A DNA stretch of 64,000 nucleotides. Source: Utricularia gibba (lineage: Eukaryota > Streptophyta > Magnoliopsida > Lamiales > Lentibulariaceae). Below are positions 1-64,000 of this stretch, piece by piece. The notes below the pieces were generated by a model. That model did not search any database. It was not told the DNA's origin and was given only the letters and a program-made list of their open reading frames with translations. The first letter of the stretch is position 1; every line of letters starts with the position of its first letter. The DNA is taken from positions 2,356,001 to 2,420,000 of the forward strand of contig NEEC01000017.1 in the NCBI GenBank assembly GCA_002189035.1, in the 5' to 3' direction. A program made the translations under genes and the position numbers.

Positions 1-211
1 AAGCCTTCAGCTTGTCACCAGACGCAGCAACCCCCTTCAACTCTTTCGTAACATTGCTTTGTCTCCCAACTTTAGCTGCATTTGCTTCTGAAATTTTCAT
101 CTGAATCAGCTCTAAAAGTGATGGGCTTTTCCTAAGACGCAGACCCAGTGGACTTGGCTCCTCAAATGGATTGTATTCCGTCTGAGGAGCTGCCATACCA
201 CCCATTGTCAT
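1..211 (-). CDS. 5' end of an unrecognised plant protein gene (partial)
   Basis: The minus strand carries an open frame that starts at the ATG at 209-211 and runs off the left edge of the window. The predicted N-terminus contains PFEEPSPLGLRLRKSPSLLE followed by a lysine-rich, probably helical stretch. A splice acceptor (CTCCTGCAG) lies about 8 bases upstream of the ATG, so the gene has an intron in its 5' UTR. A second in-frame ATG follows two codons later and could be used instead. I do not recognise the family from this fragment and assign no function. The gene points away from the P450 gene, so the two probably share the spacer at 222-1228. Confidence 0.55.
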   Translation of the reverse strand, partial: MTMGGMAAPQTEYNPFEEPSPLGLRLRKSPSLLELIQMKISEANAAKVGRQSNVTKELKGVAASGDKLKA

Positions 212-221
212 AATCTGCTGC

Positions 222-1228
222 AGGAGCCAGAGAGAGAACATAAATTAACATAACGAAACTAGGAGTGGACACTGGAAGGCTCCGCCCACAATTCAGAGCT
301 AAAAATGGTCATATCGTGCAGTTAGGGTCTTATAGAAAATAAACCCAAATGGTGGATGATAACTCCCCCAAGTACAGAAGATGAACAAAAAATAGTAGTG
401 AAAAAGATCACGTTTATCATTTCTATATCAACAGTGAGCCCGAAATCAAGTAGGAAACACACAGAAAGGAGCTTTCAGTACAGTCCCATTGAAAGTTGGT
501 CAAATCGAAAACTTGTTCCACATTTATTAAAGGAACAACAGGAAAAGCAACAGCCGAAAATTTCCATTCTCCACCCAGATTCTAAAAACCGAAATTTCCA
601 TTCTCGCACCCCAATTCAGCACATACACAAACTAAAACACCCCCAAAGACGAACTCCCCAGGAACCAACAACTGAGTCACACCAACCCAACATGAAAACT
701 AAAATTAAAAATTTTGGAGGTTACTCTGGGCGCTTATTGAGAGGGGCGTATTCTTCTTGCAAATAATCCTCAATCTCCACCTTGACCGCCGCGGTCCTGT
801 CACCGCCTCTACACCCAGATTCCCTCCCCATCATCATGTACACCATAGATTAACCGAAATATTTGACTTGACAAGCTTCGAACTTCCCCGGATCAAATCC
901 TTAAAGGAGTACCAAAAGAAGCAAGTATTCCACTTTCACGTTGCCTTCTCGCAGACCGAAGCGACGGAATAATTGAGGGAGAGGGGGAGAGAGAAGTGAC
1001 GTACCCTGTTTCTTCTCCTCTCTCAAGGCTGATTCCCACGTGCCCTATTTCACTGCCCCTCCCACGGACCTCATGCAAACGTTATTTACAAATGTAATTC
1101 TGAGATATAAAGTGACACGGAAATCAGCGCAAGTGGTTTTTTTTCTTGGTTTATTTATCTTTTTTATTATTATTAAAGGAGATATCTGCTGTATTTAGTG
1201 GCACCAGTCTTCTCATTCACGTGAAAGG
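222..1228. promoter_or_regulatory. Divergent promoter/5' UTR region, partial gene and CYP89A
   Basis: No credible coding region is visible; the open frames here are short and have no recognisable content. The minus-strand gene probably uses the left part as a 5' UTR intron, with a possible donor near 1000 (GGTACGTCAC read on the minus strand). A TATA-like motif, ATATAAA, at 1105-1111 lies about 120 bases upstream of the P450 start codon and is the likely core promoter of that gene. Confidence 0.5.
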
Positions 1229-2734
1229 ATGGGGCTCTGGCTTCTGGCGGTTGCATCTGTCTGCATTGCCGCCGTGGTGGGCGCCGCTGTCGGTTTTCCC
1301 CGCCGCAGCAAGGGTCTTCCACCTGGGCCGCCGAGCTTCCCCCTCGTCGGGAACCTGGTATGGCTCTTGAAACCCCTATCCGAACTGGAAGTGATCCTCC
1401 GGGAACTCAGGAAGCGCTACGGCCCAATAATCACTATGAGAATCGGCCGTCGCCCGATCATTTTCATCGGGAGTCACGCATTCGCCCACCGCGCCCTCGT
1501 CCAAAAGGGCGCTGTATTCTCGGACCGCCCCGGCCCGCCGCCGGGGTCCAATTTCATGAACAGATCTCAGTTGAGAATAAGCTCTTCCCCCTACGGCGCG
1601 ACGTGGCGGCTCCTCCGCCGCAACCTCACTCAGGAGATCCTTCACCCTTCCCGCGTGAAGTCCTACTCCGATTCGCGTCGCTGGGTTCTCTCACTCTTGA
1701 TCAGCCGCCTTCGGGTTTCCGTGCGAACCAATACGGCTGTGCGCCTGATCGATCACTTTCAATTCGCTATGTTCAGCTTGCTGGTGTTTATGTGCTTCGG
1801 CGATCGTCTCCCGGAGTCGCAAATCAAGGAAATTGAGAGCACCCAGCGAGCCCTTCTTCTCGCATTCCGCTCCTTCAATCGGTTGATGTTCTGGCCGCGC
1901 CTCGGCCGGTTCCTTTTCCGCCGGACATGGAAAAAGTTGTTTCAACTGCGAGAAGAGCAAGACAGGGTGTTGATTCCTCTAATCAGAGCTCGGATTTCCC
2001 GGAAAGATGTTCGGAATTTGGCCTACGTCGACACTTTAGTGGATTTAGAGCTCCCGGAGCAGGGCCGGAAGCTGAAAGAAGAAGAAATGTTGACCCTTTG
2101 CAGTGAGTTTCTTACAGCAGGAACTGACACAACCTCCACAGCTCTTCAATGGATCATGGCCAATCTGGTGAAGCATCCCCAACTGCAGGAAAAGCTTTAC
2201 CAAGAGATAACCGGAGTTGTTGGCGGAGCCCCATCTGCGGCTGAGGTGGAGAAGACAGTGGAAGAAGAGGATTTGGAGAAGATGCCATATCTGAAAGCTG
2301 TTGTGTTGGAAGGACTGAGACGACATCCACCAGGCCATTTCGTGCTAACCCACAAGGTAAAAGAAGATGTGGAACTGGACAGCTACAGAATCCCCAAAAA
2401 CACACTGATAAACTTCATGGTAGCAGACATGGGTTGGGATCCGGAGGTTTGGGAAGATCCTATGGAGTTTAAGCCGGAGAGGTTTTTTGGGGAGGCGTTG
2501 GATTTCGATGTAACAGGGACTAAAGAGATCAAGATGATGCCTTTTGGAATAGGGAGGAGAATATGCCCAGGGCTGGGGTTGGCACTGCTGCATTTGGAGT
2601 ACTTTGTAGCTAACCTGATCTGGTACTTCAAGTGGGCACCAGTGGAAGGAGATGAAGTTGATCTTACTGAGAAATCGGAGTTCACCACTGTCATGAAGTA
2701 TCCCCTCCAAGCTCGCATTTCTCCAAGGAATTAA
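1229..2734 (+). CDS. CYP89A: Cytochrome P450, CYP89A family
   Basis: Single-exon gene of 501 residues, the full family length. The N-terminus is a hydrophobic membrane anchor followed by a proline hinge (LPPGPPS), which places the enzyme on the ER with its haem domain in the cytosol. Visible P450 signatures are the I-helix AGTDTT (about residues 297-302), the K-helix ExxR (EGLRR, about 361-364), the PERF motif (FKPERFF) and the haem loop FGIGRRICPG with Cys446 as iron ligand. Blocks such as YGATWRLLRRNLT, EILHPSR, LQWIMANLVK and EGLRRHPPGHFV are typical of CYP89A. Arabidopsis CYP89A9 oxidises chlorophyll catabolites in senescing leaves; other members have no settled substrate, so the exact reaction here is unknown. 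The frame is intact and GC-rich at its 5' end. Confidence 0.95.
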   Translation: MGLWLLAVASVCIAAVVGAAVGFPRRSKGLPPGPPSFPLVGNLVWLLKPLSELEVILRELRKRYGPIITMRIGRRPIIFIGSHAFAHRALVQKGAVFSDRPGPPPGSNFMNRSQLRISSSPYGATWRLLRRNLTQEILHPSRVKSYSDSRRWVLSLLISRLRVSVRTNTAVRLIDHFQFAMFSLLVFMCFGDRLPESQIKEIESTQRALLLAFRSFNRLMFWPRLGRFLFRRTWKKLFQLREEQDRVLIPLIRARISRKDVRNLAYVDTLVDLELPEQGRKLKEEEMLTLCSEFLTAGTDTTSTALQWIMANLVKHPQLQEKLYQEITGVVGGAPSAAEVEKTVEEEDLEKMPYLKAVVLEGLRRHPPGHFVLTHKVKEDVELDSYRIPKNTLINFMVADMGWDPEVWEDPMEFKPERFFGEALDFDVTGTKEIKMMPFGIGRRICPGLGLALLHLEYFVANLIWYFKWAPVEGDEVDLTEKSEFTTVMKYPLQARISPRN

Positions 2735-3048
2735 CGTTTGTGTTCACCTGTAAATGTAATAATGAACCAGCAAGTGTGGTTCCTCCTGCCTTTGGAAATA
2801 TGAACATCTCTGCCATTCCCTTAGTTGTGGGCAGGAATCAAGATATGTTCAAACAGTAAAACACTGCAGATATAAAACAGTAAAAGAAAAGCTTCGAGTT
2901 AAAAGTAAAGGTTACTGTTTGGAATCCAATGTACTCCACTGTATTGTATCACCAGCATTTGGAATTCATGTTCACCATTGCGACATGAATGAAAATTGGT
3001 CCAAGAGTGTCTGTCCATCTGAATGAGTATATCGCCTTCTTGTAATGG

Positions 3049-10685
<7,637 letters not shown>

Positions 10686-13600
10686 ATGAACAAAACGCTG
10701 AGAAATTCACGTTTGCAAACAAGAAAGGAGAAAGAAAATTGCGACTCCCTAGCCCATAAGGTGAGATCCGGGTAATAAGTACTATCATTTCTGTGGTTCT
10801 AGTGCGTGCAATACCCCATGTCATTTGTAGTGACATGTAGTAGTCTTTTCGTTTCCAATCCCTTTCTGTAATGGTGATTTCATTTGTCGTAAAAATTGTG
10901 TTTTTGCATTTGGTTTTACTTGTGTTATCTTTTATGTTTACTCCTGGTGGACTTATTTTAGGTAATCTAATTTTGATGCATTTGTAGATAGTGATGTTTC
11001 CTTATTTTTGTTTTATTGGTTCAGGAAAAATCTTTAAATAATCGCTTTAGCAGATGCATGGATAAAAAGAAGCAGGCGGACCAGAGGGGGGAGTCAGGGA
11101 AGTGCAATGTCTGCTCTGCTCCCTGCTCTTCTTGCTTTCATAATGGTAAAGAATCAGTAAAACCAGGAGACGAGTCTTCTGGAGAAAACTATACAGAGAA
11201 TACTGAAACTGGACCAAGTGAACTGTGTTCTATGACTGGAATAACCTCAATATCAGATTCTTTGTCTGATAGTGCATTGCTCAAGGGATCTTCTAGGGCA
11301 TCAAATTTGTCTGCATTAGATGCTGGCATACCTCATTCACAGTCTGGATGTCAGAGGCTTCCAGAGGTTCATGATGATTGTATGTCAGGGGCTAGTGAAA
11401 CAGAGGAAAATGCAATCAAGAAATCTCACCTTGATGATGGCATATTCAACGAAAAAAGCACTGGGGAATGTGTTGAAGGGACACTTCAGGTTACCTCGCT
11501 AGCTGGTCTGCATTTAGTTGATACAAGCTTGGGCCCAAGTCCGGGCAATGAAACTATGGAAGAGGCTTCCAACAAGAATGATGACCCTCAAGAAAAGCAG
11601 AAAGAGGATAATTCTGTTGGTGCAAAGAATGAAAATTTGAGGAACCCAGAAGAGCACATTGGTATGCTATCACACACAATTGCTCCTGCTGATGGTGATA
11701 CTCTGGCTTTGCCACTTATTTCAACGGAAATGAAAGAAGATATGCCCGTGGAAACTCACCATGCTGATGAGAATGAGGACTCAGATATGGTGGAGCAAGA
11801 TGTAAGGATGCAGTGATTGCTTTTGCACTATGTGGTTCACTCTTATCTTATTTTGCATTAATTGCCAATTGTGTAGTGACAATGCTGATTGTGATTGTGC
11901 TATCGCATCCAGATGTTACTTTTACCGTATGAGGAATCACTTCTATATTTAAAAGCATCGGCAGTTCAAAAGTTTCAGTTTGGACAGTCCCAATTTGTAA
12001 CTGCCCCATGTAGTTAGCCTTTTTCTCTTTTTGGTTGATGAAATATCTGTTGTTCTACAGGTGAAAGTCTGTGATATTTGTGGGGATGCAGGGCGTGAGG
12101 AATTGCTCGCTATCTGTAGCCAATGCAGTGATGGTGCTGAACACACGTATGTATCAGATGTTTGGAGCTTGGAACATCTATGTTGCTCCCTTTTTATTTT
12201 ATATTTTGACACGCTGCATCCATATCTCAGGTATTGCATGAGAGAAATGCTGGATAAAGTTCCTGAAGGTGATTGGCTTTGTGAAGAATGCCAGAATATG
12301 GAAAAGGTGGATTCTGAAAGGGTTAAAAAAATTGGTAAGGTGGCCGAAAATGAGAAAAATATTTCCTATGGTCACACAAGTGGTGAGTATGCAAACGACA
12401 CTGATATTGTGGGCGAAAAGAGAAAAGACAATTTAAAATTTCCTTCTAAGAGAAATAGAGATGACACCGATGCTGAAATTTCTTCAAAACTTAAGAAGAC
12501 AGCTATAGAGTCAATAGTTGGGTCACCAAGGACACCTCGTCCAGGCATGGCAGTAGCAACAGCTGCTCCCGCCCTTACCAGGACAAATTCTTCTAGGATT
12601 TTAGAAAAATCTTCTGCAGAAACCATCCAGGTGAATGAGATAACAGAATCTTCAAGCTCTGCTTTAGATTACAGGCAGCAGAAGGCTCAAGGTAATGATC
12701 TCTAGCTGTATTTCTTTTTATGGTTTCTTGCAGTTTTCTTGGTTTCATTTCACTTTCTAAATTGTTATTTGATGTTCTTTTGTTTTTCTATGATAACCTG
12801 TGTCTTGACCAAGTTGCTCCTAATGTTTCAGGTAGTTTCTTAAAATCCAGTTCATTTAATTCATTGAATTCAAAACCCAAAGTCAAGCTTGTGGATCAAG
12901 CTGTCATAAAGAGGCAAAAATCAGTGAAGGAGCATGCTTCAGGCCACCGAAATGAGGATGGCTTCAGATCCATTGGAAGATCTGCTTCATTTAAATCATC
13001 CAACTCTGTCCGCAGTGAACCAAAAGTAAAGATGCTGTCTTCTAGACCGTCTGACATTCAAGTTGTGAAATTTTCAAGGCAGAGAACTCCTTTTGAACGC
13101 CAGAAATCTGTTAAAGCAGAACATTCGCCTATTACTCCTCAAGCTTCTTCGTCAAAGATTGATAAAAGATCAGCAATTGGTGGAGAATCATTGTCAAAGA
13201 TTGATAAAAAATCAGCAGATGGTGGGGAATCGTCATCTTTAATTGCTGTTTCTTGCAAGCAAGAAGCAAAGCCTTTACAAACTGAAATTGCAACTGCATC
13301 ATTATCCAGTTCCTATAGCTTTCAATTTCAAAAGGCTGTGGATCCTTCTACTTCAGCAGGTAATGTTTCGTCTGATTGTCTGAGCTGGCCATCAAAAGGC
13401 TTCCATTCAAAATACATGTTATGCTAATGCAACTATTCCTGTTTTTTCCAGGTGATCTCAGGAGACCGTTGTTGTATGCCAATAGTAGTGTTGGGGTCTC
13501 CTCTGGGAGTGGAATAAACAAAAATGACAAACGGAATTCATCTTTACTAAATATGGATGGAGGTCTGCCTGATGGATTAAATCGGGAAGGTGATTCCATT

Positions 13601-16140
13601 GATTCCAATGAGCAAACAAAAGTATATTCTGGGAGCCACTTTGCACGATCATCTACCAAGGCTTCCAAGGATGAGACGCCCAATCATAGAGCTGCTTCTT
13701 TTAAAAAACCTGTGACATTTCTAAGGAATAGACACATGGGTCAGTCTGATGCCTCAACAATAACGGGCACAGTATGTGAAGTAAGTTCACAACAAGATAT
13801 CCAAGCTGATTCATCTGAAAGAAAGAAGGTGGTTTCTGATACCGAACAGGCTGAAAAGACGGTGGTGTGCCAGAATTATAATGCTGACAGTGTCAATAAC
13901 CTAAAGCAGTCCTCTGTAGTTACTATGAAGGATAACTCTTCTTCAGGGAACCATGCTGCCTTTTCTGGAGATTCCTCAAGAGACCATTTGCGCAATATTC
14001 CAGTGACAGTGACTTCTTTTACGAAACGCATGGCATTCCCTGAACATGAATGTGTTTGGCAGTATGGACTCTACATTATGCTGTCTCTTTGTGATTGATT
14101 TGTTTAACATCTGCATTCTTTCTGTTGGTGGTTATTTATTTTGATGTGCGGTGAAGTTGAATTACTGTCTTAATTTTTTTCATCTTATGTGTAGAGGAAG
14201 CTTTGAGGTTTTCTGGAGTGGTAAAAGTGTCAAGTTAATTAATGGAATCCAAGCGCATTTATCATCTGTTGCATCACCCAAAGTCATCGAAGCAGTGAAC
14301 AAATTCAAAAGCAGAATTGTACTCCATGAAGTGCCTCGGGTGAGCTCCTGGCCGATGCAGTTTCGGGCACATGGTGTGAGAGATGATAACATTGCACTCT
14401 TCTTTTTTGCTAAAGACCTTGAAAGGTAACCTCTTCAGAGTTTGATCGCCTTGATAAATATTCGGTGCTGAGTGCACCATTTTTGTTCAGCTTCAGAATA
14501 ACTTTTTTTTCAATGATTTTACAGCTATAACGATGTTTACAAGGTTACACTTGACAATATGATAAAGAAAGACATGGCTTTCAAGGGAAGCGTTGATGGG
14601 GTTGAGCTTCTAATATTTCCCTCCAATCTTCTTCCTGAGGTTTCGCAGAGTAAGCTGAAAAATTTATAGTTCTTAATTCTTATTCCCCATCGTGAAGCCA
14701 AAGTCTATAATTTTCTCATTTATATTTGCCTTTTTTTCAGTGGATTAACTATCCCACGCCAGCCATTTTCTGCAAGAACAGCTTTTCTTACGACATTTTT
14801 GTCTTATTGCTGCTATTACATGGTATAAAACAATTTACCCCCGTTCTGCAGGATGGAATATGCTATTTTTCCTGTGGGGTGTTTTTAGAGCTAAGAGAGA
14901 AAGTTGTCTGCAACACAATTCTGAGTCGTCAACCCAAGTTCCCGCTGCATATCAGGTTGTTCCTCCCAAACCTAGAGTGTCCTTACTAGATGATGGATGC
15001 TCAACAAGACCTACCAGTGAAGCTTCGGTTCAGAATCAAGCAGTGATCGGAAGACTTTCAGAAGAACTTCCATCATTAAAAGTTACTAACTCACTTAAAA
15101 GCGTAGAAATGTCTCCTGATGATGTGCAAGAACACAAAATGAATTCTACCTCTGAAATCGAAATGCCTAGTGCAAGTCAAGGTGTGGTGGTTACTTCTCA
15201 GGTAAGATCTTCTATTTCCATAGATATAGGTTTCCCTTTTTTTTTTTCTTTAGGCCTTTCTCTACTTTTGTTTGAGATGAAGTTTACATGCTTAGTACAT
15301 CATTTTTCTTGCTCTTGCTGCCTGTAGAAAGAGAGAGACAGCACTCAACATAGTCCGCCTTGTGGTTCAACTGCCGATTCTGGGGTACCACACATTCCAG
15401 TGAAGGATGTGCCATTTGCTACGGAATTGCTGCGCCATCCTTCCAGAGAATCAACAGATGTCTCTCGTGGGGCGGATGTCGATGGGGCAACTCATCCATC
15501 AGTGAGGCTCGCTGTCGATGCTGGAGTAACACCGGTGAACCAAATGCCCACTAAGAAGTATGATGTATTCCCTAGAGATTTGAATGTAGAGCCTGAGGTA
15601 TGTCTTAGTGACGATGATGAATCTGAGCCTCCTGGAACCAGCGAGTTGCCACTAAGATTTGGTTCTCCGCTTGATGACACATGCAATCCAGTCAGACAGG
15701 TACGTATTATGAGCCTTCAACAACAGCTCAGTGAAAAGCATCTGCAGTTACAAGTGTCTTTCTCAGCATACACATTCCTTAACTAGTCGCATGCTTTGCA
15801 GGTTGCAGCATTTGACACCGAAAGATACTTCTTTCCGATCAAATCATCGCCCACAAACGTCACAAGCTTGGCATTTGGATCACCAAACTCTCCAAAAGTG
15901 CTCATGTCAGAGCAGGGCGATGCCTTTAATCAGCCTCCGACGCTGGAGCTGGCTCTCAGTACAGAGAGTATTCGCTCCTCCCAGTGCAGCATCTGGCCGG
16001 CTCCTCTTTTATCATCTTCCGGCGAGGGGAAGGTAACTGATGGGGGGGGACTCGGTCATGAAGAAGCCAGTTCCGATCCCGGCGACGTAGCACTGTCGGC
16101 AGCGTCTCTTTCACTCTCGTTATCATTCCCATTCCCGTAG
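10686..16140 (+). CDS. AIPP2-like: AIPP2/PAIPP2-type PHD-finger protein
   Basis: A spliced gene for a large nuclear PHD protein. After a short basic first exon comes a cysteine block, GKCNVCSAPCSSCFH, found in this family, then a long acidic serine-rich stretch. The PHD finger (VKVCDICGDAGREELLAICS to PEGDWLCEECQ) is split by an intron at about 12149-12231. Further on lies the conserved SPOC-like domain: RGSFEVFWSGKSVKLINGIQ, PRVSSWPMQF, DNIALFFFAKDLER and RWNMLFFLWGVFR. The last joint uses donor A/GTAAGC and keeps frame. Arabidopsis AIPP2 and PAIPP2 bind unmodified H3K4 and act with the BAH protein AIPP3 and the Pol II phosphatase CPL2 to silence genes; I infer the same role here. The C-terminus (LSLSLSFPFP then TAG at 16138-16140) comes from an internal 50-bp duplication. 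The N-terminal start is uncertain. Confidence 0.88.
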
Positions 16141-16186
16141 CACTGTCAGCAGCATCTCCCTCGATGTCGCTGCTGTTCCCATTCTC
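16087..16186 (+). repeat. 50-bp tandem duplication spanning the AIPP2-like stop codon
   Basis: Copy 1 is 16087-16136 and copy 2 is 16137-16186; both begin GTAGCACTGTC and 37 of 50 positions agree. Because 50 is not a multiple of three, the start of copy 2 is read in a shifted frame, and its TAG becomes the stop codon of the protein. In copy 1 the same bases are read as part of DVALS. Confidence 0.85.
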
Positions 16187-18010
16187 GACAAAACCAGCTG
16201 CACGGCAGCGGTTTTTCACTAGGGAATGTGCCATCACTATGGAGCTTCTCCTTGGACACCAAAGAGGCAAGTAGTGACTCTGTAAAGCAAGGTTTTGTTT
16301 ACTGCAAACGTTCCATGTGTACATATTGTGAAAGAAGGGTAGAGTAGAGTAGCTTTTGAGCCAGGCACAAGTCAGCGTGCAGTCAGGGTTCTCAGGCTTG
16401 GGCCGGATATGGATCCTGTTTTTGTGAAGACGTTGGGCCAGAATATGGAGGTTTTGGGGTCCGATGCTTCCGTTCATCCGAATTTTAGTTCATAATTAAT
16501 TAACAATTTAATATAACACAAGTTGTTGGGCTCTGCTACTCCGCCGGCGGTCGGAATCGGCGGATGGCGCACTGCGTTGCGTTATCGGCAATTTCTTTGT
16601 ACTTCGTTTCCAAGGTAAGGATCAAGAAATCCATTTTCTTCTCGTTGCCTGGATCGCCGTTCATCCCTCCCTCTCTTTCTTATTGTGCTTCTTCCGATAT
16701 TTCTTTTTTGTTTTGTGCTCATTGAATCCAAATTTTATGTTTATTTGGAAGTGTTGATCCTAGGCGAGATTTGCAGGTGAATTGTGTTCGTGGATGTGAT
16801 CAGGGTGTTTTTTTCTTTGGCATTGACTTTCAGATCCGTGTGCTGAAGCCTATGTCACTCTACCTCCTCGGGTGCAAGAGCAGCCTTAGTATGACATCTC
16901 TGTTCGAAGTTCTTCAGATGTCTTCAGATGAACACTCAATGTCGCATTGGATGTTGCGAGAAACAATCTGGAGCTTCTGAACAATGTTCTGTCCTCTTCT
17001 CCTCAGCAAGATGCTTTGGAGTTACATTTAATATTGTTTACGCTCAAGTGATAGGTGCTACTTGATTGAAAATCTGCTGTACTGTATTTTCCTAGACTCT
17101 AACCTAACAGCTATTTGTGTGCATCATCTTGACTTTTTACCGTATGGTTTTACCAGGCCGCATCTTTTTATGCATCCCTGATCACATGCTACTCACCTCT
17201 GTGGCCAAAGTTCAAGATTCCTGCTGCTAGTTTAATCGATCCCACTCTGGTCAAAACTGAAACTGAATTTCATGACTGTGCAGGATGATTTGGTAACAAC
17301 CCTGCTACATCAATGCCGTGAGTCCCAATAAACCCGTTCAAAGAAGATGTCCTCAGGAAGCAAGAAATCCAGGTTCCAGAAATGTTGGAGCGAATAGCGG
17401 CGCCTTGATGGATGATCTCGATGAGATGATATTTGTAAGAAACCTGAGAGCAGCAACAGCACATGCAGAGGATGCTGAACACAGGGATGTAGTAATGATT
17501 TGATTGATAATCCCTATGAAAAAAAAAGTAGGAGAGACCATGCTCTACGGAATTTTTTTTCTGCACTCCTTGTACATACACACGCATTCTTGAAGACCCA
17601 TGTTTCTTTTCAAAAGAACTTCCATCGATGGGCGCTTGTTTTACCTGAAGGATCGGCTGTGTTGTACTTTTTGGGACATGAAAAAGCTGATGAATTTCCA
17701 TGTGATGGGAAAAAAGCTTTTCTAAATGAAGCATGGGATGACGGGATGCTGTTTTTTCACAGGAAAGAAACCAAATTTGACTCCACAAAGAAAGTTAGGT
17801 GCGCAGGGGATGCTGTAAGCGGCAACAAACATGTACATGGCCAGCCCTGCGTCAACCACAACCCCACAGCTACAACTAGAAGTCCACTTCTCTTTAGCTT
17901 CTTTATACACCAAACCTGCCACCTAACTTTCCATCACTCCTATTTATTTATTAATCCTTCTTTCGTTTTCCTGCATTCCAAGTCCAAGTCTTGATCTTGC
18001 AACTACCAAG
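16187..18010 (+). other. Unassigned spacer with a possible short spliced gene
   Basis: About 1.8 kb lies between the PHD gene and 4CL. One candidate transcript starts at the ATG at 16564 and encodes MAHCVALSAISLYFVSK, followed by a good donor (AAG/GTAAGG). A possible downstream exon follows a TTTCAG at about 16830. A separate short frame at 17318-17503 reads MSPNKPVQRRCPQEARNPGS and ends DAEHRDVVMI. None matches a family I know. The segment could be a small orphan gene, a long non-coding RNA or decayed sequence. The right part is presumably the 4CL promoter. Confidence 0.3.
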
Positions 18011-20230
18011 ATGCTCTCGGTCGCCGCCGTCGAATCCCAGACTACACACGACCCGGCCGTCGTTTTCCCGGCGGCGGCGGCGGCGGCGGAGGAGGGGGTA
18101 GAGAAAGAAGACCATATCTTTGTATCCAAACTGCCCACGATACCCATCCCCAACCATCTCCCACTCCACACCTACTGCTTTGAAAACATGTCGAAGTTTG
18201 CAGAGAGGACGTTTCTCATCGTGGGTAACACCGGGAAAACGTACACCTTCTCGGAAACGCACCTCATCTGCCGGAAAGTTGCGGCGGGGTTGGCGAATCT
18301 CGGAATTCAGAAAGGCGATGTGGTGATGGCGCTTCTCCAGAATTGCGCTGAGTTTGTCTTCACTTTCATGGCGGTTTCCATGATAGGGGCTGTGTTGACC
18401 ACCGCCAATCCGTTTTGTACGGGGAAGGAGATTTTTAAGCAGTTTAAAGCTGCCAAGGGGAAATTGATCGTTACCCAGGAACTCTACGTGGATAAGCTGA
18501 GGGAGAAGAAGATGATTCTCTTGTTTTTGGGGAGCATTTTAAGGTAGTGGCGATCGACGGTGAGCCGGAGGGATGCCTGCGATTCTCCGACCTCGTCGCG
18601 GCGGGCGGCGAAGATGGTGATTTGGAGGAATGCGAAATCGATCCAAACGACGCCGTCGCCTTGCCGTTTTCTTCAGGGACCACCGGGTTGCCGAAAGGCG
18701 TGATTCTCACTCACAAAAGTCTGGTCACCGGTGTGGCCCAGCAGGTCGACGGCGAAAACCCCAACTTGCATCTGAACGAGAAAGATGTCTTTCTCTGCGT
18801 CCTGCCCTTATTTCATATTTTCGCCTTGAATTCGGTTCTGCTATGCTCCCTCCGCGCCGGCGCCGGCGTGCTGCTGATGCCCAAATTCGAGATAGGTGCC
18901 TTTCTCGAACTCATACAGAAGTACCACGTGACCGTGGCGGCGGTGGTGCCGCCGCTAGTAAATGCGCTGGCGAAAAATCCGATGGTGGACAACTACGATT
19001 TGAGTTCCATACAGAAAGTACTCTCCGGAGCGGCGCCGCTCGGAAAGGATCTGGAAGCCGCACTCCTCCGACGTCTGCCGCACGCCGTTCTTGGACAGGT
19101 ACATAGCCCCCCGCTTACCCAGCCAACTAACCATCTTTGAACACCGATCTATCTCCAGCCACGAATAATGTTAATTAAATGGCCACTTAAATTATATTTA
19201 TATTTTTCATTTACTTTTAAAACTAATTCCTAATGTCACGAAGACTTGTAAATTATAATGTGAAGGGGTACGGCATGACGGAGGCTGGGCCCGTGCTGTC
19301 GATGTCGCCATCCTTGGCGAAGCAACCGATGCCGACGAAGTCCGGCGCATGCGGCAACGTCGTCAGGAATGCGGAGATGAAGGTGGTGGATCCCGAGACC
19401 GGGCGGTCCCTTCCCCGCAACCAGCGCGGAGAGATCTGCATCCGCGGCCATCAAATCATGAAAGGTTGGTTAATCGTTAGGGTTTCACCTCCTAACCTTC
19501 GCCAATAAAACACCCAATCAACTCCGCTAGGTTACCTGAACGATGTGGAGGCGACGGCGAGAACGTTGGATGTCGACGGGTGGCTCCACACGGGCGACAT
19601 CGGGTACGTCGATGACGACGACGATGTCTTCATCGTAGATCGCGTCAAGGAACTCATCAAGTTCAAAGGTTTCCAGGTAAAAAAAAAAACAAAAAAGAAA
19701 ACTTAATTATTAAAATAAAAGGAAGATGAATAATAAATAGATGTCGGTGGCATTTAATGTGTAGGTCCCACCCGCAGAGCTGGAAGCGTTGCTGATCAGC
19801 CACCCCAAAATAGTGGACGCCGCCGTTGTGCCGTGAGTAGTCGTCCACCCAAACCCTTTTTCTTTTTTATTAGTAAATTCCAAATACTAATAAAAAAATA
19901 TGGATGGATGAGTTGGTTGGTTGGTTGGTTGGTGGGTGCAGGCAAGTAGACGAGGTAGCTGGGGAAGTACCGGTGGCGTTCGTGGTCCAAAACGGGTTCG
20001 AATTAAGGGAGGAGGATGTGAAGGAATTCATTTCCAAGCAGGTGGGGGAGTTGCCACATGAAATATTATTATTATTATTTACGGAATTGGGTACTTATTT
20101 TGGATGCCTGGGTGGGTAGGTGGTGTTCTACAAGAGACTGCACAAGGTCCACTTCGTCCACGCCATCCCCAAATCGCCCGCCGGGAAGATCCTGCGGAGG
20201 GAGCTCAGGGCGCGCCTGCCTGCACCCTGA
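18011..20230 (+). CDS. 4CL: 4-coumarate:CoA ligase with a single frame break in exon 1
   Basis: Encodes the ATP-dependent enzyme that forms CoA esters of hydroxycinnamates at the entry to lignin and flavonoid synthesis. Exon 1 has an alanine-rich N-terminus, then the adenylate-forming AMP-binding motif [14 protein letters not shown]. Later exons give [16 protein letters not shown], box [43 protein letters not shown] and the C-terminal lysine motif [13 protein letters not shown]. Five introns start at 19100 and at about 19465, 19677, 19833 and 20041, all GT-AG with matching phases. The upstream frame stops at 18547. The conserved protein continues in another frame from about 18505, consistent with one missing base between 18496 and 18515. 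All other parts are intact, so the gene may be a very young pseudogene or carry an assembly error. Length and motifs fit bona fide 4CL rather than 4CL-like enzymes. Confidence 0.88.
19907..19939 (+). repeat. (GTTG)n microsatellite in a 4CL intron
   Basis: A run of TTGG/GTTG tetramers lies immediately upstream of the acceptor TGGGTGCAG of a 4CL intron. It is a simple repeat; its length could vary between individuals and lies in the polypyrimidine-tract region of the intron. Confidence 0.75.
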
Positions 20231-21165
20231 CCGGATCCTCATTGTGTTGGGTGGGTCCGGGTCGGGTCGGGTCGTGCCCCAGCCAACAGAATTATGTATT
20301 TAGTCTTTTTGAATGTATGTAATGTTTAAAGAGTACTCACTATCTGTGTATTTAGTTTGGTTTCGAATTTATTGAAGCCATGCCCAATAAACATAATCTT
20401 ATTAAATTACATATATATGATACATATATACTCTAGTAGTTTATAAAAAACTTATACATGACCAGTTGAACTCTATTTTTTTCACTAAATAGGAATGAAT
20501 TAAAGTAATCCTAACACAGAGAGTGTGCTATCCTATCCCATCCCATCACTATCATCGTTGTTATAAATTATTGTGTCCATGGAATTTATTGGCCGCTGAC
20601 GTCCACGTGATCTACGGTGTAGCAGCTGCTGCCTCAACTACTACTACTACCACTAGCACGTCGAGGAGATATACAGATGGACGTTAATGCAACCGCCACG
20701 TGGTGCGTGGGGGCGCTGCACAAAGAAAAGGGCCGCCCAATCCGCCATAGGGGATACACGACTGGGGCCTGGGGCGTTTTGTTGGGCCGGGTCTCTAACA
20801 CCGCAGGCCCAGTACCCAGAGCCTCCCAACCCGCTCGGCCTAGGAGGTTTTGTTTGGGTTGGGCTCAAATAAGCGTTGATTTTCCGTTTATTATTATATT
20901 ATATTATATTAGGAGAGAGAGAAAGAGAGGTGACTGACGTCTCTCACCCCCATCTGCTGCTTCAATTTGAAGCTGTCTCTCATTTGAAGTTTCCAATTCA
21001 GCCCCTCCCTCCTGCAGCTTCATCCTTCGCTTCTTCGGGAGGAGGAGCCGCGCCGCAACGCACGCCGCCCCTTCGTTCCTCACTCCTAGGGTTCTTCTTT
21101 CGCGCTCGCGCTTCTTTTCTTTGAGCTAGGGTTTCGATCGGAGCAGCGGGTGATCTCTTGTTTCC
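20231..21165 (+). promoter_or_regulatory. 4CL 3' region and XPO1 promoter/5' UTR
   Basis: No gene is visible. The left half is AT-rich with TATATA runs. Two G-box cores (CACGTG) occur at 20604-20609 and 20697-20702. Site II elements cluster at 20783-20865 (TTGGGCC, GGCCCA, TTGGGCT). A CT-rich leader leads into the exportin start codon and contains CTAGGGTTT-like telo-box relatives at about 21087 and 21126. Confidence 0.5.
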
Positions 21166-24100
21166 ATGGCGGCTGAAAAGTTGAGGGATTTGAGTCAGCC
21201 CATTGATGTTCCTCTCCTGGACGCCACTGTCGCTGCTTTCTATGGGACTGGATCCAAGGAGGAGGTTTGTTGTGCTCTTCTCTTTTCTTGCTTCACTCAT
21301 TCGCAGAGGTTTTTCGTGTGGTAATGGGAGCCGAATTTTGTCCGTTTCGTTCATGGGAACTGAACTCGCTTGGGATTGGTATTCCTGCATTTGTGTTTTT
21401 AGTGCATTGATTCGAACCTCGCCAACATCCTAAACCCTAAACCCAATGCCGCAAAACCGTGCACCTTATTGTTTCCCTATTTTCTTGTCACTTTCTCTGC
21501 GGTGTATTTCTTAGGCGTATCAGAATCGGTATGGGATGGAACCGCCTGCCTTGTCAACCCGGCCTCCCACGCCGCGCGAGGCATCACCTTTTGTTTCGGT
21601 ATCACTTTTGCAGGGTCAGTGCTGGCACCCCGCACTGCCCCGTTCTCGCCATGCCTTATCCAGGCTCGGGACGTCTTGTTTTTTGCACGTGGTACGAGGA
21701 TGCGATCTAAGGAAAAAGGTGATTCTTTGCGGCGTGGAAGGCTGGTTGACGAGCGCGTTTTTAAGCGCATGAAGGGAATGATGGACGGTGATGTTGTTAA
21801 TGTGCCTCTTGTCTGCGGCACTGCCTTATAGTTCGGGATTTTATCGCTTCTTGAGTAGTTGTTTTTTCTTGTACATTTGGTGTGATCGAAACTCTTAATG
21901 CTGCCATCATTTATTAACAATGACTACGCGTCCACATTCTTGTTGATTTTTGTGTTTGTAACTAGAAGTGGTTATTTAAATGCGTTCATATGTGTCGATC
22001 GTGTCTGAAATTTGAGCATGCTGAGTTTTGAAAGGGATGTAAGTGGTGTATTTTTTTGGCTATATGAGAATCTTTGAGAATATGACTTGTTTGCTGTGTG
22101 CATCTCTAAGCATATTCTCACTTTTTTGAGCCTGTGCTGGCAGAGGTCCGCTGCTGACCATATTTTGAGGGATTTGCAAAGTAACCCTGATATGTGGCTT
22201 CAAGTGGTTCATATTTTATCTAATACGCAAAATTTGAACACCAAATTCTTCGCATTACAAGTAAGCTTCTTTTTAACTGGAGTTTTCTTTCAAATGCCAT
22301 TTTCTGCGTTCAGCTGTTTTAAAAATATTTACTTTGATATGGGAAAAAGTAGTTTGTTTTTCATGGATTTGTTTGCTATGTATAGGTTCTAGAAGGTGTT
22401 ATTAAGTATAGATGGAACGCTCTACCCACAGAGCAACGGGATGGCATGAAAAACTATATTTCTGAAGTTATAGTAACGGTAAGTACTTTCAGGCCTTTAT
22501 ATTTTGCTTCTCTTAGCATGCTTTCTTCTGACCGAAATTTTCATGTTTCCTCTTTAGCTTTCAAGCGATGATATCTCCTTTCGGAGAGAAAGGCTATACG
22601 TCAATAAGCTCAACATTATATTAGTTCAGGTAATTATTACTGTGATCACACTAGCAATGTAGGATTAAGGTCATTGCATCTCGCTTCATTGTACATATTC
22701 TAATCTTTCATTTTCCATTCATTAGCATATAAATAACTGGGTCATTGCAATCTCTTTCTGGTTTATTTCTCGTGCAACAGATCTTGAAGCACGAGTGGCC
22801 CGCTAGATGGAGGAGTTTTATTCCAGATTTGGTAGCAGCAGCGAAAACAAGTGAAACCATCTGTGAAAATTGCATGGCCATTCTGAAAGTAACAAAATTT
22901 CATCTCTTATCCTTTTCATGAGCTTTTCCTGACGTTTGAGTGGCTTTTTTCAGCTTCTAAGTGAAGAAGTGTTCGATTTCTCCAGAGGAGAAATGACTCA
23001 GCTGAAGATTAAGGAGTTAAAACAGTCTTTGAACAGGTGACCATTCTGAAAACCCTCTGGAACCGCATGTTGGTGGATGTACATTATTTATTGTCCATGG
23101 TTCACCACTCGTGTAAAATGTACTTCTTTGCGTGCTGATTTTACCATCTGTTTGTTGTAAGCTGTTGCAGATTCTGGTTTGGTTTAACAACCTTTTCTTG
23201 TATGCAGTGAATTCATGCTCATTCATGAGTTATGCACTTATGTATTGGCTGCATCTCAAAGGGCTGAACTCATTCGGGCAACATTAGCCACATTGCATGC
23301 TTTTCTGTCCTGGATACCTCTTGGCTACATTTTCGAGTCACCCCTGGTTTGTTTGTTTTTAGGAGTTATCCTTTTTTTTTCATAGTTCCTATTCATGAAT
23401 TACATAATCAGATTTGTTGCTGTCTTCTACTAATATGGATCGCCTGCCCATTTGCAGCTCGAAACTTTGTTAAATTTCTTCCCAGGACCAGCCTACCGCA
23501 ATCTCACTTTGCAATGTTTGACTGAGGTTTTTTTTTCTTCTTGTAATCTTATGAATGGTGGCTTGTTTGCATATTTGAAGAGTTTGATATTTTCCGAATA
23601 TGTTTTTTGTTCAGGTTGCTGCTCTCAAGTTTGGGGACTTTTATGACGTGCAGTATGTCAAAATGTATACCATATTCCTCGGGCAGTTGCAGGTAGTGGG
23701 GATCTTTATGCAGTTTTTTTTTTGTTTGTTTGTCCTCTTTGTTACTTTTAGATTTAACATGGTAGTGCATTTTGGTTTTTATCAGTTTTTTGGTTTAGTT
23801 GTTTTTTTAAAATTACACTCTTTTTTGTAAGGGGTAGTCGCTGATATTGTTAATGGTTGTTTCATATTACGTCTGTGATTAGGCCATAGTGCCACTTACT
23901 ACCAACATTGTAGAGGCTTATGCAAATGGAAATAGTGAGGAGCAGGTGAGCTTCTAAATTATTTGATGCCTATTTTGTTTGGTCATTCAGACAGCAAGCC
24001 TGTAGTTATTCTGGCATTTATTTGCAGGCCTTCATTCAAAACCTGGCTCTTTTCTTCACATCATTCTTCAAGGTAAATCACTGTCTGGGTTCATTGAGCA

Positions 24101-24524
24101 TACCAAGTGATAGATGTAGGAATATTTCACTGGGCTGATGTTCCCTTGTTTAGGTCCTCAAATATTAAACTTTTATCATACTCAAATTTGTTCGTTCATA
24201 TAGATTTCCTGATTCACATTTCTGTTATTGCAGAATCACATAAGAGTGCTGGAATCTTCTCAGGAGAACATAAATGCATTACTAATGGGTTTAGAGTATC
24301 TCATTAACATTTCATATGTCGATGATACTGAAGTTTTTAAGGTGATTATCAATTCGTCATTTTGGTATTCCTTTTCATGTGATGGAATGCCATAATCTGA
24401 TGCTTACATCATGCAGGTTTGCTTGGACTATTGGAACTCCCTGGTTTTGGAACTCTTTGAGGCTCACCTCAACCCAGACCATCTAGCATCTGACATCACA
24501 ACTGGAATGCAGGTGAATTAATCG

Positions 24525-24563
<39 letters not shown>

Positions 24564-27500
24564 AACACATCTTTGATCTGTTTGTCGGGTTCCTTTTACA
24601 TATCTGCCAGCTGGGTCTGCACGAATATTGTGCCAGAATAGGTCAGCCTATGGACATGAACATGGTAGACTGTGAACTAGGTTGTCCCTCGATTGGGTTT
24701 GGGTTTTATATCATCTCTTCATTTTCATATGCCCTTTGTCGTCTGGATACAAACACCTCCTCCCCCTCCCCACCTCACCCCACCTGTAATTAGGAATACC
24801 CAACTGGTGGAGGTGCACTTTTTATTTTATTAGGTCTCAAGTAAATTTTTAGTCCTACTCATACCTCTCTGAATTTCAAATGAATCATGCAGGCGCAGAT
24901 GATTCCAGGAATGGTAGATGGTCTTGGTTCACAGCTTTTGCAGAGACGCCAACTTTATACTGGCCCGATGTCAAAGCTGAGACTCTTGATGATCTGCCGC
25001 ATGGCAAAGCCAGAAGAAGTTCTTATTGTGGAAGATGAGAATGGGAATATTGTTCGTGAAACAATGAGAGACAATGATGTGCTCGTCCAGTATAAGGTGA
25101 AATCTTCATCGTGTAACATAAACGACTGTCCCCTCAACTTTTCACCATTTCCTTTTGGAATTTTCGCTGCTCGTAATAACTATGTTCCCTTGTAACCAAC
25201 TTGTAGATTATGAGGGAGACACTTATCTATCTGGCACATCTTGATCACGAGGACACAGAAAAGCAAGTGAGTTCTATCCTTAAAATTTGCCCTTCCCCTG
25301 GCCCTTATCCCAATATGTACATTTGTTTTTTTTTTTTTTTGGCATTTGTGATTTCTTTCCCACGTTGGATTGGAAGCCAGCTTGGACTGCGATGAGTGGT
25401 TTTTATTTCTTTATGCTGTTGCAGATGCTAAGTAAGCTTAGCAAACAATTAAATGGAGAGGACTGGTCATGGAACAACCTCAATACATTGTGCTGGGCAA
25501 TTGGATCAATATCTGGATCGATGATGGAGGATCAGGTACAGAGTTTCGTTTTCCCATTCTTGCTCTTAGTTTTGTTGTTCAACTTGTCATTCTTCTTGTT
25601 TGGGCATGCAATCTCTTCAATGTATTGCTTCACGTAACCCCTCAGTTTAATCTAAATACTCATGCGTCTGATTCATTTTGCAGGAGAATAGGTTTCTGGT
25701 GATGGTAATCCGTGATTTGTTGAACCTATGCGAGATTACAAAGGGAAAAGACAACAAAGCCGTTATTGCAAGTAATATAATGTAAGTCAAATGAATCCAC
25801 TTGGTATCTTAGAGTGCCTTTTATCATTCTCCATATGAAGGTTCCCTAAGTGTTACATTTGTTAAAACATGGCGAAAGGCTTTAATTTTTCATATGGTTT
25901 CATAAGTTGATTCTCCTTATTTTCATCTTAGTAATCTGCAAAAGAGCACATTTTTGTTTTACATTCCTTTAAGTGTGGAGAAACTTTATTTTTAAAATAT
26001 ATATAAATAAGCCAGCAACTTCATGGGATATGCCATGCTTAGGTTGTGCAGTATAATTTTTTTGGTTGTTGTGATTTATGTTTCTGTCCATGCAGGTATG
26101 TCGTGGGGCAATATCCCAGATTTTTGAGGGCCCACTGGAAGTTTTTGAAAACTGTTGTGAACAAATTGTTTGAATTCATGCACGAAACCCATCCAGGAGT
26201 TCAGGTTAAGCTTTAGCGGAGTGTTTTTTTTTCTACCACTACATTTAGGACTACTGTTCTGTAAACAAGGATATTTATCTTCATGTTTATTGTCCGTGCA
26301 GATGATTATGATTAAATAACCTGTCCACCAATGTTGCTATCAACCTTCTGGTCTTGTAATTTTCTAATATCATTTTTTTCTTGTTGTGATTCATCTAGGA
26401 TATGGCTTGTGACACTTTCTTAAAAATTGTTCAAAAGTGCAAGCGCAAATTTGTGGTTATGCAGGTTAGAAATCTGCTGTCATTTTTTCCTTCTTGTGAT
26501 CGAGTGATAATTAGAATTTTTGAGAGTTCCATTTCTCTCTTTTAGATTGGAGAAAACGAGCCTTTTGTGTCAGAGCTACTGACAACTCTTCCTGCTACAA
26601 TTGCGGACCTTGAGTCACATCAGATCCACTCATTCTATGAATCTGTATGTCCCGCCAATTTTTGACATATTGGGCTATTGATGATTTATGATCTGTGTAA
26701 GAGCGCATTCTGACCTTTATTTCTTTTTGTTCAGGTGGGTCATATGATCCAAGCAGAGTCTGAGCCAACTAAAAGAGATGAGTATTTGCAGAGATTAATG
26801 CAGCTTCCTAACCAGGTTTCCAAATTTATAGCTGGTTTGGGCATGCCATCTGGTTTTTGTCCATCTATTTTGACAAGAGTGTGATACAAAAGCACGGCTT
26901 TCAAATTGTCTAATTCATGTTTTCGCAGAAATGGGCTGAAATTATTGGTCATGCTCGTCTGAGTGTGGATTATTTGAAGGATCAAGATGTGATACGGGCA
27001 GTTCTTCATATACTTCAGGTTTGTTTTTTGGTTTTTATATACTTCCCCGATTGGCATAATTCACTGTAGACTACTGATGATTGAATTACCCTAAATATTT
27101 ACACAGTATTTATGGTGTATTTTTGCAGACAAATACCAGCGCAGCTACTTCTCTTGGAACATATTTCTTGCCGCAGATTTCTTTATTGTTTCTGGACGTA
27201 CTCAATGTGTACAGGTCTCTTTTCTGGTGAAGGATTAAACTGTTATCAGTTTTAGCCACATCTGTTTCATGTGACAAGTTTTAGTTGCATCTACAGAATG
27301 TATAGCGAACTCATATCAACCACCATTGCCCAAGGGGGACCCTATGCTTCCAAGTCTTCATTGGTGAAACTGCTGCGGTAAATTGATCTTGTACACGCAT
27401 ACTGATTAGTCTTTGTATAGGTTTTACTATCCTTTTTTCATTTTCTTCCTTGGAAACAGTTCTGTGAAGAGGGAAACATTAAAGCTCATTGAGACATTCC

Positions 27501-29359
27501 TGGACAAGGCAGAAGATCAGCCACATATTGGCAAACAGTTTGTTAGTCCAATGATGGACCCGATTCTTTGTGATTATGCGCGCAATGTTCCTGATGCGCG
27601 AGAGTCAGAAGTTCTATCTCTCTTTGCGACAATTATAAACAAGTTAGTTCGCATACTGGTTTCCATACCTATTCATCTTTCACATGTATATTTTGCAGTC
27701 TTGGATCCCAATCCCCATTGCGGCAATTCTTATTGGCCTGATTGTTGTTTAGGTACACAGGGACAATGATTGAGGATGTTCCAAGGATATTTGAAGCTGT
27801 TTTCCAATGCACACTGGAGGTACGCTAATTTTTTCCCTGTTTACATCTTATAGTTTATATTTACCCTGGAAATTTGTTGATTTGGAATTTATGATGAAAT
27901 CACTGAACATAGAGTTTTTTGAGCAAACATGCAAATTTTTCTCATTTAACTTTGTAACCTGTGCCAGCTTCATGATGTGCATCAGTTGGTGAATAATGAA
28001 TGTTCTTATCACATTTTTTTTGGAATTTCAAGTTACTACTGTTTGAGGTGATCTTGTGCGGACCATCGGGCTATCACAGGCTTTTGGAAAATTTTATCCT
28101 CCATATGTGTGATCCCTAGCTTTTTTGTGTTGACATTAATGTCTGTTTGGTTGCTTGTATTCCTGACTTTCATCCCAGATGATTACCAAGAATTTTGAAG
28201 ACTATCCCGAGCACAGACTCAAGTTCTTCTCACTACTTCGGGCCATTGCAACTCACTGTTTTCCTGCATTAATCCGCTTATCAAGTGAGGTATGACTTGT
28301 AAACTTGGCCTCAGTCATTGCCTTCTGGGTATCTTATTGAAGTGTATTTTGTTATTCTGATGGATCTGTGCAGCAACTTAAACTTGTCATGGATTCCATA
28401 ATATGGGCTTTCCGGCATACTGAGCGCAATATTGCAGAAACTGGACTCAACCTGCTACTGGAGATGCTTAAAAACTTTCAGGTTAATTCTAATCTCCGAG
28501 TCCATTTTAAGAGTGAAAGGGAAATTTAGGCATTAACGAACTTGTATTCTATGGTCTTTCAGGCATCCGAGTTCTGCAACCAGTTCTACAGGACTTATTT
28601 TTTAACCATAGAGCAAGAAATATTTGCAGTATTGACCGACACATTCCATAAACCTGGCTTTAAACTGCATGTTCTTGTACTGCAACACCTGATCTGCCTG
28701 GTAAGTTAATATCCTTTATCTTCGCTTAAAGTTTTATGAAACCTTGTGGAGTGTTTATGCGCCTGCAGTGTCATATTGTACCGCATTCTATACTTTTTTC
28801 ATGACGCTAGCTTTGGTGTTGACATTTACAGGCGGAATCAACTATTTTGACTGAGGCCCTTTGGGACGTAGCAACAGTTCCTTTCCCTTATCCAAGTAAT
28901 GGCGTGTTCGTTCGCGAGTACACAATCAAACTTCTGAGCTCTTCCTTCCCGAACATGACACCAGTTGAGGTAGTGGACCAATGGGGTTCGCATCGTTAAG
29001 CCAACTGCAGTACGCATCCAGTACAGTGACTCGGTTTTTGAATCTTTCAGGTCACCCAATTCGTGAATGGGCTATTTGAATCCAGACTTGATCTTGCATC
29101 CTTCAAGAACCATATCCGAGATTTTCTCGTGCAGTCCAAAGAGTTCTCAGCTCAGGTGGGTATCCATCCGGAGGATTGAGCTATTGATGCCCCCTTCCCA
29201 TTTCAGGCTCTCAAGTCCGTACTTGTGATGATGCAGGACAACAAGGACCTCTACGCAGAGGAGGCTGCTGCACAGAGGGAAAGGGAGCGACAACGTATGC
29301 TGTCGATCCCTGGGCTGATCGCACCTAACGAGATCAAAGACGAGATGGTGGACTCATGA
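21166..29359 (+). CDS. XPO1: Exportin-1 (CRM1), nuclear export receptor
   Basis: A gene of roughly thirty exons encodes a full-length CRM1/exportin-1 of about 1,080 residues. This importin-beta-like HEAT-repeat protein carries leucine-rich NES cargo out of the nucleus with Ran-GTP. The start [15 protein letters not shown], the importin-beta N-terminal segment ([20 protein letters not shown]), [32 protein letters not shown] and the C-terminus [20 protein letters not shown] closely match Arabidopsis XPO1A. The NES-groove motif [14 protein letters not shown] is present; its cysteine codon at 25491-25493 corresponds to the leptomycin B target Cys528 of human CRM1. Every joint I followed keeps frame, including exon ends at GTGSKEE, KNFQ and EFSAQ. 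Intron 1 is long (about 21265-22142). Confidence 0.97.
21432..21444 (+). promoter_or_regulatory. Double telo-box in XPO1 intron 1
   Basis: AAACCCTAAACCC occurs in the first intron, about 170 bases after the first exon. Telo-boxes near the transcription start are common in plant genes expressed in dividing tissue. Function here is inferred from the motif alone. Confidence 0.5.
24520..24567 (+). repeat. Compound (CT)n(CA)n microsatellite in an XPO1 intron
   Basis: A run of CT dinucleotides passes directly into a run of CA dinucleotides just after the donor that follows ITTGMQ. It is a simple compound microsatellite with no coding content. Confidence 0.85.
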
Positions 29360-30340
29360 GTGGGGGCTGCTTGCTGTTTCAAGAAACCGTATGGAGGGGG
29401 GTGGTGCTTCCCAAAGTTGTTATGGAGCTCTCTCCCTCCCTCCCTCCCTCTAGCCCTAACTGACCGCCGTGATTGATGATTGTAGATCTTTACTTAGCCA
29501 TCCAGTAGTCAAGAGGTCATCACTGATGTGTAGGAGGAGGTAAACTCTGCACCGGCCAAGCATGGGATTCCATTTGTGATTGCTTTGTTTTTCTTTGTTT
29601 TCCTTGGTTTTTTGGGCAGGAGAGTAGTAGATAAAAGGAGATAGGCTTTCATTTTGTGATTTTGCTTGTGCAGCTGCTGTATACTGTTGACTGCTACCAT
29701 TTTGAAGCCTCTGTTTATTTATTTTGGGACTGGAGTTGTTTTGTTTTTTAATTATTATTATTATCATCATCATTTGAATTTTGATGCCTCTCATAGTTAA
29801 AAAGAGTTTATTTAATGTATTCATTGTTGTCCACGTGTCGTGGTGCGTGTTGGGCCATGCGCTAGCTACTATTTGGTGGGCCTGCTGCCACGACCAAGAT
29901 TCAGGCGATTCTCTCCTCGTATTCTTCCCGCAGAAGGGCATCTTGAAAATCTCTACTTCTGCTTCGGAGCTTCTATGGATTTTCGCTCTGGTTCCTTGTT
30001 TTACACGCTGCTTGCGTTTGTTTTTCGGGGAATTTCCTTCTCGTTGTTCCTAAGAAACAACTGTTTTCTAGCGTTTCTGACGTTGATAGTTTTTTTTTTT
30101 CACTGTTACTTCAACAGCATCTCGTCTGAATCTTTAAAGAAAACCAGATTGAGATTCCAGAAGCAAGAAGAGCTTCTGCATCTAAGAAATGCACGGGAGA
30201 ATGTAATACAATTTTGCGTTTTCTCTGTTATGTTTAAATGCCTTTAGGTCTTTCGAATATTTGATGTTCATTAGCATTGTGTATCAAATGCTAATGAATT
30301 GTGATCCGTTACCGTGTTCACTCCAATCTACATCCGATGA
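29360..30340. other. XPO1 3' UTR and spacer, no gene assigned
   Basis: The first 400 bases look like the XPO1 3' UTR, with a (CCCT)n run at about 29437-29452. A G-box core CACGTG is at 29832-29837. An exon-like segment at about 30116-30200, flanked by CAACAG and a GTAATA donor-like sequence, could encode SESLKKTRLRFQKQEELLH; I do not recognise it. A 12-bp perfect inverted repeat with an 8-base loop lies at 30267-30298. Confidence 0.35.
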
Positions 30341-30342
30341 GT

Positions 30343-31349
30343 ACTAGGATTTTACTGTACTGTGGCATCGGTAACGTTCTTTCCATTGCTCTTGGGTATA
30401 CGTTGTACTTGTGGGATTCTTCTGATGAAAAAAATGGTCCAGTTAGAAGTGTCAAATGGGCTCTTGATGAAAGGCATGTTGCTATTGGTCGTAATAAGTC
30501 TGAGGTTCAGCTTTTTCATTCCACTGCAACTAACCTGATGGGGTCTTCTTATTAATTCGGTTGTGGATGAGAGTGCTTATGTTCAATCTAGTGTTTATAG
30601 CTTCACTCAATGCTCCTATTTTTCTAGCTGAGGACGCTAAGAAGAGGGCATTTATCACGCTTTGGTGCATTGGAATGGAACGACCATATTTTGTATACAT
30701 CAACAATTACGTGAGAGTAAGGGCTCACATTGTTGGAGATTATCAGGGTAATCATCAAGAAGTTTGTGGTCTCAAATTGTCAGCATCTGGACAGCAATTA
30801 CCAAGTGTGGAAATGATGATATTCCGCATATATGGGATGGTCCATCTCATCGTCCAATGCTCCATCACCTTGGCCTCATAGACTTGACTTAACATACAGC
30901 TGCTGTGAAAGCTCTTTCATGGTAACCTTTTCAGGGTAATTTGTTGGCATATGGTGGAGCAGATAGAACGATAAATTTCTGTAACACACACTAGTGCATG
31001 CTTAAATCCTGTGGACACCGGTTGTGCTCTTCTCTGGAATAAGAATGAGCTTGAACTACTCAGCTCTCATGGCTTTACTCAGAATGAGCCCGCACTCTGA
31101 AAATACCCTTCAATGGTGAAGATAGCCGACCTTACAGGCCACACGTCCGGATTTCTTTTCATGGCTCAGGTATATATGTTGTTTAAGCTTGGCTTCTTAT
31201 ATCCAACAGTGTATACTGAATTTCATGTTGCGTCTGCTGCTAGAGATGTAACACTTCGATCTTGGAATATTTTTGGAAAACCAGAAGTCGCAAGGCCTAC
31301 ACCAAAATCGGTATCCGAACCATTTGCTCATTTGAAATGCATTCGATAA
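30343..31349 (+). pseudogene. Decayed CDC20 (APC/C activator) gene copy
   Basis: Conserved pieces of the CDC20 WD40 propeller occur in correct order but in different frames, broken by stops. They are [45 protein letters not shown] followed by [14 protein letters not shown], a GNLLAYGGADR piece, [19 protein letters not shown], and [17 protein letters not shown] through [10 protein letters not shown]. The last piece ends with the IR tail that docks functional CDC20 on the APC/C. At least four internal stops and several shifts rule out a working protein. A GT..AG segment remains after the MAQ codons, which suggests an unprocessed genomic duplicate and not a retrocopy; this is inference. The N-terminal C-box region is missing. 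Confidence 0.85.
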
Positions 31350-32520
31350 GCCTGTTTTACATCTTAGAGCTGGTTTGACAACACAAGGTGATATGAACGC
31401 GAAAGGAGCGTTGATTTCACTGGCTTATGGCTAGTTCATAGATCCCATTTTCTCGGAACTACCTGTTGCAGTGAGCTGGAGCTGCTATCCATGGACATGA
31501 ATGGAGTTCATCATAAATCACAATTGGCTCTTTTACCACCTGGGGGACTCCCACAGGGAATCGGGTTACGCCATCCTCCATCATCAGCCCTACAGCCAGG
31601 TTTGCTTTTCCTATATTTTCTCTATAAACATTCAAGCCCCTTTTCTTAGCATTACTTGCTCTTCATTGTTAAGATGAGCCACCCAACAAGTAAGGAAGCA
31701 TCTAAGAAATCTCATTTTGATAATCAGGAGGAAAATGCAGGAAAACGGAGCCTGAGGTCAGGAAGCACACATCCCAAAATGTGGAGCAGGTGCTCTCTCA
31801 AAGTCAACAAGTTACTTCCAGGGCCATGAACCTAACCGCTTTTTTTAGTGGGCAAGACTGTAAAATGGACACAAGCTGCTGCTGTGGTGATCAACCCATC
31901 CAATGTGCTGGTTTGGGGGGTGGATTCAACATCAGGCTGAGGAATGATTCGAAACCCTAGACTCCTACGGTCAATGAAGATGGCTCCTCCAACAAAATCC
32001 CAACTCATGTACCGACCGGTACGGGACTGGATAAGACCCACCGTGAACTGCCGGCATCTTCCAGAAATATTCCGGTATCTTTTACTTGTTGGACCCCCGC
32101 AATAAAGTGCGCCTTGTGTGGGGACCACCTCAACAAAAACGTAATTAGCGTCTGTCTATATCTCCTCTAATTGTGTAGATGGAGAATATTCCCGTTTTAT
32201 TGTGGGGGAAAGGCGGTTTTCAAGTTCGGTATATTTATTTATTTATTTAAATTAGGAGTAACGCCGTTAAAGACGGGAAGGATGATGAGGAACGGCAGTT
32301 GGGGGAGGTGGTGACGGCGTCCGTAGTACGGCTCCGGAGCAGGTGGAACTGGTGAAGAGCCACGGTGGGTGGGTAGAAAAGGGAAATTATGCGGAGAGAG
32401 AGAGCAGGATGGCGCCCGCTATAAATACCTCCCCCGACCCGGTTGCGGACTTGCTCCCTCTTCCACTACATTTCCTTCTGCTTCTGCTTCACCGAGAAAC
32501 GACTGAGCTTCACTTGTTTT
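31350..32520 (+). other. Spacer with unassigned exon-like fragments and LEA-gene promoter
   Basis: Between 31470 and 31810 there are stretches with coding-like composition, for example LALLPPGGLPQGIGLRHPPS followed by a GTTTGC donor-like site, then a lysine-rich stretch near 31675. I cannot assign them; they may be remnants of a second gene captured beside the CDC20 copy. From 32200 rightwards the sequence is probably the promoter of the LEA gene, with a TATA box (TATAAATA) at 32420-32427, about 100 bases before the ATG. Confidence 0.35.
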
Positions 32521-33460
32521 ATGGCCTCCAACTCTGGACTTGCGATCGTCGGGAAGCGTTTCGTCCCTCGGATCCGGCCCTTCCTCTCCCTCAGGTTCTA
32601 CTTTGAGTGTGTTGCTATGTCGCTTCTACTGTTTCGTGTGCAGCTCGATCATCGTTCACGATCTCATCTTCTCAACTGTTTCTCGTCGGAGAATTGATGA
32701 TTCTGTGTAGTAATTGGACGAAGTATCGCGTACTCGTATCTGAATATTTTTTTTGTTTTTTTATTCGCCTGGAGTTGAATCGTCATAATCTGTAGTTAGT
32801 TAGATCTCGAGGTTTCTTGAAAATCGCTGGCGTTTGCTTCTGCATCGGCGTTTGTTGAACTAGACTAAGGATTTTTGAGGTGCATTGGATCTGGAGTGAT
32901 TTTTGTGGGCCTGATGCTTATCTTACTTTAGTACAAAGCAGAGACTTTTTTAGGTGGATCTCACTCATTCCCTCTCCCTTTCTACAGCTTATTCGGATAT
33001 TTGTGATTTTTTTCGAACTTTTGGTGAGATGTCTTTGTTCGAAGTTGATAAGCAGCGATTGATAATGACATGAAGATGTAGGCTTAATGTAATCACAAGA
33101 GCGAAAATCACAGTCGTCAAGGAAGCAGCTACATCTCTGTGTTTGTGTTCTCTGGATTCCGCTGATGAAGGCGGAGTATGTATTCACGGTGATTGATGTT
33201 ATGGATGCAGGAGGGGAGTTCATGTTTCGGTGTACGACAAGAACGTAGAGGAGCAGCACTCGAGCGTAGTCCCGGATGAAGTGATTCCTCCCCAGCCGGA
33301 AAATTACTGGGCTCCTCACCCTCAGACCGGAGTCTTCGGTCCGGCCACTGATCAGAAACCAGCCTCTGGCAGCACCAACGGCCCCGCTGCCGCGCAGTCG
33401 GTGCTCGAGCAGAAAGCCTTCTTCCGTTCCGTGGAGGACTTGGACAAGCCCGCCATCTAG
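32521..33460 (+). CDS. Small LEA protein, At5g17165 type, probably mitochondrial
   Basis: Two exons, 32521-32594 and 33211-33460, join in frame through an arginine codon (SLR/RGVHVSVYDKN) and encode 107 residues. The N-terminus is basic and lacks acidic residues for 27 positions, like a mitochondrial presequence. The mature part carries the conserved blocks VSVYDKN, VPDEVIPPQPENYWAPHP, TGVFGPATD and SVLEQKAFFR, ending SVEDLDKPAI. These are hallmarks of the small LEA-like family annotated as At5g17165-like, which is linked to dehydration tolerance; the molecular action is unknown. Exon 2 is strongly hydrophilic. Confidence 0.83.
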
Positions 33461-33947
33461 AGCAGCACCCCTCCGCTACCACTACTACTGCTACTACTAC
33501 ATAAATAAGATACTGTGCCGCAGATCGTGCTGAGGCAGTTGATGTGTTAAGATGTGCAAGTATTGTGAGTGGACCAGGAGTTGGTATCCCAGACACCACA
33601 CTTCTTCTCCCAAGCAAATCTTGACTCTTCTCAGAAAAATCAGTTACCAGAATTTGACCAATTCTGGTTCTTTTTTATCAACATTGGCGAGAGGACAAAA
33701 CAACACAAACTGGGTCGCAGGTGGAAAAAATGAAAAAGGAATTACTGCATGCACATAATAAAACACACATGCACAACGAAGGAAACCAATGAGGGGGGAG
33801 GCATGTGAATGATTACAGAAAACTACCGTGGAGTGGAGTCGTCTGAACCTTTCCCTTTATTCGCCAACGGCGCCATCAGCAGCAGCCGGTGCGGCTGATA
33901 CCCCGGTGCAAGAAGCCATGAGCGGTGACACGATCAGGCTGTAGGCT

Positions 33948-36543
33948 TCACAGTGGCTGGGGTTCGGATTCTGCTGGTGCAAGTTGGGCGTGGCTTTGGG
34001 TTCTCTCAGCATGGTGAAATTTGACAACTATGCAGGTGATATTATCTGCACTACCATGGCTGAATGCAGTCTCTGTCAACTTTCGGGCCGCCATTTCCGC
34101 GTCTTCCTCGCCCTGTCCAATCAGAACAGCTTCCTGCAAGTGGTGTCAAAAAATGCAGTTGTGAGCCTGACAGCCTTCATCGGTTGTCTTGGCTTTCTGT
34201 TCTATGGTAGATGGATGTCAGAGAACACTCCAAAAGTTTTTTCAGCAGCAAACATGGAAGTTTACTAGCATAAGGCTACATTCTAAGATAGTATTCAGAC
34301 ATTGTGAACTCTCGGGAGGCAGATTGATGTACTGGGAGGGAACCAGAGATAGCACCATCCCATGATACGATGGGATGAAATAATGCAAAAAATCCAATGA
34401 TGGAAAACTTTCCAAAAAGGAGCAGGCACAATGAGTATCAGACACTATAGTACCTCATTGGGTACAACATCCCACAGCCCATCACTGGCAAGTACAAGCA
34501 GTTCAAGATCCTGGTCAACCTCCTGTTCCTGTAGGATACAAAAAATAACATGATAAACTTCAGGAATAGTGCCTACATTACTAGAGACTCAAATCACCTG
34601 GATCTCAGGCTCAGCTACGACAAACTGCTTAAGCATTCGATTTCCAAAAGCACGAGACATAGCCAGGACACCTCCAACCCTCCATGTGCCTGAAACCATA
34701 GCATGCGTATATACATCTATATAAGTACAGACATGCAAACCGTAGCACATGGAAAGCCAAACCTGCCCACATCACAACACCTCCTGCATTTTCAATCCTC
34801 TTCCGCTCATCAATCCTATTTGGTTTATGATCCTCAGAGAGTGGAATTGCTGTCAAGTAGCCAGACAGGTGAGTAACTAGAACATCATATCTGATTACAA
34901 GAAATATTCAGTGGTAAATTCCAACTAAAATTCTGAAGTCTCATGTCAGCACATAAATTCTAGCACAACAAGCAATAGATATTAAGGATTTGTATTTTTC
35001 CAGTCAGAACTAACGGGAAGAAATATAATTAGTTTAAAGAGAAACTAAAAGACTATGTGATAATGGATAAAAGTGTGCATTATCGAGCTTAAGTATGTTA
35101 GATCAGTTAAAAGAACGCAATGTATTTGTACCTTTCCCGGTCTTAGACATGATAGTTCGGGAGTCCCCAACATTAGCAACATATAGGTGATTGCCGACAA
35201 GAACTGCTGTTGAAGCGGTTGAACCATCATCACGTAAGGTATCCTTTTCCGATTCCAAAAACGCCCTATCAGTCTGCTGATAAGTATCACCTGAAGTACT
35301 TTATCAGTGAGTCTGGATCAACATCAAGAGGGAAATAGCGAAAACATTTTAGATATCAAGACTTGTTGCCCCAAGTACCACTGCTACTAGATTCACACAT
35401 GTAAATATAGTAGTGCACTGCACAAAATCGAGAGCACCTGCCTAGATCAATCGTAGGGGATCAAAACTAAAGTGCAGCATATTAAGACTAACAAGTAATC
35501 CATTTAGTGCAATCCACCAATGATTTGTTAAACCGCATAAACAGAATCATGGATATCATTGTATGATGCCTTGAAGGCTAATTAAGAAAGGAAAACAAGA
35601 ACGTTTTCCATTTAAACAAACACTGACGAAAACTAGGGATCCACTCACTGATGGCCAACTTTGTATTTGAAATGAAATTTGGGTGTTTCATGAGATTATC
35701 AAAAAGGTGTTCCTTCAAGTATTCTGCCGCACGAGAGCCACCATGACCTGTATAAAGATGAAAACAATAAATTGCGGATGTTTATGCATCCCAGTAACTG
35801 CATTCCAGTTCATTTGACTGTCATCAGCAGATTTATTCAACGCATGCATGTTTTAAACTCTTGAATCTTTTTTGGTCATTGCATATTAAGCTGCAATAAC
35901 GGTTCATATGGCACAAACATACCATCAAAAATTCCAAAGAGGCAAACTGGCTGCCCATCGATTTCAGAGAACTTTATGTCAAAAAAATCCTCCATGGTAG
36001 CTCGCTTCCCTTTGAAACTGGAATAGCCACAACTTGGCCTTCCATATTCCCTGCCAGAAAAGCATTTGCGGTCAACTTCAGTTAATGTGGACAACATAAC
36101 AAACACAATACGAAGATATAATTCATGGCCTCTGTGATGCCAACACGCCGCATGCGAAGAGATCATTAAAAATAAAAGAAATATGAGCATAAAAAAGAAA
36201 ACTATTACTAACGAATAACATACACGTACAACCATCTAATAAAAAAAGAGTAGGAAACTGAATAACATACGGTTACATAATTAATTTCACAATTTCCTGA
36301 CCTCTTCCATCCCCCGCTTGAAAAGCCTCCAGCCGCATCCCTTTGCAGAATTAAGTCAGGCATGGACTCCTTTGCAGTAGAACCACAATCTACCATCATA
36401 CTTCTCGTTCTAAAGAAGATTCGATTCGTCCAATAAGCTACAAGGTTGGTAGGCTTTGAAGTCCCACAGACACAGACCGAATTCCCGACTTCAGCGTACC
36501 TCCCAATATATCCAGCCCAACGACTTGCAGATCTCAATAGCAT
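33948..36543 (-). CDS. Protein phosphatase 2C (PP2C 11/WIN2-like clade)
   Basis: A multi-exon PPM-family Ser/Thr phosphatase that needs Mg or Mn. An N-terminal leader of about 75 residues precedes the catalytic domain, which begins [18 protein letters not shown]. The metal-binding motifs follow: DG/HGG split by an intron (FGIFDG then HGGSRAAEY), [48 protein letters not shown] and [11 protein letters not shown]. Joints I checked (AG/G for REYGRP, A/GT for LAISDTY) keep frame. Closest in motif spelling are the Arabidopsis PP2C 11/PP2C 59 type, outside clade A, so it is not expected to be a PYR/PYL-regulated ABA co-receptor. The CDS ends with a proline/glutamate-rich tail. Bases 33461-33947 between this gene and the convergent LEA gene hold only 3' UTR-like sequence. 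Confidence 0.93.
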
Positions 36544-37361
36544 CTAAAATGGCGCAGTTTGATCTCAAACCTGAATCTGACCAATTACCAACATAAACCA
36601 AGAACATAGAAGAAAGTCAGCCACCGCTTCTCTTCTCATGTTACACTGCGAAACCAGTGGAATTAAATGGTAACCAGTCATCACACCACTGGGGCACAGA
36701 ATTCCAAAAAACGTTATTTTAGCAAACTTTTAACAGAAACTACGAAAGGTCGCGCGGTACAGAAATAAAACATAAACAAAAAAGAAGACAGGAAGCGGAA
36801 TTCGATCACCATTTTAAGAGATTGGTCCATGATAATGAAAACCAATAATTTCACGTCAGACGACCACTGGAGCTCAAATTCGAAACATGAATCGTGTGAA
36901 ACACATGATCTCGGATGATGCGGGTCCATGGGATCGCATCACAGAACTAGATGAAACTTAAACTCATTTCACCCAAACCCTAAAAGTGGGTTGAGGGCAA
37001 GTGGATCGAAGGTGATGGATGTTACGAAACTGCTGAGAGCCAGTGGGAGGCCGAGAACAACCGCTGACACGTGGCACTACACGAAGAGTCTAATACTTCG
37101 TTCGTGCTGGTAGCCCATTAGGCTTACAAAGCCCATATACACTCGGCCAATATCGGCCCATGGGCTTCCATACACCGTGTTATCAAGCTGGATTTCCGGG
37201 TCGGGTTTGAAAATTGATCGGTTCGAAAAGGGCATCATGTCATCATCCTGCGCTATGATACCCGGACAGAGACTACGGTACGGACAAACGACACAGGGAC
37301 ATTGCAGCGTCTGGGTTGTAACAGTATCCGTGGATCATAGAAGCTAACAGTTGGATGATTT
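36544..37361 (-). promoter_or_regulatory. PP2C promoter with ABRE, telo-box and site II cluster
   Basis: This spacer separates the PP2C start from the SINAT 3' end, both on the minus strand. It contains a telo-box AAACCCTAAA at 36975-36984, an ABRE-type G-box ACACGTGGC at 37067-37075, and a site II cluster at 37112-37166 (AGCCCA twice, GGCCCATGGGCT). No coding region is visible. Confidence 0.5.
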
Positions 37362-38772
37362 CTAAGTACAAAGATTAGGTACGCTGACTCCAGTGTCTGA
37401 ATTCTGCTGTTCCTTGGATATTCTTCCGGTGACTCTGAGCTTGAGCTCTTTCCTGTCGCCACCGGAGAAGAAAAGCGCCATGCTTCGTTGGATGATCAGG
37501 CCATCATGACTATCCCTCACCTTTCTGTGGCTGTCTCTAATGCTCCGTGGAGTACCTTCCCAGATGAGCTTCCTGCCGTTGCCACCAACCTCTAGACTGT
37601 AGGTGTAGTTGCGAGCTTCCACTTCGTCTCCCATAAAACGAAGAAATGCCATGTACACAGGGGCCATTCCAAGTTGAAATGCTTCAAAATGAAGGCAGAA
37701 ATATTGGCCAAAGCAGTTGAATACCTAGTGGAACAGAAGCAAAGAGTCAGATGGAGCAGCGGGATGCAAACCACTTCTACAAGGAGAAGTTAACTCACCG
37801 GTAAACACGCATTTTTTTAACTACACAACGTAACTATCAGAACTCCATAACCACAAAGGAAAAAGAGAAAACATATAACAAAGCAGCTGAGCCACAGGCA
37901 TATGGTAAATCGCTCCAGCCCCATTATTTCTCAAGTCACAGAGTACCATCATCAAAAGGCATATACAGGCAGCGAAGTACTCTCAGGATGCTCTAAGGTA
38001 CATCATATAAAGTAAAGAGGTAAACATGGCACTCACGGTTAACATCCATGTAGCATTTTCCACTTCACGAGGATTTGACTTAACATAGCGATGATTAAAT
38101 GTGCAGCCACTGTGCATGTCCACTTTATGGTCATCTCTTAAATGGGAAACAAGATAAGGAATGTTGCCAGTAACTGCACACTCTGATCCAGCGTAAGGAC
38201 AGCTATACGGCCTGAAATTGCAAATTGCCTCATGATTGAGCTTGCTGTAGTAAGGAAAAATTTCCAAGCAACCCAAGGAATAAAATTTGCAAGGTAGCTC
38301 TAGTGACTCTGCAACTTTTTCTAGAGCCAAACATCTAATATCCCCCAATTCTTGTCTGCAGGTAGGGCATCTATTATGCACCCTTGTCTTGCAATTTGCA
38401 CAAAGAGTGTGGCCGTTGGGACACTGAAAAAGAAAATCCAACCAGTCACTTCTTTATAAAAAGGTAAATTTTAAAATATGAAAACCAAATAAATACTAGT
38501 TCAGTAGAAAGGAATAAAAGAAGATGGGCATCGCAGACCTGATGAATTGGAGGGTACATGGAGTTCGTGCAAACAGGGCACTCCAGCAATTCATGGACGC
38601 CTTTTGGGGTAATTCCAGAGGAGACTAGCCTACGATGCTTCACAGAAAACTGTTGTGAGAGACCATTGGAGGTGCTATGAATGCTTGAGGACACCGGCGC
38701 CTGGATTTCCTCTTCGTCCATACCATCCGATAGCAAGACACTCTCAACACTTTCCAAATCCCTGGACGTCAT
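37362..38772 (-). CDS. SINAT: SINAT-type E3 ubiquitin ligase (SIAH/Seven in absentia)
   Basis: Three exons encode a complete SINA-family RING ligase. Exon 1 gives an acidic/serine-rich N-terminus, then the first half of the C3HC4 RING (LLECPVCTNSMYPPIHQ). Exon 2 completes it (CPNGHTLCANCKTRVHNRCP, CRQELG) and holds the SIAH zinc fingers (LPCKFYSLGC, FRPYSCPYAGSECAVTGNIP, HLRDDHKVDMHSGCTFNHRY). Exon 3 carries the MATH-like substrate-binding half (VFNCFGQYFCLHFEAFQLG through VSVPNLCT). Plant SINATs ubiquitinate transcription factors such as NAC1 and BES1 and autophagy proteins; the target here is unknown. The start at 38772 (MTSRDLESVESV) is the first in-frame ATG after the probable leader exon. 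Confidence 0.95.
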
Positions 38773-40451
38773 ACCATTAAAAGCACCAAAAAAATCCCAA
38801 ATTCAAAGATCCAGCCAATCTGCAGAAAATACAAAATTCCCACTCCAATATTTGCGACCGATCCTGTGAATGAGAAACCCAGTTGCCAAGATTCGAAATT
38901 TAGAGCTACACGTCTCAGATTCGCGCTCGGGAAATCAGATCTTAAACATTACTGCAGGAGCAACGTGAATAGCTGAAAAGGGAGGCACCTTCACGCGTTC
39001 ATATCTCGAGATTTACGTTCCCACGGCATCAAACCTAGATCGTTAAACAAAATCCGAGACTTCCATTCCCCCAATCCTAATCAAAAGCTCAATTCCAAAC
39101 GAAAAAAGGGTTTCCACAGGCGGAGCAAACGGGAACCAGAATTCCCTTAACCTGAGAGCGGAGGCACATGACGCATACAACCACAGAATCCCCAATCAAT
39201 CAGGAAGAGAGAGGGATGAGGAGCATCGCAAGCTTTCAAATGACTGAACGCCGTTGGATCCGGAACCCACGGCGGATTAAAATATTAATAATATATTTGT
39301 TAATCATGCCAAGCGTGTATTAATAAAATCATCATCCAATTAATCAGTAATACCCAATTTCTTGAAAATGTGTTTACCCTCTCTTCCTGACGCGCCTACT
39401 CTGAAGCAGATTGATAAAGACGTCTTCGTGCTCGCGGTGGCGCCGCCATGGACCTCAACCACAAATATCGCCATTGCCCGATAGTGAGTGAAATGCTTCA
39501 CCATCACTACATTGTGCAAGATACATCTCGAAAGGTTCTTTACTCAGTACCCGATGCAGTTAGTCCCTCGTGCTCAACCCTTTTTACCTTTTCGTAGCAT
39601 AGCTTCCATAGTGGCCTGGATTGATGAAGACACTACTATAGTCGGCTGACGGGGCCGTTACCGAATCCCGGCAAATGGGTTGTCAAAATTCGGTAATTAA
39701 TATAGGGAAAATCATGGAAGATATATTTTTAAATTATTTTATTGTACCTCAGTAGGTAGGTTGCAGGTTTGTAACTGTATCCCGCCAGCTTACCGCATCA
39801 AACCTGCATCCAGAATATCCTAATAATTAATCGAATTAATATGATTAATCCAGAATATTTAACAATACTTACTGGAGGCCCTCCCCCCGGCCCCCCAAGG
39901 ACCTCCTAACACAACACCAACCAACCATGTTGCCTGAAAGATCATATGGTTCAAAGCACTAGTACGTGTCTCTCTGATATACGCAATACTTGTTCATCTT
40001 GTACCTAGCCGTGATATCCCAAAAACAGGACCAACATCGAATGGGGATTAGGGAGATTCTACATATTTAGTGCTGCATGATAGTCAATAATGGTGATTGG
40101 GAGAAGACAAAGAAGGGAATGGAGTAAAGCTCGAGAGGAGGATAAAGAAAGGCATTCCACAGGGGGGTACCAGCATTGACCTCGACAGGAGGCCAACCAC
40201 TGGAAGACTTTTATCGGCCATTTAAGGCAGCTATGATCTGACCTTAGACAAAAGAGCCAATGAACCGGAGAACCAAGCACCCTATGCAAGAAGAATAAGC
40301 TTTGATTCAGATTCGGCAAGCCAGCAGTAAAGGCAAGGCTTTAAGAGTGTGAGAGGTAAGAGGGCTATATAAGATAAGCTTGGGCCTTTGCGGTTACCTT
40401 CCCCCGTTCGCAGGAAAAAGTCAGATTTCAGTTGTCCCAAAGTTTTGGAAG
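38773..40451. other. SINAT 5' leader, spacer, and OPR promoter
   Basis: The left 450 bases are probably the SINAT 5' UTR and promoter. The middle contains short open frames only, including one beginning MDLNHKYRHCP near 39449; none is recognisable. A TATA box TATATAAG at 40366-40373 lies about 80 bases before the OPR start codon. Confidence 0.45.
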
Positions 40452-41973
<1,522 letters not shown>

Positions 41974-42262
41974 CTCGCCGGGGTTTCTGATTGTAGAACT
42001 TCCCATTCAAGCTATCAGAATAAGCAACTCTGTAGCTTACCTGCAGTGTTTAGCATTCCCTCGAATCCTATGGAAGTATCTTAAGACATTTTATTCATAC
42101 ATTGCGACCAGTAGCTATAATCAATCCACTATTCTCTTCACAATTGCCCTTCCAAGTGCATACAAAAAGTGTTGCAGCCAAGGAGACAGAGTTACCGTAG
42201 ACCTGTGCTTTTGAAGCCGCATAGGCATCGCAGGAGAACCGGTTTTCCGTTGCATAAGCATG

Positions 42263-43772
42263 TCACCGTTTTCGAATCTTGATATTGAGGATCCACTCCA
42301 TCCCTGTTGGTTTTGGTATGGCGTTTGGAAGGCGAAGCGGGACCTTGTACTCGCCCAAGTTTGACAGAGGGGAAGGCAAATGCAAATTGTCAGGCTCAAT
42401 GTGCACCTGAAGCTGCCTAGCTACCTGCTTGTTGCGCAAACGAGAAAGGGGCGGTGATCCTGCTGTACCAGTAAACTAAAAACAAGAAAAACTCATGGAA
42501 AAGACTCTGCTCAGCTTGAAATACTTCAGCAGAGTCACACATGGTGGATGGTTGAATCCGGGGAAAGGCAGGTGATGTGATTGCAAAATTGTGAAAGACT
42601 GGGAGCCTCTAATCCTCGGAAATTGAATCTCCAACTTAAAATTGAGGAGAAATTTACCTCAGACATAATCTCTTCTTTTGTCACTGGTTCACGTAACTCC
42701 TCTCCCTTGCCCTCAATGATAAACTTTCTGAGAGTCTGAAAGAGACAGAACATAATCAAGACATGTGAAAAGCAAAATTGGGAATACTCTTAAACACCTT
42801 GTCATTATGTACCACCAGGAGGCCTTTGAATCAAAATGCATCATAGGAAAAAACCTAGTAACATGAATCAACTACCCAATATTTTGCCCATAACTTGCAG
42901 CAATCCTGAATCGGGTCAAAGTGCAAGGACTCGATTAAGTCAAGCTATCATAGGTTAAGCATCTCATTCAGAGAATAATGCTGATTATTTACATAACGGT
43001 TGGGAAAAGAAGTCAGCAAGCACTTCCATGATCTAATTCATGGGGCACCACAAAGCATCCAATAGCCAAGAGATGAACTACGGATCATATTAGGAATTGT
43101 GAGATTACGCGAAAAAGGCCAAAAGATGCTACCCAAGCACGTCAAATTATAAAGAAACAAGGGGCATGCTACGTTCAAAGAACAATATTTGCTTCATACA
43201 AGAAGTATTTACCAGCCGGGTACTACACAGACGGGCTGCTGCTGTTTCATATTCCTTGATGCTACTCCCCTCTGTTTTTGCAGCTACCTTAACTTCTTCG
43301 TCCTCCTTGGGAGGGTAAATCTGTTGAAATCCGCTCAAAAAATGAGTGAATCTCCTCCAATATACGCAAGGAATTTATTGGAATGAACAACCAAAACTTC
43401 TCTCAGGGTAATCGTGGATAGCAGAGAGTATAATTACCTTCCGCTGCTCGTCGATCAGATACCGAAACTTGTCGATATTTGGTAATGCAAGCATCTTCGG
43501 CATCAAATAGTTCCGGAAATAGCCAGGCGCTACCTTCACCGTTTCACCTGCTTTACCGAGCTTATCGATTGACTACATCACAACATACGCATAATTTTAG
43601 AATTCATATCCAGTGATTAACCAGGCTACGAGGCTAAAATTCGAAGGATGCATACCGTGGTGAGGATAACTTCCAACTTTCTCTTGTAACGAAGACCTTG
43701 GATCGCATGTAACAGCGGGTGCCGCATCGTGCTCCGCCCAAGGACATTTTTCCCAGAACTCATGAATGCCAT
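42263..43772 (-). CDS. Organellar ribosomal protein bL9m, probably mitochondrial
   Basis: Exon 1 (43656-43772) encodes a 39-residue basic leader ending RYKRKLEVILTT. Further exons give SIDKLGKAGETVKVAPGYFR plus NYLMPKMLALPNIDKF, which is the RNA-binding N-domain of L9. Next come IYPPKEDEEVKV, TLRKFIIEGKGEELREPVTK and a C-terminal part ending MEWILNIKIRKR. Order and content match plant large-subunit protein bL9 of organelles. The arginine-rich leader lacking acidic residues favours mitochondria over plastids. Its upstream region has a telo-box and two site II motifs, as in other mitochondrial ribosomal protein genes. Bases 41974-42262 hold the converging 3' ends of this gene and OPR. Confidence 0.88.
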
Positions 43773-44289
43773 TTCTTCCACCAACGGAAACAAAAAGAAT
43801 GGTCGACTGGATGAAGGAAATACGATGGAAACCGCCAGAAGACGGCGGCGACGGTTAGGGTTCAGACGTTAGCACTACTTACCCCACGGCATCCGCAGGT
43901 AATACGCACGCGCTGGGCCTTGTATAGGCGCGGCGGTCCAACTATTTCTGGGCCAATCCGGTTGGAGCTCAACAGATTTAGGCCGGATGCGGCTCGTGGC
44001 CATATTTCTCGTTCCCCTTCCCATTCGCGGAGTCTTAACTTCAATGACTTCAACAAAGTCATAAACTTTAATTGAGTAGCTTGTAGCCGGGAGTGAAATC
44101 AGATTAGACGGTGCAGGAGTGAAGGTAAAGGAAACTAGGCATGGTATAGATCGAACACAAGGCATCATCAACTCATAAAAATCAGAGACAGAAACAGAAC
44201 AGAAGAATGGTGATCGTGAATCTTGACAAACAAAGCAGGAACAGTGGTGTCCTCCCCGGAGCAAAAAACACAATCTTCAATAGACAATC
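43773..44289 (-). promoter_or_regulatory. bL9m promoter with telo-box and site II motifs
   Basis: A telo-box (AACCCTAA on the minus strand) lies at 43855-43862, 83 bases upstream of the bL9m ATG. Site II motifs lie at 43914-43920 (TGGGCCT) and 43949-43954 (TGGGCC). The right part should be the 3' UTR of the eL21 gene. Confidence 0.5.
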
Positions 44290-45134
44290 TTAGTAGCCTC
44301 CTTTGAGATCATTGACAACATCATAGGGAATAGGTGTCACGGTTTCCATGGTGGCTCCTTCGACCATAAACCCGGGTTTGGGTCCTTCTGGCTGCCTCTT
44401 GGTGCTGATGATCTTTCCTTCAGCTTTGGCTTCGGCCTTCAACTCATCATTTTTCCTTATCCTCTGCAGAAACTCCTCGTGGCACCTAGACGGCTGGACG
44501 TGCTCCACTCGGACATGGATCCTCTTCCTTATTATCCTATTCCCCACCTGCAATATTTGCAAAACTCCATCACTGAACATCAATGATGCAAAGCTCATAT
44601 GTTCGGCCATTCATTTAGACAAAGATACCAATCATAAAGGGGTTGAAGTCCATCTACACTTATCAAATGACCCGTGCAAATAACACAGACTTAAAGGTAT
44701 GCAATTCACAAACTTTCTCAGAATTTTCATTAGTCACACCCTAAAGACAAATTTGAACCAAGGAACATCAAATTACCCTATATTCTTCTATGCTGAACAA
44801 ACCCCAATTGCAAAAGAAGAAAAAGAAACCGGCCTAATTTGCAGCTAAAAACCACGTATGCAGCAATATATGCAAGAAAGCGGCAAAAATGACGTGCCTG
44901 TTTGTTGACTTCAACACCAACAGCCCTCTTAGTTACGTTCCATACACGACCTGTGCGGCCATGGTAGAACTTGTGAGGCATGCCCTTGTGGATGGAACCA
45001 TTAACCTTAACATCGACATAGTCTCCGATTTTGTAGACCCTCAAGTAGGTCGACAAATGAGTAGGACCCTTCTTACGGAAGGGCCGGGCAAATAGATCCC
45101 TCGTCCGCGACCTCAATCCGTGACCCGCCGGCAT
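44290..45134 (-). CDS. RPL21: 60S ribosomal protein eL21
   Basis: Two coding exons. Exon 1 starts at the ATG at 45132-45134 and encodes [20 protein letters not shown] through [18 protein letters not shown]. Exon 2 encodes [40 protein letters not shown] and the end [16 protein letters not shown]. This is the complete, highly conserved cytosolic ribosomal protein eL21, basic throughout. An upstream in-frame ATG at 45224 would add about 30 residues not seen in the family, so I prefer 45134. A telo-box 51 bases upstream and site II motifs further out fit coordinated control of ribosomal protein genes. Confidence 0.96.
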
Positions 45135-45351
45135 TCTGATTCGTTGAGTCTCTTCCCGGTGGTGGAACAGAGGCGAAGTGAGAATTAGGGTTATTTCAGT
45201 GAAAGAGGCCGCAAAATGAGCCATCTAAATTGGGCCATCCGAAAGCTTATGGGCTAGGCCTATCAGATTCAAGGGCCTATATCGCATAAATCAATTATTT
45301 CAATATTTTTTATTTTCAATTAATTATGGGTAACATCAATATTGTGTCATT
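45135..45351 (-). promoter_or_regulatory. eL21 promoter: telo-box plus site II cluster
   Basis: TTAGGGTT (AACCCTAA on the gene strand) lies at 45185-45192. Site II type motifs follow at 45231-45236 (TGGGCC), 45250-45255 (TGGGCT) and 45273-45278 (GGGCCT). This spacing is typical of plant ribosomal protein promoters. Confidence 0.65.
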
Positions 45352-46494
45352 CTAACAGCATGATATTATTCCGAGATACAAAAGAGTCAATAGACTAGCA
45401 CTAGACCAGGTGCGCCGCCCTGCTCCGGTGGCTCCGCTTACTCTAAGTTCCACTGGTTTGAGAATTCCTATGTCATATATGGGCGTAAAATCACTCTCGA
45501 AGAGCCCGAAGTTCCTCTCGCAGGTCGGCCCCGGCTTAAGGTCTTCATTGAACAGCGCAAAAATGTACGTCTCGAATGTCCTGTTTGGCCGGAGGGGCGT
45601 CCCGATGCCGGAACTCACATGCCTCACCACCTTGAAGTTGTACTCCGCCGCCTTCTGCGCATCGAGCCCCACCTGCCCTTCGTCCCCTCTCGACGGCCAT
45701 CCCGTTTCCGCGATCACGATATCCACGTCGGGGAACCCGATGCGCGCCATCGCAAAAAACACTGCGTCCATCTGCGCGTCAAGCATGTTGGTGTAGGTGA
45801 GGTTGGTGCCTTGGTCGAGGAAGCCGGCGTTGGGCCGGAACAGAGCGTAGTCCAAGGTGTCCGTGTCGGTGCATTCGAGGTAGGGGTAGGGGTTGATCAT
45901 GAACGGGGAGCCCGAGTCGTTCAGGAACGCCAGAAGCGGTTGCAGGACGTGGACGTCGTAGCCCTCCCTGAACCTCCCCTGAGACGGGGGACTCGAGACG
46001 GAGAGTACGGCCAGTGCGTGGGTCGTGGAGACCTTGATCCTTCGGTCCAACGACTCGCTCACCAGCGCTTCGTGCAACGCGCGCATCGCGGGGACGAGGC
46101 TGGAGATCAGGACCCGGCTACCGCTGGAGATCACCTCGTTCCCGACGAGTATTCTGATCACATCGGTGTCGTGGGTGTACGGAATGATGCTGGATCTGAT
46201 CCATTGAAGGGCGGAGTCAGGGGTTATGAGCTGAGGGATCTGCTGGTTCGGCACAGTGACCATCACTTCGACTCCCGAGCCTCTGAATGCTGTTAACATG
46301 GTTGGGTTGGTGTTGAAGAAGCGGACACGATCGACCCGGGTGTATTCCGATAGAAATCGCGCCACCTCCGCCGCCGGGGGAAGGTTGCTGGCCAATGTGC
46401 CGTAGTTGATGCCGATGTGACTGACCTCAGCAACGCCTTGGGAGAAAAGAAGGAGCGGGGGGAATATGAGGAGACCGAGAAAAGGCTTCCCCAT
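45352..46494 (-). CDS. Glucan endo-1,3-beta-glucosidase, GH17, probably GPI-anchored
   Basis: Intronless in the visible frame, 380 residues from the ATG at 46494. The start MGKPFLGLLIFPPLLLFSQG makes a clear secretion signal; an ATG 39 codons upstream would bury that signal, so I reject it. The GH17 barrel starts at IGINYGTLASNLPP. The catalytic acid Glu120 lies in ILVGNEV and the nucleophile Glu263 in IAETGWPSRG. INPYPYLEC and YIFALFNEDLKPGPTCERNF are also conserved. A hydrophobic C-terminus (SASLLTLLYLGIISCC) after an Arg/Ser stretch could be a GPI signal, and no X8/CBM43 domain is present. The enzyme should hydrolyse callose in the wall or at plasmodesmata. The coding sequence is GC-rich. 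Confidence 0.93.
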   Translation of the reverse strand: MGKPFLGLLIFPPLLLFSQGVAEVSHIGINYGTLASNLPPAAEVARFLSEYTRVDRVRFFNTNPTMLTAFRGSGVEVMVTVPNQQIPQLITPDSALQWIRSSIIPYTHDTDVIRILVGNEVISSGSRVLISSLVPAMRALHEALVSESLDRRIKVSTTHALAVLSVSSPPSQGRFREGYDVHVLQPLLAFLNDSGSPFMINPYPYLECTDTDTLDYALFRPNAGFLDQGTNLTYTNMLDAQMDAVFFAMARIGFPDVDIVIAETGWPSRGDEGQVGLDAQKAAEYNFKVVRHVSSGIGTPLRPNRTFETYIFALFNEDLKPGPTCERNFGLFESDFTPIYDIGILKPVELRVSGATGAGRRTWSSASLLTLLYLGIISCC

Positions 46495-47117
46495 TGAAGA
46501 CGGAGAAGAGGCGACGGCCTGCGGAGTGATGGGGACATGATCTCCGGTGAGTGGAATGCTCTTCAAAAGTTGGTGTTCTTTCCTTGTGCCGGGAGACCAA
46601 GAATACCACATATTTCCCCCTTTTTTATTTTTTTAAAAATAAGAATATTATTTATTAATTTTTTAGATTAAAACTGATTATTAAATATTTTTGTATTATG
46701 AGCCCATTACAAGGTCATAATTAATTTAAAAATAATCAAAAAAATTTTCTTTCTTTTTAAAAATTAAATTACATTTATTTTGTCAAGTAATTGAGATATT
46801 GTAACCAAGCGACTGTGAATTCTGCTCACCGGGTTTGCAATTTCTGCAATGTGGAGCTTGATGGAGGATAAAGCTTAAATCTGATAATAATGGCGGAGTC
46901 AAAGAGGTTAGGACGCCAGCTCCCTGCATTACCCATTTACCATACTGGTTAAGAGCACCCCCAATTCTGATTTTGCCGCGAAACTTGGGCTGTCGCGCCA
47001 AATCGATTCCCGTTAGTGCCTGAGGCACGGAACCCTTCATTTTCCCCCCACTATCGCCCCCTCTCCTTCTCTTCCGCACGCGTGCTCTGAAGCTAGTTTG
47101 CTTATCGATCTTTGGGA
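46495..47117. promoter_or_regulatory. Divergent promoter, GH17 and ATXR6, with E2F sites
   Basis: The AT-rich left part is probably the GH17 promoter. Near ATXR6, TTTTGCCGCGAAA at 46971-46983 contains overlapping E2F consensus sites (TTTSSCGS) on both strands. GCGCCAAA at 46995-47002 is a perfect TTTGGCGC on the minus strand. These lie about 115-145 bases before the ATXR6 ATG. Confidence 0.6.
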
Positions 47118-48914
47118 ATGCCGTCGCTCAGGAAGAGGACAAGAGCTCCCAGTCCGATGGCGTCGGACCCTGAGCTACTTTCCGATGAGGAAGAAGATTA
47201 CAGCGATTTGTGTTGCCAGAAATGTGGATCGGGCCAACGCCCCGCGGAGCTTCTCATCTGCGACAAGTGCGATTGTGGGTTTCATACATTTTGCCTCCGC
47301 CCAGTTCTCACCGCCGTTCCCAAAGGACAGTGGTTCTGCCCATCCTGTTCCTCTCACAGAAATGTCACCAGTACGCACTTTCTGGGTTTTCTTCACTGAT
47401 TTTTGTGATGTTTTGTTTCGCGCTGCATTTTATTTTTGGGAGGTGATTTGTATCGCATTCTGTCGATTGAGTCGCATAACTTATTCCAATTGCTTGCAGC
47501 TTATTATCAATCTGGCGGTTTTGTTTTGCGCATTCTGTCAAACCAAAATTTGACATTCTGAAAACCAAAGTTTTGCGTCTTTCGTTTGCAGGCTTCCCTC
47601 TCGTTCAAACCAAAATTGTTGATTTTTTCCGCATTCAAAGATGCTCACAAGTATCTGAAAATCTTTGTTCAGGTAAGAGGCATCTTCAATATATCTGGTA
47701 CATAAAAATTCACCCATTTCCGGTTTGAATAACATATCATGCGTTATCTCAAGAGGGTGGGTGTTAAAGCACTATGACTTGTTGGCTGTTGAATGATCGC
47801 ATTTGTTATCTTGACTGCTCCACAGAATTGAAAAAAAGGCGAAAGCGAAATACTGTACTTGTTATGTCGAAGAAACGAAGAAAGCTACTGCCTTTCAATC
47901 CAAGTGAAGATCCTCTTCGGAGACTAGAGCAGATGGCGTCTTTGGCCACAGCACTTACAGCAACTGGCACAGCGTTCAGCAATGATTTAACTTATGTTCC
48001 TGGCATGGCCCCCAGATCTGCAAATTGTGCTGCCCTTGAAAGAGGTGGAATGCAGGTGCTTATCTAACCGTTTCCTCTCTCTGTTTCGAGTCAATGCATT
48101 CGGTTCGAGTAGTGGAGTTGTTTGGGGTTGTAAAGGCTTATTGTTGCTTGCTTTGAATAGAATGCTAGGAGAGAATCAAGTTAGTTGAATGAAGTAGAGG
48201 GAACTGGACATGGTGTTTGCAGTAGTTTAGCTGCTTCTTGTTCAGTTGCTCGATCAGACGATTACGCACTTTGCAGGTTCTGCCGAAGGATGATGCTGAA
48301 ACGTTGAAGCTCTGCAAGCAGATGATGGAGCGGGGAGAATGGCCTCCTCTTAACGTTATTTTTGATCCTGTAGAGGGGTTCGATCTCTCCCCCGCCATAT
48401 TCCCCATGTTGATAAGCTTCTCCATTCTATGTATCGCTTCTGTAACTTCCTGTTGTCCCGCAGGTTTACAGTGGAAGCAGATAGATCGATACGGGACCTC
48501 ACGATAATCACAGAGTACGTCGGAGATGTCGACTACCTGAGGAATAGAGAACACGACGGTGGAGATAGCATGATGACGCTTCTAACCGCCACGAACCCCT
48601 CAAAGAGCCTAGTCATCTGCCCCGATAGGCGCAGCAACATCGCCCGCTTCATCAACGGCATCAACAACCATACCAAGTACCTGATATCCATCCCTTTTCA
48701 TACGTATCTGCAATCAAGGGAACTCATTCTCAAGCATCGGTCTTTTTGATGCAGGGGAGGGAAGAAGAAGCAGAATGTGAAGTGTGTGCGGTTTGATGTG
48801 GATGGCGAATGCCGAGTTCTTCTCATTGCGAGCAGAGACATCCGGAAAGGGGAGAGGCTCTACTACGACTACAACGGATACGAGAACGAGTATCCGACGG
48901 AGCACTTCGTATGA
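47118..48914 (+). CDS. ATXR6: Histone H3K27 monomethyltransferase, ATXR6-like
   Basis: A spliced gene whose N-terminal PHD finger (CCQKCGSGQRPAELLICDKC to VPKGQWFCPSC) reads the unmodified H3 N-terminus. A PCNA-interacting motif follows (QTKIVDFFRI), then a nuclear basic stretch (KKRRKLLPFNPS). The SET domain comes last: FTVEADRSIRDLTIITEYVG, DVDYLRNREHDGGDSMMTLL, CPDRRSNIARFINGINNH, KGERLYYDYNGYENEYPTEH, ending FV. These enzymes place H3K27me1 on newly deposited H3.1 during S phase and restrain over-replication of heterochromatin. The short N-terminus without a plastid leader fits ATXR6 rather than ATXR5. One intron (about 48378-48463) has an unusual donor GTTCGA but joins GG/G in frame to give EGFTVEAD. 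E2F sites upstream fit S-phase expression. Confidence 0.95.
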
Positions 48915-49329
48915 TCCTGAACAAAACACAGTATCTTCTAAAGGCGTAGACTTACAGTCAGCTCATCCACATCTATTTTGTCGATGATTTGTCATAGATG
49001 GAAACCATGGTTGATTTTCCTCTGAAAAAATGGAGGTTTAACTTGGATAAATGTTGCCAAAAAACCAACTCCTGCTGCGACGAGCCTTCTCCTGTATCGG
49101 TTTTTGAACTCCGGAAGACAAGTGTAAATAAATCCTGGTTAAACCCTAGCTGATAGTGTTTTGCTTTTACCCACAGTTTTTCTCGCGAGCATTGAGTGGG
49201 TAGTGTGGGTCGAGGGTTCAGGAACATTTTGCTGCCTGCAGTTGCACGACAGGAAACAGTGTTGAATCTCTTGGTTTTGCTTTTAAAAACAAATGTCTAG
49301 AGTTTTGACTTCCCATCACACAGAGTGAT

Positions 49330-49737
49330 GTATACAAACAAACCTCAGTTTTCTGAAGAGCAATCCTGGTTCCTGGTTATGACGTCACCCCATTCATGGA
49401 TGATCATCCTGGGGACGATGAAGTTTTGTTATCTTCCACTGGTAAACCGAGCAGCATCCCACTGTATGAACTTTTTCTCCTGTGAACGTAGAATCAGATG
49501 ATGCTCTTCTATTTCTTCGCATTCTGCAGGAAAAGATGCAACCGATGACTTTGAGGATGTTGGCTACAGTGATTCAGCAAGGGAGATGATGACCAAATAT
49601 TACTCAGCAACCGTACCACAGAGTTTGTCATAAAGATATTGCAGTTCCTTGTACCTCTCTTGATCTTGGGGTTGGCCCTTGCTGTCCAACACTACACCAA
49701 GGAGAGGAAAGACTGGATATCCTCGTCATGTTGATGG
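49330..49737 (+). pseudogene. Truncated cytochrome b5 gene remnant
   Basis: Two former exons remain. The first keeps YDVTPFMDDHPG and DEVLLSST, with a haem-ligand HPG, followed by an intact-looking intron (GTAAACC to TTCTGCAG). The second keeps KDATDDFEDVGYSDSAREMM and then, after a deletion and frame change, the tail anchor EFVIKILQFLVPLLILGLAL and AVQHYTKER. The first exon with the N-terminus is missing, part of the exon before YDVT is deleted, and a TAA stop interrupts the second exon just before the anchor. The retained intron shows that this is a genomic duplicate and not a retrocopy. Functional cytochrome b5 is an ER electron carrier for desaturases and P450s; this copy cannot make it. 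Bases 48915-49329 hold the ATXR6 3' end and no gene. Confidence 0.85.
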
Positions 49738-49746
49738 TGGTTCTGT

Positions 49747-52210
49747 CTATCCATTGTTGGGATTTCTATTGACAGCATCATGTGCTTGCCACGAAGGTTG
49801 ATTGCCACTGGTTGAAATGGGCATGATCGAAGCCTTTTGGTACCTTAGCTTCTCAATTTCCCTTTCCAGATACTCAAGAGTTGTATCAGTCACATGATTG
49901 GGTGCACATCCAGCATCCAGCATCATCTTCAAGAACTTGTTAGCCTCCTTGAGCTTACCCGCTTTGCTGTGAACTTCAATCAGAGTATTGTAAGTCACTA
50001 CATCAGGATTTGTCCCACTGCTCCTCATTTGCTGAAAAAGCCTACCTACATCTTCGAGTCGGCCTGCCTTTCCAAGACAATGGATCAATGTGTTATACAT
50101 AACTATATCAAGGAAACCGCCATCCTTTTGTAACTTGTCGAGGACAGAACTTGCAAGATCTGCCCTCCCTATCTTTCCAAGTCCCTGTATGATCAAATTG
50201 TAGGTAGCTATGTCTGCAGGATAGGTGTTCTCACCCATGGTTTGAAGAACACCCCACACCTCCTTGAAGTACCCTTTCTTTATGAATGAACTCATCATTG
50301 AATTGTAGGTGTAACTTACAGGAGTCACTCCCATTTTGCTGAAAACCTCAAAGAGCTTGCAAGCTAAGCTCAACTTCCCCTTGGCCAAGAAAATAGATAG
50401 AAATGTGTTCACCATGTCGATGTCGAAAAACTGTTCGCCTTTCGACATGACCCTGATTCCTCGAGAGCTCTCAAAAAATTGGGAAGAAGAAGCATAGTCT
50501 TGGCCAGATGACATCTCTCTGGCCAATTGATCCATGTATGGAGAAGATGACCACTCATCCCATCCTGACCATTGCCATCTTCACCGACGCTGCTATCATC
50601 TGGTCGGGTGTCTATGGAATTGGTGAGTTCCAAGACTTTGGTAACATCAGGTACCGGTGGAAACATGGGAGTAAAATCTTTATCTTTGCTCTGTGAACTC
50701 TTCAGTGCACTTTCCATCTTAGATTTCCAGTTGAAAACATTTGGAACCAAATTCCCATCTCTGATATGCTTCATTAGCCTCTCTGTCCAGTCCCACTTTC
50801 CCGTCCTGTGTAAAGCTATCAACAATGAAGTTACAGTAACCAAATCAACCACAAAACCTCGAGCCTCCATCTCTTCCACCAACTGCAATGCTTCTTCGAG
50901 CCGATCCTCACGACAAAGGTTCAGAATGACGATACTGAAACTGATCCCATCAATGAAATCATTGCCCTTCCGTTTAAGATCAGTAAAAAGACAATAGGCA
51001 GCTTCAGGTCTCCCATTTCTGTACAGTCCATTCAAAAGTATGTTATATGTTGAGCATGAAGACCTTACTCCATTTTCGACCATCGTCTCGAAAAAACTGC
51101 AGGCCTCCGTCAGCTTCCTTGACTTGAACAAACCATCTAGGAGAGAATTATATGCTACAGTTTCTGTTTCTACACCATTATAATGCATCTCCCTGAAAAT
51201 CTTCATTGCATCGTTGATCCTATAGGATTTAGAACAGCCCTGAATCAGTATTCTGTATGTGAATGAATCAGGCTCATGACCTGATGAATCTTTCAGCTCC
51301 TTCCACACGACAAGGGCATCGTTCACCTTCCCGAGCAAGCAAAGCACTTGGATCAAGCTGTTGTATGTACACAGATCAGGATAAACTGAACCTCCCTTGT
51401 CTTTCATCTCCTTAAACAGACACAGAGAAGTCTTCAGGTCACCCCATGATCCAAATGCATGAATGCAAATGTTGTAACCCCATTTATCTGATGGATAAAG
51501 CTTCGTCTCCCGCAGCCTCTGAAAAACATCCCTGAACTCATCCTTCAATCCCCCTTCTTCAGGCCAGCAAGTAACTCATTACATGCAAAAGCGTCAGGAA
51601 TGGAACAAGTATCAAGGAGCTTGTAGAAAACCGACAAAGCTATGGAAATCTGATTCTTCCTAACAAGAGCTACAACAACAGGGCAATACACATCCGGGCT
51701 CAAACATGTGTTCATCAATTCTTTCTCAGCGTAATCCAAAACTTGTAGAGCAAACTCAAATTTTTGTGCCTTGATCAACCCACTGAGAATCAGCTTCAAG
51801 GTACCCGAATCAAGCGTCAGCCCATCACGTTTCATCATGGAAAGAAGCTCGACAACGTGGTGGTTGTACCGGTGAGGGAAGAAGAAGATTGCTTTCAGCA
51901 TCTGCGAATAGGTCGTGACAGAATGCTTGTAACCGGGAAGCGAAGATAGCCATTTGAAAAAAGCCAACTTCCTGGACACACCAACAGAACCCCGGCGAAT
52001 CACTTGGAGAACGACGTCTTCAGTGAAGGTAATGGAACCCACATCCTTCGACAGAGAATTTAATCCCCCATTCTCCGATAAAGCCTTGGTTATGGAGGCA
52101 ACTACTAGAACGTCACAAAGCTGGGCGGTCGCCGCCTTCGCAGACACCGTGGAACAGAATCTAGGGCAGAAGCGCAGGGGCGAGCCAAGACGATACCCAA
52201 GCATACGCAT
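49747..52210 (-). CDS. PPR protein, At4g01570-like, with two frame breaks
   Basis: An intronless P-class pentatricopeptide repeat gene. Three overlapping frames (51545-52210, about 50560-51548, and 49747 to about 50560) together give about 810 residues, close to the length of At4g01570-type proteins. Repeats are clear throughout, for example TYNSLIQVLCLLGKVNDALV, AYNSLLDGLFKSRKLTEA, MYNTLIHCLGKAGRLEDVG and TYNTLIEVHSKAGKLKEANK. The N-terminus (MRMLGYRLGSPLRFCPRFCS) suggests an organelle presequence. Breaks lie at a C5 run at 51550-51554 (G5 on the gene strand) and at a C3 run at 50559-50561. Each needs one extra base to restore continuity. Both sit in homopolymers, so sequencing deletions are as likely as real mutations. 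PPR proteins bind organellar RNA; the target is unknown. Confidence 0.85.
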
Positions 52211-52677
52211 TCCTCTTCGCCCTCGATCATGATGATCAGAAACAAAAGCGCATCACTCAAGTCGTTCCACCGGAATTCTTCGCAAAAGCACACCTTGGAA
52301 GCGGTAAGAAAATCGACAAGGCGGGCGGCGACAAGAGAACGGGGTTGTAATATTTTGTCGAGTTTTTACAATTTTATTAATTAATGAATAATCAATGAAT
52401 AATATTATGAAGGGGTTTTGCAAAAATAAAGAATAGAAAAATGGGTGTAATTTGGAGGTCCTCCTGCATGAAAGCAATGTAAGAAGAAGCATTACGCACA
52501 ACTGTAGCGCTAAGTCACCTCCCTCCAATGGCGTCTGGATGGATATCCCGCCTCAGCAGAAGCAGCAGCCATCAGCTACCCACCACATAAATGGAGCATA
52601 CAACTCACTCAACATGAATCAGACAGGCGGGGGCTTGCTGGACAACCCCGCCGTCTCCGGAATCCATGGAAAACAGT
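52211..52677. other. Spacer between PPR start and kinase 3' end
   Basis: No gene is visible. The right part is presumably the 3' UTR of the CDPK-related kinase and the left part the PPR promoter, both on the minus strand. The sequence is AT-rich around 52360-52440. Confidence 0.4.
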
Positions 52678-55600
52678 TCAGTGCCGGACCCGGGGGTTGG
52701 CGTTGCGGATGGTGACGCCGTGCAGGAACTTCGTGAACCCGAGAAAACTCAGGTGACCATCGGAGGGCCTGATCCAGTCCTTGAGCTGGGAGTAAGCTGA
52801 GGCACCTAAATTGAGTTCCTGAGATGGGATTTTTGGATGTGAGAGAGGAAAAAAAAAAGGCAGTGATATCAGTTCCTTGGAGCTAAGTAGACCTGTGCCA
52901 GTTCCTTGACGGAGATGATGCGGTTGCCTTCTCGCTCGAAGGCCTGAAATGCAGCACTCGCGATCTCCTCCCATCTTTCAAGTGCCTCGAGCTGGTGAGG
53001 GCTGGTGGATGCAGCGCAGAACTCTTCCCAGTCCATGATTTTATGAGACAGTGGCTCCATCTGCGTTTTTCAAGACCAAAGATGAAGATTTCTCAGTAAC
53101 TAGTGCTAAGGGAATCAACCAACAACCTTTTCCTAGATCTTACTTAACGTACAGATCATGCAAAGCTATCCTCAAAAGATTTTACCCCGAGAAAAAATAA
53201 AGGAACTGATTCTTTGCCATCCTCGACAGACAAAAGTAACAAAGTGATCATCAAAAGAAAAAGCCATTACCATGTTCAGAATATCAGCGACCCTCGATTC
53301 CTTCATGGCATCTGTTGCGTTTCTCACAAGGCCCTTGAAATCAAAACAAGAGTTGCTGGTCAGGGAGCTGCTGAAAGAAACAAAGAGTGGAGATAAAAAG
53401 ACTGCACACCATCCGAAAATTGTCGAGGGAGACATGCCCATCTATTGGTTCTAAAAGCTCAAACTGGGCCCGGAGATAAAGTAGCTCCTCTTCAGTCAAG
53501 GCTTTTGAGAGTGCCTGCACGACAGGCACACATTCCTTAAAGAACAGTTCAACAACAGGAAAGGTAAAAGGTTGCAGTAGTAGACAAAGAGGAATGATGG
53601 TCTTATGATAGAATGCCGCATCACGAATTGGGAACATATATGTGCCTTATGAAGGATAAAACTTGAACATGATATTGGTGGTCGTTCAGAGCACTTACTT
53701 TTAGAGCATCACGCCTCAAGGGTGAGGCTCGAATATAGGATTTCACTAGTCTGTATATCATGATATCCAAAGGAATACTGCAGTTTAAATCCCTTAACCA
53801 TGGATGGGCTGAAGATCACAGAGATAAGTCAGCATTATCACCCTATATGAGTACTTTTACAAAAGAAAAACTCACTCAATGCTTGTGCTGCAGTCATTCT
53901 TTTCCTGTGGTCCCTATTGAGAAGCCTTTTAACAAAGTCCTTGGCTTGTGGTGATACTGAGGGCCATGGTGCATCGTGAAAGTTGGGATCAGCTCTGAGG
54001 ACAGAACGGAAAATCCCAGATTCTGTGCGAGCCCAAAAAGGCCTGCTTCCACATAATAAGATGTATGTTATCACACCAATGCTCCAGATATCTGCTTCAG
54101 TGCTGTATGATCTGTGAAGTACTTCAGGTGCCACATAATATGCACTGCCGACGATATCATTCAGACGCTCATCTGCAATTATGGATCAACAGATCTGTGT
54201 TATCCACAAAGATCATCGAAAAGGGCAAAGAAAAAGCCATGGTTACAGTGCAATGGCAGTTCCAATGAGCTAGGAGAATTTCTGTTTATATACTCAAATG
54301 AAAAGGATTGAGATGCACCTGGACGAATAAAATCAGATAGACCGAAATCTATGACCTTCATGGGAGCATCTTCATCTTTCGTTGCAAACAGAAAATTCTG
54401 CAAGAAATACAGAAAAAAGAAATCCTAAAGGGCCGGAAGCTACCAATCAACATTACTCTACATTATTGAGTCATTAGGAACCATTCACTCAGTATGAAAT
54501 CCTTTTTACCTCGGGTTTCAGGTCCCGGTGGACAACACCTTGTAAATGACAAAAGGCAACAACACTCAGCATCTGTGCAACTATAATTTTGGCGTCCTCT
54601 TCTGTGTACCTTCCACCTCTGCACCAGAGATGCAGTGACAAATCAAGAGAAACCATAGAGTGGTTTTCGCATATCCAGTGTGATTACCTCGACAAAATTC
54701 TATCCAGCAGTTCACCTCCTTCACACAATCTATCAAAAAGAAAACTTAATTAAACGCTTGTCAATGACAAATGTACTCTTAGTAAGAAGCGTAAAAGGAA
54801 AGAACTTACTCCATTACTACATAGACATTATTTGCATCTTCAAATGCATCATAAAACTTTATCAAGTTAATATGTCCAGATAAAGCCTTCAAAATCTTGA
54901 CCTCCCTTCTAACATCCTCAATAGCTATTGCTGTCGTCATCTGTACAAGAAATGGGAAATGGCAAAGGTCATTCACCCCCTCAAACACATAAAAATGCAG
55001 CTCAGTGGGTTGCATCGAAGTAGGAGAACTATTAAGAGAACGATTTGGATTAAGCTAGGCAGCTCTGGACAACCATTGAACTTCCTAAAATAAAAATGCT
55101 ACTTGAAGTTCCAATCACGGAAGGGGCAGCACTTGTCAGCAAGTGGTGGAGCAACGAAGATCCGGGAAGTCTCAACCCGCGAAGATGAATGGCGCGCGAC
55201 CTCTGTTCCTCCCATGAGAAGCAACCCTCAATTAGATTGGGAAAAAGGCCTTATCATACTTGGGCCTCAACATTCCAAACTACTGGCCCAAGAAGAAGCA
55301 TCTGAAGCCCAGTCCATGAAAGAAGTCCTAGTAAATTCTGGCTGCTACACAGTAGATGAACAAGAGGACTAATCTACAGACTAAAGGCAACGGTCATATT
55401 TTAGGCCTGATATGATCCAACGGGCAACTCTCCTCATCTATATAAATCCCTGTTTGCTTTATGAAAAAAAAAAAAAGTTCTTTTCGATCCAAAAACAATA
55501 GTCAATATCCACAAACTTCAACATTCTCTCAACGTTCAACCAAGTCTCCAACAAAATCAAGCAGCCAAAAATACTTTTATGGTGAACCCGACGTGAAGAT

Positions 55601-58600
55601 ACTTCACCGACTCCCATCTCCTCTTATCATTGCAGTCTCTCAGAATGGCAGCCCTCCAACAAGCTCCTCCAATCTTCACTGGTCAGCGCTACGCTTCTTG
55701 GGCAGTACGAATGGAAAGTTACCTGCAAATGAACGACTTATGGTCTGTGGTGGATCCTGTACGTCCAGACTCCTCTGAAATAGCCACAGCAGAAAGTCTC
55801 AAACTCACAGATGCTCAAGTAAAGAAAGCTAAGTATGCTCTGGATCAAGCCTTATCTGAAGAAGTGTTCAACCGTGTTATGCTACTGAAAAGTCCCAAAG
55901 ACATCTGGAAAAAATTGGAGGAATTCTACGGAGAGGATACGGAAGCCCGTGAGAGCCGCATTCAACGTCAATGGGAGCTCTTTGACAACCTGAAATTCTT
56001 ACCAGGTATGAGTATCTCTCATTTTTCAGAAACGCTAATCAAAATTGTCACTGAGTTACAGACCTTGGAGAGCCCTTGGAAGACAGAAGAATTAAATCAA
56101 AAATACTCAGTTCCCTACCGCGGTCCTTTGCCCCTGTAGTCACTACTTTGCGGGTCACAGGCATTCACTCCATATCCTCCAGAAAACTACTAGAAAGACT
56201 CAGTGAATCCGAAGTTGAAGTCGGACTTGGTGAAGGCCAGGAACTTGCCTTCAAGGCAACAGAAAATCAGAAAGGCTATGGTTCTCAATCATCAAATGAA
56301 CCGGTGATCTTTCAAGCAAAAATTGAGAAACCAAGTACTGGAGATTCATGCCCATTCTGCAAGCGAAAAGGCCATTCACCAACACAATGTTTCTGGAGCC
56401 CTGACGCCAAATGCCTGTACTGTTCTCTCCAAGGTCATGTGGACAAAGTGTGTCCCCTGAAAAAATACCATCAGATTGGAGGAAAGGCTGCAGATCCTAA
56501 GGACAAACTTACTAGCGCTATGAATGATGTAAATCTCGCAGCTGAAATGAATAAGAAGAAGATTGATATTTACTCTCTGCGCCGCAAAACTCTAATCACA
56601 TCATTTGTGGATCTAAGGAAACAAGACATCTGGTTTATCGATAGCGGATGCAGTCATCATATAACCAACGACAAGAGTCTATTCACAACCTTCATCGAGC
56701 TAACTGGGAAAGTAATCGAAATTGCTGATGGAAATCACTTACAGGTCATCGGTCAAGGAACAGTTTGCCTTGAAACTGTCCAGAAATTAATCAAGATCAC
56801 AGACGTGTATCTGGTGCCCCAGGCCTACCACAATCTACTAAGCACTGGCCAGCTGGTTGAAAAGGGGATGAAAGTTCATCTGGAAAGTAATGAGTGCAAA
56901 ATATTAGATGAAGAAGATAATATACTCCTTACGGTTGCTATGACTGATAGGGTCTTTCCACTGCTTCCGAATGCTACATCCATCGATTACAACATTTGCC
57001 TCAAGTCCCTAGAATCATCTGAGATTTGGCACCAACGGTTAGGTCACCATCACTATGCCTCCCTTATATCCATGAAGAAGAGAAACCTGGCAGAGGGGAT
57101 TCCTAATATAATTCCTGAGGGAGAACACTGCAGAATATGCTTTCAAGGGAAGATGAGCCGAACACCACTCCCTAAGTCCAGCATTCATTCTCAGAAAAAA
57201 TTGGAAGTTGTTACCAGTGACGTCTGTGGGCCCATGGCCTCTCCTACTCGAGCCGGCAACAAATATTACGTGATCTTTATTGACGAATATTCAAAGTATA
57301 CCTGGATCTATCTCCTGAAGCATAAATCAGAGGTTTTGCACCACTTCCAAGTCTTCAAGGTCCTTGCAGAAACTCAAAGCAATAGTAAGATTCTAACACT
57401 CCGGTCAGACAACGGAGGTGAGTACAAATCAACTGAACTGAGACACATTTGTGAGACAAATGGTATTACTCACCAGTTTACAACGCCATATACGCCAGAG
57501 CAGAACGGCATATGTGAACGAAAGAACAGGACAATAGTCAATATGGCTCGGTGTCTACTCTATCAAAAACACTTACCTCTAGAATTCTGGGGCGAAGCAG
57601 TCAACACAGCCGTGTATCTGTTGAACCGCCTGCCAACCAAAGGAAATAAAGACTGTAAAACTCCTTATGAGCTATGGTACAACAAAATTCCAAGCCTAGA
57701 TCACATGAAGGTATTTGGATCACCCTGCTATATATACATTCCAAAGGAGAAGAGATCAAAATGGGACAAAAGATCTGATGAAGGAATTTTCCTGGGATAT
57801 AGCAATACAAGTAAAGCCTACAGGGTACTGAATCTAAGAACAAATGAGGTGGAACTCAGTCGTGATGTAACAGTAGACGAGACTAGAATTTACAACTGGA
57901 GTTCCTCGACAACACATGACAAAAATCATTCTTATTCAGAAAATATATGGAATTTATTCCCTCAACAAGGACATGATGCAACAACCGAACCCCTCAGCAT
58001 CCACCCAGCGAGGAACAGTCCTAGTCAAGACTCTATTCAACAAGAAATGACAGCCTCAGGAACAAATATGTTAAGGGTCCAAGCAACCCTAGAAGATCAA
58101 ATCACAAACTCAAATGATCGAGCCTCAAACTCAACAGATTTAAGAGGACACTCGGTGTCAACGACAGACATCCTAGAAGTCTCTAATAGCGAAAATTTGC
58201 CACCACCTAGTCCTGATGTTCCGAGAACAATTGAGCCCGAAAGCCCCTGTACAACAGAAGATCCTGTTAATACCCAACAGTTTCCAGAAGGCTCCTTGGC
58301 CACTACTATCGAAGACATGAGATATGAGGATGCAGACTCAGAGCACATACCTGAACAAACTCTAGAATGTCATGAAACCCTCATCAACAGCATCAGAAAT
58401 CCAAAGGAAATCACTGAGCTATCATCAACCGATACATCAGAAGAAGAAAACTCATCAGGAGAAGATGAAGAAACTCAAAACCGAGGACCCAACCTAGCAG
58501 CAAGAAATCCTATACTCATTCCCTCACCTCAAAGGCAAAGTTACCTGGAAGATTACGGACAAGAAGGGGTTCCTTACACCCCACATCATCTATGTATGGA

Positions 58601-61249
58601 TCTGAAACAAAATGAAGACAGCTCACCTGTGCGAGGATATGCACCAATCAACGATATCTATGATAGGGCATTGAGCACCTATGAACCAGCAAGCGTTCAG
58701 GAAGCTCTCGCTGACCCAGATTGGAAGAAATCCATAGACGAAGAATTCAACTCCATCCAGAAACACGGCGTTTGGACAGCAGTGCCTAAGCCGAAGCAGA
58801 AAAAACCTCTGGACCTAAAATTCATATTCCGTCCCAAGTTAAATCCTGATGGCACTCTGAACAAAAGAAAATCCAGACTGGTGGTAAAGGGATATTTACA
58901 GAAAGAAGGGATTGATTACCTGGAAACCTTCGCTCCGGTGGCAAGATTAGACACCATTAAGCTGATTATTGCACTTGCGGCCTGCAACAAGTGGTATTTA
59001 CATCATCTGGACATAAAAACGGCCTTTCTGCATGGAGAGTTAAGCGAAGACATATATGTGAACCCCCCTCCAGGTTTCATCATCCGAGATAATCCAGAAT
59101 ATGTACTGAAATTAAATAAAGCTTTATACGGACTCAAGCAGGCCCCAAAGAATGGTATACTACCATTGACACTTTCTTTCTAGAGCTGGGATATACAAGA
59201 AGTCAAAATGATACTACATTATACATATCTGAGGATATCCAAGGAAAAGTTATTGTCTCCTTATACGTAGACGACATTCTAATCACAGGCAGCAGTGAAG
59301 AACGAATTTCTGAATTACAGAAGCTATTGCAGCAAAGATTTGAACTCACCAATCTGGGACATGCACGTTATTTCCTAGGAATGGAGATCATTCAACATAA
59401 AGACTTCATATTTTTGAACCAACGTAGATATACAGAGGAACTACTCAAAAAATACAGCATGGAATCATCAAAAGTATCTACTACTCCTTTCTCACCAGAA
59501 GTTAGAAAGAAATTATCTGACCTTAATTCTCATCCAGTTGACTCTCATAACTACCAGAAACTCATTGGCGCTCTGATGTATTTAACTGCTACTAGACCGG
59601 ATATAACCTTCGCCGTATCATTTCTGGCCAGATTCATGCATCAGCCACACAACACACACCTGGAAATAGCAACACGTATCCTGAAATATTTGAAGGCCAC
59701 AACTTCCTTTGGTTTATATTACAAGAAAGGTACTAACCCTATTTTGCAGGGATTTGTTGATTCAGACTTTGCTGGCGACGAACAAGATTGTAAATCTACC
59801 ACAGGCTATCTATTCAACTTAGGATCAGCGGTATTTTCATGGAACAGCAAGAAACAAGCCGTCACTGCACAATCATCGGCAGAAGCCGAATACATCGCAG
59901 GAGCTGCTGCTGCCAACCATGCGCAATGGTTGGTGAAATTATGCGATGACCTGAAAATTCAAATTACAAGACCGATAATACTCAAGATAGATAACAAATC
60001 TGCCATTAGCATCGCAAAAAATCCTGTGATGTTCGGTCGGACCAAGCACATCAAGCTTAAATACCATATACTCAGAGATTATGTGAAGGAAGGACTGATT
60101 AAACTTGAGTACTTACCATCGGATGAGCAACCTGCAGATATTCTCACCAAATGCTTATTCCCAAGGAATTTCAACAGAATCAGAGAAATGCTGGGAATTC
60201 GGAGAAATCCTCTTGTGACAACAGCCGGATCTTCATTACTCCCTCAGGGAGGAATGTCAGCAAGTGGTGGAGCAACGAAGATCCGGGAAGTCTCAACCCG
60301 CGAAGATGAATGGCGCGCGACCTCTGTTCCTCCCATGAGAAGCAACCCTCAATTAGATTGGGAAAAAGGCCTTATCATACTTGGGCCTCAACATTCCAAA
60401 CTACTGGCCCAAGAAGAAGCATCTGAAGCCCAGTCCATGAAAGAAGTCCTAGTAAATTCTGGCTGCTACACAGTAGATGAACAAGAGGACTAATCTACAG
60501 ACTAAAGGCAACGGTCATATTTTAGGCCTGATATGATCCAACGGGCAACTCTCCTCATCTATATAAATCCCTGTTTGCTTTATGAAAAAAAAAAAAAAGT
60601 TCTTTTCGATCCAAAAACAATAGTCAATATCCACAAACTTCAACATTCTCTCAACGTTCAACCAAGTCTCCAACAAAATCAAGCAGCCAAAAATACTTTT
60701 AGCACTTGCCTTAGCTTTTGAAATGATCTTCACGGCCACTTGCTGATTCTTGAGCTCCCCCTTTTTGACTTTGGCCCAACATGTATGACCAAAATGCCCA
60801 CGACCCACTTCTTTCCCAAGCTCGTACTTCGCCCCTATGTTCTTTGAATATCCGAAGCTCTTATCGAGCTGTTGCTCAATTCCATCTGCACGGCCGGTGC
60901 CTGTTGTCTCCTCAGGTATAGGAATAGTAGGGTGTGCCGATTGCCGCCGTCTCAAAAGCGCCGACATAATGGGTTTCGCCGGGGATGGAGGAGGCAAGGG
61001 CCATCGAAATTTTCTAGCCGGAGTCCCCGAAGGCGATGGCGACGGTGCAATACCACTGGGGTAGGGGCTCTGGAATGGACTTCCTGTGATGTATTGAGGC
61101 GGAGTTCGAGCTGCCCCATTGACTGAAGTCGACGGCGTGTGCGATCCCGGTGAGGCGGCCTGACGCCGGCGGGTGTCGGGATCCGCAGAGGAGGTGAACT
61201 CGTTATTCTCTAGAGAAGCCGCAACGTTCTTGCTACAACAATGCCCCAT
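52678..61249 (-). CDS. CRK: CDPK-related protein kinase (CRK) with a copia element in intron 1
   Basis: Exon 1 (60710-61249, 180 codons) starts MGHCCSKN, with Gly2 for myristoylation and Cys4/Cys5 for palmitoylation, then a Ser/Pro-rich variable region. The kinase N-lobe follows ([28 protein letters not shown]). Exon 2 starts at 54940 ([20 protein letters not shown]). Later exons give [56 protein letters not shown] and the degenerate EF-hand region ([25 protein letters not shown]), ending [10 protein letters not shown]. CRKs resemble calcium-dependent kinases but their EF hands are poor, so calcium control is doubtful. Intron 1 (54941-60709, 5,769 nt) has a GC donor (AAG/GCAAGT). It holds a 5.57-kb retroelement in the opposite orientation; without it the intron would be about 196 nt. 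Coding exons are intact. Confidence 0.93.
55129..55133 (+). repeat. Target-site duplication, left (GCACT)
   Basis: GCACT immediately precedes the TG of the left LTR and matches the five bases after the right LTR. Five bases is the normal duplication length for copia integrases. Confidence 0.92.
55134..55579 (+). repeat. Left LTR of the copia element
   Basis: It starts TGTCAGCAAG and ends ATACTTTTA, so the termini are TG..TA rather than TG..CA. A TATA box (TATATAAAT) at 55439-55447 is the likely promoter of the element, followed by an A13 run in the presumed R region. Confidence 0.95.
55580..55597 (+). other. Primer-binding site
   Basis: TGGTGAACCCGACGTGAA begins at the first base after the left LTR, the normal place for tRNA priming of minus-strand synthesis. 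The leading TGG pairs with a tRNA CCA end. It is not the common initiator-Met site (TGGTATCAGAGC); I cannot name the tRNA. Confidence 0.75.
55645..56139 (+). CDS. Copia gag, N-terminal part, ends at a frame break
   Basis: The frame starts at the ATG at 55645 ([20 protein letters not shown]) and shows the UBN2-type copia gag domain with [17 protein letters not shown] and [11 protein letters not shown]. The domain should continue without interruption, but after about 56095 the conserved sequence carries on in the neighbouring frame and this frame stops at 56139. The break is consistent with one missing base near an A5 run. It lies inside the gag domain, not at a gag/pol boundary, so programmed frameshifting is unlikely. 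Confidence 0.85.
   Translation: MAALQQAPPIFTGQRYASWAVRMESYLQMNDLWSVVDPVRPDSSEIATAESLKLTDAQVKKAKYALDQALSEEVFNRVMLLKSPKDIWKKLEEFYGEDTEARESRIQRQWELFDNLKFLPGMSISHFSETLIKIVTELQTLESPWKTEELNQKYSVPYRGPLPL
56095..59183 (+). CDS. Copia gag C-terminus, protease, integrase and start of reverse transcriptase
   Basis: The frame continues from gag with two CCHC zinc knuckles ([14 protein letters not shown] and [14 protein letters not shown]). Next is the aspartic protease motif FIDSGCSHH. The integrase zinc region follows ([13 protein letters not shown] with CRICFQGK), then its DDE core ([16 protein letters not shown], and the glutamate in [14 protein letters not shown]). After a low-complexity Ser/Thr/Glu stretch, the reverse transcriptase begins ([43 protein letters not shown]). 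The frame stops at 59183, just after YGLKQAPK, in the middle of the polymerase palm region. The sequence then continues in another frame, consistent with one missing base near 59150. Confidence 0.93.
59153..60493 (+). CDS. Copia reverse transcriptase C-terminus and RNase H, reading into the LTR
   Basis: The conserved frame resumes after the break and contains the polymerase active-site motif [23 protein letters not shown] and [16 protein letters not shown]. RNase H follows, with [30 protein letters not shown] and [13 protein letters not shown], ending with the [12 protein letters not shown] block. The frame does not stop before the purine tract: it runs about 80 codons into the right LTR and stops at 60491-60493, so the U3 region doubles as the 3' end of the coding region. 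Confidence 0.93.
   Translation, partial: WYTTIDTFFLELGYTRSQNDTTLYISEDIQGKVIVSLYVDDILITGSSEERISELQKLLQQRFELTNLGHARYFLGMEIIQHKDFIFLNQRRYTEELLKKYSMESSKVSTTPFSPEVRKKLSDLNSHPVDSHNYQKLIGALMYLTATRPDITFAVSFLARFMHQPHNTHLEIATRILKYLKATTSFGLYYKKGTNPILQGFVDSDFAGDEQDCKSTTGYLFNLGSAVFSWNSKKQAVTAQSSAEAEYIAGAAAANHAQWLVKLCDDLKIQITRPIILKIDNKSAISIAKNPVMFGRTKHIKLKYHILRDYVKEGLIKLEYLPSDEQPADILTKCLFPRNFNRIREMLGIRRNPLVTTAGSSLLPQGGMSASGGATKIREVSTREDEWRATSVPPMRSNPQLDWEKGLIILGPQHSKLLAQEEASEAQSMKEVLVNSGCYTVDEQED
60246..60254 (+). other. Polypurine tract
   Basis: AGGGAGGAA abuts the TG of the right LTR, the expected site of plus-strand priming. Confidence 0.8.
60255..60701 (+). repeat. Right LTR of the copia element
   Basis: Base-by-base reading against the left LTR shows no substitution that I can find; it has an A14 run where the left copy has A13. 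Read in the kinase direction, it begins eight bases after the exon 1 boundary. Confidence 0.95.
60702..60706 (+). repeat. Target-site duplication, right (GCACT)
   Basis: GCACT follows the right LTR directly. On the kinase strand it is AGTGC and makes up bases +4 to +8 of the intron, so it supplies part of the splice donor. Confidence 0.92.
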
Positions 61250-63349
61250 TACTTAACTAAGAGGTAATTCGAAATCAAGCACCAGATCAAGAACCACTCA
61301 ACAAACTCTACTCATCCGCGAGTCAACAGACGAATCAGATCCAAGACACCACCACCTCCAACTTCTCCGGACTCTGTGCATCCGGATATCAAGACTCCGG
61401 TCATCCGCCACGCGGTCAACGGAAACAAAAAAACAAGGCGGATTCCGGTGTGCTCAACCTGGGCCGGATTCTGCTTCAGCAGACAAACAATCACAAATAA
61501 CCCCTTTTGAAAAACGACCAAAAAAACGAATCTTTCAACTCACTCAGACGCAAAGACATCCACCCACATGCGTGATTCTCCGATTTATGAAAAAACCGGA
61601 ATTTCACTTCACTCCAGAGAAGCAAAAAAAAAAAAAAAAAAGATCTTTCGTTGTTTTTTCTTCAAAAAATTTTATTCCTCTGGCCCCGAGGTTTTTTCTT
61701 TTTTCCCTTCTCCCCCTCCCCCTTCAAAAGGAAACCAGAAACAAGATGATTTCCCTTTGAATTTGCTCGTAATATTCTCCAGGCTGGGGCTGGTAGCCTA
61801 AACACGCTAACCAGAGTCTTTCCCCTCTCTCCTCCGTTCATATGAATTTTTTAACATTTGATTTTCAACGCCTTCGTTTGATTCTAACACAACAACACAC
61901 TTCTTCTTGGCCTTTAATTATTAAATAACACGAGATGTAAAAATCCCCTACACCCAGAATTACCTGGAGATGATGTATAAAAGTCTTTTATCTCATTTGA
62001 ATTTTCTTAACTCAACAAATGTTAATATTTTCCATTTATTTCAAATAAATTATTAATTGAACTATAATACAAAAGGTACCATTTCCAAACAATTATCGAT
62101 ACCCTTTTGTGCTCCACACCAAATGTTGCTAATGAGTATAATAAATGTTTCACTGGCTTTTTTTGGATCATTATAATTATTAAAAAATGATAGTCTCAAT
62201 TCCAATAAATGATATAAAGAAGTGCAGAACAAATAATTGTCCCTACGTTGACTCCACAAATTAATTTATTAACTAAAAAAAACGAGTACATAAAAGTAAA
62301 CGGAGGGGCATTCTCGTCTTCACCTCGACGCGGAAGTACGTGTACCCTTTCCTAAAGGGCTGAATTCATAGGGCCGGTCAACTCTCGAAAAACGTTATAT
62401 TATCCATCCGCTTCCTTTATTTATTTATTTATTTATTTTATTTTTAACTATTAAACGTAAGTTAATTAATCACAATAAAAATCAATGTTAAAAAGAAGCT
62501 GGGGGAGGGGGTGGCTGCCCCTACATGCACCGCCACTGGTTGGGGTATTTTGAAATCGGAATGGGGGAGACTGGAAAAGTCAAAAGATGGGGAGCATTCA
62601 GTATTTGCTTGGTGAGCGGCCTGAGGAAATGGAGGCAGGAGGGTGGGGTCTCGGTTTACCATTCGGTCAAATCAGGGATGAGTATGCGTGCGCATCAGGC
62701 CGGCTGATCTGATCTGAGCCCTAGAAATCAACCAACTCGCACTAATTATTGCCCAAGCATATATTCTCGCTACGATCAAGACGGAATCTTAGACTCAGCT
62801 GGTTGCGTAACCGCGGCTGCGGGTGGAAAATCAGGCGGAGGTTTCGATGCTTCTCCGCCGATCGTCAAGTGGAGGGACGCGCAGGGGGCGATCGCGGGGA
62901 GCAAACGCGTGATTGATGATGGCGCAACTGACAGGAATCATTGATGAAGATGAGGAAGAAGGGCGCGCCTTCAACGACCCATTCATCAAGCACGCTATCA
63001 ATGCGGTTGCATATCCCCAATAATCAAGCTTCAACCACACTAGTTCCAGAGATTCTTTTAAAAAAAATAATAAGAAAATACTTTTAAATTTATAAAACTA
63101 TAATTAAATTATTTGTAAAACGTAATCTAAAAACAAAAAAACTTTATATGTAAAAAATGGATAAGTTTATATGGTGGGCTGGGCCTCTCTAATTTGGGCT
63201 GATGGGTTATGGAAAACCCGGCAACTGCAGGGGTCGTGACATGGGCCTCATTGGGTATTATATATACGGTTTGTGGTGGTGTAACCCTACGCAATCACCG
63301 ATTCCTGAGCCGCAGCCGAAGAACCGAAATCCTTGATTCAAGATTGAAG
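61250..63349. other. CRK promoter, spacer, and P1 promoter
   Basis: About 2.1 kb contains no gene that I can identify. The CRK 5' UTR and promoter lie at the left, including an A-rich run at about 61625-61643. The middle is AT-rich with a (TTTA)n run near 62420. A GC-richer island at 62780-63030 has short open frames (for example GIIDEDEEEGRAFNDPFIKH on the plus strand) of unknown meaning. Site II motifs at 63175-63247 (TGGGCT, TGGGCC and GGGCCT) lie 100-175 bases before the P1 start and are probably its promoter. Confidence 0.45.
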
Positions 63350-63720
63350 ATGTCGATCGGCGAAACGGCGTGCACCTACGCTGCTTTGATTCTTCACGAT
63401 GACGGCATCCCGATCACGGTATATTTTGTTCTTTCTTGATTTCTACGCAGTTTGGTATCTGGAGTGTTTTGTGGTTACGTTTCGACCTTCTGTTGTAGGC
63501 GGAGAAGATCGCTACGCTTGTGAAGTCTGCTAATGTGACGGTGGAGTCGTATTGGCCTAGCCTTTTCGCTAAGCTTTGCGAGAAAAGGAACATTGAGGAT
63601 CTTATCCTGAATGTCGGTGCCGGTGGAGGCGGTGCTGCAGTTGCAGTTGCCGCTCCTGTCGGTGGTGCCGCCGCTGGTGGTGCGGCCGCCCCCGCTGCCG
63701 CTGCCGTTGAGGAGAAGAAA
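63350..63720 (+). CDS. RPP1: 60S acidic ribosomal protein P1 (partial; last exon beyond the window)
   Basis: Exon 1 (63350-63418) encodes [20 protein letters not shown] plus PIT. Exon 2 (63499-63720) encodes [20 protein letters not shown], then [20 protein letters not shown] and the alanine/glycine/proline hinge ending AVEEKK. Both joints are phase 0. The missing part should be the acidic tail with the MGFSLFD motif, after an intron that starts at 63721 and runs past the right edge. P1 forms the ribosomal stalk with P2 and P0 and recruits elongation factors. Confidence 0.93.
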
Positions 63721-64000
63721 GTACGCACTCTCTCGAATGCCGCATTCTTTCTTTATTGGCTTCCATCATACGTTATCGGTTTTTTTTTAGAATTGCATAA
63801 TTTAATAGGCTCCTTTATTGGAAAATACAAGAACGTGTTGTTATGCCTGTGATGGCTCAATGCTTGTTGTTATGCCTGTAATTTTTGCGTAGCTGGGGTT
63901 CGTGTTTTTGAGTTTTAAGAATCGGGTTTGTGCTTTCAGCCTTTTTAAACAGCAGGTGCATTGTTAAATTGTTTGTGGATCACTGAAGATGTATGCTGTG

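Follow-up and report, generated by a model that had tools for sequence, protein, structure and literature searches.

Our analysis of a kinase locus in Utricularia gibba revealed a copia retrotransposon that is not fixed in the sequenced material. The observations are best explained, with a probability that we put at roughly 0.86, by a recent insertion whose pre-insertion allele is preserved on an allelic contig, and by the same situation at seven further copies of the element. Two lines of evidence, an uninterrupted empty site on a second contig and the presence of such empty twins for 8 of 11 full-length copies as against none of 14 control pieces, argue that the insertion is unfixed and part of a very recent burst. 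The mechanism of insertion is ordinary; a recent burst in a plant reportedly poor in transposable elements (TEs) is the interesting part. The insertion lies in a stretch of 64,000 nucleotides (the window) on the contig designated C328, and the search space was the whole assembly of 100.09 Mb in 516 contigs.

The element is a copia LTR retrotransposon of 5,568 bp on the forward strand (55134..60701), antisense to the kinase gene and recognizable by its pair of LTRs and its Pfam gag, integrase, and reverse transcriptase domains. It is bracketed by a 5-bp target duplication, GCACT, the left copy of which (55129..55133) is the single copy found at the empty site, and the right copy of which (60702..60706) constitutes bases +8 to +4 of the kinase intron. 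The left LTR (446 bp, 55134..55579) and the right LTR (447 bp, 60255..60701), both on the forward strand, are 100% identical over blocks of 300 and 116 bp; their sole difference is a run of 13 A residues at 55464-55476 as against 14 at 60585-60598, which bears out on the sequence the initial annotation's description of near-identical repeats one homopolymer A apart. The left LTR starts with TGTCAG and ends with CTTTTA, so that the termini read TG...TA rather than TG...CA; the latter is the usual form, common but not defining. The last 30 bp of the other full-length copies match the window copy within 3 mismatches. A putative primer site, TGGTGAACCCGACGTG, directly follows the left LTR, and Rfam and tRNA scans of the window gave no matches.

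Three frames, all on the forward strand, are needed to read the coding region of the window copy. The gag frame (55630..56139) matches PF14223 (4.7e-19) and PF13961 (1.5e-08), and the pol frame (56076..59183) carries the Pol beta-barrel domain PF22936, PF13976, integrase PF00665, PF25597, and the first part of the reverse transcriptase domain PF07727. The end of that domain and the rest of pol occupy a third frame, which continues into the right LTR (59327..60493), with a PF07727 match of 2.3e-06 whose 27.8 bits do not reach the cut-off of 31.6. The domain order is that of copia elements, with rve at residues 375-474 and RVT_2 later, at residues 899-1025, of one open frame. Of 1,318 relatives, 120 were listed, and the integrase region is 47-50% identical to the best 10 of these. 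Among the matches listed, a Phytophthora record ranks first and most named ones come from plants; records from Vitis, Hevea, and Gossypium are among the ten best, and some are named TNT 1-94.

The host gene is encoded on the reverse strand. Exon 1 (540 coding nucleotides, 60710..61249) ends in AAAGCTAAG and is followed by a GC-AG intron of 5,769 nucleotides including the element (54941..60709, from splice signals). Exon 2 begins at 54940 (TTGTACAG followed by ATGACG), and exons 2 to 11 with their introns occupy 52678..54940. This model, built from splice signals and reading frame, predicts 11 exons and a protein of 594 residues before the stop, with a start of MGHCCSK and a protein kinase domain (Pkinase, 3.6e-72); EF-hand families gave no Pfam match in the predicted protein at an E value of 0.001. 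Proteins named CDPK-related kinase 4 or 6 from Lamiales are among its best named relatives. CDPK-related kinases (CRKs) have a CDPK-type kinase domain, a degenerate EF-hand tail, and an N-terminal start resembling MGxCxSK. Judged by the class features examined in its sequence, the predicted protein is a CRK.

The insertion point falls between bases +8 and +9 of CRK intron 1. Without the element and one duplication the intron measures 196 nucleotides, and the empty allele on contig C338 has an intron of the same length. In the filled allele the exon end AAG is followed by GCAAGTGC, in the empty allele by GCAAGTGCTGCC. Because the duplication restores bases +4 to +8, both alleles begin the intron with the same eight bases, and the difference starts at +9. 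The initial annotation had placed the element in this intron with the right LTR starting at +9, a position that proved exact to the base; its further statements, that the donor bases are retained with +4 to +8 formed by the duplication, that the region pairing with U1 is preserved, and that the intron grew from about 196 to 5,769 nucleotides, all hold in the comparison with the empty allele.

The predicted intron belongs to the GC-AG class (AAG followed by GCAAGT, ending in ACAG), and the remainder of the donor is a strong match. Two paralogous loci with the same ten-residue exon end have the donors GCAAGTGA (contig C402, intron of 84 nucleotides) and GCGAGCGA (C507, intron of 82), so that a GC donor occurs at all three loci of this type. 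We considered, and rejected, the possibility that the GC donor was a product of the insertion, since the empty allele and both paralogues carry it too. Five more distant loci, of the VIPKAK type, were compared, four of which have a GT donor; a sixth, on C1, did not match the motif used and falls outside the donor comparison. The fifth, on C3 (L018), reads AAG followed by TGGGAG, which could mean that the donor has shifted or that the assembly is wrong there.

What did the locus look like before the element arrived? The right flank of the insertion has a second match in the assembly, 100% over 699 bp, on C338, and the left flank matches the same contig at 100% over 429 bp. The junction there reads GGGGCAGCACTTGCCTTAG, with a single GCACT and zero LTR bases. 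Contig C338 (39,144 bp) aligns whole to C328 as two blocks abutting at the insertion point, two 137-bp inter-repeat matches within the region having been set aside. It matches positions 38844..64000 of the window save the element and one duplication, and extends 19.6 kb past the window. The two contigs differ by 2 substitutions and 37 gap columns, the latter mostly one-base homopolymer changes and not all in homopolymers; one of the substitutions falls within a run of G residues, roughly 1 kb short of the contig end. Heterozygosity is most simply what accounts for the filled and empty alleles. The initial annotation had considered the allele probably recent and perhaps still polymorphic, and had proposed a search for the empty site in other accessions by PCR or long reads; the uninterrupted pre-insertion site answers both within the same assembly.

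The window copy has at least 10 full-length relatives in the assembly. The 29 LTR matches comprise 22 in 11 full-length copies, one likely solo LTR, and six at five older places, all counts being lower bounds. A perfect 5-bp duplication flanks 10 of the 11 full-length copies and is shifted by one base in the copy on C413. The two LTRs are identical in six copies, differ only in homopolymer length in four, and differ otherwise in one. Whole-assembly searches with joined flanks found an uninterrupted match of 99-100% elsewhere for eight of the 11, and detected no empty site for the copy on C321 and the two on C213, so that part of the family may be fixed. The small contigs involved measure 24.8-59.5 kb; the element sits on the small contig of the pair in four cases and on the large one in the other four, the window's included. 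C338 alone was aligned whole, and the other seven pairs were compared through probes placed about 1.5 kb from each end of the small contig: in five, both probes fall on one partner contig with a spacing difference of 5,528-5,570 bp, approximately the length of the element, and in two the small contig bridges larger ones (C5 joins C412 with C413, and C422 joins C414 with C416). The two bridging contigs could help join the assembly.

As a control we used 14 pieces of 160 bp from 11 element-free loci, a non-random draw made up of 10 loci from earlier paralogue searches and four window pieces outside the C338 match; none of the 14 had a second match at 95% or more (Fisher p = 0.0005 for empty twins at 8 of 11 copies versus 0 of 11 control loci). 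Twin contigs thus track the insertions, as expected of heterozygous structural variants that the assembler split.

Compared with the window copy, each of the 10 others shows 3-6 homopolymer indels and 6-10 substitutions, with about 310 bp of the window copy unaligned in C422 and left uncounted; the C321 copy has 2 further indels. In nine of them the substitutions number 6-9: of these, 4-6 lie in the A tract of the LTR, and positions 1988 and 1990 of the element account for two more; the C321 copy has 10. The tract itself reads A13 or A14 in the window copy, A8GGAAAG in most copies, and A10GAAAG and A15G in the C321 LTRs, differences that reflect either template variation or polishing trouble. 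The copy on C422 (C422:39356-45387, L030) is 610 bp longer, and inside it a different stretch takes up element positions from about 2850 to 3164.

Several copies appear to adjoin coding sequence. The one at C451:6125451-6130869 (L029) has landed within an open reading frame that encodes an NLP GAF domain (PF22922, 1.8e-05, 24.8 bits against a cut-off of 24.1) and has its empty allele at C73:9574-9973; it has probably broken one allele of a NIN-like gene. Of eight joined-flank reading frames compared with Pfam (more frames were open), five gave matches (flanks in L028, L029, L031, L036, and L038), namely NLP GAF, thioredoxin, ABC transporter, PPR (27.0 bits, below the cut-off of 30), and pectinacetylesterase. 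The matched domains do not always span the insertion point. Genes or their vicinity seem to be where the family lands.

How old is the insertion? Substitution rates of 7e-9 and 1.3e-8 per site were applied. From LTR identity alone, the insertion can be at most about 480,000 or 260,000 years or generations old. Comparison of the haplotypes narrows this considerably: their split, and hence the insertion, has a point estimate of 0-3,700 generations (from 0-2 substitutions in 39.1 kb) and should lie no further back than about 3,600-13,200 generations, the values varying with the rate and with how many of the 2 substitutions are real; polishing may have masked haplotype differences, and the estimate could therefore be too young. 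The broken frames of the element were considered as proof of age and rejected, given that the interruptions vary from copy to copy. A single open frame across gag and pol occurs in one of the 11 copies, and residual long-read error is a likelier source of the breaks than true frameshifts, because ordinary DNA compared between C338 and C328 shows the same one-base length changes.

The contig pair could be read otherwise. Two substitutions in 39 kb would also be compatible with a very recent segmental duplicate, in which case C338 would represent a second locus and not an allele. The same pattern recurs, however, at 8 of the 11 insertions, with small contigs lying within their partner or bridging neighbours, and duplications would not be expected to track the element while sparing all 14 control pieces; we regard a second locus as very improbable. 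Still harder to credit is an old insertion whose empty site arose by later excision or as an assembly artefact. Recombination between LTRs can remove LTR elements, and the likely solo LTR at C412:1562586 points to such events in this genome, but excision should leave a solo LTR and both duplications, and C338 has no LTR base and one GCACT. It is also conceivable, if unlikely, that DNA from several plants was pooled and that each allele stems from a different plant, which may itself be homozygous: pooled plants would yield the same contigs, and the line was collected and then propagated according to a published account (PMC8333044). Even so, the near identity of the haplotypes would make such plants sibs or clonemates, and the insertion would still be very recent. 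The likely solo LTR on C412 (L033), which has GCTTC on both sides and some base changes, suggests that the same family was also active earlier.

A different question, raised in part by the initial annotation, is whether the insertion silences or mis-splices the kinase gene, be it by antisense transcripts that start in the right LTR, by polyadenylation that comes too early, or by cryptic donors. A TATATAA motif of putative function (60560..60566, forward strand; twin at 55439 in the left LTR) points from the right LTR antisense into exon 1, and the antisense strand of the element contains four GTAAGT motifs against 1.06 expected and two AATAAA motifs against 0.86 expected, with expectations taken from 200 first-order Markov sequences. 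These are small motif counts and the donor bases are unchanged, so that we consider such interference doubtful. Introns holding TEs in Arabidopsis and rice are often spliced out. In the filled allele, the donor, acceptor, and exon frames are intact, and what has changed is the length of the intron and its sequence from +9. As the donor, the acceptor, and the first 8 and last 188 intron bases are preserved, the filled allele is presumably spliced. Judging from these signals, we expect splicing with some loss, which the empty allele and two paralogues would partly cover; an RNA retaining the intron is predicted to reach a stop at 60517 after 244 residues, of which exon 1 contributes 180 and the intron 64. 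Lasting silencing of the kinase gene is possible, but is not the default expectation.

We envisage the following history for a recent, unfixed insertion. After reverse transcription, the copia element would have integrated through a 5-bp staggered cut eight bases from the CRK donor. The sequenced plant, from a U. gibba line kept by cuttings and culture, would be heterozygous, and the insertions would have originated in the very recent ancestry of the line or during its keeping, leaving a filled kinase allele that may still be spliced, perhaps less efficiently. Since an empty version is present and most sister copies look equally new, the element was probably still mobile in the plant that was sequenced or in its near ancestry. 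Under selfing, new insertions soon become homozygous or are lost, and vegetative growth keeps them on one homologue; by this reasoning, the finding that 8 of 11 copies are unfixed fits vegetative keeping or very few sexual generations.

The background of the plant bears on this history. One study (PMC8333044) describes U. gibba as having few transposons, a truncated DCL3, low methylation, and 24-nt RNAs at a low proportion, and its TEs as having elevated methylation, a possible reason for their silencing; this last observation counts against a general release of TEs. The same study relates that the specimen dates from a 2006 collection and was propagated in an aquarium, and that the tissue studied there derived from the genome-project specimen and was raised in sterile culture. 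A second culture with that origin began from seeds and was subcultured at intervals of 4 to 6 weeks (PMC7149871), and the long-read assembly is listed in a review table as made with HGAP at a coverage of 88 with a contig N50 of 3.4 Mb (PMC5793159). For walnut somatic embryos, one report (PMC13123843) counts 131 new insertions of a 5.5-kb copia class, with an enrichment in genes and exons, which makes a burst linked to culture plausible. We tentatively suggest, as a possibility short of an even chance, that the copia family was transposing in the vegetatively kept U. gibba line itself, mostly on one homologue and in several cases in or beside genes, with RNA-directed DNA methylation weakened by the truncated DCL3. 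In the part of the literature covered, we recognized no report of active or polymorphic copia elements in U. gibba, which leaves their absence from it unproven.

What is the relevance of these alleles? Filled and empty versions that are nearly identical over 39 kb constitute a natural experiment on how a fresh intronic copia element affects splicing and silencing under a truncated DCL3, and eight unfixed insertions raise the question of whether a TE-poor genome is gaining transposons now. At least eight small twin contigs are allelic, and genes on those contigs may consequently be double-counted.

The element resembles plant Ty1/copia LTR retrotransposons in the order of integrase before reverse transcriptase, its LTRs, and its 5-bp duplication, and differs from them in its TG...TA ends. 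It shares with the walnut burst (PMC13123843) a copia size of about 5.5 kb, the walnut side being marked by many new insertions in a clonal line. There, 131 insertions were called against a phased reference; here, at least 11 full-length copies were found, eight with an empty allelic contig, and the target duplication is 5 bp as opposed to about 10 bp in walnut. Finally, the CRK locus is akin to the intronic TEs under IBM2-type control in Arabidopsis and rice, the subject of three reports (PMC4417168, PMC7145194, PMC5364540), in that a TE resides in an intron of a protein-coding gene.
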